DNA of 64,000 nt, from assembly GCF_910592395.1 (NCBI RefSeq), contig NC_088320.1:16182501-16246500 (forward strand), read 5' to 3'. The notes beneath the pieces are model-generated. The model was not told the DNA's origin and made no database searches. It saw only the letters and a program-made list of their open reading frames with translations. This document shows, one piece after another, positions 1-64,000 of this stretch (position 1 is the stretch's first letter; each line of letters starts with the position of its first letter). Position numbers and translations under genes: made by a program. Source of the stretch: Lineus longissimus (lineage: Eukaryota > Nemertea > Pilidiophora > Heteronemertea > Lineidae).

Positions 1-137
1 GGAGGTGTATAAGGAACAAAATAATCCATAATATCCCAGATTGTATTCAGTTTTGTGCTTGTGCATTAACATTCTTCTCAAGATTCTTGTACGAGTCTCA
101 GTTAAACTATAAATTGTAATCGTATGAATTCTGGTTA

Positions 138-213
138 AAGGGAACCTGTAGCGCTTATAAAAATGCGGAGTTTTGAACGGCCCGGTTAAACCTAAGGTGG
201 GGATAAATGTTAG
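138..213 (-). repeat. Dispersed repeat fragment
   Basis: Reverse-complement match to sequence at 26424-26496 and 40765-40838, recognisable by 'GGAGTTTTGAACGGCCCGG' here. It is a short piece of a dispersed family whose longest continuous copy is at 40.6-40.8 kb. No coding content seen in 1-466. Confidence 0.6.
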
Positions 214-466
214 CAGTTTCTAGTTTCCCTCAGTTAGTTGATTATGTAGCCAATAAGCTGCATGAGAAGTAATCACCATTCAGTTACTTTTACCACGTTT
301 AGACTAGCGCCACGACTTGATCTATTTAAGATATCAACTACTAACGGATTAACAAGAATCCTGTAACGATTGTGCGTTTACAATCTGATCTGGCCTGAGT
401 TTTCAGCCTGTGCCTGACTTTCCTAATAGTTCAGCAACTGCAGCATTTTTCCCTTACCAACTTCAG

Positions 467-3400
467 GGAGACGGATTGGTGGCTCACGACTGACGTACGG
501 GTACAGGTCTGTAGCACTGAACACGTTTGCTCAACTTACAAACCTCAGTTTGACACATGACTCGACTGTATTCGTTACCGTCATAGCCAGGAATGCGGCC
601 GGACTCAGCACCTATCTAGCCTCGGGAGGAATCAAGGTAGACATGACTCCACCTATCATACATTACGTTTGGGACGGAGATAAAGAAGGTACAGAATGTG
701 CACTTTGTAACATTGATCTTTTTTGCTATGTAAGAATTGATATTCAAAACATGTTTATATTTGACATGCATATTAAGTCTTATTGATCGTGTTAATGATG
801 CAATACGCCCGTTTGTCAAGTGTATGCAACCATTCGGATTTTTATTTTTGGAAGAGGATATGTACACAGCATGCTGTGTATGCAACAGACAGTCGTTTTA
901 TGTTCACAGCGTTTTATATTTATATTTATTAGGCTCATTATAAAGCCCCGCCTCCGATTTTATGCTACCTGCTGTGCATCCTAGCAACATTTTCTCTTGA
1001 ATACACAACATGCCGTGTATACAATGTACAGGTACGCGCATTGTCTAGAGTACACAGCAGACTTCACTGGAGAAAGTTGTTTTGGCACACGTGCCATCCA
1101 AAAACGGGGGCTCTATATACGCCTTAGATATACTTGGGGGTCAAAGCCAAATGTAGAATGGGGTCAAAAAAGCACAACGGGACCATTGTCACCAGCGGTT
1201 TCAAGAATCAATGAGATAGATTCAGTAAAAAACAATTTGGCAGGTTTTTAAGCTCCAAATGTTGAATAGAACAATATCCCTTTTACAACATGATTTTGAC
1301 TTCCTGACTAGTCTGAGAATTACACAAAGTCAAGACAAGAACAACAAAGTTTCAAAAAGAAATGTTCAAAATTCTCTCCAGCTCACGTCATTGATGACCC
1401 GGTGTGACAGCGGATATAGTCCCCCTGGAGTCATAGCCCAGTAGCATTGTATTTGACCAATTAAGCAGCATGATCTATTGTACCGCTAACCCTAACCAAA
1501 ACATTTAGCAATGCGGGCTATTGTTACACGGACTATCAGCCCTAGGACTACTATCCCCGCCACACCGGTTATGTTAATTCGCCTCTGCTGTGCATGCAAC
1601 CAACTTGTTCCTGCGTACAAATCAGTCTACTGTGTACCTAGCCACTTCGTTTAGTTTACAAACCACTGACATTCGAGGTAAAACGGCAACAGTTCTATCC
1701 GTGTACTATTTTCAGGTCAAGACATTTCTTATCAGGGCAACCCGACAGTCAAAGCGCAATGGAAGGCCACTGATCCAGAATCGGGAATACAGTTTTGTGA
1801 ATATGGAATTGGTAGGTTAAGTCTTTAAAATCAATAAGAAAATCGCCTATATAGTGATTTATGCCAAATAGGAACGCGAGTATTCTTTAATCACATAGGT
1901 ACACCGCCGTACCGGAGTCGCGCTCAGACTCTCATTACATTGTGGTTTAAGTTCAGTTTTCTACCATGTCGAAACACGGTAAGTTCCTTAAACTAATGAT
2001 CTGATCCAGTCATGCCTACAGACAGTGATGTGCATTGAACATATTTCATGAGATCCTTGTAGGGTTATTTGCAAGAACTTGTTGCTTCCCGGTAGATCCT
2101 AACAAAAAAAGTTGATTCTGAGTCACCACTCCTGTAAACAAAATATTATTTCATCTAATCACAGGTGCTACCCCTGGATCCGTAGCTACACAGCCATTCA
2201 CTAAAGTCCAGCTAGGAGCTACGCATATTTCACATACCCTAAGTGAACATTTCCCTCCGGTAATCTACACATCTGTCCGCTGTTACAACTTTGCGGGTAG
2301 CTCAACGACCGTGACATCAAATGGTGTTGGAATCACTCTATCGAAGCCGAGCATTAAGAATGCAGTGGTTAGGATCCTGACAAGATCAGAAACAGTCTAC
2401 TCAAACCAGGAGTACGCGGGGAGTTCGTTTCAAAGCCAGGCAGATGAGTTGTTCTTTCAGTGGTTTGGCTTTGATGACCCTAGTGGAATAGACGGGTATG
2501 AGGTACGGCAATTTTCATTTCATGTTTAATGACGATTATAATATCTTAGTTGTGCCGATGAGAAGTGCATCGTAATTGTAGTCTTTTTTTGACTACATGC
2601 ATAACCTGACAGCCTTAGCCTTTTTCCCATGTCGTGCATCACCAACCACAAATTATAACGACGAGGTACCCAGCGCTATGCATACTAATTGATGACAAAA
2701 AGAGCCGAGCCATCATTTTATTTGAATGTGGTACTCGACACAATCCTTTTTTTCAGATAAAGGTTATCGGAAAGGGTGTGTGGGACCAAACGATACAGGT
2801 TTCAGACGGAGGCATTACCGACATGAGGGTTACTGATCTCGGTATGACAGATGGCAGCACATATTCGGTCGAGGTTCGCGCAGTAAGTGGTGTTGGCAGG
2901 AAAAGCGACACGGCCAGCTCTAAAGTTACTATCATGAGGCAACATCCCACGCTGATAGGTGAGTTCTTGTTGGAATGAGTATGTTCTGACGTGAAATATC
3001 GAATTCGAATTAACGATGATATGAACACGGTAGCATCTACCCTGATCAGGTTCCAAGAACTCTGCAACCGCTTCCACTAGCCGTAGCTCACCAAAGCTTC
3101 GTGTTTTATTACCAATAAAAATGTATTTTCGAATATGCATGTGCCTGTCATTACATGAAATCGACCAGAGAGGATTAAATGCATCTAGTGCGACACCGAC
3201 AAATCCACTCGGATTCGTTATGACACTAACCTCACACGTCTTAATTCTTCACCACTGATCATCTGCGAGCGTTATTTTTTTAGGGTCAGCTCCGAACCTC
3301 TACTGGACCGTCCTCAACAAGACTTTTATCATGGACTGGTCGACACTCTTCGAACAGAAGTCCGTCTTTAGTTATGAAGTTAGTTTGGGGACTCTCCTAG

Positions 3401-3591
3401 GTGGCGCTGATATTAAGCAATGGCTGGAGACAAAGTCATCCAATATGACATTTGAACTTGAGTCTCACTGGCAAAGAAGGACCACATTTCATGCTACTAT
3501 TACGGCCATAAACTCAGCCGGATTGTATACGACCACAGTTTATCCAATTGTTAGGAATTCAATTAAACCGGTTGTAACTGCTAAAATTGGT
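467..3591 (+). CDS. Large FN3-like repeat protein, internal exons (5'-partial)
   Basis: Five exons: 467-688, 1716-1811, 2165-2502, 2757-2958 and 3284-about 3591. Each has a pyrimidine-rich AG acceptor, and the first four have clear GT donors. Phases agree across every junction (1/1, 1/1, 0/0, 1/1). The joined protein shows repeated ectodomain signatures: 'VTVIARNAAGLST' then 'VDMTPP' in exon 1, 'DISYQGNP...DPESGI' in exon 2, 'YNFAGSSTTVTSNGV' and 'FDDPSGIDGYE' in exon 3, 'TYSVEVRAVSGVG' in exon 4 and 'TITAINSAGLYTTTV' in exon 5. This pattern belongs to large, uncharacterised extracellular proteins with tandem FN3-like domains common in marine invertebrates; that match is from memory of the family style, not a search. 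The start lies left of the window. The end is unclear: after 3591 there is either a weak donor or a TAA stop at 3592-3594. Function unknown; adhesion or receptor-like is inference. Confidence 0.75.
1399..1568 (+). mobile_element. 170-bp CCGGTGT-ended MITE, family gamma
   Basis: Ends are CCGGTGTGAC... and ...CACACCGG. A second copy of exactly 170 bp lies inverted at 43213-43382. The interior contains 'CTAACCCTAACC', which looks telomere-like but is part of the element in both copies. It sits in the intron between exons 1 and 2 of the FN3-like gene. Confidence 0.75.
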
Positions 3592-3594
3592 TAA

Positions 3595-4317
3595 CCAGTA
3601 GTAAATATGAAGTTATGCTGAGAATGCTCAGTCACCCCTTCTAATAGGTAAGGCATCTTCAAACAAATATCCAAGTAAATTGGGAGGGAGTATGTTGAAG
3701 GTTCAATTCGTATTTTTTTCTACTTCTCGCATTATGTATTTTTACATCTTTTAAACGTTGTTACCCCAACGCGCCAAGGCAGGAATTAGAGATACGTCAG
3801 GCTATTGCTTTATGCTTTCGCCAAATTACTCTAGAATCCCGCGGGAGGGAACAGAGCTTCTGCACCAGCGACATGACCGGCGACTGACCAATTTGCAGTA
3901 TTTGACCAATCAGGATCGCCGATCATTATTTTGGCCCCTGTCGTAATGTTGGCTTATCATAACATCATGTAACATACACCACAACCAAGTTGAATTGTTG
4001 AAGTTCATGGCTATGAACGATCAGATTCTTTTAAATCGTACCACGCCTATAGGCGATCAAGCGTGTGATTCACTCACTATACATTAATGATAGGTCTTTA
4101 GAAACAGATACAGTGTAAAATAAATGCAAGTCCCCCCGGAATCTAAGTCTGCTCCTTTTGTTAAAGTGAATAGAGTCGCCGAGTTCCTTTGTTGAAGATT
4201 ATCTAGCTAACCCTAACCAAACCATTAACCACATTCTTTGACACAGCTATTGCATGGGGTCCTTATTCCTAGGACGTCCATTCCTTTTACAGCTGCGGAA
4301 AGATGGTCGGGGCAGAA
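3595..4317. other. Intergenic or intronic stretch, nothing identified
   Basis: No supported exon, RNA gene or clear repeat. It may be an intron of the FN3-like gene. Confidence 0.5.
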
Positions 4318-4595
4318 GTTAAAGCTGAACTGCATGCACAAAACCGGAGCACCCCATGCGGCAATAGTAAGAAATTCAAACGACCGAAAGACCCTTCTGA
4401 ATACGGCCTGAAACATGATAGACCTCCAATGCTTCGATGCGCTTGATTTCACAAACCAGCAAGTCCTGGGACGGTGCGGACCTTCGCAGAGAATTCTGAA
4501 GGCAAAAGTAAAAAGGTCCTCTCATCGGGACTCGAACTCGAGACCTCTGGTTTTATTTGCCAACACTCTTATCCTCAAGGCCACTGGGCTGCTTG
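4318..4595 (-). mobile_element. tRNA-derived SINE (minus copy)
   Basis: Read on the minus strand, the head has an A-box-like 'TGGCCTTGAGGATAAGAG' and a B-box-like 'GGTCTCGAGTTCGAGTCC'. A body of about 160 bp follows. The body matches, in reverse orientation, the body of the element at 4890-5125 ('TTGCTGGTTTGTGAAATCAA'). It does not fold as a full tRNA, so it is called a SINE rather than a tRNA gene. Confidence 0.7.
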
Positions 4596-4889
4596 AAATG
4601 CCTGTCGTTTTGTACGCCTTTATAGAATGTGCAAACATTTGTGTGTAATCTTTGTTCAACATCTTTGAGCGGCTTCCAGTGGGCAACGACAGGAAGAAAG
4701 TAATTTTTTCTTTGGTGTGCGTGATTATGTATGCGGAGTCTACGTTTTCTCTTAGCAATGTTCACCTTTGTCCTGGTATCTTCTTCTATTACATGTACTT
4801 GAGAATATTTCTGGTTCATCTTTAAAAAATAAAGCATAATCGCCATTCATATAAGATATATTTGCTGGCGGCAGTTCACAAGAAAGCCC

Positions 4890-5125
4890 CCCCCCCCCTA
4901 GCTCAGACGGTTAAAGCGTTCTTATTCTGAGCCCGAGTTCCTGGTTTCGAATCCCTGGACTGTCCGCATCGTCCTGTGGCTTGCTGGTTTGTGAAATCAA
5001 GCGCATCGAAGCATTGGAGGTCTATCATGTTTCAGGCCGTATTCAGAAGGGTCTTTCGGTCGTTTGAATTTCTTACTATTGCCGCATGGGGTGCTCCGGT
5101 TTTGTGCATGCAGTTCAGCTTTAAA
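4890..5125 (+). mobile_element. tRNA-derived SINE (plus copy)
   Basis: A run of ten C is followed by 'TAGCTCAGACGGTTAAAGCG' (A-box-like) and 'CCTGGTTTCGAATCCC' (B-box-like). The body ends near 'TTTGTGCATGCAGTTCAGC'. It forms an inverted pair with the element at 4318-4595. Confidence 0.7.
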
Positions 5126-5445
5126 CACTGAATCAATCGTACAGTCCTACCAGAAAGTATAAATGTCCGCAGTTTTTTTTAATATCACAGAGATAAAATA
5201 AGATATTTGAATGCGGTTTTCAGCAGAGTTTGGTATATCTAGTTGGTCATATACATGTTGTATTTGGATGCACATAATTCTATCCCTTCATTAGGTAACA
5301 AACATTTAAAAAAGGTCCACAATTCACTTTTTTATTTCATGTGCCTTTTCAAAAATTCAAATGAGCCCATGAACTGTGCTTTATGACCATCATTTTCTGG
5401 CATTCGTAATTCCAGAGTGTGTTCGATATTTATGCCAAATGCACA

Positions 5446-5512
5446 ATTTTGCTATATGTCCAAGAAATGAACAAATTAATCTCGGTTTTCCTATTTTTGA
5501 AACACCCTGTAC
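5446..5512 (+). repeat. Solo terminal fragment of a mariner-like element
   Basis: The sequence from 'ATGTCCAAGAAATGAACAAA' to 'GAAACACCCTGTA' matches the right terminus of the element at 31700-32655. No partner end is seen nearby. Confidence 0.65.
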
Positions 5513-6719
5513 TATTAGTACACGTGATCAAATTTAATTGATCCATTTTAAAATCACTTTGTGAACTTATGGTCACAGCACCGTGACTGTCGGAATATTT
5601 CTCCATACTGAGGTTGGTCATTGGCGAGTTGGCGGAGCATACCACACATCGTTCGCATGTTAATCTGTCAGTGGCGCTGGTCATCGTTGGTGTGCCTATC
5701 TTCTCTCCCGCGAGATTCTAGAGTAAAAGTATTATGACATCAACTGTTTGCTTCCCACCCAAGCGTTATTGTAAAGATATATCGTTTAAAATATACTCTT
5801 CACCAATATGCTATCAAGAATTAGCCGAGTTTCATATGTGATGCTGACTTTGCTTTCCTGTTTTGGTAATGAAGGCAGATACACTCGCTCCCAAAGGTTC
5901 TATACGCTTCACATTTGTGAATAGATTCTGCAATCCTCACAAAAACTACTTCATTTAATAAACTGCATGTCATACCTATTCTTTTTTTTCATTACATGCA
6001 GAAATATGCAATATGTGCAAAATATTAGAAAAAAATTACTATTTCAAATCCTGCAGTTGTATATTCAGATAAAACAGAATCATACTCCGGTCCGTTCAAT
6101 GACTTTCTGAAGAAAAAGTTTTGGATCTGTGTACAAACTACTTAACTTTTTGTAATCTTACATGTAATAACTTTATCAATTATCGTATGGAGAAAACATT
6201 TTCAGATATAGAAAGTAGATGATATGAGAATTTTTGGGGGTTATAATGTGTATAGACGAATTCGAAGAACGCCAAAACGAATCAAATATGCATACTCAGA
6301 ACACGTCTGAAGGCCTAAGCCAAGTTCAGACATTGCCTGGAGACACGGCGAATCTTTGTTTAAAGTGAAACGCATGACTGGTCAGCGCCAAAACAAACTT
6401 ATTTGAATTCGTCTATTGTTTCGTGTATTGCAATCACTACCAAGCAGTGAAAGTCAGCCACTTTCCCTGGTATGGGCCTTCTCAATCTGGTGGCATCAGT
6501 TCATGTCATTCTCGTTCTTATATTGAAATCCTTTTCTTTCTTATCGCTCACCGCACGCAAAGGCAACTAGCTTGGAACGTCACGGTCTTCGACAGGCATT
6601 CTGGAAGAAAACAGACGCATTTATTCATATCAGCCACAAAGTAAATAAGATTAGAACAGGGTAATACATTGTGACAGATGATGGATGGGTATGAGTGTTC
6701 TCTTGGACTAGGTGTAGTG
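5513..6719. other. Intergenic, nothing identified
   Basis: AT-rich sequence without convincing exons. Open frames here are short and lack splice support. Confidence 0.5.
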
Positions 6720-6893
6720 GTGGCACCATTCTAGCCCAGGCTAGAGGGAGATTCCCTTTAGCTCAGTCGGTAGAGTGATGGCCTTTTTAGCGAGAGGTCC
6801 CGGGTTCAATCCCCGGTTGGACCTTGATGTTTTTCCTCTGTTACATTTGGCGCCCAACATGGTAAAAGGATACTAATAATTTGTTTAGATGCT
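6720..6893 (+). mobile_element. tRNA-like plus PBS-like repeat unit, copy 1
   Basis: Contains Pol III-like boxes 'TTTAGCTCAGTCGGTAGAG' and 'GGTCCCGGGTTCAATCC'. About 45 bp later comes 'TGGCGCCCAAC' (6848-6858), which resembles an LTR-retrotransposon primer-binding site. Copy 2 follows at 6974-7153. It could be a SINE, or a TRIM-like non-autonomous LTR element carrying a tRNA-like segment. The anticodon and acceptor stems do not pair, so it is not a tRNA gene. Confidence 0.55.
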
Positions 6894-6973
6894 GGTGTGT
6901 CTGTGGATAATGAATTAACCCTTTATATCACGGAAGAAGCCGGTTGTGAGGACACAAACATGGGGAGTATGTT

Positions 6974-7153
6974 GTGGTGCCATCATTCCTACCAGCCTAG
7001 GCTAGAAGGAAATTCCCTTTAGCTCTGTCGGTAGAGTAATGGCCTTATAAGCGAGAGGTCCCGGGTTCAATCCCCATATGGACCTTGATGTTTTTCCTCT
7101 GTTACATTTGGCGCCCAACGTGGTAAAAGGGTACTAATAATTTGTTTAGATGC
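6974..7153 (+). mobile_element. tRNA-like plus PBS-like repeat unit, copy 2
   Basis: Directly repeated copy of 6720-6893 with the same box order and 'TGGCGCCCAAC' at 7109-7119. Differences such as GCTCTGTC for GCTCAGTC in the A box show divergence. The two copies are about 250 bp apart, start to start. Confidence 0.55.
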
Positions 7154-7584
7154 TATACATAGGCAAGACAGTGTTGATGGATGCAAAATAGCAACATGAA
7201 TAGTCAATGAATGAGTCAAAGTATATATGATAAGATGATCCGAGGAAAATCTTCATATTGAAACGAGTAAGTAGGATGATACTATGCTTATCACCGAAAT
7301 GCCTATTCTGATTATTTTATCGATGAAAACTTGAAATGATATTCTATTGTTCTTTCAAATTAAACTTAGACGCCAAGGCGATCTGCCAGGTATACACCTA
7401 CCCTCAAATAAACCTAGAATAGCACGATGGCGACCATTGTTACTTACAACTAAAGAGGGTTCCAAAGCATGAGCAGCAACGCGGCGTCTCACCTTCAGAG
7501 ACTGCACCGGCCGACCCCTGAAAATGTTTAATTTTTGCGTTACCCAACCAAAGGCATATACAGGTATTTTCAAACATACATAAC

Positions 7585-7836
7585 ATTGGGTGATACGAAT
7601 AAAGACTAGCAAACGCTTTCATCTAAAACATCATGTAGGGTAGAACGGGGTAATTGTAGCCCCTGCCTATGATATTGATTGATATCCAAATGCATCAAAC
7701 AATGCAGGGGCTACAAATAAACCGGGGCTACAAATACCCCATTCTACCATACATTACACCAGGCCTTTCTGTACAAAACTGAAGTAAAAGCATTTGCTAG
7801 ACTTTATTCATATCAGCCAATGTGAGAATGTCATGA
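7585..7836. mobile_element. Hairpin MITE interrupted by another MITE
   Basis: The outer ends are inverted: 'ATTGGGTGATACGAATAAAG' and the complement of 'CTTTATTCATATCAGCCAAT'. An uninterrupted 123-bp relative lies at 40030-40152. The extra length is a second element at 7636-7750. Confidence 0.7.
7636..7750. mobile_element. Nested hairpin MITE
   Basis: Inverted ends 'TAGGGTAGAACGGGGTA' and 'TACCCCATTCTACCATA'. The interior has inverted 'TTGTAGCCCCTGC' and 'GCAGGGGCTACAA'. It is inserted inside the element 7585-7836. Confidence 0.7.
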
Positions 7837-8249
7837 ATCAAGCCAGAGGTTAGGCATTGAATACTGTCATGTAATGTAATAGGAATGTTCAATTAACCAT
7901 TGATTATATGAATTATCAAGAATAATAAAGACTAAGATATTGGAACATCAGAAAAATTATCTTTTTCATCGAACAACAACAAAGTATAAATATTCAATTT
8001 CCCGTCCTATGGCGTGATAGCGGGCATTATCTGTAATGGAGGTTTTTGAACCTTGTTAAATTACACTTTTCTTATTAGCCTTATACTACTCAACGAGTTA
8101 CAGTGTTTTTGGCATTTGTTTTGTGAACAAAATGAAGCACAAGCCAGCCAATAGTAGAGGCAGCCATTGAATTATAGAAGCCGAATTACGCCAGCAAGAG
8201 CCCCCTAATGTCAAAAGTAGGTACCTAATATGCGCATAATTAACAATGG

Positions 8250-8590
8250 CGGATTTCTCGCTCTCGATTCACTTTCTTTTACTAAACTGGTGTTTTGGTC
8301 AATAATCGATTAAGAGGTATATACACTATGGGAAAAAAACGGAAATTTAAAATGTGATTAAATGATAAGCGGTTAGATACATACATTAGACTCATTTGCT
8401 AAGAGTCGTCGCTATATACACTAAGTATAAGTTGACCGCGTTGACATGAATGATAGCGCGGATATCATAATGGGCTCCTGGAAGGCGGTGTATGAATAAG
8501 ATCAGCTCTCCTTCTTGGGTAAAACAAGTTGCTGTTCGGTTAACCGGGCTTGCCAAATAATCACTTCCCAACTTGTATTTTGAATACTGA
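8250..8590 (+). repeat. Dispersed repeat, copy 1 of about 340 bp
   Basis: Aligns with 13940-14285. Shared blocks include 'CTCGCTCTCGATTCA'-type sequence, 'TTTTGGTCAATAAT', and the terminal 'CCGGGCTTGCCAAAT'. No coding content. Confidence 0.6.
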
Positions 8591-8912
8591 GATGATACTA
8601 TATGTAGATGAGGTGAGCCTTTTTATTATAGTATATTCAGAGATAATGGGTTCGATACCATTGAGAGCGTTTGCCTTCTGCGGTAGCAACACCCCGGCAA
8701 AACTAATTTCGGACCGAGCGGTTATTTGTCAATATGTTACATATTTCTCATTAAACAACTGAAGTGCTGGCGCATTAAAAACAACTGAACTACTGGTGTA
8801 ATTAAGTTATGGCGGTAAATACATCATCACCATCATAATCAAACACGCATTCATTGACAAGCGTAGTTTAACAATAGGCAGGTAAAGCAACCCAAACGAA
8901 CGACGAAGCAGG

Positions 8913-9112
8913 AACTACAAAGTTAGACCTGTCATAAAACTACAAAGTTAGACCTGTCATAAAACTACAAAGTTAGACCTGTCATAAAACTACAAAGTTA
9001 GACCTGTCATAAAACTACAAAGTTAGACCTGTCATAAAACTACAAAGTTAGACCTGTCATAAAACTACAAAGTTAGACCTGTCATAAAACTACAAAGTTT
9101 GACCTGTTATCA
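8913..9112 (+). repeat. 25-bp tandem repeat, 8 units
   Basis: Eight units of AACTACAAAGTTAGACCTGT plus CATAA. Seven are identical as read; the eighth has substitutions. No open reading frame is maintained. Confidence 0.95.
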
Positions 9113-9825
9113 ACTCCTGTGCAATTTCATTTACTATAGGTCACGCACCAACTTTTAAGCCGTTTCCCTTTAAAATGATACTTTCTATACATGTATATGC
9201 TCATAACTCTTTCCGAAACGTAAACCCAGGGACACTTTTACAGCAAAATAGACCTGTCCTAGCCTGTCAAACCATGACATTTTCGTTGTACGTTATGCAT
9301 GATGATTTCAGGGTGGGGTCTGAAGTTAAGGGGGTGATTTTTGACGGCTTTTAACCCGCAAATCAGCTTTTTCACCCCGACGGGTTGAATGGTGCTTCAA
9401 AACCACATAAACAAGCCAACTGAGCTGAAACTTCATCATTTTCTTCATTTCAAACATTCACGATTTGAACAGATGTATATTTTAAATGGAAATTACCATG
9501 CAGCTGGTATGGTGAGCATTGATCTAAAACTGAACTATTTTCGTTGCTGATTGGTTTAATACAGATGCATGACCTATATGCGCGACACAGGTAAAACATA
9601 TTCGATACTTCGTCCGAGGAATCGGGGAAATTTTCAAAGATACTAATCGAAAAGTACATTTTTTGAATTTCGTCGTTTGTATTGTGGGAGTCTCGTAATG
9701 CAACATTTAGAGTATTGAGATCTTATAGTTTTGAACGTAGAGTATTAGTTTATTGTTTATTAGTAATAGGGGCCTAGTCTTATATCACATATAAGTTGAG
9801 TCTCAACCCTGGTTATTGTGCCCAG
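9113..9825. other. Intergenic, nothing identified
   Basis: No supported exon or repeat beyond the tandem array to the left. Confidence 0.45.
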
Positions 9826-10058
9826 ATCTTGTGAGGGAAATCTAACCCTTCTTGGCTTTTGTTATATATGGAAGCTATTGTGTGTTGGGTTGGCTCTGGC
9901 CTGCTGTTATGTCATGTACATAGCCCTTCCAAGGGAGAGGGCAGATCAAACCCAGACACGAGACAAGGAACACACCAACGTTGAAGACCCTGATTATATG
10001 CCTATAGAAGGAAGACAAGTTCTGCCACCAAGTTGCAGAGCGCCTGAAACCAATGTGG
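9826..10058 (+). CDS. Exon with transmembrane segment and cytoplasmic tail
   Basis: Acceptor 'TTATTGTGCCCAG' and donor 'AATGTGG/GTAAGTT' frame an open exon with entering phase 2 and leaving phase 1. It encodes a short ectodomain end ('SCEGNLT', an N-glycosylation sequon) and one hydrophobic span of about 26 residues rich in L, C, A and V. A charged tail follows, with 'RERADQTQTRDKEH' and 'DPDYMPIEG'. This is a typical type I receptor juxtamembrane exon. The Tyr in 'DYMPI' could be a phosphorylation or SH2-docking site, which is inference. It might be the membrane exon of the FN3-like gene upstream on the same strand, but about 6 kb of repeats separate them. The preceding and following exons were not found. 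Confidence 0.5.
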
Positions 10059-13000
10059 GTAAGTTGCCACAGTAGCTCTGCGTAAGGGATGTGAAACTTA
10101 TCTATTGTGCATGCCCGGGACAGCGCCAGCCCACTGTAATTACTGGCCCACGTTACTATGTCCTCGAAAACGAAATTTATATTTGGATTATAGTTCTCAA
10201 TATAATTTCAACTACATGAACTTGTGTTTTTTCCCAATGGTGTTTTCGTTTTTCGGGTAAAGGGCAAGTGCTTGACTTGCAGACGTTCTTTCATCTGATC
10301 TTAGCTGGTGTCCTCGGGCTCTCAGCCGTTGTATTCGTACTGGCTTGATGGCTGGCTCCATGGTTTTTTCCGTTGTTTTCTCTCGTCCATCTCATCATTT
10401 CTGATTTTGTCGTGTTTGTTCAAACTTAGTATTCTTCGACGTGAGCTTCGCTTGAAACTGTCTTTTGTGTTTAATAAGGGTACAGATTTTTACATTGTTC
10501 AAGAAAATGCTGTTAGGGAAGACTTTGACATTTTTGTTTTGCTAATATATGGACAATCTTGGACTCTTGCAAATCTACTAAGGTAAAGTTATTGAAAGCA
10601 TCCATCGTTATCATAGTTACTTGTACTTATTTCAGTCCTCATCTGTTTTTGATAATGTATTCCTCGGTCTTATCTAGAGTTACATTTAGTTGTTGTTTAC
10701 TCAGTGTCCCCGTAACTACCTTGTTTACTTGTGTTGTTTTGTTTGTTATATCATACCCAATATAATGTGCACAATATTGCATGTGGTTGTTGGTTGCAGT
10801 AGCGTGTATCAGTGAATGGCACTATAGGGCAGAGACCTGTATTCATCCACGAGCGGAAGTGTGGCACAGTCACATAGAGCTTATCAAAATGTCAAGTTGT
10901 GGTAAATACATGGCTGGGATGAACCAAAGTGGAATTAATTCTCAATCTGTGGTTGATTCTTAATCTACAGAGTCAGGCCATCACAGAAATATGCTTTTTG
11001 ATAATATATTTAAGAAAATGTGGTCTCACTGGTCAGTTTAGAACTTGTACTTTGACAGGGTCATATCAATGCGCCAGTGACGTTTTGATGGATATGGTGT
11101 ACGGAAATCTTTTTTTCTCAGGCAATCGGTATTGGAATTTTTAAAAACTTTATTATGCTATTGGCAAAGGGTTCTTCTTGACACATATAAAATTTTGTGC
11201 AGATTGATTGGTCCAATGAGTACTTTTTTTACCAAAACCTATGCACAACAATGTACACGTAATGTACACATGTTTTAATAGAGGACTCTGGCCTATAATG
11301 ACAAGAAATATATTTTTATTAACCAAAAATAACAACCAGTAGGGCCGATAGAAGTTCTGTGGCGCCGGCGGCGGCGACCTCTGTGAGAAAATGATCCGAT
11401 AGAAACTAATCAAAGCCACAGAATATAGATTCGGAACAAGCAGTAGCTACTTCTAGATATTCAGATTCATTGACCACGCCTACAACGCTTCGTCAGTAGG
11501 GAGTCCGCCCTGCCTGCGCGAAACCGTACTTTATTTACTAACCTTCCGCCTCCGCCTACCAGCTCCAGTTTGTTGGCGAGAGCCTTGCACCGGTCCCCCA
11601 GTTTGAATAGTATCCCTAGTCACCTGGCTCCGACTGTGCGATCTCGCTGACCCACTTGACGAACGTCGGTTTGCCGCACTGTCTTGCCGAGGGTTCGCGG
11701 CTGGAGGTGACCCTGCTTCTACATAGCGGCTCCGTTTTGTGTCTACTCTTTGTGTCGAGTCTGCCGCCTCGCGTCTGCTGCTGATTTTCTTCCTCAATCT
11801 CTTTCTTAATGCATCCATCTGCAGCGTTCGGTGCGGTAGTCGCAATTATCCACTGACGCGATCGTTCTAGCACTGGCTTCGATTCCGCCCCACATAGACC
11901 GCGCGAACTGCTCTCGGCCTAAAAAAACAACACAGTGATAACCAACCTTTGGACAGTTCCTTGATTTCAAAGTGAGGGCCTACTTTGTCAGAATACAATA
12001 TGCAGTGTCCGGTATGGGCCGCTAGTGCCATCTACAGTTTTAAAGGATCATTGGTATTATTAAGAGCACTCTTACCCAGCTGTCACCTTCTTTTTCTACA
12101 TAAGTAGTTTCCATCGACAAATTGCACACAAAAAGGAAACGTTCTAAATCTGACTGTATTGTCCCGATGTTGACTCCGATTTGACCCGAGTTAGCCCTCC
12201 ATGCGTCGATCCTTTCCATGCGGAGCTATGCACTACATAGGTCTCGTTAGGGAGTTTTTCTCGAATGTACGCAATGATGACATGCCCCATTAAACAGGAC
12301 GTAACATCTATTTTAAAATGCGTTTCCAAAGTGATTGCATGAGGACAACCCATTTGTGTCGTATATCACTGGAAACGCACAATTCCCCTGATTCTGCAGG
12401 ATGTTAAATCGAGCATTTTATTTCTTTAAATAAATCATGAGCGTCGCATTTGCTCCTAGCTCTGTTCAACATCCCAAATGGCAATATTGCCAATTGGGTC
12501 GGACAAACGCGGAAAACCCCAAATATTATACATTTTTTTCTGGATAATTCTTACAGTGACCATTCTCCCGTGAAAGACAGTTGCTTACGCTACACAAAAA
12601 TCAAAAACAAAATCGAGGGACAACATTGAACTTTTCAGATATGTTGAATTTTGCACAAATCAGCGAAAAAAGCACCAACTGGCACTGGACGGCATTTCAA
12701 CACGGGGCCGACGCACATTCCAAGTTCAGTGTACACATATGTCGGCAACAACAGTAAAATGTGTGCTATTGAGTAGCGCTCCAGGTTTCAGAAACTCAAA
12801 AAAACATGTCTTTGCCAGAACAACTGCTAAATCAACACTGGCATACTGTGAGGACCAAGAAATCAGTACGGTTAGCCGCGCATGAATACAAAAAACCTCC
12901 CTAATGTGACCATAGTAAGGCGCTTCCTGGAGCTGTGGATCCACCCTGCGACCACTTGGTGTAGATTTCGATTTTTCAGACGTACGTTGCGTCTTGATAG

Positions 13001-13371
13001 CGTGGTGACGTGGACTCGGATCTCCGCGTGCACTCACGTGGCGGGAAAGAACTTTCGCGCAAGGACCTGCCCGTACTGAAAATAACGTCTGAAACAAAAT
13101 TGGAAAAGCATAAACACGTTAGAAAAATAGTTTACTGATGAACCAGAAGAAGAAAAAACATACATGTACTACAGTAAAAAGCCGCCTATTCCTTTAAAGG
13201 ATACAATATACATGTAGCCACGGAACAAACATTACGCTAATGCGGGTTATGCGCGGGCATCACAGCATGCACCATTGATGCCACTTAATTAATAATCATA
13301 ATACCTATTATAACATTACGTTGTGCACAATTTGTATATCCCATTTCCATCGATAAAGATAAATATAAGGC
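10059..13371. other. Long stretch without supported genes
   Basis: Contains scattered open frames, including an Arg/Ser-rich minus frame at 11531-11845 in a GC-richer patch. None has convincing splice sites or family signatures. Confidence 0.45.
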
Positions 13372-13540
13372 CGGGTCTATTTGGCAAGCCGCTCGCCGAA
13401 CAGGCATCTTTTTTTGTCCTGTTTGGAGAGCCGCTTGCCAAACAGCACTGAAAAGCCACCCTGTTCGGCAAGCCGGGCTTGCCAAACAGGGCAAAAATAC
13501 TACCCTCTTTGGCGAGCCGGAGAGGTTACAACATGTTGGC
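13372..13540. repeat. Foldback repeat with 'GGCTTGCCAAACAG' palindromes
   Basis: Multiple facing copies of 'TTTGGCAAGCC' and 'GGCTTGCCAAAC' form short hairpins. An inverted relative lies at 49635-49800, with fragments at 8535, 14235 and 38880. Confidence 0.7.
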
Positions 13541-13584
13541 CAATCAGAGAGCAGTGACGTCATATTCGAATTTATATGCGCATA

Positions 13585-13665
13585 CAGTGGAACCCCGGTA
13601 ACACGACCACTCATGGGACCGCGGTCGGAGTGGTCGTGTTACCGGGGTGGTCGTGTTAGCGAGGT
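13585..13665. mobile_element. pogo/Tigger-like terminal hairpin
   Basis: Begins CAGTGGAACCCCGGTAACAC and contains the inverted partner 'GTGGTCGTGTTACCGGGG'. Terminal CAGTGGAACCCC is reminiscent of pogo/Tigger-type DNA transposons (family knowledge). No transposase seen. Confidence 0.45.
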
Positions 13666-13939
13666 TGGGAATCCCCAGACGAAATACATGATAATTTTTC
13701 CCGCCAAAATTGCCGACTTCATGGCGTGTGTACGCTGTACTACCATAGCAACGCTGCCTGATTGAGATGATGCACGCTCCAAAGTTTTGTTATCATGCCT
13801 CGCAAGAACAGTTTGTCAATAAAATTACATGCTACATTCTCAGAATGAGTTAGAAAAGGTAATTTTGTAACTCATTTTATCCACAAAGTTTCATTATCTG
13901 CCCGACGTGACGCATTTGCGGGCAATTTGGTGAATCATC

Positions 13940-14285
13940 ATGTATTTAACAATGGCCGACTTCCCGCTCTCGATTCAATTTCTGTTACTAAACTCGGGTT
14001 TTGGTCAATAATCCATGAAGAAGCATGTACATGTACATGACTGTATGGATTTACAAAAAAAGTCATAAACGTGATTTAACTGATAAGCATGTTAAATGCA
14101 TTAGTGTGCATTTCTAAAGGCATTTCACTGTAACTCCAGTGTTGCTGACCGTGTTGCCACGAATGATAATGAGCTCCTGGATGGTTGAATATGCATGAGT
14201 TCGGCTCTCCATCTAGGGCAGAAAAAAGTCGCTGTTTGGTGAGCCGGGCTTGCCAAATAGTCACTTCCTAAATATAATTTCAGAC
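13940..14285 (+). repeat. Dispersed repeat, copy 2 of about 340 bp
   Basis: Relative of 8250-8590. It ends at 'GAGCCGGGCTTGCCAAATAG', the same terminal motif as the foldback starting at 13372. The whole 13372-14285 block may therefore be one larger element with inverted ends. Confidence 0.55.
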
Positions 14286-14329
14286 TCGGTGATAACGTAT
14301 TTATTGGACACTCGATCATCCAATTTAAA

Positions 14330-14755
14330 TCAAGAGTTTGTTTACAAACAGAGGTGTACAGTGCTGTACAAAAAGGTCACTGATGTACACAAAACTTACT
14401 TGGAGGAATTCAGTAACCTTACTTCATTTGAGTGATGAAAACATGTTTTTAACCATATTCCTAGCAACAGTTCAAATTTATCTGTTTTAGGTTCTGAATA
14501 AGGAGGAGAATGATTACAAAAAGGTGATTTGGTCACCTTTGGCACAATATTCTCAACTTTTTTCTTTTTTACATTAAGTCTAAAATGGATAATTTAGAAC
14601 CGTTGATGTAATCATGTGTTGAATATATGATTTCATTGCTCAAGTAAAGTTAGGTTATTTAATTCCTCCAAATAATTTAATTCCTCCAAACAAGTTTTAT
14701 GTACATCAGTGACCTTGTTGTACATCATCATATACCTCTGTTTGTAAACAAACTC
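14330..14755. mobile_element. Foldback element with about 85-bp inverted arms
   Basis: The left arm begins 'AGTTTGTTTACAAACAGAGG' and the right arm ends with its complement. The arms also share 'GGTCACTGATGTACA' and 'CTTGGAGGAATT' as inverted pairs. About 250 bp of non-coding DNA lies between the arms. Confidence 0.8.
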
Positions 14756-16423
14756 TTTCCTAACATTGGAGGCTTAAATCTAACATGTCCCTCTGTAATT
14801 ACGATAGTAGATGATAAGTGCAGAAGTTAGCAGACATGTAACGTCTAAGCCCGTGCTTTTGGGACTCGCGTGTTACCGGATTGCATAACATTATTACGAT
14901 CTCACAACTATTACCTAACTTTGTCTCAGGCCCATGATCATGCTCACAGTACTCTCTCTGACTAATCTTATGCAACATATTGTTCCCTATCAAGATTCTG
15001 TAAATCGCAGCTAGTAAACTGGTCATCAGAATCAAGTGCATTAAAGAGTAAGTAGAAAGCCTTTAAAATCGTTAGAAATACAGTTTAACCGTGAGACATT
15101 AACTCGATTTATCATAACTGACCAAATTTCCGAGCCGAAATATGACCTGTATCGGGGATTTAAATCGGCCGTTCATGAAGGGGCAAATAGCTTGGCGCCA
15201 AAAGCAGGCGTCGGTCATGTTTTGGAAAATGACGTCATACCACGTAAAATCCAAGAAGGACGTCCTCGGGTGTATTCGACTCCCTATCTTCGAACCAAGA
15301 ACGGTGTTCTCAAACTAGTCAAACACGCGAGAACACGTTCGGGAACCACGCCTTTCCCTGGACAAAACCTGTCGCGATAGGCCAATATGCGCGCGTTTTT
15401 ACTGATCGCGCAATTTTTTGGGCTACTAGTGCAGCAACCTTAACCAAAACCAAATTTGACCCGAAACCTTCCCCTATACAATCGGGACACGTATAAACCA
15501 GGACATATATAACCCTGTTGTTTCGGGGACGCATGGAGAGGACACACTCAATTATCGTGGCAGGTGACACAAATGTCGCAGTGATTAAAACAGGCGTTGT
15601 CGAAAATGGACTGACACCAGTCGTCATCCCTTGATCTTCTTGTTCAGTATTTCCGGGAATCGTGTATTACCGGAGTTTCTGACACGGAAATACCGCCAAC
15701 AAGAATGGTTCGTGTGGTAGTTGCAGCCACAAAATCCCAAGGCAACAATTTATCGTTATAAGTATCCCTCAGAAATCGCTGCACACTAGAATCAACCCGA
15801 ATCTCCGGTAGTGAGGTCGCTGCGGAAACAGAGGAAGGTGTCGCCATCTTATGGTCATCCCCCACACATTGTCCTGTTTTCCCTTTGTCGTAATCTGTCC
15901 ATACTTTGTCGTCGCATTCCATCCTTTTTGCCCAACTCTTGTTGCCGATTTCGCGTTGCTGACTTTATACCTTTTTCTCACATTGTTGCGAGCCATTTCT
16001 GCAACTTAGAGTCATTAACTCTTGTTATTTGTTCCTCTGCGTTGATAAAATGTTGAGGTAAAAAAATGGACGCGGTGTTTCAACGCGTCTCTAAAGTTCC
16101 GTTGCTAAAGTATTTCTAACTGTATGGTGTAATGGTGCGACCGCGATCATTGACCGCTAAAATAAAAAATTCGAAACCCCTGGGTTTAGAATGAATCGCA
16201 CTTAAACATGAAAAATCACTTTGCGCCAACGAAGCCTTGTTTTGAATTCAGTGCAGGATTTCGGCATCGTGTGGAAGCAGTCAAAAAGCACTCAGATATG
16301 TTGGTGACGCAGTGCGTGTCAAAGGTCTTGACTCGTGGTCGAGTTCTGGAGATACCTCGGGACGGTAGTTGAATCGCTCAAATATGACACTGCAGGCGCC
16401 ATAAATCCCAGCTTCTTTTTGAG
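14756..16423. other. Intergenic; possible frameshifted relic at 15644-15996
   Basis: On the minus strand, a Lys/Arg-rich start (MARNNVRKRYKVSNAK, from 15996) continues in a different frame as a 92-residue open stretch ending at 15644. This would fit a frameshifted gene or transposon relic. No family is recognised and the call is weak. Confidence 0.25.
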
Positions 16424-16990
16424 GGCAGGAGAATGCCAATCATGAACTCACATCCTGACATCAATAATTTTAGTCTCCTCTCATTTCCAACGGATATCAC
16501 AACAAACTCAGTATTTCAGTGTTTCCGGACCTTATGTAAATGCGTTGAGGTATGTTGTGAACTAACAAAAGACTTGTTAATTCATTGAAAGACCACTAGT
16601 CTTATTCAAGGTGAATTTAAAGACATCTAATCAGATTAATGTCCATACATTGGCAGAATCACTCCGCGAGTAAAAGAGCGCGCCGAACATAATGCTCATT
16701 CATTTAAATCTTCATCACGTTTATCGTTACCATTTTTCGCCTGTATTTGGAACCATCATATATAATCTTTCGTATCGAACGTGAGCAGATTTATCGTAGA
16801 GAATGCACAGCAATGTGACGAAGGCGATCGTCTTCGCTCTCGCTGTTCACCGAGTCCCGCGAAGAGACGATCCACAGACACTACTGCTTGAAAGAATCCA
16901 GATAGCATCCCAGCAATCTTTGTCATCTTGTCGATACATGTAGCACCATTGAATATTAACGAGAAAAAAACTCGATTCAAACTCTACATT
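16424..16990 (-). pseudogene. Decayed third copy of the tandem GPCR
   Basis: 16756-16980 matches exon 2 of the two intact neighbours ('GFFQAVVSVDRL', then 'FSTINLLTFDTKDY'). It lacks the conserved stretch after the DRL motif that holds AVRWPMAAP in the others. 16424-16512 matches the start of exon 3 (18326-18408) and then breaks off. No exon 1 was found. Intron sequence at 16980-17200 still resembles 19150-19390, so this is a DNA-level tandem duplicate, not a retrocopy. Confidence 0.8.
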
Positions 16991-17383
16991 GCAGTAGCCA
17001 AATCATAATTTGAGGAAAATCCATATATGATATTTTGCATTATCCTATAGCCTTGAGTAATCAGCATTGGGTTTTTTTTACAAATAAGTCATCTCGGCAT
17101 TTTGACTCAGCCCTCCGTTATTGAGATATTTAGCTCTGTCTGACTTTTACATATTGCCATCGTAAATTAGCATTTCACCATTCGAATAACTCGTTCATCA
17201 GGGTAGAAATGGATTCACAGTGTATCTGGGAGTAATACTGTCCATTCACTTTACAAGGTCACCCATCATCCAATCATTTTCTTTTATAAGGTCAACTGAT
17301 GATTGTAATACATTGAACTGCCGCAACAGTTATTGCTCTACTAGGCCATTCATCATCAACCTTTGACTTGAACTCTCCGGTTC

Positions 17384-17754
17384 AATAGCATTCCGCTAAG
17401 ATGACGTCACTGCAGCTGCTGCCCTCTATTTCCCCATCGCTGAATTACAGGCAATGTCGGACAAACATGCGGTTTCGTAATGGATTCAGGCTTTCTAACT
17501 AGGGCAGTTAGATTCAATCTGGCACATGTCCGAGTGTTGGAAATACTACATAATTGTTCTGAATATTTCTCTCTCTGACTCTATGGTATCATTCATGCTA
17601 AAAACAATGCAGGGTCAAAGATAATTGACTTTGAAATAAGCTCAAATGCCTAGAAATAAGGGTCGATGTCCGACTGTCACGTGACTAAAACGTCATCAAT
17701 GTCTTATGCAAATGACCTTGTGAGCTATAAATAGTAACTTCGCGGAATGCTATT
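17384..17754. mobile_element. 371-bp MITE, copy 1
   Basis: Terminal inverted repeats AATAGCATTCCGC and GCGGAATGCTATT. A copy of identical length and near-identical sequence is at 51571-51941. No coding capacity. A target-site duplication is not obvious at either copy. Confidence 0.85.
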
Positions 17755-17936
17755 TGCAAAACGACAATGACAGTGACGGGAAATAATATTACCTGATAAA
17801 ATTATTGGAGAACAAAATGTAATGTACATGTATACCTAAATAAGTAATTAGTTATGGATTAAAGCATGAATTCTCAATTCTATAAGCTTGACATAATGCA
17901 AGGATATGTAATGCAAAGAAATAACAAGAAGTTGTT

Positions 17937-19731
17937 TTAGTTTACTTTACAGTTAAACAATGCTTGGAGATCGTCTCTGTATCGTTTCCCGCCACCCAAA
18001 CAATATAGGTAAAAATTCACAGCATAGTTACAAATCCATATGTCATAGACTAGCACTAATTCCAACGTGTAACGTAGTCGCCAATATGGATCACTCATGT
18101 TATAATTAGACGCAACGCCAGGCATATCCATCATAAACAAATAAAATCTGTATGGAATTGACGTCAGAATATAAGAGGCGCTGATCATCAACAACATCCG
18201 GGTCATATAGTGTGTGTCCTTGACCTCTTGACCTGTTCCCGAGCGGAGCAGACGACGTTCCTCTGACGCTGTCCTGATGCTCACAATGATGAGAACGTTA
18301 CACACGAATATGACAAGAAAGGGCAGGAGTGTGCCAATCACAAACTCGCATCCAGACACCAATAATTCTAGTCTTCTGTCATTTCCAACAGATATCACAA
18401 GAAACTCAAACCCTGGAAAAAAAACATGATTTTTTCATAATTTCGATCGTTCAAAATGTGCAAACAGACAGAAGACTGCTTTGTTCATATCAAATTGACA
18501 CCTAGTAGCCGCTGGGAGCCGCTGTGGTGTAGTGGCTTGGACTCTCGACCAGCTGTCAAGAGGTCCCGGGTTCGATCCCCACTGTCGGCGCGAGACTGTA
18601 GGCTGGTCTCTCTGTCTTACTTGCCTCTCTGCACCCAGGTGTATAAATGGGTACCGGTCAGAAATGCACAGATTATAGCGCTGGTCGAGCCGCTCATCTC
18701 TGGTCTACTGAAAGGTTTCAGGACAGACCGGGGTTAAACTGAAAGTCGGATGATAACCTATATCGTAGTTGATATCAGACTACAAACCCTAAGCTTTTTT
18801 TTTTTAGTAGTCAGATTGTTTTCACTTCTTGGCAGAATTACTGCGTGATTGCGCCGAACATAATAATGCTCATTCATTCAAAATTTCATCACGTTTATCT
18901 TTACCCTACACCATTCTTCACCTGTATTTGGATCCATCATATATTCTTTCGTATAGAACGTGTGTATATTTATCGTAGATAAAGCAAAAAATGTAACGAT
19001 GACGATCTTCTTAGCTCTGGTTGTGCTACAGAGTCTTGGTGCGGCCATTGGCCACCTAACGGCGAGCAGGCGATCTATGGACATTGCGGCTTGAAAGAAA
19101 CCTGACTGCATCCCAAACGTTGTCATCATATAGATCGCACCTCTGCAATTAAGAAAAGAGATCTCGGATCAAACTCTACATTGCAATAACTTGATCATGA
19201 TTTGAGAAAAATTTTATCATAATATTTTTTATTATCTAATTAGCCTCCCGCACTGCCTTTTTTTGCCCAAAATGTCCTCGTGGCACTTTGACTCAGCCCT
19301 CCGCTATTCAGATATTTAGCTCTCCCTAATTTCTACCTAAACTGCTATCGTGAACTTTTCACAATTGGAATAACTCGTTCAACAGAAATAAATATTTAAT
19401 AGTCGTCACTCATATTGATAACTACCTACTGAAATATTGGCCTTCTTGGTCTGAAAATCGTCTTTCCTAGATCAGAGCCGAAGAATGAATAAAACCAAGC
19501 AGCTTGTACGAGCAAAGTTGTGTCAACAACTGCCATTGCAACGATGTACACGCAAGGAGAAAGCCTCCGGTTTCGTTTCCTTGTGGCTATCAGCACTGAA
19601 AGAATATTCCCTGGGACACCGAAAACAACAGCGACTATCCAGACATAATTGGCCAATATGTTGATGATGGACTGCATGACTTCATAATCGTTATCTTCAC
19701 GCAGTCCTCGAGTGGCGTTCGCTTGTGCCAT
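17937..19731 (-). CDS. Rhodopsin-family GPCR, paralogue B (3 exons, 332 aa)
   Basis: Exons 19430-19731, 18922-19142 and 17937-18412 join in frame (phases 2 and 1). Start at MAQANATRG, aligned with the start region of paralogue A. Exon 1 carries TM1 ('GVPGNILSVLIATRKRNR') and TM2. Exon 2 carries TM3 ending in 'SIDRLLAVRWP' and TM4. Exon 3 carries TM5, TM6 ('SASYILTSIPYRFY') and TM7 ('NYAVNFYLYCLGGGKRYRDD'). The DRY box is DRL and NPxxY is NFYLY. There is no Cys at the usual extracellular end of TM3. The overall style resembles invertebrate peptide or chemosensory class A receptors; the ligand is unknown. Exon 2 and 3 lengths (221 and 476 nt) equal those of paralogue A. A SINE sits in intron 2. 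Start choice and donor 2 (ACAG/GTGAAG) are inferred from the paralogue. Confidence 0.8.
18503..18815 (+). mobile_element. tRNA-derived SINE in GPCR-B intron 2
   Basis: A-box-like 'TGTGGTGTAGTGGCTTGG', B-box 'GGTCCCGGGTTCGATCCC', a body of about 200 bp, and a tail 'GATATCAGACTACAAACC' ending in a T run. Flanks carry near-identical TAGTAGCC and TAGTAGTC, a probable target-site duplication. A divergent relative is at 39255-39535. Confidence 0.8.
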
Positions 19732-19742
19732 GTCGACCAAAA

Positions 19743-20104
19743 CAGTGACTGCATCTATTCGTTCGAAAACAAGTTTATAAACGCATTTAACTCTTGAATA
19801 AGGAACTATCGAACAATTGCACACTAGGTTGTGATTCAGAGAATTATAAAATACACATCGTTCATAAATGGATCTCCTCAGAATAGCCATCGATTCTGAA
19901 ATTGAAACTTGTAAGTAACTAAAATAGTTAAGCCAATATAACTCCAGATCTAGAATAAGGTAGATATTCTACTATCATTTTAAAAGCGTAAATGCATCCG
20001 ATGGTTTTTATGAATATAGCTATGATATCACTTAAAAAAATTGCACGAAGCAAGCTCATATTTGAATTAATGTACGGGTCATTTATTCACAAGGCTTTAA
20101 ATGC
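19743..20104. other. Spacer between GPCR paralogues
   Basis: About 370 bp between the start of paralogue B and the stop of paralogue A. It presumably holds the 3' end of A and the promoter of B; no specific motif can be supported. Confidence 0.4.
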
Positions 20105-22336
20105 TCAGTGAAATGTACACTTCAACAATTGTCTTAGATCATTCCTGTACCTTTTCCCACCACCGAGACAATAAAGGTAAAAATTGACAGCATAATTGCA
20201 AGTCCATAAATCATATACAGCAATCAATCCCAGCGTATAGCGCAGCTTCCAGTAGGGATTATTATCAAAATCCGAACTAATACCCGGTATCTCCATCATA
20301 ACTGCATATATTCGGTAAGGAAGTGACGTCAAAATGTATGCAGCACTGATAATCAGCAACATCCGGCTCAAAAAATGTGTGTCAGTGACCTCTTTATCTC
20401 TTATAGTTAATTGTAGCTGACGTCGTTTCTCAGATGCCTGTTTGATGCTGATAATGATGAGAATGTTACTTATGAGTATGACAAGAAAGGGCACTAGAGT
20501 GCCAATGAAAAACTCAAGCACTGTCACAAGAATTTCCAGACGTCTGTCATTTCCTAGAGATAACACAAGAAGATCTGCTCCTGAAAATGCAACAGTCATG
20601 ATATGAATACAAAGTCTATGATTAAAACGTGTGTTGCTATACAGGGTGGCCCAGAATTATTTTCCCTTGCACACTAGAATTATATTCTGTATCTATTGTG
20701 TGAGGGAAAATAATTCTGGGCAACCCTATCGTGTAACCTCCATTTAATAAGCAAGCCATATTCTGCTTATATAAGCGGACTCCCTTTATCATGTTTGTCG
20801 AAACGAGCCAGATGAAATAAGGTAGGATTTTCAATTTCATGTTTAGAATTTGGTTCGAATAGTTTAGCTAGTTTCATTGTGGTTCGTTTTGACCGGGGGT
20901 AGTAGACTATAGTCTCTAATGCAGCCAGGCACCTGACGTAGGCGAGTGTTCACTAGATTACCAATCTATAAACAGGGGCTACCTAGCCGGCGGCGGCAAC
21001 CGGCCATGACAGAATTGCCTAATTGACCACCGTGCATCTTCAATCAGCCATTCTGTGTTGCATAATGATAGCACATTGCACTCCCAATAAGAGGTGACGA
21101 AAATACCACACCGCACCTGTTGCTGGATCCTGTTCATGCTTCCTAATAAAGAATGTGTGCATATTCACAATAGCTACCATCACAAATGTAAAGATGACGA
21201 TCGTCTTAGCTCTGGTTGTGCTACAGATTCTTGGTGCAGCCATTGGCCACCTTACGGCGAGCAGGCGATCTATGGACATCGCTGCTTGAAAGAAACCTGA
21301 CTGCATCCCAAACGTTGTCATCATGTACATCGTGCCCCTGTAAATAAAAAATGCACCGTAACCATGGTAATACTGCCCAATTGTAAGATAAATACTGGTT
21401 AAAGTATTGGATGGAGTCAATTTATTAAAACGGAACACGTTGGGGTATCACCGCCACCAGCAACTATGGTTTTCGATATTCATTCCTGCATGTCCTGGGT
21501 ATATTTATATAACAGAGACCCCAGGACTAAGATATAGGAAAAACTAAGTCCCGGAGATAAAACTATAAAACATAGGTGAAAAACTAAGATCTAGATGAAA
21601 AAAAACCTAATCCCAGGCAAAACTATAAGGTACCGAAGTAAAAACATTAGACAACAGGCCACTGAATCATGTGTCAGTAATGTGTCAAATCATTGTAAAA
21701 GAGGTTCAGGTAGAAGAGAGAGCAAGATCCAAAAAGGTCGCAAAGAAGCCGAAAGGTAGGAAACGTCCATTTCACAAGTTCGCCGCCTCCATTGTGTAGT
21801 GCATTGATGTACGTGATTAGATCCAGGTAAAAAGCTTCGATAAATGACGGGGCTATTCTGTGCGTGATAACAACATATTTCTGATTTGCAATACTACAAG
21901 TACAAGTGGTTTGAAATTCAGAGAGAAAAGGGAGAAAGCTGGCTGATAAAGCTTTGACATTAACCGTCTTTCCATTCGTAAACGAGTAGCTACTGACATT
22001 AAATAAGCCTACTTACTGAAATATCAAGCCTCTTGGTTGGAAAATCTCCTGTCCTATCTCAAAGCTAAACAATGTATAAAACCAAGCAACTTGCAGGAGT
22101 AATGCAGTATCAACAACAGCCATACCAGTGATATAGATGCAAGGAGACAGACCTCTGTTTCGTTTCCTGGTGGCTATTAACACCGACAAAACATTCCCCG
22201 GGACGCCGAAAACGACAGGCACTATCCAGACGTAACCCAGTATGTTGAGGACCGAGAGCATGACTTCAACATCGTCAAGGTGTTCCAACATGTCCGACGA
22301 GAAAGTGAAATTTCTATGTTGTGTCATTGTGACCAT
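20105..22336 (-). CDS. Rhodopsin-family GPCR, paralogue A (3 exons, 338 aa)
   Basis: Exons 22017-22336, 21117-21337 and 20105-20580 join in frame with donors CA/GTAAGT and ACAG/GTGCGG. The N-terminus MVTMTQHRNFTFSS has an N-glycosylation sequon. TM1 is 'FGVPGNVLSVLIATRKRN', TM3 ends 'AAMSIDRLLAVRWP', TM6 is 'ISAAYILTSLPYRIY', and TM7 ends 'NYAVNFYLYCLGGGKRYRND' before a short tail ending in LLKCTFH. DRL replaces DRY and NFYLY replaces NPxxY, as in paralogue B. Phe occupies the place of the conserved TM3 Cys (counting 25 residues back from the DRL Arg). It is head-to-tail with paralogue B and both read leftward. Membrane receptor; ligand unknown. Confidence 0.82.
20640..20728. mobile_element. 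89-bp hairpin MITE (TA target)
   Basis: TACAGGGTGGCCCAGAATTA and its near-perfect inverted partner ending GGGCAACCCTA form a hairpin in intron 2 of GPCR paralogue A... upstream of its exon 3. A flanking TA on both sides fits Tc1/mariner-type insertion. No coding capacity. Confidence 0.8.
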
Positions 22337-22506
22337 TGGTTCTAACGTATGCTTGAGACGAAATTATGACTACTAAGTATTTCCACGTTTGCTGAATAGA
22401 TACATTTAATGCTACATTGTTATTTATAGCTCCGATGATGATGTCGTCGATGGAGGGCTATATTTGAATATTCGGACGTCAACACAAAGGTATAAATACT
22501 TGCATA

Positions 22507-22880
22507 ATATGCATTAATGCAAGTATCAATTCGTGTCTTGTACCCCCCTCCTCAAGGGTACGACACCTTATCACCCTATAACGACATCTTAAGGCTCAAA
22601 CATCACCCTTTTTTCACCAATGCTACTTTTTCTTTCGTCAAGACATCACCATCAACAATATATCACCGTCATATAAAGTAACCGAACTAATTTTACTGGG
22701 TAAGGCTGTATGTTCGACAATACATCGACACATTAGCATCCTTATTCTTTCCAGCTTCGCCAAATTTTCACTAAAGGAAAAATAAATACTACTCAAGCAT
22801 CGGCAAAGATTAGTGGTGATAGCTTAACTACCCTTGAGGGGGGGGGGGGTACAAGAAACGAATTGATACTTGCATAATAA
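22507..22880. mobile_element. Foldback element upstream of GPCR paralogue A
   Basis: Inverted arms of about 50 bp. The left arm holds 'GCAAGTATCAATTCGTGTCT' and 'CCTCAAGGGTA'; the right arm holds the complement with a 12-G run. It lies about 170 bp upstream of the GPCR-A start codon, so it could affect the promoter. Confidence 0.75.
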
Positions 22881-23704
22881 CACCGTGAAACTAAACGGTA
22901 AGAATTTTTTTGACAGATAGTGGGAATTTCTATGCCATACCAGTTTCAGTGAAAATGCCAGTCAGCCGAACACTTTAAGGGCAGAGGAATCTAGATGACT
23001 GAAAACTTCACACATTATTTATATTATCCTCCTCTGCTCAGGTGAGGATGTATTCCCTATTTATGCGGCACGGCTTGACCCGCCGGCTGTAGGCGATTCC
23101 AATATTCGCATGTGATGGTCACACTATTGAAAGGATGACCACGCTCAATGTTTACATTATTATCAAAGTATATATTACCACGGATTGATAGAATATGCAA
23201 CCGTGGTATTACTGATGTTCGCCGTGAATATACAGTAGACGCCAGGTAACCTCCAGGACTGACATAACTGAGTATCCCGTAACCGGTAGGTCGTTTAATA
23301 GTTCGGGTCATCAATATCTATTGTTGGTGTAAAATGGACATCACCGCTATTGTTAGAGTAAATATTTAGCTGGACTTAGAAAAAATTTCAAATCAGGCCT
23401 AGGTCAGACGGTGAGCTATGCGAGACACTAATGTGTTTTTTACCAACAACTTTTTCAATGGATAAACCATTAAATGGGAAAAAAATATGTTTCCACCAAC
23501 CCTCTCGAAGTCGACATTCCTCGATCGGGAACGCCTCGATTCTCAAGCACTACAGTATGATATGTTACTAACGGTGTATGACGTCATTATGACACAGATA
23601 GTAGACACTGATGACACCCAGACCCCACCTTGAGTTTAATGCCCCACACAGCTTCCCCCATACTGATTGGACGGCGTTGGGCCGTTTAAGGGACTGTTTG
23701 GCAA
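22881..23704. other. Intergenic, nothing identified
   Basis: No convincing exon or repeat. Confidence 0.4.
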
Positions 23705-24171
23705 CACCGACGTCTGTCGTGCGCCTAAAATGACGGAGCGCCTAAAATGTCGGTTTTGAGGGTCCAAAAACGTCGGTACCCGAGCCTAAAAAACCGGTAA
23801 TTTTTCGTACCAAAAACATTGGTGGCCACGTCAAAAATGACGGTCCAATAATCCTTGGCAGACGATAATTTAGATAGGCTAACAACTTTCACTTTTTATA
23901 GTGGTCCTATATATCTTTGTCTTGTGTTTGCCTGTTCGTCATCATGTGATCAGATTTGGGGGCTGCAAATAGATTACAAACAGATGTTCTGGAATCTCTA
24001 TGAGCCTTCTCCGTACAATCAATGTCAATCTAGTCAAGATTGGGATCTGGCTCATCTCAGTTGTATTGCATAGGCCTATTATAGGTATACATATAACCCT
24101 TATTTAATATATCACCGTATAAATAAACAGTGAAGAAAACTTTTTCCTTAGGGACATTAAAGGTTGTTATA

Positions 24172-24350
24172 CCGGTGTAACATCTGTGGTTGTTCCCCAT
24201 GTTTCAGTGTTTCCAAACAATAGGCAGCTAGAGAGACCATGACATTTCAATAGGGGGATACACAGAAAAACTCGTCAATCTATTTTTGAGCGTTCCCAAA
24301 CAATGAGGGGGAACACTCAAAAACAGAAACACTCAAAAACATTACACCGG
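24172..24350 (+). mobile_element. 179-bp CCGGTGT-ended MITE, family beta
   Basis: Ends CCGGTGTAACATCTG and AAACATTACACCGG. The second copy is at 56389-56568. The interior has short repeats of 'ACACTCAAAAAC'. Confidence 0.8.
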
Positions 24351-25191
24351 CACTAATGAAGTACGCTGATGAGGTTCTGCGCTGCGGACTGTCGAATCGG
24401 TGGAAACAAGGAATACAGAGCAGTCTATTGAGAACAGGCAGTGCAAATGGCGATGTCCCATTCGTCTACACCAAGTTTGCATAGTTCTTGAGTTTGAGCG
24501 AGATTAGCAGGGATTCGTCATGACTCTCTCTACAGCATGCTTCCTTGCTAGAGCTACATTTATAACATTCATGTAAGATGACACGCTCGAAGCGTCGTGT
24601 TTCAGATTAAGTACTGTAGCCTACGAAATGTTATGTAACCAGTGTGAGACACTTTCCTAAATATGTTATTTTAGCCAAAGGCTGAAGACCGGATGTGTGT
24701 CAACTATATTTATACACTTCCCTCCTTTTAATCTGGTGGTGGTAATTAACCCCCCCCCCCCGTACCAAAAGGAATGGCCCAAATTATCGCGGCGTCGGCA
24801 AAGATCCGACAACCTTTAAAATCGAGATATCACCCCACCGCGCTCAATAGTTTATTGCTCCCCTCTGAGTGCATCTTGAACGCTCATGGGCTCAGCTCAA
24901 AACACCTTTCGGAGCTGTGTATTTCGTGTGAGATCGAGAGGCGAATGCTAATGTGACCGCAGTCGTTGATATTGCCAATAGTGACCTGCATGTATGCGAT
25001 ACAAGTTCGCCCCTCTTCTATAGGAGCTGTGTCTAAAATGAAAACAGGCGCGAATAATTCGCCAAATTATAATAAACATTCGAAATAAAGTCTCTCATTC
25101 ACCGGACCAGAAGCGATAGATTCGTAGTCACATACTGCTAGATACCAATTACGCACGCTGGTAAAACATCCTGGCGACTTGCATATGGCTG

Positions 25192-25593
25192 TAAGGCCAT
25201 GGGAATGATTAATCCTGTTTACCGTCCGAGAGATTTAAAAAGATAATGAGGCTTTTTTTCATTTTTCATTATTCATTATCGGTTTACAGTCTGATTTACT
25301 GGTCAAAACACGCGATTCAGCAAGTTCCAGTAAATGGAAATCAGGTCGGTCATCAACATGAGGCATTGAAAAAATGTCATTATTATGATGAAGAGCCTAC
25401 CCTGCCAAGTTTTTATTGTGTTTTTCAATCATTTAAGGTAAAGATGAACCACTGGAAAGATTATTTCAATAAAAAAAATGATGGCAACAATTAAATAAAT
25501 AGATTTTTTAAAAAATAATGAAAATATTTCATGTTCGCTCAGAACCCATGCGGGAGGTGACGGTAAACAGGATTAATAATTCCCATGGCCTAA
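25192..25593. mobile_element. Nested foldback element
   Basis: TAAGGCCATGGGAATGATTA with CTGTTTACCGTC at the left, and the complement at the right ending CCCATGGCCTAA. It is inserted inside the 2.1-kb element 23705-25815; a flanking TAA may be the target duplication. Confidence 0.75.
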
Positions 25594-25875
25594 CAACGAG
25601 GCTCGAGCTGTTCATGTACATGTATATACCCTAATTCCAACGAACATATTATAATGTCCTCAGCGCAGAATTTGCTGCTGAGTATGTAACCGTCATTTTT
25701 GGCATGCCCATCGATTTTTTTTGGTATGAAAATATACCGATTTTTTAGGCGCAGGCACCGACGTTTTGGACGCCAAAACCTACATTTTAGGCAAGCGACA
25801 GACGTCTATGGCGCTTAAAGCGATCCAGTCGTGGCACAAATCTTTATTTAGACTAGCTGAACGTAGTAAAGATAA

Positions 25876-26496
25876 CTAAATGAGTTATGACTTCTTATGT
25901 AGTTCATTGAGTGGAGTCAGTAATGTTAAGCAACGTTATGCAATGTTACCCAGGTGCCTAGTTCACACTATATAAATACTGCCCACCAGGGAGGGTAACA
26001 TGCCGAATGTCGCCCCACCGGGATGTAATGTCTACCGCGGCTTTGCGAGGAGCGGGCAACATTGCGAATACCACACGGTCACATGACGTGTATCAGCCAA
26101 TCATATTCACGGCAACTCACTTGAGGCACACTAGTTTCACCATCATCCAGGTGTTGGCGCATCAGTTGATATCTGCTATTTACGTAGAGATGCCGACGTC
26201 AGAGAAAACAGTGGTCGCAGCACATATCAACTTATAATATGCGATCAAAGCTCGACAGAAATGCTCATGATGTCAGCAAGTATTTGGCAGTATCGTAAGA
26301 TGGTAAATTTTGCCACGTGTAACAGCCAATCATATTCACGGAATTTCACCTGAGATATGAGATAATCAACTATCTGATGGGAACTCGAAACTGCTAAGAT
26401 TCATCAGTGGAAGCTTATTCCCGCCTTAGGTTTTAACCGGGCCGTTAAAACTCCCCATTTTTATAAGCGTTTTATGATAGGTTTCCTTTAAGCGCA
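25876..26496 (+). repeat. Dispersed repeat split by about 400 bp
   Basis: 25876-25955 and 26356-26496 match two adjacent blocks of the continuous copy at 40619-40839 ('CAACGTTATGCAATGTTACC' and 'CGCCTTAGGTTTTAACCGGG'). The intervening 400 bp is either an insertion here or a deletion there. Confidence 0.6.
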
Positions 26497-27367
26497 AGGT
26501 TCACCTCTCTTTCACCCTGTTGACAGGACATTTGAGTTAATAAGCGCTTTTTCGTGGGCGGCAATAAACTCTTTTGAGTCGAAGTGCTGCTGATATAGGG
26601 TAAAAACTAAATTTTTAAAACAACTTAGTATTTTATAGGAAACATTGTGCGCGAACTGAAAACCAGCTAAAAGGATTCAGTTGGCGTGGCCAACCTTTAA
26701 AGGGAGACTGTAGGCTTTGACACACCTTCCCATACCCCGGCAATATAAAGCTAGCGTTTGACAACGCAAGATCTAACTACTTGCAGCGAACGCAATCTCG
26801 GTAAACCCTACGCAGGACATGTTACGAAACGTCTCCATGCTCATGGACATCGTGCACTTGCGGTGCCATTCTTACTCGAAAAACATTGAATTTTTGAGTG
26901 TGTATAACTATGGCTTGATAAGTGAAATGCCGTTTTATAAAGTTGAAAGAAATTCTTTTGGCATCCGCTTCTTTCGCTTTCTCGGAAATTTTATCCCTTA
27001 GTTTTGAACCCGAATTTACCCGCACCCCCTATGGCACGCGCGGCCCCGAAGGTATCATGTCGAAGCGAGCTCGATCATTATGTCATAACACTCATCGTAA
27101 TTTGTCTCCCGGGGAGGCGGCTTCTCGCCTTGCCACGGCTGTTTTTCGAGACCATTCTGGCACATCACATTTGGTGCTAATCGAGAACACACTCCCTTTT
27201 GAATTATCCGTGTACCTGTCAGTGGTCTGGCAAACAGAACCCAGCCGGAGACATCAATCCCACGATGTGAGACGTGTATGGTGAAGTTCGGGGACTACGA
27301 GTTACGAAAGTGAGTTCGTTGCTTCGTGATCAGTTGAAGAACAGTGTTGGTGAATGCGCCGATAAAG
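26497..27367. other. Region upstream of the opsin start
   Basis: About 870 bp preceding the opsin start codon, presumably holding its promoter and any 5'-UTR. No TATA or photoreceptor regulatory element can be assigned with confidence. Confidence 0.35.
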
Positions 27368-30300
27368 ATGGACGATATCTATATTCCAGGGTTAGGCAAA
27401 ACAGACTATATTGGAAATCTGACGGGTGGAGAATATGTCGTCGTTGGAACGTACCTCTCATTTGTTGGTAGGTATAAGGCAGGTTTCGCGACCCTTGCGA
27501 AAGACGAATACGAAGGTCTGCGTTGTTGTCAAGTCCTGAGAGACTTTTCGCAGCTCTCGTAAATTGGCAAACAAGAGTACTCGGGAAACTCTTCAAAAAA
27601 ACTTCGACGATGAAAAACGATCTTCGCACTTCGTCGTTCGGAGCTCATCATGGGATTGCGAAACCTTCTATTTGGTACATCTAAATAACGGATATACACT
27701 ACTTTTGAATCATAGAAAGCAAGGTCGAACTGTAGGTTAGTCGCTGTACCAAAGCGCCAGATCGCAAGAAAAGTCGGTGATTCATTTTTTCTCTCCCCCT
27801 GCAAACGATATACTCAACTGTTAGGAATTGTCAGACCATAACGTCGCCACCATGCCTAAACGTCTTCGGGCGAGCGAGAGTCAAATGTCCTTGTTTTTTG
27901 ATTTAAAAATCCTTTCGCATCAAAATGCTAATGCTAACAGTATATTCCTTTCACGTGTACATGTATACTCAAATGATTTCTCATTATACTCATGGAGGTA
28001 CTAACCTTATTTTTAGTAGCTACTCCAATGTCCAAACGGAAATGATTAATGGTGATTCATGGCAGCATTTTCATAGGATAAGCCACGTTCTCATATAATC
28101 CACAACTTATTAAATTGTTTCAGGTATAATCGCCATATTGTCCAACGTGTTTGTAATCTATGCGAGTTTGAAGAACAAACTGTACGTGGGTCGCGATGAC
28201 GTCCTGCTGGTAGTGAACATGGCCATCTCCGACCTCATCATCTCCTTGTCTGGTCATCCCATGGTGGCATCTTCATGTAAGTTTACCTACATAATGACAA
28301 TAACCATCACCTGCTTAGATATATATTAAAGTCTCACTCCAATACGTAGTCTGCTCTCGTGGTTAATTGCCGAGGCTGGTTGGTAGACATTAGTGAGGTT
28401 TCGCAACCGCCCGGTTAGGCCCTTCGACGACGTTTATCTATTGTTCAGGTAAACTCACACAATAGATAAACGTCGTCGTAGGGCCTAAACGGGTGGTTGC
28501 GAAACCTCACTAATACTGTGCTATTTCTCCGAAAGAACTCCTGTCCACCTGCGAGTTTTGTTACAACCTGATTACAATGGCGTAGTGATATAAAAATAGA
28601 TCCTTAGTGCAGGGTCTATCAAGCCAAAATTTGTAAAGGAATATTATATTGTTTTGGAACAAAAAAGGGAATTGTTACCAATGTGGAGGGGGGGGGGGGG
28701 GCATAACTTTTATTGGACCTAGCTAGCATTAAACTTTAGCATGCTATGTACGATGTACAATCATCATCTATTATGCGACAACCAACACAATAGTGTCTAC
28801 AAGCACCAATTCTCTAACTTGTTTTTCTTAACTTAATTCAAATAAGTTCTTCCTGCATTTTGGACACTTGTGACCCGCTCTACCAAAACTAGGCGCTTGT
28901 CGCATCTGAACTTGACAGGTTGATACGGACTTGTTGTTCATTTCCCTATTGTAGACCTTTTGTTGAATGTGACCAAATCAGTTTGTAATAGATTTCACAA
29001 AAGGTCTACAATAGGGAAATGAACAACAAGTCCGTATCAACCTGTCGAGTTCAGATGCGACAAGCGCCTAGTTTTGGTAGAGCGAGTCACACTTGTGAAT
29101 TTTGGAACGAGTATACAATCTCCGATTATCATAAAACCAAAGGTCATCAAGTGACGAAATAGGTCCCATTATTCAATGGATTTAGTCACAAAATGCAATC
29201 CAGTTACGTCATTTCCTATTGGGTATTGTAAATCTAATCTGATTTGCTGTGTGTTTGAAGAACACTTTGTTAATCAACACCTTGTATAATGTCTTTCAAC
29301 ACGTTCTCACCGGTATCTGTTTCATTACAGCCTTCTCAGGTTACTGGTTATTCGGCGACCACGGCTGCATCTTCTTCGCGTTCATCTACTTCACCTTGTC
29401 CATGGTTAGCATGAACACATTGGTAGCAATCGCCGCGTTTAGGTATATACTCATCTGCAAGCCACAGCACTGTAAGTAGCATTTATACATGACACCCTTA
29501 GGGAATAGGGAAATGAACAACAAGTCCGTGTCAACCTGTCGAGTTCAGATGCGACAAGCGCCTAGTTTTGGTAGAGCGAGTTACTAGGCAATCGAAGCCA
29601 AAATCACAAACTGTCCCTGTTTGTCATACAAAACCACCCATTATGACCCCCTAGTTCTCGCCTACCCTTCAATCCTCTTCGAAGCTATACTTGTACCAAT
29701 TTGTGACTCGCTCTACCAAAACTAGGCGCTTGTCGCATCTGAACTTGACAGGTTGATACGGACTTGTTGTTCATTTCCCTATTGTAGACCTTTTGTGAAA
29801 TCTATCACAAACTGAGTTGGTCACATTCAACAAAAGGTCTACAATAGGGAAATGAACAACAAGTCCGTATCAACCTGTCAAGTTCAGATGCGACAAGCGC
29901 CTAGTTTTGGTAGAGCGGGTCACATTTATATCCTACACAATCTATAGGAAGGTACCTTTCTGAATTTCAGATAAATGGATGACAGTAGCGAATACTAAAC
30001 GAGTGATATTCGCTTGTTGGGTGTACGCGGTGGCCTGCACCGCCCCGCCGCTGTTCGGCTGGTCTTTCTACACGTACGAATCATTCGGGACCTCGTGCAG
30101 TATGAACTGGCTCGGCAAGAGTATGGCAGATATCACCTACATTATTTTCACTTGCATCTTTTGCTTCGCAGGACACGTAGCAATACTCGTCATCTGCTAT
30201 TGCAAGGTAATTGAAAACAGAAACAGCCAACTAGTATATTGGAGACATTGTGGCCTTTTTATATTTTTAGATGCCGGTGTAAAAGTAAAAAGTGTCCCCC

Positions 30301-33300
30301 CTAGAAAAAGTGTCCGGCCCTATTGTATTCTGCAATATGGTTCTATAGAGACCCTGACAGTCAATAGCTCAGCGCATAATAGAATCCTTTGTTCCCGGAC
30401 ATTTTATCCTAGGACATTTTAAACTTCTACACCGGTATAAAATGTAATAAATGGTCACTTATTACGTACATTTGATTCCCACGCCCTACCAGGCACAGAA
30501 CAAGCCAGGGGAAATTTACCTTCATAACAAGGCACTACCCCCCCTCCCATCCCCCCCCCCCCCTCATCACCACCACCGCCCCATTATGAACTCAGCGGTA
30601 CTTTCTGGAATGGTCTGAAGTTGCATTGCGTAAACTCAAGTAAATAATCATTCTTCAGAACAATACCCCCGGAACGACGTTTCTATCTTACAGTTTTATG
30701 TGAGGAAAGCCCTTTCAAACACAATTGCATGCGTCATAAGAATATCCAGGAGGTCGTTTTCGATAGGAACATCTCTTACCGAAGGCCTCTGTCAGCAGGA
30801 CATTCTATCCATAAAGGACCATGCTTTTGGTCCCGAACTTGTCTTTTCCATTCACATTGACCTTTGTTGTTTGGACATCTCTCTGTCAACGATTGTATTT
30901 GTCAGTTGCGAGTGTGTCCTTGAAAATAGAGGTTGTACTGTGTAGCCCTTGCTCAGAAATTATGATTTTTTTCTGTCACTCGAAATGTAATATCACCCAC
31001 AGCCTGCGGCCCGTCGATATCAAATTTCTCGAGCCAGAAAAATCCATATCACTCTCAACAAAAACTGTATTAGGTTAATGTCAAACGCCCCGGCGCTTTT
31101 TGTTGAAACAGACGGGAAAGTGACCTTTCTTTATTTCACCTTTTTAGATCTCACGAGGTGCCCAGGGCGTAGCGGCACAACTCTTTCGTGAATTGAGAGG
31201 CCAACCTAGGTTAATATTGCAGAATATCAGCGATTTGCGAGCAGTCTCTCTGGTGAGTTATTTCCAACAAACATCAAATAGACATCACCGATGGAGTGGG
31301 TTGCAAACAGGTATTTTGCTAACGATCTTACTACCAAACCATGACGAAATCACAAGCGTAAGAGGCGGTTTATTTGGCATTACATCATGAGAGGGATAAG
31401 GCATTTGTAAGATCCATTCAATAGTAGGAGGTTTTTTCCGACTCATTAGGGAGGTTTCGCAACCGCCCGGTTAGGCCCTTCGACGACGTTTATCTATTGT
31501 TCAGGTAAACTCACACAATAGATAAACGTCGTCGTAGGGCCTAAACGGGTGGTTGCGAAACCTCACTATTAAAGGTTTCTTGAACTTTTACGGATTTATC
31601 CGACAAAAGCCCGACATTGTCCGACTTCGGATATCTTAAAAAACCTGTAAAAAAATACCTGGCTTCCCAAAACTGGGCGATAAAGATCAAAGGCCTATAA
31701 AAGGTGTTTAGAAAAAGGAAACCGAGATTAATTTGTTAATTTCCTGGACATGGCTTAATATTTTGGAAATTGGCAACCACCATTTATTACCTAATGATGT
31801 CATATTTCTTATGACACCATGAAATCCAATTTACTGTCACATATGACTTTGAACGAAGCAGTTCAATCAACCATGTCAGAACTGGTCTTGCACCAGATTT
31901 ACCGCAGCGGAACTCCGGAAAAAAAGGAAGACCAGTGTGTCCTTAGCAAAATGTTTATTCAATGATTAAACATCTTGGTGCTTATTCCTGTCTCAACCTA
32001 ACTCCAGTCTCCTTCGACATGCCCCTCATTCCTTTCAACACAAACTTCAGATCCGGTTCTCATTGCTCTCAAAGCATTTCTGATTACGTCTCTGTGTCCT
32101 CTTAAGGTCTCAACTGCAGCGAGATTCTGACACGTAGGTCATTGGTATCTTGTAGAGGCGACTTGTTAATTTTGTTCTCAAGATGTCCCCACAAAAATAA
32201 ATCACAGGGGGTGAGGTCAGGGGACCTTGGTGGCTATTTAATCTTACGATTGATCGCATCAAATGCATCTGCTACTTGCTGGAGACTTCCAGTCCTCAAC
32301 CACTTTTTAACCTCAAACACACGCTGCTTAGTTGTAAGTTGCATTTTGCTAGTCTGAGAAAATGAGCAACCTTTCCAAAAAAGGATTGCATAATTTGGAG
32401 GCCCAACAAAAGCCTTGCACTTGGCAGACAAGATTTATTACCAAAACGTCTATCTGGTGCAAGACCAGTTATGCCATGGTTGATTGAACTGTTTCGTGCT
32501 CAGTCATCGGTGACAGTAGATTGGATTTCTTGGTGTCATAAGAAAGAGGACATCAATAGGTAATAAATGGTGGTTGCTAATTTCCAAAATAATTAGCTAT
32601 GTCCAAGAAATTAACAAAATAATCTCGGTTTACTTTTTTTGAAACACCCTGTATATGTTGACTAGGGTCAATGAGGTGTGAGCCTAACTCTCTGACCCTA
32701 TATGGATGTACAGGTGTGACTGCATTGGGATCAAAAATACGATTTGAAATATTTTTAAAGTAGTGTTTAAAGTTGAACTGTTCCTTTGTAGGTATCTTTC
32801 CTTAAAGTGATAGTGTTTCTCATGGCATGGACTCCATACGCTGTGATAAGCGTGGCCCAGATATGGTTTTACGTCAAACCAGAAGTTGCCCTTTTGCCTA
32901 CCATGGGCGCCAAACTGACGTGTGTTACGAACCCACTCATCACCTCGCTATTTACCAAGCGATACAGGAAGATCTGCTGGGGTGTAATCTACCGCTGCTT
33001 CTTCAGGAGGGAGACAAATGCTGTAGCACCCATGCACCAGGAAGCACGGTAGGTGACTAGGCCGAAGACAAGCTTTAACTTTAAAGACGGTCTTTGAATT
33101 TACAGACCATTCTTAAATATCATGCGTAACCTGCTCGCGAAGGAAGTTACTCACGGCCAGGCACCGCTGGCCCTTGCTCTGACGTCACGGGGTAAACGGA
33201 CGCTCTCGCGCTTGCTCGGTTTGGCGCGGCGCAGTTAGTCGAACATAAGCTAACAGTTACTGACGTTTCAACTTTGTTGAAAGTTATTTTCACGGCGGCC

Positions 33301-34607
33301 GCGGTTTTCATTGTGTCGTATTTATACTCTCTATGGTCGAATATGATATTATGCTAAAGACCAGTCTTTATAAATTCTTGATAGTACAATTGGCACGAAT
33401 GTTATCGGTTTGGCTTAGTACATTCATCAAACTTATATTATATTGATGAAAATTACCCCTATGTTAACCAGACACATTTATAATTGAGTGAAAATTATTT
33501 CCTCTTGGAAAACTTTTTAGGACACAGAAAATAATTTTTGTGTGTCAATTTCTTTTTTGGCCCACTTGACCTACTTTTCGTAACTGTAGCAGATCTGCGG
33601 CCCTGGGTAATGGAGTAAAAAGAAGTGGTGGATTTATTTCATTATAAACACAAAATTTGTGAAAAATCAGAACAAATAACAACAGATAACAGCATTTTAT
33701 CATTGGTTTTAATCCTCTTAGGCACTGGACATGTACATTAAACCGTTGACACCGTACTAACAGAACATATGCCGATGTTGACCAAACATAGCAGATCTTC
33801 TACACCGAAATTTGCCCATCCCCTGTCTTTCGTGTGATCACTTTAATTGATTTGTTTGCATCCTACAGTTACTTCAGACATTAAAAATATTACATAACAA
33901 TATACAAATGCTTTTCGCCGTGAAGTGTCGTATTTTCTGAAAAACACTAACATGGGATCCCTTGCTGCAGCCAAGCATAGGGACCGCCATCTAGTCAACA
34001 GTACCAAAATGTACGTCTTATAGATGGTCCTGCCATCTGATGGTTATAAATAGAACTGACCTGAGCAGCAGATTATCCACTGGGTTGAATAGGAGCAAAA
34101 CATCGTCATCTTGGTCAATCACTCATACCATTTTGACCTTGTAGCCGATCTGCGACTGTGGTTAATATAGGGTTAAGTCGAGTAATTCCTGTTCTTGTTT
34201 AGAAAAGCGAATATCTATATCAAATGTTCTTCATCTCTTCCAGCCACCGTCATGCGCAAAGCATCTACCATATTCCCCGCGCCGAGAGGGAGGCGGTTAG
34301 ATACGGGAAGGTCTCAGGGCGGGCATTCCCCGGCAGTGCCCTCCCAAGACAGCTTAACCCCGCCAGTAATAGCTCCCCATCCCACCTATCCGATGACGGC
34401 ATCATTCGCTTTCGGTCAACGATGCATGTGGGGTCCGAACCTGGCACTGTTATGAAACAGTCTGCGACAAGTTCATTCGGTTCCAACGAATCATATAACT
34501 TATACGAACATTTACACTACATGCCAAGGCAGTGCATGGTCTTGAAACCGATCGACCTGATGCAAGCCGACCCGGCCTTAGCGGGGATGCCCGACGAGAA
34601 TGTTTGA
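27368..34607 (+). CDS. Opsin, seven exons, 451 aa
   Basis: Exons 27368-27467, 28124-28276, 29331-29471, 29971-30206, 31148-31252, 32792-33048 and 34244-34607. All junctions are GT-AG and phases agree (1, 1, 1, 0, 0, 2), giving 1356 nt. The start has a good context (AAAGATGG). The N-terminus has an NLT sequon. TM1-2 contain 'AILSNVFVIYASL' and 'VVNMAISDLI'. 'SGYWLFGDHGC' and 'FGTSC' supply the disulfide. TM3 ends 'AFRYILICKP', so FRY replaces DRY. ECL2 'YESFGTSC' places Glu at the bovine 181 position. TM6 has 'MAWTPYA'. TM7 'GAKLTCVTNP' keeps the retinal-binding Lys at the correct distance from NP, but NPxxY becomes NPLIT. The position matching bovine E113 is Phe. It is a light-sensing or retinal-binding receptor. 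Its style is closest to the Go/peropsin/neuropsin side of the opsin tree, but the subclass is uncertain. The tail is about 120 residues, Ser/Pro-containing, unrecognised. Confidence 0.92.
28391..28512. mobile_element. 122-bp hairpin MITE in opsin intron 2
   Basis: Near-perfect palindrome: TAGTGAGGTTTCGCAACCGC at the left and its complement at the right, with a short loop around 'TTCAGGTAAACTCACA'. A 122-bp copy is at 31447-31568. TA at both ends fits TA-target insertion. Confidence 0.9.
28870..29090. mobile_element. 221-bp hairpin MITE in opsin intron 2
   Basis: Arms of about 95 bp starting GTGACCCGCTCTACCAAAAC and ending with its complement. A second 221-bp copy is at 29703-29923 and a half copy at 29505-29584. 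Confidence 0.9.
29505..29584. repeat. Solo arm of the 221-bp MITE in opsin intron 3
   Basis: Only the right arm ('ATAGGGAAATGAACAACAAG' to 'GTAGAGCGAGTTAC') is present. It lies about 120 bp before the complete copy at 29703-29923. Confidence 0.85.
29703..29923. mobile_element. 221-bp hairpin MITE in opsin intron 3
   Basis: Second full copy of the 28870-29090 element, same length. It ends 47 bp before exon 4 and, with the solo arm, makes up most of the 499-bp intron. Confidence 0.9.
30274..30435 (+). mobile_element. 162-bp CCGGTGT-ended MITE, family alpha, in opsin intron 4
   Basis: Ends CCGGTGTAAAAGTAAAAAGT and AAACTTCTACACCGG. Other copies at 52214-52383 (inverted) and 55649-55812. Confidence 0.85.
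31447..31568. mobile_element. 122-bp hairpin MITE in opsin intron 5
   Basis: Copy of the 28391-28512 element, same length and nearly identical sequence. Confidence 0.9.
31700..32655 (-). mobile_element. Internally deleted mariner-like element in opsin intron 5
   Basis: Long inverted ends of roughly 200 bp: the right terminus '...GAAACACCCTGTA' and its counterpart from 31703. They share 'ACCGAGATTAATTTGTTAAT'-type sequence and 'GGTCTTGCACCAGAT'. On the minus strand, a helix-turn-helix-like start 'LTTKQRVFEVKKWLRTGS' (from about 32342) is followed almost directly by the transposase C-terminal signature 'SPDLTPCDLFLWGHL' and stops. The catalytic centre is deleted, so it cannot make active transposase. 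Confidence 0.8.
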
Positions 34608-37600
34608 TCCTCTGTGTCTCTCGAGTGGGAGGTCGAATACACTGGACCCTGGACACTGGACTTTGTATGCTCGATTTTTCATTTTAGTTCATAGAAATGT
34701 ATCGCCTTGGTTTTCTAATCTCCTCCGCAGGCAATGAGATGAGACAGAATGGGCTGCAACACCAAAACGTGTACGGCCAGTTCTCATTCTCACATCGGTA
34801 CACACACGCACACGTACACACGTATTCGTATGACGTACATTGGTCTCAGGATCATACCAATGGAGCCGCTGACGAGGCAAAAATTAGACTGACAGATTAA
34901 GAATAATGAACATAAAATTTCATCATACAGCGCTTGACACATGATTTGGCATCTGCCAAACCACTTCGACATGCTAACCGCTTATCTTTCAAGTATTTTA
35001 GGTAAAGTTTCCTGTGAAAACTGTTGATTTCTGACCCTGCGATGGACTGCTGTTACCCTCCATGATTCAGCTGATTTAGCAGATACACTCTAATTTTAGC
35101 CAATGTGGCTGTGTTTTTCATTGCCTTGTTTGTGATGAGATAGGCAAATCCAGGCCTGGCAATCAAATGGGCCCGCGAAATCCAACAGAGATGCTTGACC
35201 AAACGCTCTCCGACAGACTGTATTTAGACTCCCAGGGCAGTCTACTGCGTCCTCGTAATTGAATATCCTTATAGTGAGGCACGAGGCTGGTCCACTGCGT
35301 CTGGAGTGTTACTGTATTGAGAGACAAATCACTTCCCTATAACATACGTAGAGCAGCAGAGTTTGTTATCTAATTGTCCGTATTTTGAGGGAGAACATTC
35401 CATAAGCCAAAGGCAAGACAAATTTACCAGAATATACAGGCAGGAAAATCATGATATGTGCTGTGATTTATAGCTAGGGCTAGTCCTTGCTCGTGAAGGC
35501 GATTTGGACTGAGGGAATCGCAACTATAATTGGCGCAGTGCAGCGAACGTTTGTCACTTAAATTCTCTTGAATTATCTAGCCATCATCGACAAAACTTCA
35601 CCCTGAAGTCCGAATTGATAATGATCAGTATGTGTATTGTACGCGCCGGTCACCGATCCAAAGGTTGACCGCGCTCAACGTTGCTCAACTTCCACTCTGG
35701 GGCCAACGCGCCAACCACTGGGCCATAAAGGAATTCCCTCATGGCCGGCGGGTTAAGCCGTGCCATATACCTGGGGGTACTATACAGTATGTTCTTAAGC
35801 AGTCTGAATGATAATGATTATGATGATGCTGAACATTCCGTGAGTAAGACAGAAAGTAGCTAAGCGTAATGCTAGTCAGCGAAAAAAAACCAACAGCGTT
35901 TGTATAATGATGTGTTCGATAATTGTGCAATTAAAAAAATTCAATATTTTTGAGACGACAGTATACAAACGAGCATGCTATATCTCCCGGAAGTAGATTC
36001 ATTGGTCACATTACTTGGTTGCAAAAGGGTATTTCGATGCGAATCGGCTATATGTCAATGGGCTATACCCCGTCGGCATTAATATGGGCACCTGTCCACC
36101 CTTTACAACAAAGAATTGGGTCATTGGAATGTACTTCATGTTGGTATAGCATGCTCTGCTTATGACGCGTTTGTACACAATGATTATTAAAGATTACATG
36201 TAAATCACTACTCGATACTCTAGTTTTATGTAAGTTTTCAATAGAGACGTGAGTTTGTGTTATCACATGTATGTGTACTTGTATATACATGTAATTATTG
36301 CGTTAATCAATATTGTGCAGTATAGAACATTATCTCTATATAAACTGATGCAAAAGGCAACATGATTTGTTTATTCCTTTATTGTGGACCCTCTCACCTG
36401 ATTTCCGGCTTTAGTGTCGGAGAGATTTAGTGAAGGGCTATTGTAAACTGGAAGGCAACTGCTCGATACGGTTCATGTTTCAACCATCTGAACTGAAGGT
36501 GTGGCATACTATCAACTAGGAGACAACATCTCGATACGGTTCGTGTGATAACAATCAGAACTGAGGGTTTGGCATACAATCAATCTGAGGGCTAAAGCTC
36601 CACTTACTATCAACCATCCACTCGCTGGAGAGCAACCTTACAGCTAATGACCCACGTGCGTTTTTTATGTGTCCGACATAAGCAAAAAAACACCTTGATT
36701 TGACATCTGCACACAACGTTAATTCTATTTATTGCACTGACTTGACATATACAGCTCAATGCACATAGAAACAGAGTGTTACAGACACGGATACACCGAG
36801 TAAATACATACACGTATTGTAACAAACGAACAAGAAGGTGAGGGCCTACTTGGGGATACCAAGTAAATGTTTTTGCGATCTTTTGGTGAGAAATTGGGCA
36901 TTATAAATATTTCCAACTCTACACATGTATAATTTTCACATACAATATTACATCGCGGAACTGGTGATTTTCTCTCGGCGATGACGGATTTCTTGTCGTT
37001 TCTAACAGCAAATTCTCCTAAGTTTAGCCAATACTCAATGGACATAAGATTTGACTTTACATTGTACTGGCTAAACACCCCTTGCTTAACAAATCGATGT
37101 CGATTTCTCTTCGGACAAGTTATATCCAATGGATACAAATTTAATATACTGGATATATAGAGCAGAAAGAGGGAAAATCCCAATCAAATTTCAAGCCTAA
37201 ATAGGTATTGAGGGAACCATCGATATCGACCTGGTTGGGAATATGCATCTGATATGCGATATGTATTTTATAAATGCCCTCTTTATGATGTGTTGCCAGT
37301 TACGTGGCTATACATTCTTGATATCCACTGGACACACAATTTATATCCATTGGAAATATTCTGTAAGGAAAATTTGAATCTGTCATTCGACGATGAAAAA
37401 AGCATGCTGCATAGGGACTACAAAGTTTGCGTTTGAAATGGCCCATAACGTAAAGAATTGATTTTTGTTTTCAGTAAGGTATAAACAGTCTCTCAAGTGA
37501 TATTTCCCGATGACATCATGTCGCCCATACTTCTTATCGTTGATTTGGTCATCTCTAACCTGGAAATCAATGGAAAATAGAGACGTTAATGTCAGTCGTA

Positions 37601-37620
37601 TATGTTACATGAATGTAGGT
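34608..37620. other. Intergenic, nothing supported
   Basis: 3' flank of the opsin and 3 kb of sequence with short open frames only. A 134-residue minus frame at 36779-37183 begins with a hydrophobic stretch but has no splice, homology or composition support. Confidence 0.4.
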
Positions 37621-38600
37621 AATAAAGGCACTGGAAAAAAAGGCACTGGAAAAAAAGGCACTAGGTAAAAAAGGCACTAGGTAAAAAAGGCACTAGGAAA
37701 AAAAGGCACTAGGTAAAAAAGGCACTAGGAAAAAAGGCACTAGGAAAAAAGGCACTAGGTAAAAAAGGCACTAGGAAAAAAGGCACTGGAAAAAAAGGCA
37801 ATGGAAAAATGGCACCAGAAAAAATGTATGGGAAATCTCTGAGAAATCTCTACTCCATGGATAAAAAATAAAAATAAAAATTTCTGTGTGCATTTCTATG
37901 TGTAGTTTTTTTCTACATCAACAGAATACTGGTGGGTCGAAAAAAACGGAACAGCCTATTTTTAGTTCCCTCCGACCAGAAAAACTAGCCTGGTTAGGCA
38001 GGGAATCCTTACAAAAAATAATACAAAGATCATCCGATTTGGTCCAGTAGTTTAATCAAGTTAAATTCAGGGTTCCCTCACCAATAACCTCTTTCTACAA
38101 GATACAATAGTTTATCACAAGAGTGGCTATTGACATCTAGCAAAACATTCTTGTTGAGTCTCATTGCAGTTTTATTGGTGAGAAAGACTTGGAAGCACAT
38201 TACACATAGCACATTACACATATAGAAATGCACGGTGGGGGGGCACCCCAAATGAATTTTTCACCTAGGGATTTCCTGGTGCCTTTTTTTCCAGTGCCTT
38301 TTTTACCTAGTGCCTTTTTTACCCATTGCCTTTTTTTCCAGTGCCTTTTTTACCTAGTGTAGCGATTTCCTGGTGCTTTTTTTTCCAGTGCCTTTTTTTC
38401 CTAGTGCCTTTTTTACCCATTGCCTTTTTTTTCAGTGCCTTTTTTACCTATTGCCTTTTTTTCCAGTGCCTTTTTTACCCATTGCCTTTTTTCCAGTGCC
38501 TTTTTTACCCATTGCCTTTTTTCCTAGTGCCTTTTTTACCTAGTGCCTTTTTTTCCGTACCTTTTTACCCAGTGCCTTTTTTTCTAGTGCCTTTATTACC
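37621..38600. repeat. Two facing minisatellite arrays (about 15-bp unit)
   Basis: Left array 37621-37815 is built of units like GGCACTAGGTAAAAAA. Right array 38271-38600 is the reverse complement (TTTTTTACCTAGTGCC). About 450 bp of unique sequence lies between. The whole could fold into a giant hairpin and may be an element whose ends are tandem repeats. A proline/phenylalanine-rich open frame across the right array is an artefact of the repeat. Confidence 0.85.
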
Positions 38601-38879
38601 GTCTACCATGATACATGTATTATCACAAGTGGGAGGCTTTTTCTGACTTTTTAACAGTTGACTGAGTCTTCCCAAAATAGGCCATTAAAGATCACAGGAC
38701 TTTGTTAAATGGGATTAATGAGGTGGGATGCAAACACACAGAGGTATGTAAACATTATATGTCCTTCGGTAACGCTATTCAAGTACAAATGGCGAGGACA
38801 AATTCTGTTATGAAATGTTACCGTTTGTGTTATATGTTACGTGATCTATCTGGGAGTAAAATTAACATAAAAATGATTC

Positions 38880-38915
38880 CTGTTCGGCGAGCGGCTTGCC
38901 AAATACACCCGGCCA
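38880..38915. repeat. Fragment of the 'CTTGCCAAA' foldback family
   Basis: 'GTTCGGCGAGCGGCTTGCCA' matches the right part of 49635-49800 and the left part of 13372-13540. Confidence 0.6.
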
Positions 38916-39254
38916 AAACACTGTAAAACACTTGCAAATCAATAATTGTTGTTAATGGTGATGCAAATCGACAAAATTCCAGGGGAATATCAAATTTAAA
39001 GGACATTATACCCCCCCCCCCCGTAACAAACACCAGCATAAAGAACCATGATTATGTAAGCACACTAATATAATGTTAGTGCTACCAGAATGGGCTAAAT
39101 CTGGTCTAAAACATTATGAAGTGGTTGAAAAAATGTGAAAAGAAAAATATTTTTGAGACGGCGGCCAAAATCGGGGCAGGCTGTAATGGGAAAGGAGAGT
39201 TTTCATATTTACTGCCCTAACATGGATAATCATAACGGGCCAGCGGATGTGTTT

Positions 39255-39535
39255 CCGGTTTCTCCTTGAGCGTTGCCTGCGGTTGTCGCAGTGAAGTAGT
39301 GGCTCGGACTGTAATATGCCGTCAATACCTTTGTTCGAACCCCATCGGGGGCGTGAGATCCCATACAGGCATGTATAGATGTGTCTAACTTGCATTCTAC
39401 ACCCAGGTAACGGCCAGCTGAGCTGGAGCTGGCAGAGCGGCTCATCTGATGTCTAAGTTTGATACGTTAAAGAAGTCGGATAGTGACCTCTACCGCTGCT
39501 GATATCGATATCAGACTACAAACTCAAAATATTAC
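39255..39535 (+). mobile_element. Divergent tRNA-derived SINE
   Basis: Shares with 18503-18815 the degenerate A-box region ('AGTAGTGGCTCGGACTGT'), the middle 'CACCCAGGTAA', the 'GCGGCTCATCT' block and the tail 'GATATCAGACTACAAAC'. More decayed than the 18.5-kb copy. Confidence 0.7.
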
Positions 39536-40029
39536 TTAATCAGAAGTATTATAACTATGTGATGTGGGCCTACTGGCGTACTGGCGGTATTGAATAAAAT
39601 CACCAGTGTCGCCCATACTGCACCCTGGCATAACTAGTGGTTTTCAATTACGAAGGAGTAAAAAAGGCTGATCTCAGGATGATATACCGTGGTAATGTAC
39701 ATACCTGTGTAAGATACGGTTCCGGAGATTCGGACTGAAAATATACCGATACACGGGTGTGGTAATGCTGGTTATACGCACCAGGTTGTATTAAAATCGT
39801 TCAATAAATTTGTTTTACTTTTGTAAACAATGTGGTTGTTCAACACACTTATAGTTGCACAAAATCATTATACTGTTCAAAGGCATTTCACATGGCGCAT
39901 TCAAAGCAATTATATTGAAGATGTCGGACTGCAAGTATGCAATGAAGATACCAGTGGAAAGATAATGGACGTTTAATGCCATCATCAAGAATGTCACCCA
40001 GCCCATTATAACGATTTTTAAAGCTCGAT

Positions 40030-40152
40030 ATTGGGTGATATGGATAAAGTCTAGCAATTGCTTTTACTTCAGTTTTGTACAGAAAGGCCCAGTGTAAATG
40101 TACAGGAAGTTTTAGATAAAAGCATTTGCTAGTCTTTATTCATATCACCCAT
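40030..40152. mobile_element. 123-bp hairpin MITE
   Basis: Uninterrupted relative of 7585-7836, with inverted ends 'ATTGGGTGATATGGATAAAG' and the complement of 'CTTTATTCATATCACCCAT'. Confidence 0.75.
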
Positions 40153-40618
40153 TATATATAACTTTTCGGGGGACACTCTGTCTACCCCACCAAAGTTTTT
40201 AAAAAAGAAATGGAGTTTTAGCTCTAGCATGTTCCTGAAAGAATGTGACAACTGAACTTACTTGTGTGTATGCCATTCTGCTCTGTCCTCTCTGCAATTT
40301 GAACACGATAACTTTACTTTGAGTGTCATTTCAAGAATATTATGCGAAACAGACACAATTATCATGTTGCATTCGTCCCATCTGAAAAACTGTGCAGCCT
40401 TGGGTTTACGGTAGATTGGGGGTCCCCACCCTGCATATGACCGCGTTATTCAAAAATGATACTGCAGTGCTGAGAATCAAGGCGTTTCAAATTAACTGTT
40501 TCCATTTTATGGTTTGAGCACGAATGCAAGTTTTAAATCACAAAAATATGATTTCAAGGCGCATATCAGACCACAGTAATAATAAAATCTTTATATCGCT
40601 GAATGTAGGAAATATAAC

Positions 40619-40839
40619 TAAATTGGTGATTACCTCTTATGCAGTTCATTGACTTGAGTCGGTAATGTTATGCAACGTTATGCAATGTTACCCAGATGCC
40701 CCGCTGACATAATCAACTACCTGGAGGAACTCGAAACTGCCAAGATTTTTCAATTGAAGCTTATCCCCTCCTTAGGTTTTAACTGGGCCGTTCAAAACTC
40801 CCCATTTTCATAAGTGTTTCGTGATAGGTTTCCTTTAAT
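40619..40839 (+). repeat. Dispersed repeat, continuous copy
   Basis: Continuous version of the split repeat at 25876-26496; its right end also matches 138-213 inverted. Confidence 0.6.
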
Positions 40840-41450
40840 TTACTCACCGACATTGAATCCTGCGGAGCGGGCTGAAAATAAATACAGAGACTTCTCCAAT
40901 TCTTTACTAATGAGGCTTCTAGCTTGGGGTAACACAGGCAATACAACTCTAATACAATTTGCAGTTGAATTTCGCGATATATAGCAGCCTACAACTTAAC
41001 TGTTCCCGAGACCCTCCAAGGGAAGTACGACATTATGTTGTTGATCAGTTAATCGCGCGTGGAAGTATGAAGTGGAATCAGCACGTAATTATTGCATCGT
41101 ACTAAAATAAAATACACCAGATGCCAAGTTGTAAGGTCAGGGAGGTAGGGGTATCATTATAGCTCCTCACACCTTGCAATAATTTCCGGTGGGTAATACA
41201 TGAGACGTCAAGTAACCTGTTTCATTGTCAGCAATGCTCGATCTTTCGATTATATAAGCCAAAACAGGGATTGTTGTTCGACCTGGGGTCGTGAGAACAT
41301 GATACCCATTATTAGGCAACAAAGGTTGGGCAAGGCAGGGTGCGTTCAATTTCTTACTAAGGGGAAGCTCGAATGACTTAAAGAAACATTTGGTATTATT
41401 GGTCATGGTTTTGATTTGAGGTCTTAATAGAGGGTGGTGAAGCGGTACCG

Positions 41451-41555
41451 ATGGACCCTGTAGAACTCCCCGAGGATGAAGTGGAGCGTTACAACGATGG
41501 AGTGTTGTTTGTTGACATGCCAATCTCAGCGATGATGAGGCAGATCCAAGCGAGG
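41451..41555 (+). CDS. Possible small first exon (acidic N-terminus)
   Basis: ATG in a strong context (ACCGATGG) opens 35 codons, MDPVELPEDEVERYNDG then VLFVDMPISAMMRQIQAR, up to a plausible donor GCGAGG/GTGAGG. The composition looks protein-like. No following exon was found, and the opposite strand is open too, so this is a candidate only. Confidence 0.25.
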
Positions 41556-43002
41556 GTGAGGACTAGACTTTGAATTATATGTGAATGACTTTCTTGACTG
41601 GATAATGAGTTCATGTATATTGAACTGCACTGAGTTACGATAAGCTGTTGTAGCCCTCATCAGATCAGATTCACTGATTCATAGACTATTGTTAATTCGT
41701 TTATCTGGTTGCTGATCGAAGCCTCGGACGAAGCCTTGGATTATCATTGTTGTCTATTCTTCCTGAAGCTTCGATGAGTTGGTAACACTCATAAATTGGA
41801 TTGTTGATTGTGTTATCCAATTCCTGTAGCCTACATTTTGTTAACATTAACAAAACGTATTGACTGTTTGACATGTTTGAGATTGTGTATCTCCTATTAC
41901 CGACCGTTTCTTCTTCCCTGGAAAATGACAATCAGTCACTATTTCTGATGCTGCTGTCCACTTCTCCACTCGATGATAGTAGGGCCGAAGACAATACAAA
42001 GGCTACATGCAACTGCATGTTCATCTTGACCACAGAGGATTTTTGCAATTTATCAAGATATACTGTGAGTATAATACCACGAGGATCAGGATGCTGCATG
42101 TATCAAATCTATTTTCCTGTTACGCCTGGCGGCATAAGTCACCATATACTTGATTGACCAATAACACAGGGTATGCACTTGGCGAACGTCTGGTCATCCC
42201 TAAAAATAGCGCGGGATAGTCTGACCATCGAATTTAGGCTATAAATAAGGTTAAATTCCACACATCGCCTCGCCTTTTCAGGTTCCATATTTGCAATACA
42301 TCCTGTGGCGCATGGTACTCTCACCGAGGTTGGAATCTCTCGATTTCGCATTCCGAATCTCGCGGTTTATAATAAGCCACTGGCGACCTTGGTTGTTCAA
42401 GACGGAAATAACGCAATCATGGACACAGTCGTGATTTATCATAACAATGTAACTGACTTATAGCCTTGCATTGTAAAGTTAGAGTGGAATGAAATATGGC
42501 TTGCTGACCACAATAGGATGAATTGCGTCATTCTTACAGAGGCGTAAAAGGTGACTATCAGTTGCACAGTTTTTGACAATACCTCATTTGTTGGTAATCC
42601 TGACTTTGACATGTTATATATAAAAAGGTGGAAGGAGCTCTCTCTCTCGGGGCAAGTCATACCTCCATGACCTTACAACTGGGTATCTGGTGTATATATT
42701 AATATTAGTTGACTAAAGTACGTGGACTTCTTTTAGCGTCTCTTGACCTTCTCGTGTCCAAAGTTACAGCATCCAAAGTACTTTCCATTCAGCCACACCA
42801 AGCCGCCTGTGTAGCGCTGGAACCTAACTATACTTTGCTAGGTATATCATAAAAAGACCACAGCAGTCTTTCAAGCTTTACATGGTCTAAAGTGTCTGAC
42901 AGTGTCATTTGATGAATTGCACATTTGGGCATTAGATCGTGGGCGGATTGTCGCCTCAGACGAACTACTAACCAGTCTCGCATAGAACAAAATCAAACTT
43001 AC

Positions 43003-44857
43003 CCCAACTAATGAAGGCGTCCATATTGTTAACTGAAAAGGACCATGGTCATTCTAAATGAATAGGCTTCATATTACAGTGATAATTCAAAAGTCATTTT
43101 ACGAAGGTAGGTCGTTCCTCTCAAGCAGAGGATCTTTTTTCAAAATTGTTACAACTCTCTGCTGTATATGTCGATAGCAAGATCTTGATTATTTTCCAAT
43201 GAGCGCGTAATGCCGGTGTGCAAGGGATAGTAGTCCTAGGGCTGATAGTCCGTGTAACAATAGCCCGCATTGCTAAATGTTTTGGTTAGGGTTAGCGGTA
43301 CAATAGATCATGCTGCTTAATTGATCAAATACAATGCTACCGGACTATGACTCCAGGGGGACTATATCCGCTGTCACACCGGAAACATGTAATGTACACG
43401 TACAGTAAAAAGGCTTTAATGCCATATTGTTTACTTTGAACAATATTTGCCTCCCACTTTGGGCTCAGGGGTAAATGTTCGCATTTCCGGCCCTCCCAAT
43501 TTGCTGAAATTAACGGTGCACAAGGAAATTCTCCCATTAATTAGAGCGTCCCCAGCTTTTGACTCCGGGAATTTCGTCGACGTTGTGGCAACGATATTAA
43601 AACTCGCATTACCATTGGTCTTATCGTGCATACGGCATTGAAATCACTGTTTTCTCTGAGATCTGCACTTTATCTTGTACAGTGGGTCTCAATAAAAAGG
43701 TTATCCTAAAATAATGGGTTAATATAACCAGGTATGAATTTTATGATTATAAACATGATTGCATCATAAGGTGGGCGCTATTAGCTTTCCATTCAAACCA
43801 GCCTTGCATTGATGTGGCGACACATCGCCGAGCACCATTGTCTTGAAAATGGCACACCAACATAAAAACTTAAAGGTTGGTGAATAATGGGCAGTGTAGG
43901 CTCATATCAAATCAGAGACAAGATACGTTCGTACAGTACAAGTTACAGGTCGTGCATTAAATCAAAGAAAACGTGTCGTGTCCAATGATGGTACACAGGC
44001 AAAAGTTTCCGTCCACGGATAGCTGATGGCCCATGAACGTTCCATAAATGGAGCCCATGGATGGATAGTTCATGATTATCGCAAACAACGTTTAACAACT
44101 AATCTCCCATCAACTATCCACTGACGGCCCATGGATGTTCCATCCACGGACGCCCATCCACGGATAGCTGATGGAGATTCTCCATCAGCTATCCGTGGAC
44201 GGCCCATGGACGGAACGTTCATGATTAATCACCATCAGCTATCCGTGGACGGAGACTTTTGCCCGAGTCGTGCCAAAAATGGGGCTATATTTCGAGTGTC
44301 AGATCCAAAGGACTTTCAGAAATCTTTGGAGGGCACAAGATGGTACACCGCGTAACGACTCATCGCAGTCCGCAATCGGCTGAAAGAACTGTGAGGAGAT
44401 CGTGTTATTGCACTGTACGAAGCTGTGGAGCGGCCACCAAGGTCACTTGATTTGATCCCATACGAATTTTTCTTTGGGGACATTTGAAAAAGAGAGTTTT
44501 CTCCACTTCTCCCCAAGATATTGCCGAGTTACGGGATTATATCACCTACGAAATCAATATTCTGCGCAACGACCCAGCTATGGTGAGTCGAGCTGTGCGA
44601 GACACGTGTTTGCCACCATTCCCCAAGGATGAGATGAAAAGGCGCGGTGATTAATTGGCTACACTGAGGAATGTCAGGGCACTGCAGAATCATGATTGCC
44701 ACACGCACGTTCTTCAGCACAAGCCGTAGAGAAGTAAGTTACTCACTTGCACAATAGCCGCCACCGACATCACTGGTGCCTGCCATACAACCACTTCCCT
44801 GAATGTTCATGGCCGCCGGAACCTGGGTCACTCCACCCACAATGCGAGCACTCAACA
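43003..44857 (-). CDS. Micro-exon gene unit 5, divergent (A'-D')
   Basis: A' 44747-44857 is 111 nt, phase 1, reading 'RIVGGVTQVPAAMNIQGSGC' then MAGTSDVGGGYCA. It keeps the GG, NI, GSGC...GT.D and final Cys positions of A. D' 43003-43032 is 30 nt, phase 1, VNNMDAFISW, matching D4 VTNIQNFKSW. A CCGGTGT element, a foldback and a mariner relic lie between them. E, F and the 3' end were not found to the left. Confidence 0.58.
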
Positions 44858-47800
44858 CTTTTAAAAAGAATGGCGACATTTCAGCGAGACATAACATGAG
44901 TTACACGAAATACACTCTATGTATGTATATAAACACGCTTATCTTAAATGGTTAGTGAAGGAACCTGATCTTCAATGATCCAATAACTCTTGTTTTCGGC
45001 CGCTGGGAGCAATTTATATGACCCCTAATGGCTAGTTTCCACTTTTTCGGTGAGTGAAACCACGCGGCTTGCAGAAGCGTTTTGACTTGATGTATACTCT
45101 TAGAAGTATAAGTTTTTCAGCTTAAAAAATCTTAATAAGTCTTTTTCGGCGAACAGAAATTTGCATTCCATAGATTGAGGTTTTTCGGTAAAATGATTCA
45201 GGAAAACCTTGTCGTGCATAATATATTTGCATCAGCCGAAAACCTGAACGTTTTCTCAAAAGCTCAAAACGTGTATTGCTATGAGTGTACGTTATATGAG
45301 CTCGGTAGATATGACCGCAAAGCCAATCAAATGCAAACGCGACGATCAACAGCTGTTAAGTTGAAGAAAAAAATTAATTTGGCGATGATTTCGATTCAGA
45401 ACTTTAGAAATGGACGTGGAGATTGCTGATTCCCAGTGTTTTTTACCACTTCAGGTACTGGTTCGACTGCGCCCGCGCCGACTGATTACAAGCTGAAACT
45501 CTCAGCCACTTGTATATGTCTGTACAATTCCTCTGTGGGATATCGTACTTACCTGTGTGCTCAGTTCCCGTGCTCGAGCTCGACTGGTACATTTCTGCAA
45601 AGGATGATGTCAACAATGGTGCATTTATTTAATGCTTTGAGATTTCAGCGACTCGTTAGAGCATTGAGCATTGGGCTTTTGATAGGCTTTGTGAAGGTCA
45701 GGTCAGGTCAGGCTAGCTACCTGCCACTGGTAGCCCTGTAATCCAGTGCCACCTGTCTCAGGTGGGCGACTAGAAATCAAGGTTACTAGTCACTCAGGGC
45801 GGATGAGCTCGTCATAGGGTCAACGGCCGACTAGCTTTCCCCTAGCATTGCCTAGCGGAAACTATGTCTCCCAGGTAACTAGACACATATGTGACTGGTC
45901 GCCTAGGGGTAACCGGGTAGTCTGGGCTCTTCAGCCGGGTTATGGCAACCAGACTAGGAGACGGAAACTCCGATATAAAACCTGACCGAAGACGGAGCGC
46001 ACCGGCCATACTGGCGTCTAACCGGGTACGCACGCATTCACAACCTAAAAAAAAAAAAAAAAAAAAAAAATGCCGATAGTCTTTGTCGAGCATTAAGCAT
46101 GGGAGTAAAACTTCCGTGTCGTGGTTTGACCTTTGCTTGATAGTTTATCAAACATTTAGTAAGTTAAATTGGTTACGTTTTGATAAAATCATGATGAAAA
46201 TCGAAAGTCATCTCTCACTATAAACCCATTGCACTTCAGAACCAAATTTGTTTTATTTTAAGTTTTTAGATGTACGTACACAAATCTTAAGGTTATTAGA
46301 ATTCGTTAAAAATTCAGTAGGTGCCCATTTAAAACATTGGAGGCTCTTCTCTGGAAAACTAAGAACCTGATTTGCACCCTTGAAATTGGCATTCAAATCG
46401 CTTTGAAAGAGTTCGAATTGCTTTAGAGATTCAAGTTCTCAAATTGCTTTAGAGTTTCAAGTGGTCAACCCGTGTATGAAATGCTGAAGACGGCCAGCTC
46501 TACGTTTTCAAACATGTAGGCTGTTTGATTTCACTTACCCATGATGTTGCTACCAAAATCTGCAAAACAATTTTAGCGCTTAAATAATATCTCGCTCCAA
46601 AACCGACTCTATAGCCACGAAACAGTCACCAAGTTCGCGAAAAGTACATCGGGAGTATGAAAAATATATTGACGTTGCCGATGTTCAAAGCTAAGGAAAA
46701 ACATCGGCATCTTATTGGGTGCTTCCGCCTTTGACATTTATGAGTTTGACTACTTCTGGGGCAGGTATACACGTTAAATACTCTGTCTCCATTTGAAGAC
46801 AAAGCTGTTATTTGAACGGTACACGATTTTGATCGTGCAAAACTAGTCGTGTTGATTACTTCTGCAGTTATTCAGGCAGACAATAGGGATGGCAGCTTAT
46901 TATGGAATCACCCGTCACCATTTCAATTTTCCAGATTTACTGAAAACGCGATGAGCGAAACTAGTTATGAATGAGCGATATCGCATACGGGTAATATAAT
47001 TTTGTCGTAAATTGGACATGATGTAATTCAACCGAGTTGCGCAACATGGCAAGCGATGATATCCAATACCTTTTTCTTCTTCGGCGTTCGCTCTGCACTT
47101 GGAGGTGATTTTCTCCAGGGAGTATTCCTCCTCCAAGGGATGAGCGTTTATTTGTGACACTACGGTTATGCGCCAATTGGGTTAACTGGGGCTACTGAAT
47201 CCTTCGGTGAGCGGTTGAGTCCACGCAAGTTTTTATGATTCTCACTCGGTGGGGTCTTTAACCTGCCCTGGCATAGACACCAGATACAAGGAACCTCGGT
47301 TTTAAGTCTCATTCGAAGGACTGTGAAGAATCAGGAATTTTAGTTCCTTGAAAAGCCACGCCGGTTCATCCAGAAGTACAATCCTGAGTTTTTTCGGGAC
47401 CGAACCTGGGCCCTATTGTGTGGCAGCCATGCAGTTTTAACCACTTGGCTATGAAGCTTCCCGTGCCCAACCTCTAACACCTGTCTTCACACACGCTACG
47501 GTCGTCACAGGCGGGAACCATGCAGGCCAACCTTTGTGTACTTTGTTTGATTTTTTAAATTCTAAATATCTAGAACTACTCACTGATATTCAGGTGTACT
47601 GACAAAGCTGGAAAAGAATGGTGCATGTTATCACAAAAGTAATCGTGAATATTTAAAAGTTATTTAGCCGACGAACCGAGGATAAGGATTATCGCTTTTA
47701 GAAGTAAATCTAGACCTCTTTGACCGTTGTGCATGAACGACTCGGCGGGTTTTTCAGGTTTTAACTTATCATTTTATCAATTCTGACTTTAGGACTCCAG

Positions 47801-50800
47801 AGGATTATATTTCAGTAACAGGATCCCAAAATAGAAACAAAATCCCAGAAACACATATAAATAATACATAATTTAAATAAAGTTTCTTTTTCTACTAAAC
47901 AAATAACGAATTAGTTTTCAAACTTTCGAATTTGTTTACTTACTCCAACTCTTGAAGTTCTGAATATTCGTGACTGGAAAAGAGAACGGATCGACTGGAT
48001 TGATTTACATTTATCAATTACATTATTCCGTAGTAAACAAACTAACATGACCACTATCAGGCATCTTGCACAAAGCAAGATCATCAACAAGATATACCAA
48101 TATACCAAAGACATGTACGGTGGCCCATAGAGGACATGCGTTTATTTTCAATATAATAGAAAATGTTTCTTTTTACAATGCGTTTTTTTTCTCTCGAATT
48201 ACAACCGCCGTCGGATTTATTTCTCACCGCCGAAAAAATCATTTCCACCGCCGGGTTAAAAATAATAATTCCCACCACCGCGGTGGAAATTAATATCGAC
48301 CGCGGTGGAAATTAATATCGACCGCGGTGGAAATAATATCCACCGCGGTGGAAAAAATATCCAACGCGGTGGAAATAATATCCACCCGGTGTCAATAACG
48401 AATTAGCTCCCGCGGTGGATATTATTTCCACCGCGGTGGATATTAATTTCCACCGCGGTCGATATTAATTTCCACCGCGGTCGATATTAATTTCCACCGC
48501 GGTGGATATTATTTTCCACACCTGTGGATATTATTTTCTTTGGCGGTGGTGGGAATTATTATTTTTTACCCGGCGGTGGAAATTATTTTTTCGGCGGTGA
48601 TAAATAAATCCGACGGCGGTTGTAATTCGAGAGAAAAAAAACGCATTGTAAAAAGAAAAATTTTCTATTATATTGAAAATAAACGCATGTCCTCATGTAA
48701 AGATTGAAATGATTTTTATTCCTATCATAGGCGATAACTTCACAAAGTGACTAATCAGCAAATTTTCACTTTGAGAAAACTCCACTCAAAGATTCCGTAT
48801 ACATGTACATGTAGTTTGAATGACTATGTGTATTATAATGACACGAAATGCATGAATAAAGCGTTATAGAATTGACATTGGCTTTGAATATCACCGTGAT
48901 AATTGGTGTGTAAGAAGACACGCCTAATAAAACTCAGATGGCGCTGTTATCTCAATTTCAATTTCAGAAAAACTACAGACTGGTCACTCTGTGAAATACC
49001 TGGTACCATGCTCCGGGTAAATTTAGCTCTAAACTTGCAGACGTTAAACTAATTTTCTGTACTAGGCCTATATGTTGACATGCTCAATGTCCGTTGCCCT
49101 TATCTTCGCTAAATACGGGGAAAGAATCGTTCAATCGGCTCACCTTGGCACCAGCCCTGTGTTGCCGCATCCATTGTACCAAGCGGACAACTTCCCTCTG
49201 GATTGATATTCTTAGACACGAACAGGAATCCTCCTTGAACCGTGAACTGAACTGGAACATCAAAATGAACATAAATATTTTGCTGGAATGCTTGTATTAG
49301 ACTCTGACAACTTGGGCGTGAGATTCACCTGGCCAGGAGGATAGTGTGTCAACTTGACACCATGCGCCGCCACTGGTAGTATTACACTGATGCCGTTCTC
49401 TGACAATGATTTTCACCAGTGTTTGAAGGCAGTTTTGGGCATGGCTTGCGAATTACAAGTAGGTTAAGGTTACACCCCGTTCTAGGGCATTGTTTATTGC
49501 GGTTCAAAGAGTTTTCATTAATGCTGTCTGGAGAGGTTGCGGCCCTGCTGGAAGCCGTTTTGTACAAACAAAACTACGTTTTATTTTCGCGGATTTTGCG
49601 AACAACTTCCGAGCCCTCCGATTTGCTAATGTGTTGTAAAGTCTCCAGCTCGCCAAACAGGGTAGATTTTTTACCTGTTTGGCAAGCCCGGCTGGCCGAA
49701 CAGGGTGGCTTTTTAGTGCTGTTTGGCAAGCGGCTCTCCAAACAGGACCAAAAAAAAGCCTGTTCGGCGAGCGGCTTGCCAAATAGACCCGGCCAAATGA
49801 AACTGCCCATCCGCACCGACTTCATGAAAGGGCTCGGATGAGGAACAGTTAAACACATTATTACTTGCCCTCTCACAGGTATGAAGAGACCATTTATTTC
49901 GGTAAACATGCATACTCTGCATTTTCACACTGACAGCGCAGTGGCGATGTCCTCAAATTTCTAATCTTATATTTTGGGTGATGACTTGTCCCGCATGCTC
50001 TTGAACGGCATGATGAAATTGCAGCTTATCTCATAGACAAAGAAGATATCTATAGACAGCTGCATGATAAAACTCAGTTCTTTGACCTACCAGTTATGTG
50101 TTGCCCATTGATGATAACTGAAAGATTAATTGTGATATGGACAATGATCGACATATAATCACGATGATGCTACATGCTTTGTCTTTATTTACGATACAAT
50201 AGTCGCCCATACATCAGATGTGCTCGGGTATACTGTTGTAAACTGATGGTGAAGCAGACATTACTACAAGACCGCACGCAATGTATAATGTTTTCTCACT
50301 CCTAGAAAAAGATTGTTTATCCTTTTTTGTTTCGAGATTTTCACTCATCGATCAATTAAGTGGAGTTTATAGATGAAACCAAATTCTGTAAACCCACACA
50401 TGCGTGTCTCTTTTCATACTATCTCAGCTAATGGTCCTGAATATGCAATCATTCTCACCTGTATTCATTCCATTTTGAATGTTCACCGTCTGAGTGGATC
50501 CGGATGACGAGCCTCCTGATGATGAACCTCCAGAAGATGAACCTCCCGATGAAGAACCTCCAGAAGACGATCCGCCTGATGAGCCTCCAACCGAGGTACC
50601 CCCGCCTAAACAGAGGAAGTTTCATAGACAATTCAAAGAAGATCTCCATCAGTGTGAATGTTAAAATCGAAAACACAAATTGTTACTGTTGATTCGTCAT
50701 GGCTAACTGAGAAAATAAAGTCTCACCGGTCCCTGCTTGATTTTAGTTATTGATAAATATCGTTTACCATTCATGATGTCCTATGATTTCCTGACCTAAC

Positions 50801-53800
50801 TTCTGCCAAAGTTGACATTCTATTGACAAGCAATTCGATATGCAAATTATCGATGCATTAAAGGGAACTGGAACCGCCGAGCGATTTATTCAACTTTTCG
50901 ACTTTCACCGCCCGAGAAAGTCAAACTTCCAACTTCCTATTCGAGTTCAGATTTGTAGCTCCACCCCCAGTGCCCGAGCATGCGCAGTTCAATTTGTTAT
51001 TATTGAGAATCATGTGAGAATCACTTGAGTCATGCGATCTTTCATTCATGAGTTTTCGTAGTAAATTCCATAGCAGTGACGTCACTCAATGATTGACAGC
51101 TAGGCGCCATGTTTCATTCATGCCTCGTTCTGATCACCCGATACGCGGGAGATGAAAACGAGGTCATACGAACTGGCTTGGCGGTTTCAGTTCCCTTTAA
51201 AGATGCGTTGCATTTTGACCAGAAACCTAGCAAATAGAGCATTTCCACACAAGAAACGATCGTGGTTATTATGGAACGTTTATTTTATTATTTTTTACTG
51301 ATCTGATTGTTGCTAATGCACCGACTGTGAAATTAGTTGTTTCAACTACCAAAATAGTAATTTTTAACCATTTGATAGTAGTTTTTGCTGCTTTTTTAGT
51401 TGGAAGAACTAATTAATGGTTAGTTTTTTCACTAATTTCACAGTTGATGCAATAACAACTTCCAAATTATTTGTTTTTACTTAGAGAGATTTTAAGATTG
51501 TGTGCTGTGCAACATGCGCTTGGTTTTGATGTGACGGGTTACATATTAGTACACTGACTGATTTGTGACCAATAGCATTCCGCGAAGATGACGTCACTGC
51601 AGCTGCTGCCCTCTATTTCCCCATCGCTGAATTACAGGCAATGTCGGACAAACATGCGGTTTCGTAATGGATTCAGGCTTTCTAACTAGGGCAGTTAGAT
51701 TCAATCTGGCACATGTCCGAGTGTTGGAAATACTACATAATTGTTCTGAATATTTCTCTCTCTGACTCTATGGTATCATTCATGCTAAAAACAATGCAGG
51801 GTCAAAGATAATTGACTTTGAAATAAGCTCAAATGCGTAGAAATAAGTGTCGATGTCCGACTGTCACGTGACTAAAACGTCATCAATATCTTATGCATAT
51901 GACCTTGTGAGCTATAAATAGTAACTTCGTGGAATGCTATTGATATCATTTCATTTTACTCACCAAATACTTGAATCAAGCTTTCGGAAAAATCTGCAAA
52001 AAAGGAAGCCGCGCTTATTCGTTGTGCATACTGTCAGTGGCTTATAGGTCATGCAGACGGTACTCTATAGGCTTTTTGTACGATATGACGTTACCAACCA
52101 GGAACCTTTGTTTTCGGGACTAAAAAGACTACGAGAGGCATATTGTGTTTTACTGGAAACTTAAGTCATTTAAGATAAGTAAATAAACAACTTCATTTTT
52201 AAGAGTGTGTTTGCCGGTGTAGAAGTTTGAAATGTTCTAGGATAAAATGTGGGAACAAAGGATTCTATTATGCGCTGAGCTATTGACGGTCATTGCCTCT
52301 ATAGAACCATATGCCATAATCTGTCAGAATACAATAGGCCCGGACACTTTTTCCAGGGGGGACACTTTTTACTTTTACATCGGCACCTGGCCTTGCTTGA
52401 TAAATTAACACGCCACAAACTTTGTAAAAGTCAAATGAATTGTCCCTGATCTAGACATCTCATGCATACTCACGGAGGTTCAGGTGAAGTGACAAAGCTG
52501 AAAGAGAATATGGAAATCTATTACTATGGTACCAGATTTCCTTCGTAAATACTTCCCCTTTTCTTATAATCATATTCAAAAGTAAGTGACCTCATCTTTT
52601 TTTGCCGCCGCCCAAAAACTACGAGCCAGAAGTCTAAAAAAAGTGATTGTCGCAAATCTCGGGTCAAAAAGTCGAAATTCGGCTGGAAATATGTCGTTGA
52701 TTAATCCAACCAAATGAAAATTGTAAATGTTTGGTCCGAAAGAGGAAAGACATCGCTTCGTCAGACATTCCAGAACTATATATAATGTAAATAAGGATAT
52801 AGTTTGTACATTTCAGTTTTTTTTCTGTTGAAACTAGCAATCTCAGTTCGGTTTTATCAAGTATAGATTAGAGATCACGTACCCTTTTTTGATATTTCAA
52901 TTATTTGGATTTTTCAAACAAATCTATTTTTTCTAATTTGCCCGATTAACACATTTTGTTTACGGGGGATATTTAGTACGGGGTTGTGATAGAAAACTAC
53001 AGACAAAATCCATTCGATTGGTTCTACGGTTAATGAATAAGAGCTAATCTAATTACAAAAAGCCCCCTATATTCAAAATTAGAACTAAGTGCTAGTCCAT
53101 CTAACCAAAATATCTAGTTGAACATTCTTCTTTAATCCATAATTGGTTTTATTCATAAACAGACCATAATGAGAACAACTACAAATGAACTAATTCTCAA
53201 AATAAATGTCATCAAAATATAAAGAATATATTTATTTTTCGACATAACTCGTACACTTACTCCAAGTTTTGAAGCTCTGGAAACTAATGACTGAAATGAG
53301 AATAGATCACCTTTGTTATTCATCAATTAATTCCCACAACAAATAAGAGTATATTGTAATTCATGACTCCGGCCACCCTAAACAAGGTTTTAAAGATTCT
53401 TGCATCAGTTTATAGCAAACGGATAAACAGCCATTAGGATTCAAAATTCCCGATAATCGGTAAATCTTTGTAAAATCAGTAGGTTCTTGGCAAGAAAGAC
53501 TCGAGTCTTGGCCTCAAGCTCGTATTGGAAACCTGAAGACAGGTGGGGTTATGTTGATGTTGGCTTAGGATCAGCACGGCATGTTAACATGGAATAATTT
53601 TGTTGTCCCCCCCCCCCCCTCCCCCATCGATCATGGTTGAGAATAGAGGTCAAGCTGAGCATTTTACTTCAGCTACACTTTGTGAAATATAAAGACTTTT
53701 GAGTTAACCCGACTGTGACAGAGCGGCTGCTCGACACTGGACACCTCTCTGTAAAAACAGCTAATTCCTAAATGAAACACAAAAATTTATTATAAGATAA

Positions 53801-56800
53801 AAATTATTTACAATATTCACAGCTGCTGAAACTAAGGAAAGATTAGCATGTGAGATTTCAAATGTTCAGTTCAGGGGTATATCATGCCACATGGGAAGTA
53901 GGGTTCACTGTTCAGTGTTCACGGCAACTGAGGAAATAAAACGTCCAGTTCAAAAGGAATCCATGAATAACGTCCGAATCCAAATAAGGGCCCAGATATG
54001 GCAACACGGAGGGTAAATTGGGAGGCAATTTATGAATACGTATTCATCCATTCCAAGTGGAATACGGAATGTAGACGTTCCGATTCCAACACATGTGTAA
54101 CCCGAGTTACAGCTGCAGCGACTCCATACGTTCAACGAATTGCGGCACCAACGCCTTGATGATCACTCGATCATGTCTTCCGACTGTAAAGTCCGGATTT
54201 CAACGAAGTATCCCCCGAAAAGGGATTCTGGAGCTCCAGGTTATTTGACAAGGAAGCACAACTCAACTGCCTTCCTTGGAGTCTCTCTCAGTACTGCCAA
54301 TACAGTCTACACTTCAACCATGCCTCACAATAAGGCCTAAGCCTTTGCCTCAATTACCAAACCCTCCAGTTGTCTAGTCATTGCAAAGTCATTGTCCAAT
54401 CTCCAATTGTCAAGCATTTCCACAACTCTCCAATTGTCCAGTCTTTCTACTTGAGTCCATGTTACACAACACTATCTAATAATGAACTTGAATGACTTAG
54501 GACATATTAAAATGATTACCACACTTCTTATGTAATTGGCTCACAACAAACTTAAGTGCTTTTAAATAAAGAAACATGGGATTCATCACACCGACATATG
54601 CATGTAGGGCATCTAGCATTGGGTTGCCATCGCCATTATCAAGCTAGGAAAATAATCGTTCGATATCTGCTCACCTTGACACCAGCCTTGGGTTGATACG
54701 CCCATTGTACCAAGCGGACAACTTCCATCTGGATTGATATTCTTAGACACGTACAGCTTTCCTCCGGAAACCGCGAACTGAACTGGAACATCAAAATAAA
54801 CATAAAAGGAATTTGCCAAGGGCGGCGTTTTTTAAAACAATTTCAGTTTGTCTGATTTTTCTTTGGAATTCGACTCGGGTTAATACAAACATTCAAGTAC
54901 TGTCAACCACTAAATCTTCTTTGGATGTTTATTTTAGCGGTCCTGGCAATCATTGAAAAAGCAAATACTCGAGTTAATTGTGCAAACACATTGATTCCAG
55001 CTCATAGTTATGGTAGGATAACACTGAAAGAGACTGCGACGATAAAGCATGTGGCAGAGCTTGGTTATTTGACAGGCAGACTGCACCCGAACATTTCAAA
55101 CAGTATGGGTTGTGAAAACCTGATGTACAAAGCTTCCTCAATTGAGGAAAAGGAGGCCAACTTGATCTTAATTGGTACGTATTTGGTCTTGTATCAAGGC
55201 GGACGGTGATGTAATATCCGATTGATTTTACAACATGAGTAGTCGCACCAGCCATTCTTTACTAAATCTTTCAAAAAATTACGAAGCACTTACTCGTGTA
55301 AAGCGGTTATAGCTCATTTTCAAAGCGTCTATTTTTCCAAGAATTCCATACAAAAATGAAATAGTTAACAACGCTGTTGTACACGGCCCAAGATTAACAC
55401 TACTACGCATTTTAATCTGTATAGATCAACGTATTTTGGGATTTTATTAAGAGATTTTGGTATCACGCTGCATATTCAACGACACGATTTGAAATATTTC
55501 TAAAACACATGGTCGCATGATACAAATGAGTTCTTTCACCTACCAGTGATCTGATGTCCATTGATGATAACTGAAATAGTAACCATGATATGGCGGGTAT
55601 TACATCATAATAATGTAACTTTATCACGCACCAAAGAGACATAGATGACCGGTGTAAAAGTAAAAAGTGTCCCCCCTAGAAAAAGTGTCCGGGCCTATTG
55701 TATTCTGACAGATTATGGCATATGGTTCTATGGAGGCAATGACCGTCAGCGCATAATCGAATCCTTTGTTCCCGGACATTTTATCCTAGGACATTTTAAA
55801 CTTCTACACCGGCATGAGAATCAATGATTGCGGGATAGTTATAAGTCGTCATCAGGCTACGATCCTCGAATGGGGGCAAATCGTAGGCCGAACACGGTAT
55901 TGCTTCAGGTAAAACTCATTGGTAACCTGTAAATGCCGTATCTTAAAACTGTTTTGCAAATCAGGCCGCAGTTGACAAAAATAACACAGGGCTTCGGTAA
56001 TGATCTGTAGTTGTGGTGAAGCTCACAATAGCAATTCATTCATAGTGATCCAACGCTCTCGGGTGATGAGTTGGTGAACTGATGATGGTGCGGACGGATC
56101 TATAAAACCACAAGGATTATACATAACATATAGCGAGTTTCCGCAAAATTTCACAAATTACAAATTACGTATTACGAATTGCTATTTATCCGAGAAAGAG
56201 ACCACCAGATCATTGGTTTCGAAGCTGATCAACGTCAGTTGCCCTTAGAAGGGTCACTCATGATCAAACGTTCTTTCACAAATCCACTGTATTGCATTAG
56301 ACGCAGCGAGTTTTGAATTCGTGGTGACGAACCAGCCTAGTCGTTATGAATTAGTCTACATTGTCGCAGCGTCCGTTTTTCAATAAGACCGGTGTAACAT
56401 CTGTGGTTGTTTCCCATGTGTCAGTGTTTCCAAACAATAGGCAGCTAGAGAGACCACGACTTTTCAATAGGGGGGATACACAGAAAAACTTGTCAATCTA
56501 TTTTTGAGCGTTCCCAAACAATGAGGGGAAACACTCAAAAACAGAAACACTCAAAAACATTACACCGGTACTGGACGAAAGCATTAACTTCTGACACATA
56601 ACACTAGGTACAGCTGACTGCAAAATGGAACGCGAGTTCCTTTGTAACTATAAGTTCGTAATCGTGACATTTGCGGAAACTCGGTGATATTCTTTTCGTT
56701 CCGAAATACAGAATTACAGAATACATACAGAAATTGTTGTTCAATTCTAATATTTTCGTCATTGACATTCACATGGAAAATGATCAGTCAAAATTGTGAT

Positions 56801-59800
56801 ATCATACCGTAATACATTTATGTTAGCTATACGTCTAAAATCAGAACTCATTCTTACGTGTATTTCCTCCACTCTGAATGGTAGTCGTCTGACTGGATCC
56901 TGATGACGAACCTCCCGATGACGACCCTCCTGAAGACGACCCTCCCGATGACGACCCTCCTGAAGACGAACCTCCAGATGACGAACCTCCTGAAGACGAA
57001 CCTCCAGATGACGAACCTCCCGACGAGCCTCCCACTGAAGACCCTCCAGTAATACCTACGGCTAAAAAAGAAGGTTAGAAAGAATGCTTCCAACATGGTT
57101 GGCATTCTTGTTGTTGTTTTAGAGTTAATGATAAAATTATGCAGTAAAGGTGAGAAAAATACTGCATCGATTTTCAGTTTGGTGGAACGCCTGGCGGACA
57201 CTGCCTCGTAAACCGTTGCATATTGGGTTATAACTGATCGGCTGTAGGCGTCCACTTGCTTGGGTTATGTTCGAAACATAGCGGACGTCCATGGCGGTTC
57301 ACTGTCAATACATTTACTGCCATTACATGTATAGGAACGCTTTGTAATGAACCAAAAGGAACAAAATGAATAGCCGTATGGACTGTACAGAATGTTCATA
57401 CCTCATCAAAAGCGCCTGATATATGCTAATTTATGCATAATGCCGTCATTACCCTGATCTAATTTCAGGTCAACAAGCATGACGTCATGTAAAGGCTCCT
57501 GACCTATTTTTTATATCTTATAATCAACTTATGTCTAAGTTAACACTCATTCGACCGCCACATTCATCAACATAATTTACCTCTAGTTACCACGCCACCT
57601 TTTCATTTTTACATGCACGTATTTTATAGCAGTCCAGCTCGTCTCAATCGTGGTTAAACTGACATCATAAACTATTTGTGTTTGCTGCCGCCCATCGGTG
57701 GTTCCAGGAATCAGTGTGTCAGGAATCTGCATTCCACACACATCCCGAAAGCGGTGCGAAAGGTGCTATATTTTCGAAAGCAACCGAACTATTGTGTACA
57801 AATGTACCATATCATTAGTTTACTGCTGATTTCTGAAGATGACCCAATTCACTATTATTTCTTTTTACTCACCAAGCATGCTTTCGGGGAAATCTGCAAG
57901 AAAGAAAGTCAGTTATATATCTCAGCCGTCCGTAGCTTCTATAATTAGGTCTGTCGCAGGGCCACAAGAACTACTGGCAAGAGAGAATGGGGGGCCTTAG
58001 ATGCAACACTCTCCTAGACATGGACAGAAAAGAGGCGACCACCATATTTCGTCAAAGGACTGGCCATCGCAGACGAAAGGCCAGCCCCAAGAGGATGAGC
58101 ATGGCCGAGTCCGGAAGGTGCCAGTGCGGCACATCTGATCAGACACCAGAGCATGTACTCCAGAGCTGCTCACTCTAGGATACTGAGAGATTGGCCACAC
58201 GGTGCATTATTTGAGATCAAGTTCTGGGGATCAAGGGATGAACAAGAGACGACAGCCCGGTTTATAAGAGACATAGGCCTGGTTGTGTAGTATAGCCATC
58301 AATAGTAAATCGAACGCTTAGAAGACGAAGAAGAAAATCTGTCGCTTTTGCTAGAGACATGCACGAGGTGCACTCCAAAATATATTGCGAGAAATCGAAC
58401 CAGGCACTTCGTTTAAGCTAGGGACCGATAGTATAATGATCTAATTAATTTACAAGATTTTGTTGGGACTGACTATAACCGTGTTTTTTGTAGTTTTCAG
58501 CACTCAATGTAAGAACTATATTATATGACATGGATGCTCTAGTAGTTTTTGCTAGGTTATATAGCCACAACATGGCACATGACACACGATGGCGACCAAC
58601 ACCTGGCCTTTGAAAGGAACATGCCGCATCGTCAAAGGCAGCATCAAACCAAACCTGGCGAAGGTTAATCGAATTTCCCCTGATGAAGACATCCAGTCAT
58701 ACTCACGAAGGTTCAGGTGAAATGATAAAGCTGGAAGAAATAGCGGAACGTTATATTTTAACTATGTTATCCAATATCCTTGTAATCGTCAATAGAATAT
58801 CTAAATTACTCGTTTAAATATTTTCGAGGATCTTTTGACCTCATAAGCTTTTATACACTCGTAGAAATAAATGTTTTAAGGCTGTTGAAAAAAACAGTTT
58901 AAAGTCTTTCCGACCAAAACAAAAATGCACCATTTTAAGCTGAATGAAATTGTGGTTTCTCAATCATTTTGCCAAAATCTCCTCTCTGTGTGTCAATGAA
59001 TTGACTGTAAACCTAAAACGACCAAAACCGGCTGTAAATATTCGCCTGTGTTACATGTGAAGTACATGTTTGGTTCGAAATTGGCAAAAAACTCAACCGG
59101 TTCAACAGAAATTCTACAAATTTCTCATGAAGTAGGCTAATGTGTGTGTGCTTCTGTGTTAAATCATGAAATTGACTATATATATATATAGGCGAATAGC
59201 TTGCTATACGATACAAGTATGACCAAAGTCACAAAATATATGTTGATTGTACATTGTATATATAGCATACGATATTCTTTTCTACCAAATTCTCTAAATT
59301 GTATACTTACTCCAACTTTGGAAGCTCTGGAGACTCGTGACTGCAAAAGAAAACGAGCCGAATCGCTTGTTATTCATCATCAAATGCCTCTACAAATTGT
59401 GATATGCATAACAAAACTAATAAAAAAATATCAGTACCCTTTTCCCTGAAAATGATCAATTTCAAAAAGCGCTTACTCGAACATCATATTTAGCTTGTCA
59501 CACATTGATGCACACTATCAAAAATCTGCGCAAACCTGTGATGACACAATTTGTTGCTTGCCTTCGCTAAATGCGGGGAAAGAATCATTCAATCTGCTCA
59601 CCTTGGCACCAGCCCTGGGTTGACGCATCCATTGTACCAAGCGGACAACTTCCCTCTGGATTGATATTCTTAGACACGTACAGATATCCTCCGTGGACAA
59701 TGAACTGAACTGAAAAAAATTATTTTGAACTTAGAAGGGACATAGTTATATTGGAACTCGGGTTGACACAAACATGGACTGTCATAAGTTTCTGGGGACA

Positions 59801-62800
59801 TTTCGTTTTTGCGGATTTTGTAAATAAGAGCAAATATTTCTTGATTGGAGACACAGTATATTCAGTCACAATAAAATCGTGATTCCTTCTCTAATTCGAA
59901 AATATTGAAATGGTGCGAATAGTTTCAAGTTTACAGTTAGGGGGTTGGTTGATATTAAAATCGACGCTAGATAGCCTCAGACTGAGCTTTGCCACTTCAC
60001 TCGTCTCGTTGCATCCAAATATTTCATTCAACAAAACCCTTGGTCAACAACAGGACGCCAAAACTGTAAAATTTGATGATACTAAGAAGTAATTTCAACA
60101 TGGTATCTGGTTTGATCAAGACGAAAACATTTATCAATGTGTTTATTGCCTGACTTTTGGCCACACCAAAGACTATTGCCGGGATTTAAGGACTTTATTG
60201 AAATGTTCTGCTCACACTTTGCTTCTATCCCTTAGAGGCCAATTTGTAACAACACCACGGTCGGCAAAAGTCGAACCAAACTTTCAAGATTTTGCATCCG
60301 GTTAAGTATGCGCATTGTGAAAGTCTACCTTTGTTATGGCTTGGTTACCGTGCTTACCTATCAATGTGAATGTGTAGCCGAATGCAAAATCTGTGCTGTT
60401 TCAAAGGCCTCACAGGAGTATTCAAGGGCATGATCTGATCTGCAGTGTTTTTCGACATAGATGGTCACATGTAAGAACGATTTCTTTGACTTACCAGTAA
60501 TCTGGTGTCCATTGATGATAACTGGAAGAGTAAGTATGATATGGATGGTGATACGTGACATGTTGATGACACGTTATCATCACGTTCAAAATGGATGACC
60601 GGCGAGAGCACAAATGACTGCAGGATACGCTCTAGCTAGTCGTAAGCCGTCATCCTCGCCAATCTGGCTTGCGGGAGTGGACAAAATTAAAAAAATTAAA
60701 GGTGTAATATAAAAAATCGGTGTCAGATGTGTTTTCCTCGAAATTTTATCTCCCCTGGCAAATCGAAAATGATCCGCCAAGTTTCTGAAATTCATACCTT
60801 GAATCATAAATTCTGCAAACTAATGAAATCTTATGTCTTTTATGATATCTTATTTCTCGGTCTTCAATAAAAAATCATTCTTACGTGTATTTCCGCCACT
60901 GTGAATGGTAATCGTCTGACTGGATCCTGATGACGAATCTGAACCTCCCGATGACGACCCTCCTGAAGACGACCCTCCTGAAGACGACCCTCCAGATGAC
61001 GACCCTCCTGAAGACGACCCTCCAGATGACGACCCTCCAGATGACGAACCTCCCGACGAGCCTCCCACTGAAGAATTTAATGCTAATTTATGCATAATGC
61101 CGTCATTACCCTGATCTAATTTCAGTTCAACAAGCATGACGTCATGTAAAGGCTCCTGACCTATTTTTTATATCTTATAATCAACTTATGTCTAAGTTAA
61201 CACTCATTCGACCGCCACATTCATCAACATAAGTTACCTCTAGTTACCATGCCACCTTTTCATTTTTACTTGCACGTATTTTATAGCATTCCAGCTCGCC
61301 TCAATCATGGTTGAACTGTCATCATAAACTATTTGTGTTTGCTGCCGCCTATCGGTGGTTCCAGGAATCAGTGTGTCAGGAATCTGCATTCCACACACAG
61401 CCCGAAAGCGGTGCGAAAGGTGCCATATTTTCGAAAGCAACCGAACTATTGTGTACAAATGTACCATATCATTAGTTTACTACTGATTTCTGAAGATGAC
61501 CCAATTCAGTATTATTTCTTTTTACTCACCAAGCATGCTTTCGGGGAAATCTGCAAGAAAGAATGTCAGTTATATATCTCAGCCGTCCGTAGCTTCTATA
61601 ATTAGGTCTGTCGCAGGGCCACAAGAACAACTGGCAAGATAGAATAGGGGGCCTTAGATGCAACACTCTCCTAGACATGGACAGAAAAGAGGCGACCACC
61701 ATATTTCGTCAAAGGACTGGCCATCGCAGACTAAAGGCCAGCCCCAAGAGGATGAGCATGGCCGAGTCCGGAAGGTGCCAGTGCGGCACATCTGATCAGA
61801 CACCAGAGCATGTACTCCAGAGCTGCTCACTCTAGGATACTGAGAGATTGGCCACACGCCGCATAATATTTGAGACCAAGTTCTGGGGATCAAGGGATGA
61901 ACAAGAGACGACAGCCCGGTTTATAAGAGACATAGGCCTGGTTGTGTAGTATAGCCATCAATAGTAAATCGAACGCTTAGAAGATGAAGAAGAAAATCTG
62001 TCGCTTTCGCTAGAGACATGCACACGGTGCACTTCAAAATATATTGCGAGAAATTTTAATTTAAGTCTTCGTTTCAGCTAGGGATCAATAGCATAATGAT
62101 CTAATTAATTTACAAGATTTTGTTGGGACTGACTATTACCGTGTTTTTTGTAGTTTTCAGCACTCAATGTAAGAACTATATTATATGACATGGATGCTCT
62201 AGTAGTTTTTGCTAGGTTTTATAGCCACAACATGGCACATGACACACGATGGCGACCAACACCTGGCCTTTGAAAGGAACATGCCGCATCGAAAGGCAGC
62301 ATCAAACCAAACCTCGCGAAGGTCAATTGAATTTCCCCTGATGAAGACATCCAGTCATACTCACGAAGGTTCAGGTGAAATGATAAAGCTGGAAGAAATA
62401 ACGGAACGTTATATTTTAAATATTTCATCCATTATCCCTGTAATCGTCAATAGAATATCTAAATTACTCGTCTAAATATTTTCGAGGATCTTTTGACCTC
62501 ATAAGCTTTTATACACTCGTAGAAATAAAGGTTTTAAGGCTGTTGAAAAAAACAGTTTAAAGTCTTTCCGACCCAAACAAAAATGCACCATTTTAAGCTG
62601 AAAAAAATTGTGGTTTCTCAATCATTTTGCAAAAATCTCCTCTCTGTGTGTCAATGAATTGACTGTAAACCTAAAACGACCAAAACCGGCTGTAAATATT
62701 CGCCTGTGTTACATGTGAAGTACATGTTTGGTTCGAAATTTGCAAAAAAAATTAACCGGTTCAACAGAAATTCTACAAATTTCTCATGAAGTAGGCTAAT

Positions 62801-63364
62801 GTGTGTGCGTTTCTGTGTTAAATCATGAAATTGACTATATATATAGGCGAATAGCTTGTTATACGATACATGTATGTCCAAAGTCACAAATTATATGTTG
62901 ATTGTACATTGTATATATAGCATACGATATTCTTTTCTACCAAATTCTCTAAATTGTATACTTACTCCAACTTTGGAAACTCTGGAGACTCGTGACTGCA
63001 AAAGAGAACGAGCCGAATCGCTTGTTATTCATCATCAAATGCCTCTACAAATTGTGATATGCATAACAAAACTAATACAAAAATATCAATACCCTTTTCC
63101 CTGAAAATGATCAATTTCTAAAAGCGCTTACTCGAACGTCATATTTAGCTTGTCACACATTGATGCACACTATCAAAAATCAGCGCAAACCTGTCATGAC
63201 ACAATTTGTTGCTTGCCTTCGCTAAATGCGGGAAAAGAATCGTTCAATCTGCTCACCTTGGCACCAGCCCTGGGTTGACGCATCCATTGTACCAAGCGGA
63301 CAACTTCCCTCTGGATTGATATTCTTAGACACGTACAGATATCCTCCGTGGACAATGAACTGAA
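43003..63364 (-). CDS. Modular micro-exon gene, five tandem units, partial
   Basis: Minus-strand gene with 26 recognisable exons, reading from right to left. The repeating exon set is A (108 nt), D (30), E (24), F (21 or 30), B (42-204), C (27), and in one unit H (33). Every exon length is a multiple of three and every junction is phase 1, with GT donors and AG acceptors, so exons join in frame in any combination. A encodes 'QF.V.GG.LYVSKNINP' then 'GSCPLGTM' and 'TQGWCQG' with two Cys. D gives V(T/I)(S/N).Q(S/N)F(K/Q)(S/T)W. E gives TLS.HLN(L/I). F is variable, for example HFPESML or NFGSNIM. B is a GGSSS repeat ending in 'SGSSQT.TIQSGGNT'. C is 'IINGHQITG'. No start, signal peptide or stop exon was found; the start should lie beyond 64000. 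One long gene is favoured over tandem genes because exon spacing leaves no obvious room for gene ends. The protein is probably extracellular (Cys pair, Gly-Ser linkers), which is inference. No known family recognised. Confidence 0.75.
43213..43382 (-). mobile_element. 170-bp CCGGTGT-ended MITE, family gamma, copy 2
   Basis: Inverted copy of 1399-1568 with the same length and the same internal 'GGTTAGGGTTAGCGG'. Confidence 0.8.
43998..44263. mobile_element. Foldback element with repeated 'AGCTATCCGTGGACGG'
   Basis: Ends GGCAAAAGTTTCCGTCCACG and its complement. Inside are at least four more copies of CCATCAGCTATCCGTGG in both orientations, including a perfect short hairpin at 44162-44200. Confidence 0.85.
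44280..44665 (+). pseudogene. Decayed mariner-like transposase C-terminus
   Basis: Across shifting frames one reads 'AQDGTPR' (the usual QDGAPPH block), then 'RPPRSLDLIPYEFFF' (the PPRSPDLTP.DFFLWG block) and a degenerate C-terminus. Frameshifts and stops make it inactive. Confidence 0.7.
45553..49251 (-). CDS. Micro-exon gene unit 4 (A-D-E-F-B')
   Basis: A 49144-49251 (QFTVQGGFLFVSKNINPEGS then CPLGTMDAATQGWCQ), D 47944-47973 (VTNIQNFKSW), E 47584-47607 (TLSVHLNI), F 46539-46559 (NFGSNIM), B' 45553-45594. B' is only 42 nt (EMYQSSSSTGTEHT) but has a perfect acceptor TTTGCAG and donor ACAG/GTAAGT in phase 1; it keeps a Ser run without GGSSS repeats. No C exon was found. A 563-bp palindromic element lies between A and D. 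Confidence 0.68.
45681..46086 (+). mobile_element. A-tailed retroposon with target-site duplication
   Basis: A body of about 350 bp from 'GGTCAGGTCAGGTCAGGC' ends in a run of 24 A (46047-46070). Flanking GATAGGCTTTGT (45681-45692) and GATAGTCTTTGT (46075-46086) agree at 11 of 12 bases. The body has no reverse transcriptase, so it is SINE-like or a truncated non-LTR element. It ends about 90 bp on one side of exon B' of the micro-exon gene. Confidence 0.75.
48131..48693. mobile_element. 563-bp palindromic element with CCACCGCGGTGG repeats
   Basis: Long inverted arms start AGGACATGCGTTTATTTTCA and include 'GAATTACAACCGCCG' and 'TTTCTCACCGCCG'. The centre is a series of CCACCGCGGTGG palindromes separated by AT-rich 'AAATTAATAT' spacers. 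It lies in the intron between A and D of unit 4. No coding capacity. Confidence 0.9.
49635..49800. repeat. Foldback repeat of the 'CTTGCCAAA' family
   Basis: Inverted relative of 13372-13540, with several 'TGTTTGGCAAGC' and 'GCTCGCCAAACAGG' blocks facing each other. Lies in the intron between C of unit 3 and A of unit 4. Confidence 0.75.
50091..54782 (-). CDS. Micro-exon gene unit 3 (A-D-E-F-B-C)
   Basis: A 54675-54782 (QFAVSGGKLYVSKNINPDGS then CPLGTMGVSTQGWCQ), D 53261-53290 (VISFQSFKTW), E 52474-52497 (TLSLHLNL), F 51964-51993 (30 nt here, HFSESLIQVF), B 50459-50605 (GGGTSVGGSS, five GGSSS repeats, GSTQTVNIQNGMNT), C 50091-50117 (IINGQHIT). Introns do not resemble those of units 1-2, while exons do. 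A 371-bp MITE and a CCGGTGT alpha element sit in its introns. Confidence 0.75.
51307..51469. mobile_element. 163-bp hairpin MITE
   Basis: 'TTGTTGCTAATGCACCGACT' with 'GTGAAATTAGT' at the left, and the complement (ACTAATTTCAC, 'GATGCAATAACAA') at the right. Confidence 0.75.
51571..51941. mobile_element. 371-bp MITE, copy 2
   Basis: Copy of 17384-17754 with the same length. It ends 22 bp from exon F of unit 3, i.e. just downstream of its splice donor in the direction of transcription. Confidence 0.85.
52214..52383 (-). mobile_element. CCGGTGT-ended MITE, family alpha, copy 2
   Basis: Inverted relative of 30274-30435. Right terminus is slightly mutated (TACATCGG). Confidence 0.8.
55544..59709 (-). 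CDS. Micro-exon gene unit 2 (A-D-E-F-B-C)
   Basis: A 59602-59709, D 59311-59340, E 58707-58730, F 57873-57893, B 56858-57061, C 55544-55570. A through F are near-identical to unit 1 because both lie in the 3.65-kb duplication. B is full length: acceptor 'CTTTTTTAG', then AVGITGGSSVGGSS, eight GGSSS repeats and GSSQTTTIQSGGNT. C is IINGHQIT. All joins are phase 1. Confidence 0.75.
55649..55812 (+). mobile_element. CCGGTGT-ended MITE, family alpha, copy 3
   Basis: Same orientation and interior as 30274-30435. It lies in the intron between B and C of unit 2, about 80 bp before exon C. Confidence 0.85.
56389..56568 (+). mobile_element. 180-bp CCGGTGT-ended MITE, family beta, copy 2
   Basis: Near-identical to 24172-24350. 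Also lies in the B-C intron of unit 2. Confidence 0.85.
57424..60411. repeat. Left copy of the 3.65-kb tandem segmental duplication
   Basis: Aligns with 61079-64000 at a constant offset of about 3655 bp, with only scattered substitutions and small indels. The full unit would run 57424-61078. It contains exons F, E, D, A, H, C and most of B of the micro-exon gene, plus a non-LTR retrotransposon tail. Confidence 0.9.
57959..58345 (+). mobile_element. 3' end of a non-LTR retrotransposon, copy 1
   Basis: Encodes a polymerase C-terminal piece 'FRQRTGHRRRKASPKRMSM' then a Cys-rich finger C-Q-C-G...TPEHVLQSC. After a frameshift comes a 'KFWGSRDEQETTARFIRDIG'-like end and 'GAAGACGAAGAAGAA'. This is the usual end of Jockey/I-type elements (family knowledge). 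It is truncated and frameshifted, and lies in the E-F intron of unit 2, antisense to that gene. Confidence 0.8.
60358..63364 (-). CDS. Micro-exon gene unit 1 (A-D-E-F-B-C-H)
   Basis: A 63257-63364, D 62966-62995, E 62365-62388, F 61530-61550, B 60885-61067, C 60495-60521, H 60358-60390. The A exon reads 'QFIVHGGYLYVSKNINPEGS' then 'CPLGTMDASTQGWCQ'. B has seven GGSSS repeats plus GGSDSSS. H (FAFGYTFTLI) is seen only here. The B exon begins exactly at the duplication junction, so its acceptor (ATTCTTCAG) is a junction product and it lacks the first seven residues present in unit 2. Each small exon is flanked by pyrimidine-rich AG and consensus GTGAGT or GTAAGT. Confidence 0.72.
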
Positions 63365-64000
63365 CTGAAAAAAATTCTTTTGAACTTAAAAAGGAAATAG
63401 TTATATTGGAACTCGGGTTGAAACAAACATGTACTGTCATAAATTTCTGGGGACATTTCGTTTTTGCGGATTTTGCAAATAATAGCAAATATTCCTTGAT
63501 TGGAGTCACAGTATATTCAGTCACAATAAAATCGTGATTCCTTCACTAATTCGAAAATATTGAAATGGTGCGAATAGTTTCAAGTTTACAGTTAGGGGGT
63601 TGGTTAATATCAAAATTGACGCTACAAAGCCTGGGACTGAGCTTCGCCACTTCACTCGTCTCGTTGCATCCAAATATTTCATGCAACAAAACCCTTGGTC
63701 AAGAACAGGACGCCAAAACTGTAAAACTTGATGATACTAAGAAGTACTTTCAACATGGTATCTAGTTAGATAAAGACGAAAACATTTATCAATGTGTTTA
63801 TCGCCTGACTTTTGGCCATACCAAAGACTATTGAAGAGATTTAAGGACTTTATTGAAATGTTCTGCTCACACTTTGCTTCCATCCCTTAGAGGCCAATTT
63901 GAAACAACACCACGGTCGGCAAAATTCGAACCAAACTTTCAAGATTTTGCATCCGGTTAAGTATGCGCATTGTGAAAGGAGTATTCAAGGGCATGATCTG
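61079..64000. repeat. Right copy of the 3.65-kb tandem segmental duplication
   Basis: Begins at the junction with exon B (61067-61079) and runs to the window edge. It lacks about 83 bp corresponding to 60329-60411, which contains exon H. The rest (next C and B exons) should lie just beyond 64000. Confidence 0.9.
61616..62000 (+). mobile_element. 3' end of a non-LTR retrotransposon, copy 2
   Basis: The same truncated insert as at 57959-58345, copied by the segmental duplication rather than by a second insertion, since the flanks are identical too. Confidence 0.8.

Follow-up and report, generated by a model that had tools for sequence, protein, structure and literature searches.

Does a cluster of very short exons on the minus strand of chromosome 13 of the bootlace worm Lineus longissimus belong to one modular gene, and would such a gene generate protein variants or build a single large protein? 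The window, by which we mean the whole stretch of 64,000 nucleotides that was analysed, had been described in an initial annotation as carrying 26 minus-strand exons at positions 43003-63364, most of them tiny, with lengths divisible by three and phase 1 on both sides. The strand and the symmetry agreed with our analysis, but the number did not, as we counted 25 exons. All 25 had lengths divisible by three, AG and GT borders, phase 1 on both sides and an open frame, and 16 of them were no longer than 36 nt, with sizes of 21-30 nt. A real modular gene of symmetric phase-1 exons is present on the minus strand of this locus.

The repeated order A-D-E-F-B-C proposed for these exons was also recovered (all coordinates are window positions on the minus strand). 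In unit 4, exon A with its Cys pair (108 nt, 63257..63364) is followed by exons D (30 nt, 62966..62995), E (24 nt, 62365..62388) and F (21 nt, 61530..61550), and then by exon B, which encodes a GGSSS linker (183 nt, 60885..61067) and has the acceptor TTCAG/TG; an alternative in-frame acceptor at 61082 would extend it to 198 nt. Unit 5 consists of exons C (27 nt, 60495..60521), A (59602..59709), D (59311..59340), E (58707..58730), F (57873..57893) and the GGSSS linker exon B (204 nt, 56858..57061). The same series was found in unit 6 (C, 55544..55570; A, 54675..54782; D, 53261..53290; E, 52474..52497; F, 51964..51993; B with a GGSSS linker, 147 nt, 50459..50605), where exon F is 30 nt long, 9 nt longer than in the other units, and in unit 7 (C, 50091..50117; A, 49144..49251; D, 47944..47973; E, 47584..47607; F, 46539..46559), where a 42-nt exon coding for a short Ser-rich linker (45553..45594) was named B by its position only. 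Unit 8 has no recognisable exon C or F; its exon A (111 nt, 44747..44857) is divergent, with a weak acceptor (score 3.5) and both Cys residues kept, and is followed by exon D (43003..43032).

The array extends past these coordinates and past the window itself, and comprises seven C-A-D-E-F-B units that are complete and an eighth that is degenerate. On the 3ʹ side, we found exon E of unit 8 (40848..40871; a weak profile match, E 0.08), two further phase-1 symmetric exons, which by eye resemble the end of exon B (QNGxxT, 40262..40291) and exon C (IxISG, 39705..39734), and a possible, weak terminal exon with a stop codon (39536..39624, the end being computed from the stop position). Three further units and a 5ʹ end lie beyond the window. 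In units 1-8, all 45 exons were divisible by three and bordered by AG and GT. The seven complete units contained 42 of 42 expected exons in a single order, with no loss, gain or reordering, and the length differences between units (+3 in A, +9 in F, and exon B ranging from 42 to 564 nt) were all multiples of three.

A generic splice rule, which was not trained on the array exons, recovered 21 of the 25 exons at 43003-63364 and missed four. Among its candidates of 36 nt or less at the same locus, 13 of 14 were divisible by three. Inside the locus there were 25 open, symmetric candidates of phase 1, as compared to five in the remaining 43 kb of the minus strand, five on the plus strand opposite the locus and five in the rest of the plus strand. 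When the lengths of the array exons were placed at random inside the locus, the combination of AG, an open phase-1 frame and GT was retained in only 11 of 4,982 tries.

The C-A-D-E-F block together with the end of exon B encodes about 83 amino acids with two conserved Cys residues. Sixteen columns in exons A, D and E, including both Cys and a Trp, were invariant in all eight units. In the older unit pairs (5-6, 6-7 and 4-7) exon identity was 0.79-0.86, and intron identity was 0.09-0.46. Every one of the 11 pairs involving unit 6 or 7 had a dN/dS ratio in the range 0.35-0.58, and the range was 0.28-0.48 for the older pairs when exons A, D and E of units 4-7 were considered alone. The array exons jointly encode one conserved block, which is under purifying selection.

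The initial annotation had recognised no family for the repeated unit and had called for profile searches of the joined protein; our searches agree with it. The C-A-D-E-F unit reached no curated cut-off in Pfam or NCBIfam, and all its matches to PDB sequences were at E 0.3 or worse, the best profile match (E 0.31) being taken as chance. Pfam scores for Thioredox_DsbH (E 0.0057) and HIPIP (E 0.042) were below the cut-offs and were likewise attributed to chance, and an early idea of a VWD-like domain was unsupported in the Pfam scan. Searches of 5.8 billion proteins, a collection with few named animals, returned 5 and 13 candidates, none of them at E <= 1. Eight relatives of a GPCR exon from the window were present there, all of them JGI proteins, which indicates that the collection holds some animal-like proteins; the absence of the unit from it is weak evidence. 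In IMG/VR, none of 20 pattern matches was confirmed. A search of the genome with exon A gave seven matches at E <= 0.001, all within the array, the exon A of unit 8 not being among them, and literature searches, mostly at the level of listings, returned no report of this gene. The unit appears to be a small domain with no known relatives in the databases searched. Structure prediction for exon A alone yielded a low-confidence hairpin (mean pLDDT 66.6).

The initial annotation had also called the product secreted, which could not be read from the window itself; a signal-peptide-like exon with a phase-1 donor was, however, located about 22 kb past the window end. This exon was chosen by a simple hydrophobicity rule and its donor is moderate (gtacgt). 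Upstream of the array it is followed in frame by one PAN domain, a pair of VWA-type domains and a long GGSSS linker. The PAN_1 match in Pfam scored 24.6 bits, above the cut-off of 21.4. The first VWA domain scored 24.7 bits against a cut-off of 23.8, over profile positions 1-82 of 174 (the N-terminal half); this match crosses one predicted splice junction, and the exons of the domain gave no match when searched singly. The second VWA domain remained under the Pfam cut-off with 14.4 bits, but it aligned with the first at 29% identity over 166 columns (E 1e-24), spanning both junctions of the first, and is homologous to it. Among PDB sequences, the PAN exons had no convincing match (best E 0.005), and the exons of the second VWA domain had none at all.

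The predicted gene model comprises 55 exons and 1,639 codons in one open frame without a stop, the last two exons being of low confidence. It could be argued that two or more genes, a PAN-VWA gene upstream and a separate array gene, were joined wrongly in this model: between the upstream exons and the first linker exon are distances of 0.4-7.4 kb, bridged by frame and splice rules alone, and this linker exon has a poor acceptor (caaag/GT), other weak sites in the model being the acceptor of unit 8 exon A and the terminal exon. On the other hand, all exons lie on one strand with no stop between them, and phase 1 was found at 53 of the 55 exon ends, the two exceptions both falling inside the first VWA domain. 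Furthermore, a 36-nt exon and the 564-nt GGSSS exon run in frame into unit 1, and the end of the GGSSS exon closely resembles the ends of exon B in units 1-6. We regard separate genes as unlikely, and all exons would be carried by a single transcript.

We consider it probable that the array forms the C-terminal portion of a single large predicted protein, which is probably secreted, has a beads-on-a-string build and would play a multivalent role in matrix, mucus or adhesion. In this predicted layout, a signal peptide, one PAN and two VWA-type domains, and a long, flexible GGSSS linker would be followed by seven or eight domain copies with GGSSS stretches between them. Each domain of about 83 residues would be folded from exons C, A, D, E and F together with the last codons of the preceding exon B, the remainder of B serving as the linker. 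On extensible linkers, such multivalent domains would act in the extracellular matrix, in mucus or in secretions of the epidermis, where additional contacts with proteins or glycans may come from PAN and VWA. Constitutive splicing of the micro-exons is probable, as is evolution of the gene through tandem duplication of entire units and in-frame changes of a 15-nt linker repeat. The locus is most likely to encode an unusual structural or binding protein, and is not a proven variant generator.

The claim that the locus could make very many variants was not supported. A combinatorial generator, in which symmetric exons are skipped or chosen freely to give many secreted isoforms as in schistosome micro-exon genes (MEGs), would benefit from the fact that any array exon of units 1-8 can in principle be skipped with no shift of the frame, as the initial annotation had pointed out, and from the MEG-like layout of short exons and long introns. 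The intron flanks of units 5, 6 and 7 were also more similar to each other than the background mean of 0.26, with values of 0.44-0.58 out to -30, 0.57 at +7 to +18 and 0.35-0.38 at +19 to +45; this would fit splicing control, but also a simple need for splice sites or gene conversion. However, the six exons always occur in one order, and we rate combinatorial splicing as unsupported because no exon was lost, added or reordered in the seven complete units. The donors of exons D, E and F are GTRAGT in 21 of 21 cases, the invariant residues F, W, S and N would be lost if D or E were skipped, and the exons form one block under purifying selection. We consider such a generator quite unlikely. A related and very doubtful scenario is an independently evolved micro-exon system in a free-living ribbon worm: with its new domain divided among six phase-1 exons that leave the frame intact when skipped, a secreted PAN-VWA protein could exist as a large isoform pool, produced from the one locus by regulated splicing of pieces the size of single strands and by in-phase cryptic splice sites in the GGSSS linker repeats.

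The resemblance to schistosome MEGs in layout was nevertheless apparent. In published accounts, MEGs have short symmetric exons between long introns, a central coding portion made mostly of micro-exons (<36 bp), a signal peptide encoded largely in the 5ʹ exon and isoforms arising from alternative splicing (PMC4671649, PMC10526429, PMC4350168), and 26 of 33 micro-exons are symmetric in MEGs 26-32 (PMC4671649). To this extent, short symmetric exons and long introns are shared, a candidate signal-peptide exon is predicted, and all 45 exons of units 1-8 in the bootlace worm are divisible by three. The coding sequence here is, however, not dominated by micro-exons: exons of 36 nt or less make up 30 of these 45 by number but 837 of 2,799 nt by length (47 array exons), most of the coding sequence lying in the larger A and B exons. 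The array also differs in its repeated six-exon block, in the PAN and VWA domains upstream and in its occurrence in a nemertean, not a fluke. The polymorphic mucin genes SmPoMuc of Schistosoma mansoni are described as having tandem genomic repeats of exon 2 with its introns, small exons and in-frame exon loss by splicing (PMC2576457); the likeness is one of layout, and in the bootlace worm it is a six-exon block coding for a Cys-paired unit that is repeated.

Among extracellular proteins with VWA and PAN domains, our gene is comparable in its upstream part, with PAN and VWA above the Pfam cut-off and a second VWA copy, but differs by a micro-exon-coded repeat with no significant Pfam, NCBIfam or PDB sequence match. 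The tropoelastin gene has small symmetric exons of one split phase and of alternating types, and its product is extracellular. The bootlace worm array differs from it in its repeated Cys-paired unit with GGSSS linkers, and Pfam scans returned no elastin match. The array suggests that a gene anatomy of the MEG kind may be used, outside flukes, for an extracellular protein with tandem domains. With about 83 residues divided over six same-phase exons, the unit is an extreme, clean case bearing on the origin of symmetric micro-exons, for which splice control, accretion of strand-sized pieces and chance fixed by duplication are candidates. The array also offers a domain family with no known relatives, and micro-exons of such size may well escape gene finders.

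Units 1-5 are recent copies: the F-B introns of units 1-5 and the B-C introns of units 1-4 show 95-99% identity where alignable. No alignment was obtained between the B-C intron of unit 5 and those of the other units. The recent copies could be read as the mark of a recognition or self/non-self protein in which unequal crossing-over makes individuals differ in unit number and linker length, as could the linker range of 42 to 564 nt and the dN/dS values above 1 in two of the 10 pairs among units 1-5 (2-3, 1.57; 3-5, 1.05). Each of these values, however, depends on one synonymous change, the numbers are small, the proteins of units 1-5 are 87-93% identical to that of unit 1 with differences mostly in the B tail, and the data come from one genome, so that we find this reading improbable. 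Recombination inside the linker was dropped as a proven process, because the intron types of units 1-4 (F-B and B-C) fit exchange near exon B as well as plain duplications and indels. A decaying, unexpressed repeat locus, to which the degenerate unit 8 and the ill-defined 3ʹ end might point, is hardly credible in view of 1,639 codons with no stop, intact AG and GT borders in all 45 array exons and dN/dS below 1 in every one of the 11 older pairs.

In the linkers of the large predicted protein that we favour, we also noticed TTCAG sites cutting in phase 1, four of four in the unit 4 linker and four of five in that of unit 5, with none in unit 6. We only note them, because codon choice in Gly-Ser repeats yields such sites without selection.

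The initial annotation had placed 26 phase-1 exons on the minus strand at 43003-63364 of the window; the array itself was confirmed there, with the number corrected to 25. It is built of repeated six-exon units in the order C-A-D-E-F-B (units 1-8 from the 5' end, unit 8 being degenerate), in which A is the Cys pair exon, B the GGSSS linker exon and the others are micro-exons. As proposed earlier, all 25 lengths were divisible by three, and 16 of these exons measured 36 nt or less. When the three frames were compared, phase 1 was the sole frame open throughout all 14 array exons of at least 100 nt. The phase-2 frame met a stop within every one of the 8 exon A copies. In the phase-0 frame, exon A could be read through in units 1-7 but not in unit 8, and B was blocked in units 2, 5 and 6. 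The exons obtained from pattern, splice-profile and generic-rule scans were bordered by AG and GT on the minus strand. The generic splice rule, which was not trained on array exons, recovered 21 of the 25 and missed four; 13/14 of its short candidate exons in the locus were divisible by three, and it gave 25 open symmetric phase-1 candidates there versus 5, 5 and 5 in three control regions.

We then scanned both strands of the window with profiles for five parts of the unit: exons A, C, D and E and the terminal part of B. The best 15 matches per profile included five copies each of exons A, D and E and no sixth exon A; the E exon of unit 8 was a weak match (E 0.08). By eye, a further phase-1 exon at 40291-40262 looks like the end of B and another at 39734-39705 like exon C. 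Relaxed scanning between 34 and 41 kb returned these two, the unit 8 E exon and a fourth candidate having its start in common with a possible terminal exon. In the same region, at 37616-37824 and 38272-38600, short arrays of a AAAGGCACTAGG-type repeat unit lie in opposite orientations. Scanning of three neighbouring stretches located units 1-3 and the unit 4 C exon upstream of the window, the latter 58 bases beyond its edge. A genome search with exon A gave 7 matches, all within the array, the divergent unit 8 A not being among them.

A search of its own genome placed the window at bases 16,182,501-16,246,500 of chromosome 13 of the bootlace worm Lineus longissimus. The array could be joined to upstream exons in one gene model on the minus strand of chromosome 13: a signal-peptide-like exon (16,268,423-16,268,357), a PAN exon (16,266,423-16,266,124), a first VWA domain in three exons (between 16,265,993 and 16,262,971), a second VWA (16,262,201-16,261,623), a 36-nt exon (16,261,385-16,261,350), a 564-nt GGSSS exon (16,260,987-16,260,424), units 1-3 (16,259,100 to 16,246,948) and units 4-8, which lie in the window except for unit 4 C. 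The reading frame was open over 1,639 codons, and 53/55 exon ends were in phase 1, the two exceptions falling within the first VWA domain. PAN_1 and the first VWA scored above the Pfam cut-offs; the second VWA was under its cut-off, yet clearly related to the first by alignment. The model is supported by the behaviour of the first VWA, since its exons searched singly gave no Pfam match and passed the cut-off once joined, and since the alignment to the second VWA spans both of its junctions. PDB sequence searches with the PAN exon and the second VWA exon gave nothing convincing. With a weak terminal exon candidate carrying a stop near 39.5 kb, the predicted product would have 1,668 residues, in which no membrane anchor was visible by eye.

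Comparison of the units, with identity taken as matches over the longer length, gave 0.79-0.86 for exons versus 0.09-0.46 for introns in the older pairs 5-6, 6-7 and 4-7. Among the recent units 1-5 (five pairs), 20/30 intron comparisons fell at 0.90-0.98; the remainder were unit 4's C-A intron (0.83-0.84), F-B introns of unequal length (0.54-0.55) and B-C introns of differing type (0.13-0.25). The dN/dS was 0.35-0.58 in all 11 pairs with unit 6 or 7. Within units 1-5 there are ten pairs: three without nonsynonymous change, five at 0.34-0.52, and two above 1, each resting on one synonymous change. Around the C, A, D, E and F exons of units 5, 6 and 7 (background mean 0.26), preceding flanks kept an identity of 0.44-0.58 to about 30 bases; following flanks were weaker, dropping from 0.57 to 0.35, up to 45 bases. 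The introns also hold a 100-nt inverted pair, 97% complementary, at 52284-52383 (unit 6 E-F) and 55649-55748 (unit 5 B to unit 6 C). A set of nested inverted repeats that carries a CCACCGCGGTGG motif (48130-48694, unit 7 A-D intron; arms of 205 nt, 93% complementary) is perhaps a mobile element.

A later start of B and an F-B intron shorter by 350 bases distinguish units 1 and 4. On visual inspection, a deletion took the original B acceptor and the first codons, and we infer that a linker-internal TTCAG replaces the lost acceptor in the same phase. Unit 4 has a second in-frame B acceptor at 61082. The linker repeats of unit 4 (60885-61067) and unit 5 (56858-57061) contain TTCAG sites that look like acceptors, of which 8/9 would cut in phase 1.

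The conserved block, the GGSSS spacers of varying length and the PAN/VWA neighbours point, at the level of sequence, to a multivalent extracellular protein. The six exons were complete and in one order across seven units (42/42), which suggests that they behave as a single module under selection. On these grounds our preferred reading is a matrix, mucus or adhesive protein of beads-on-a-string type that would be spliced constitutively, a role we infer from the anatomy of the gene. Structure prediction of exon A alone gave a low-confidence hairpin.

Schistosome micro-exon genes (MEGs), as defined in PMC4671649, PMC10526429 and PMC4350168, have symmetric exons and consist mostly of micro-exons. 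The ribbon-worm gene shares the first feature, and the second by exon number but not by length; its layout is MEG-like, yet we do not class it as a MEG. With the polymorphic mucin genes of Schistosoma mansoni (SmPoMuc; PMC2576457) it has tandem exon-intron repeats in common. In another nemertean, a von Willebrand factor is named among upregulated genes in a ribbon-worm toxin paper (PMC9132205). Our literature search found no report of the present gene or of such an exon arrangement in nemerteans. Elastin is a further comparison.

Upstream of the gene, at about 16,273,480-16,275,940 of chromosome 13, there are minus-strand reading frames that we take, by eye, to resemble the end of a CLCA-type protein. 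Elsewhere in the window, minus-strand reading frames at 17937-22363 are apparently two tandem rhodopsin-type GPCR genes, with 7tm_1 matches of 35.1 bits at 20105-20656 and 29.9 bits, just under the cut-off of 30.5, at 17937-18434. A weak tRNA family match on the plus strand at 6759-6816 (30.5 bits, cut-off 29; no call by ARAGORN) is perhaps a tRNA-derived repeat. An opsin-like exon lies on the plus strand at 29964-30422, with a 7tm_1 match and opsins as its best PDB sequence matches.
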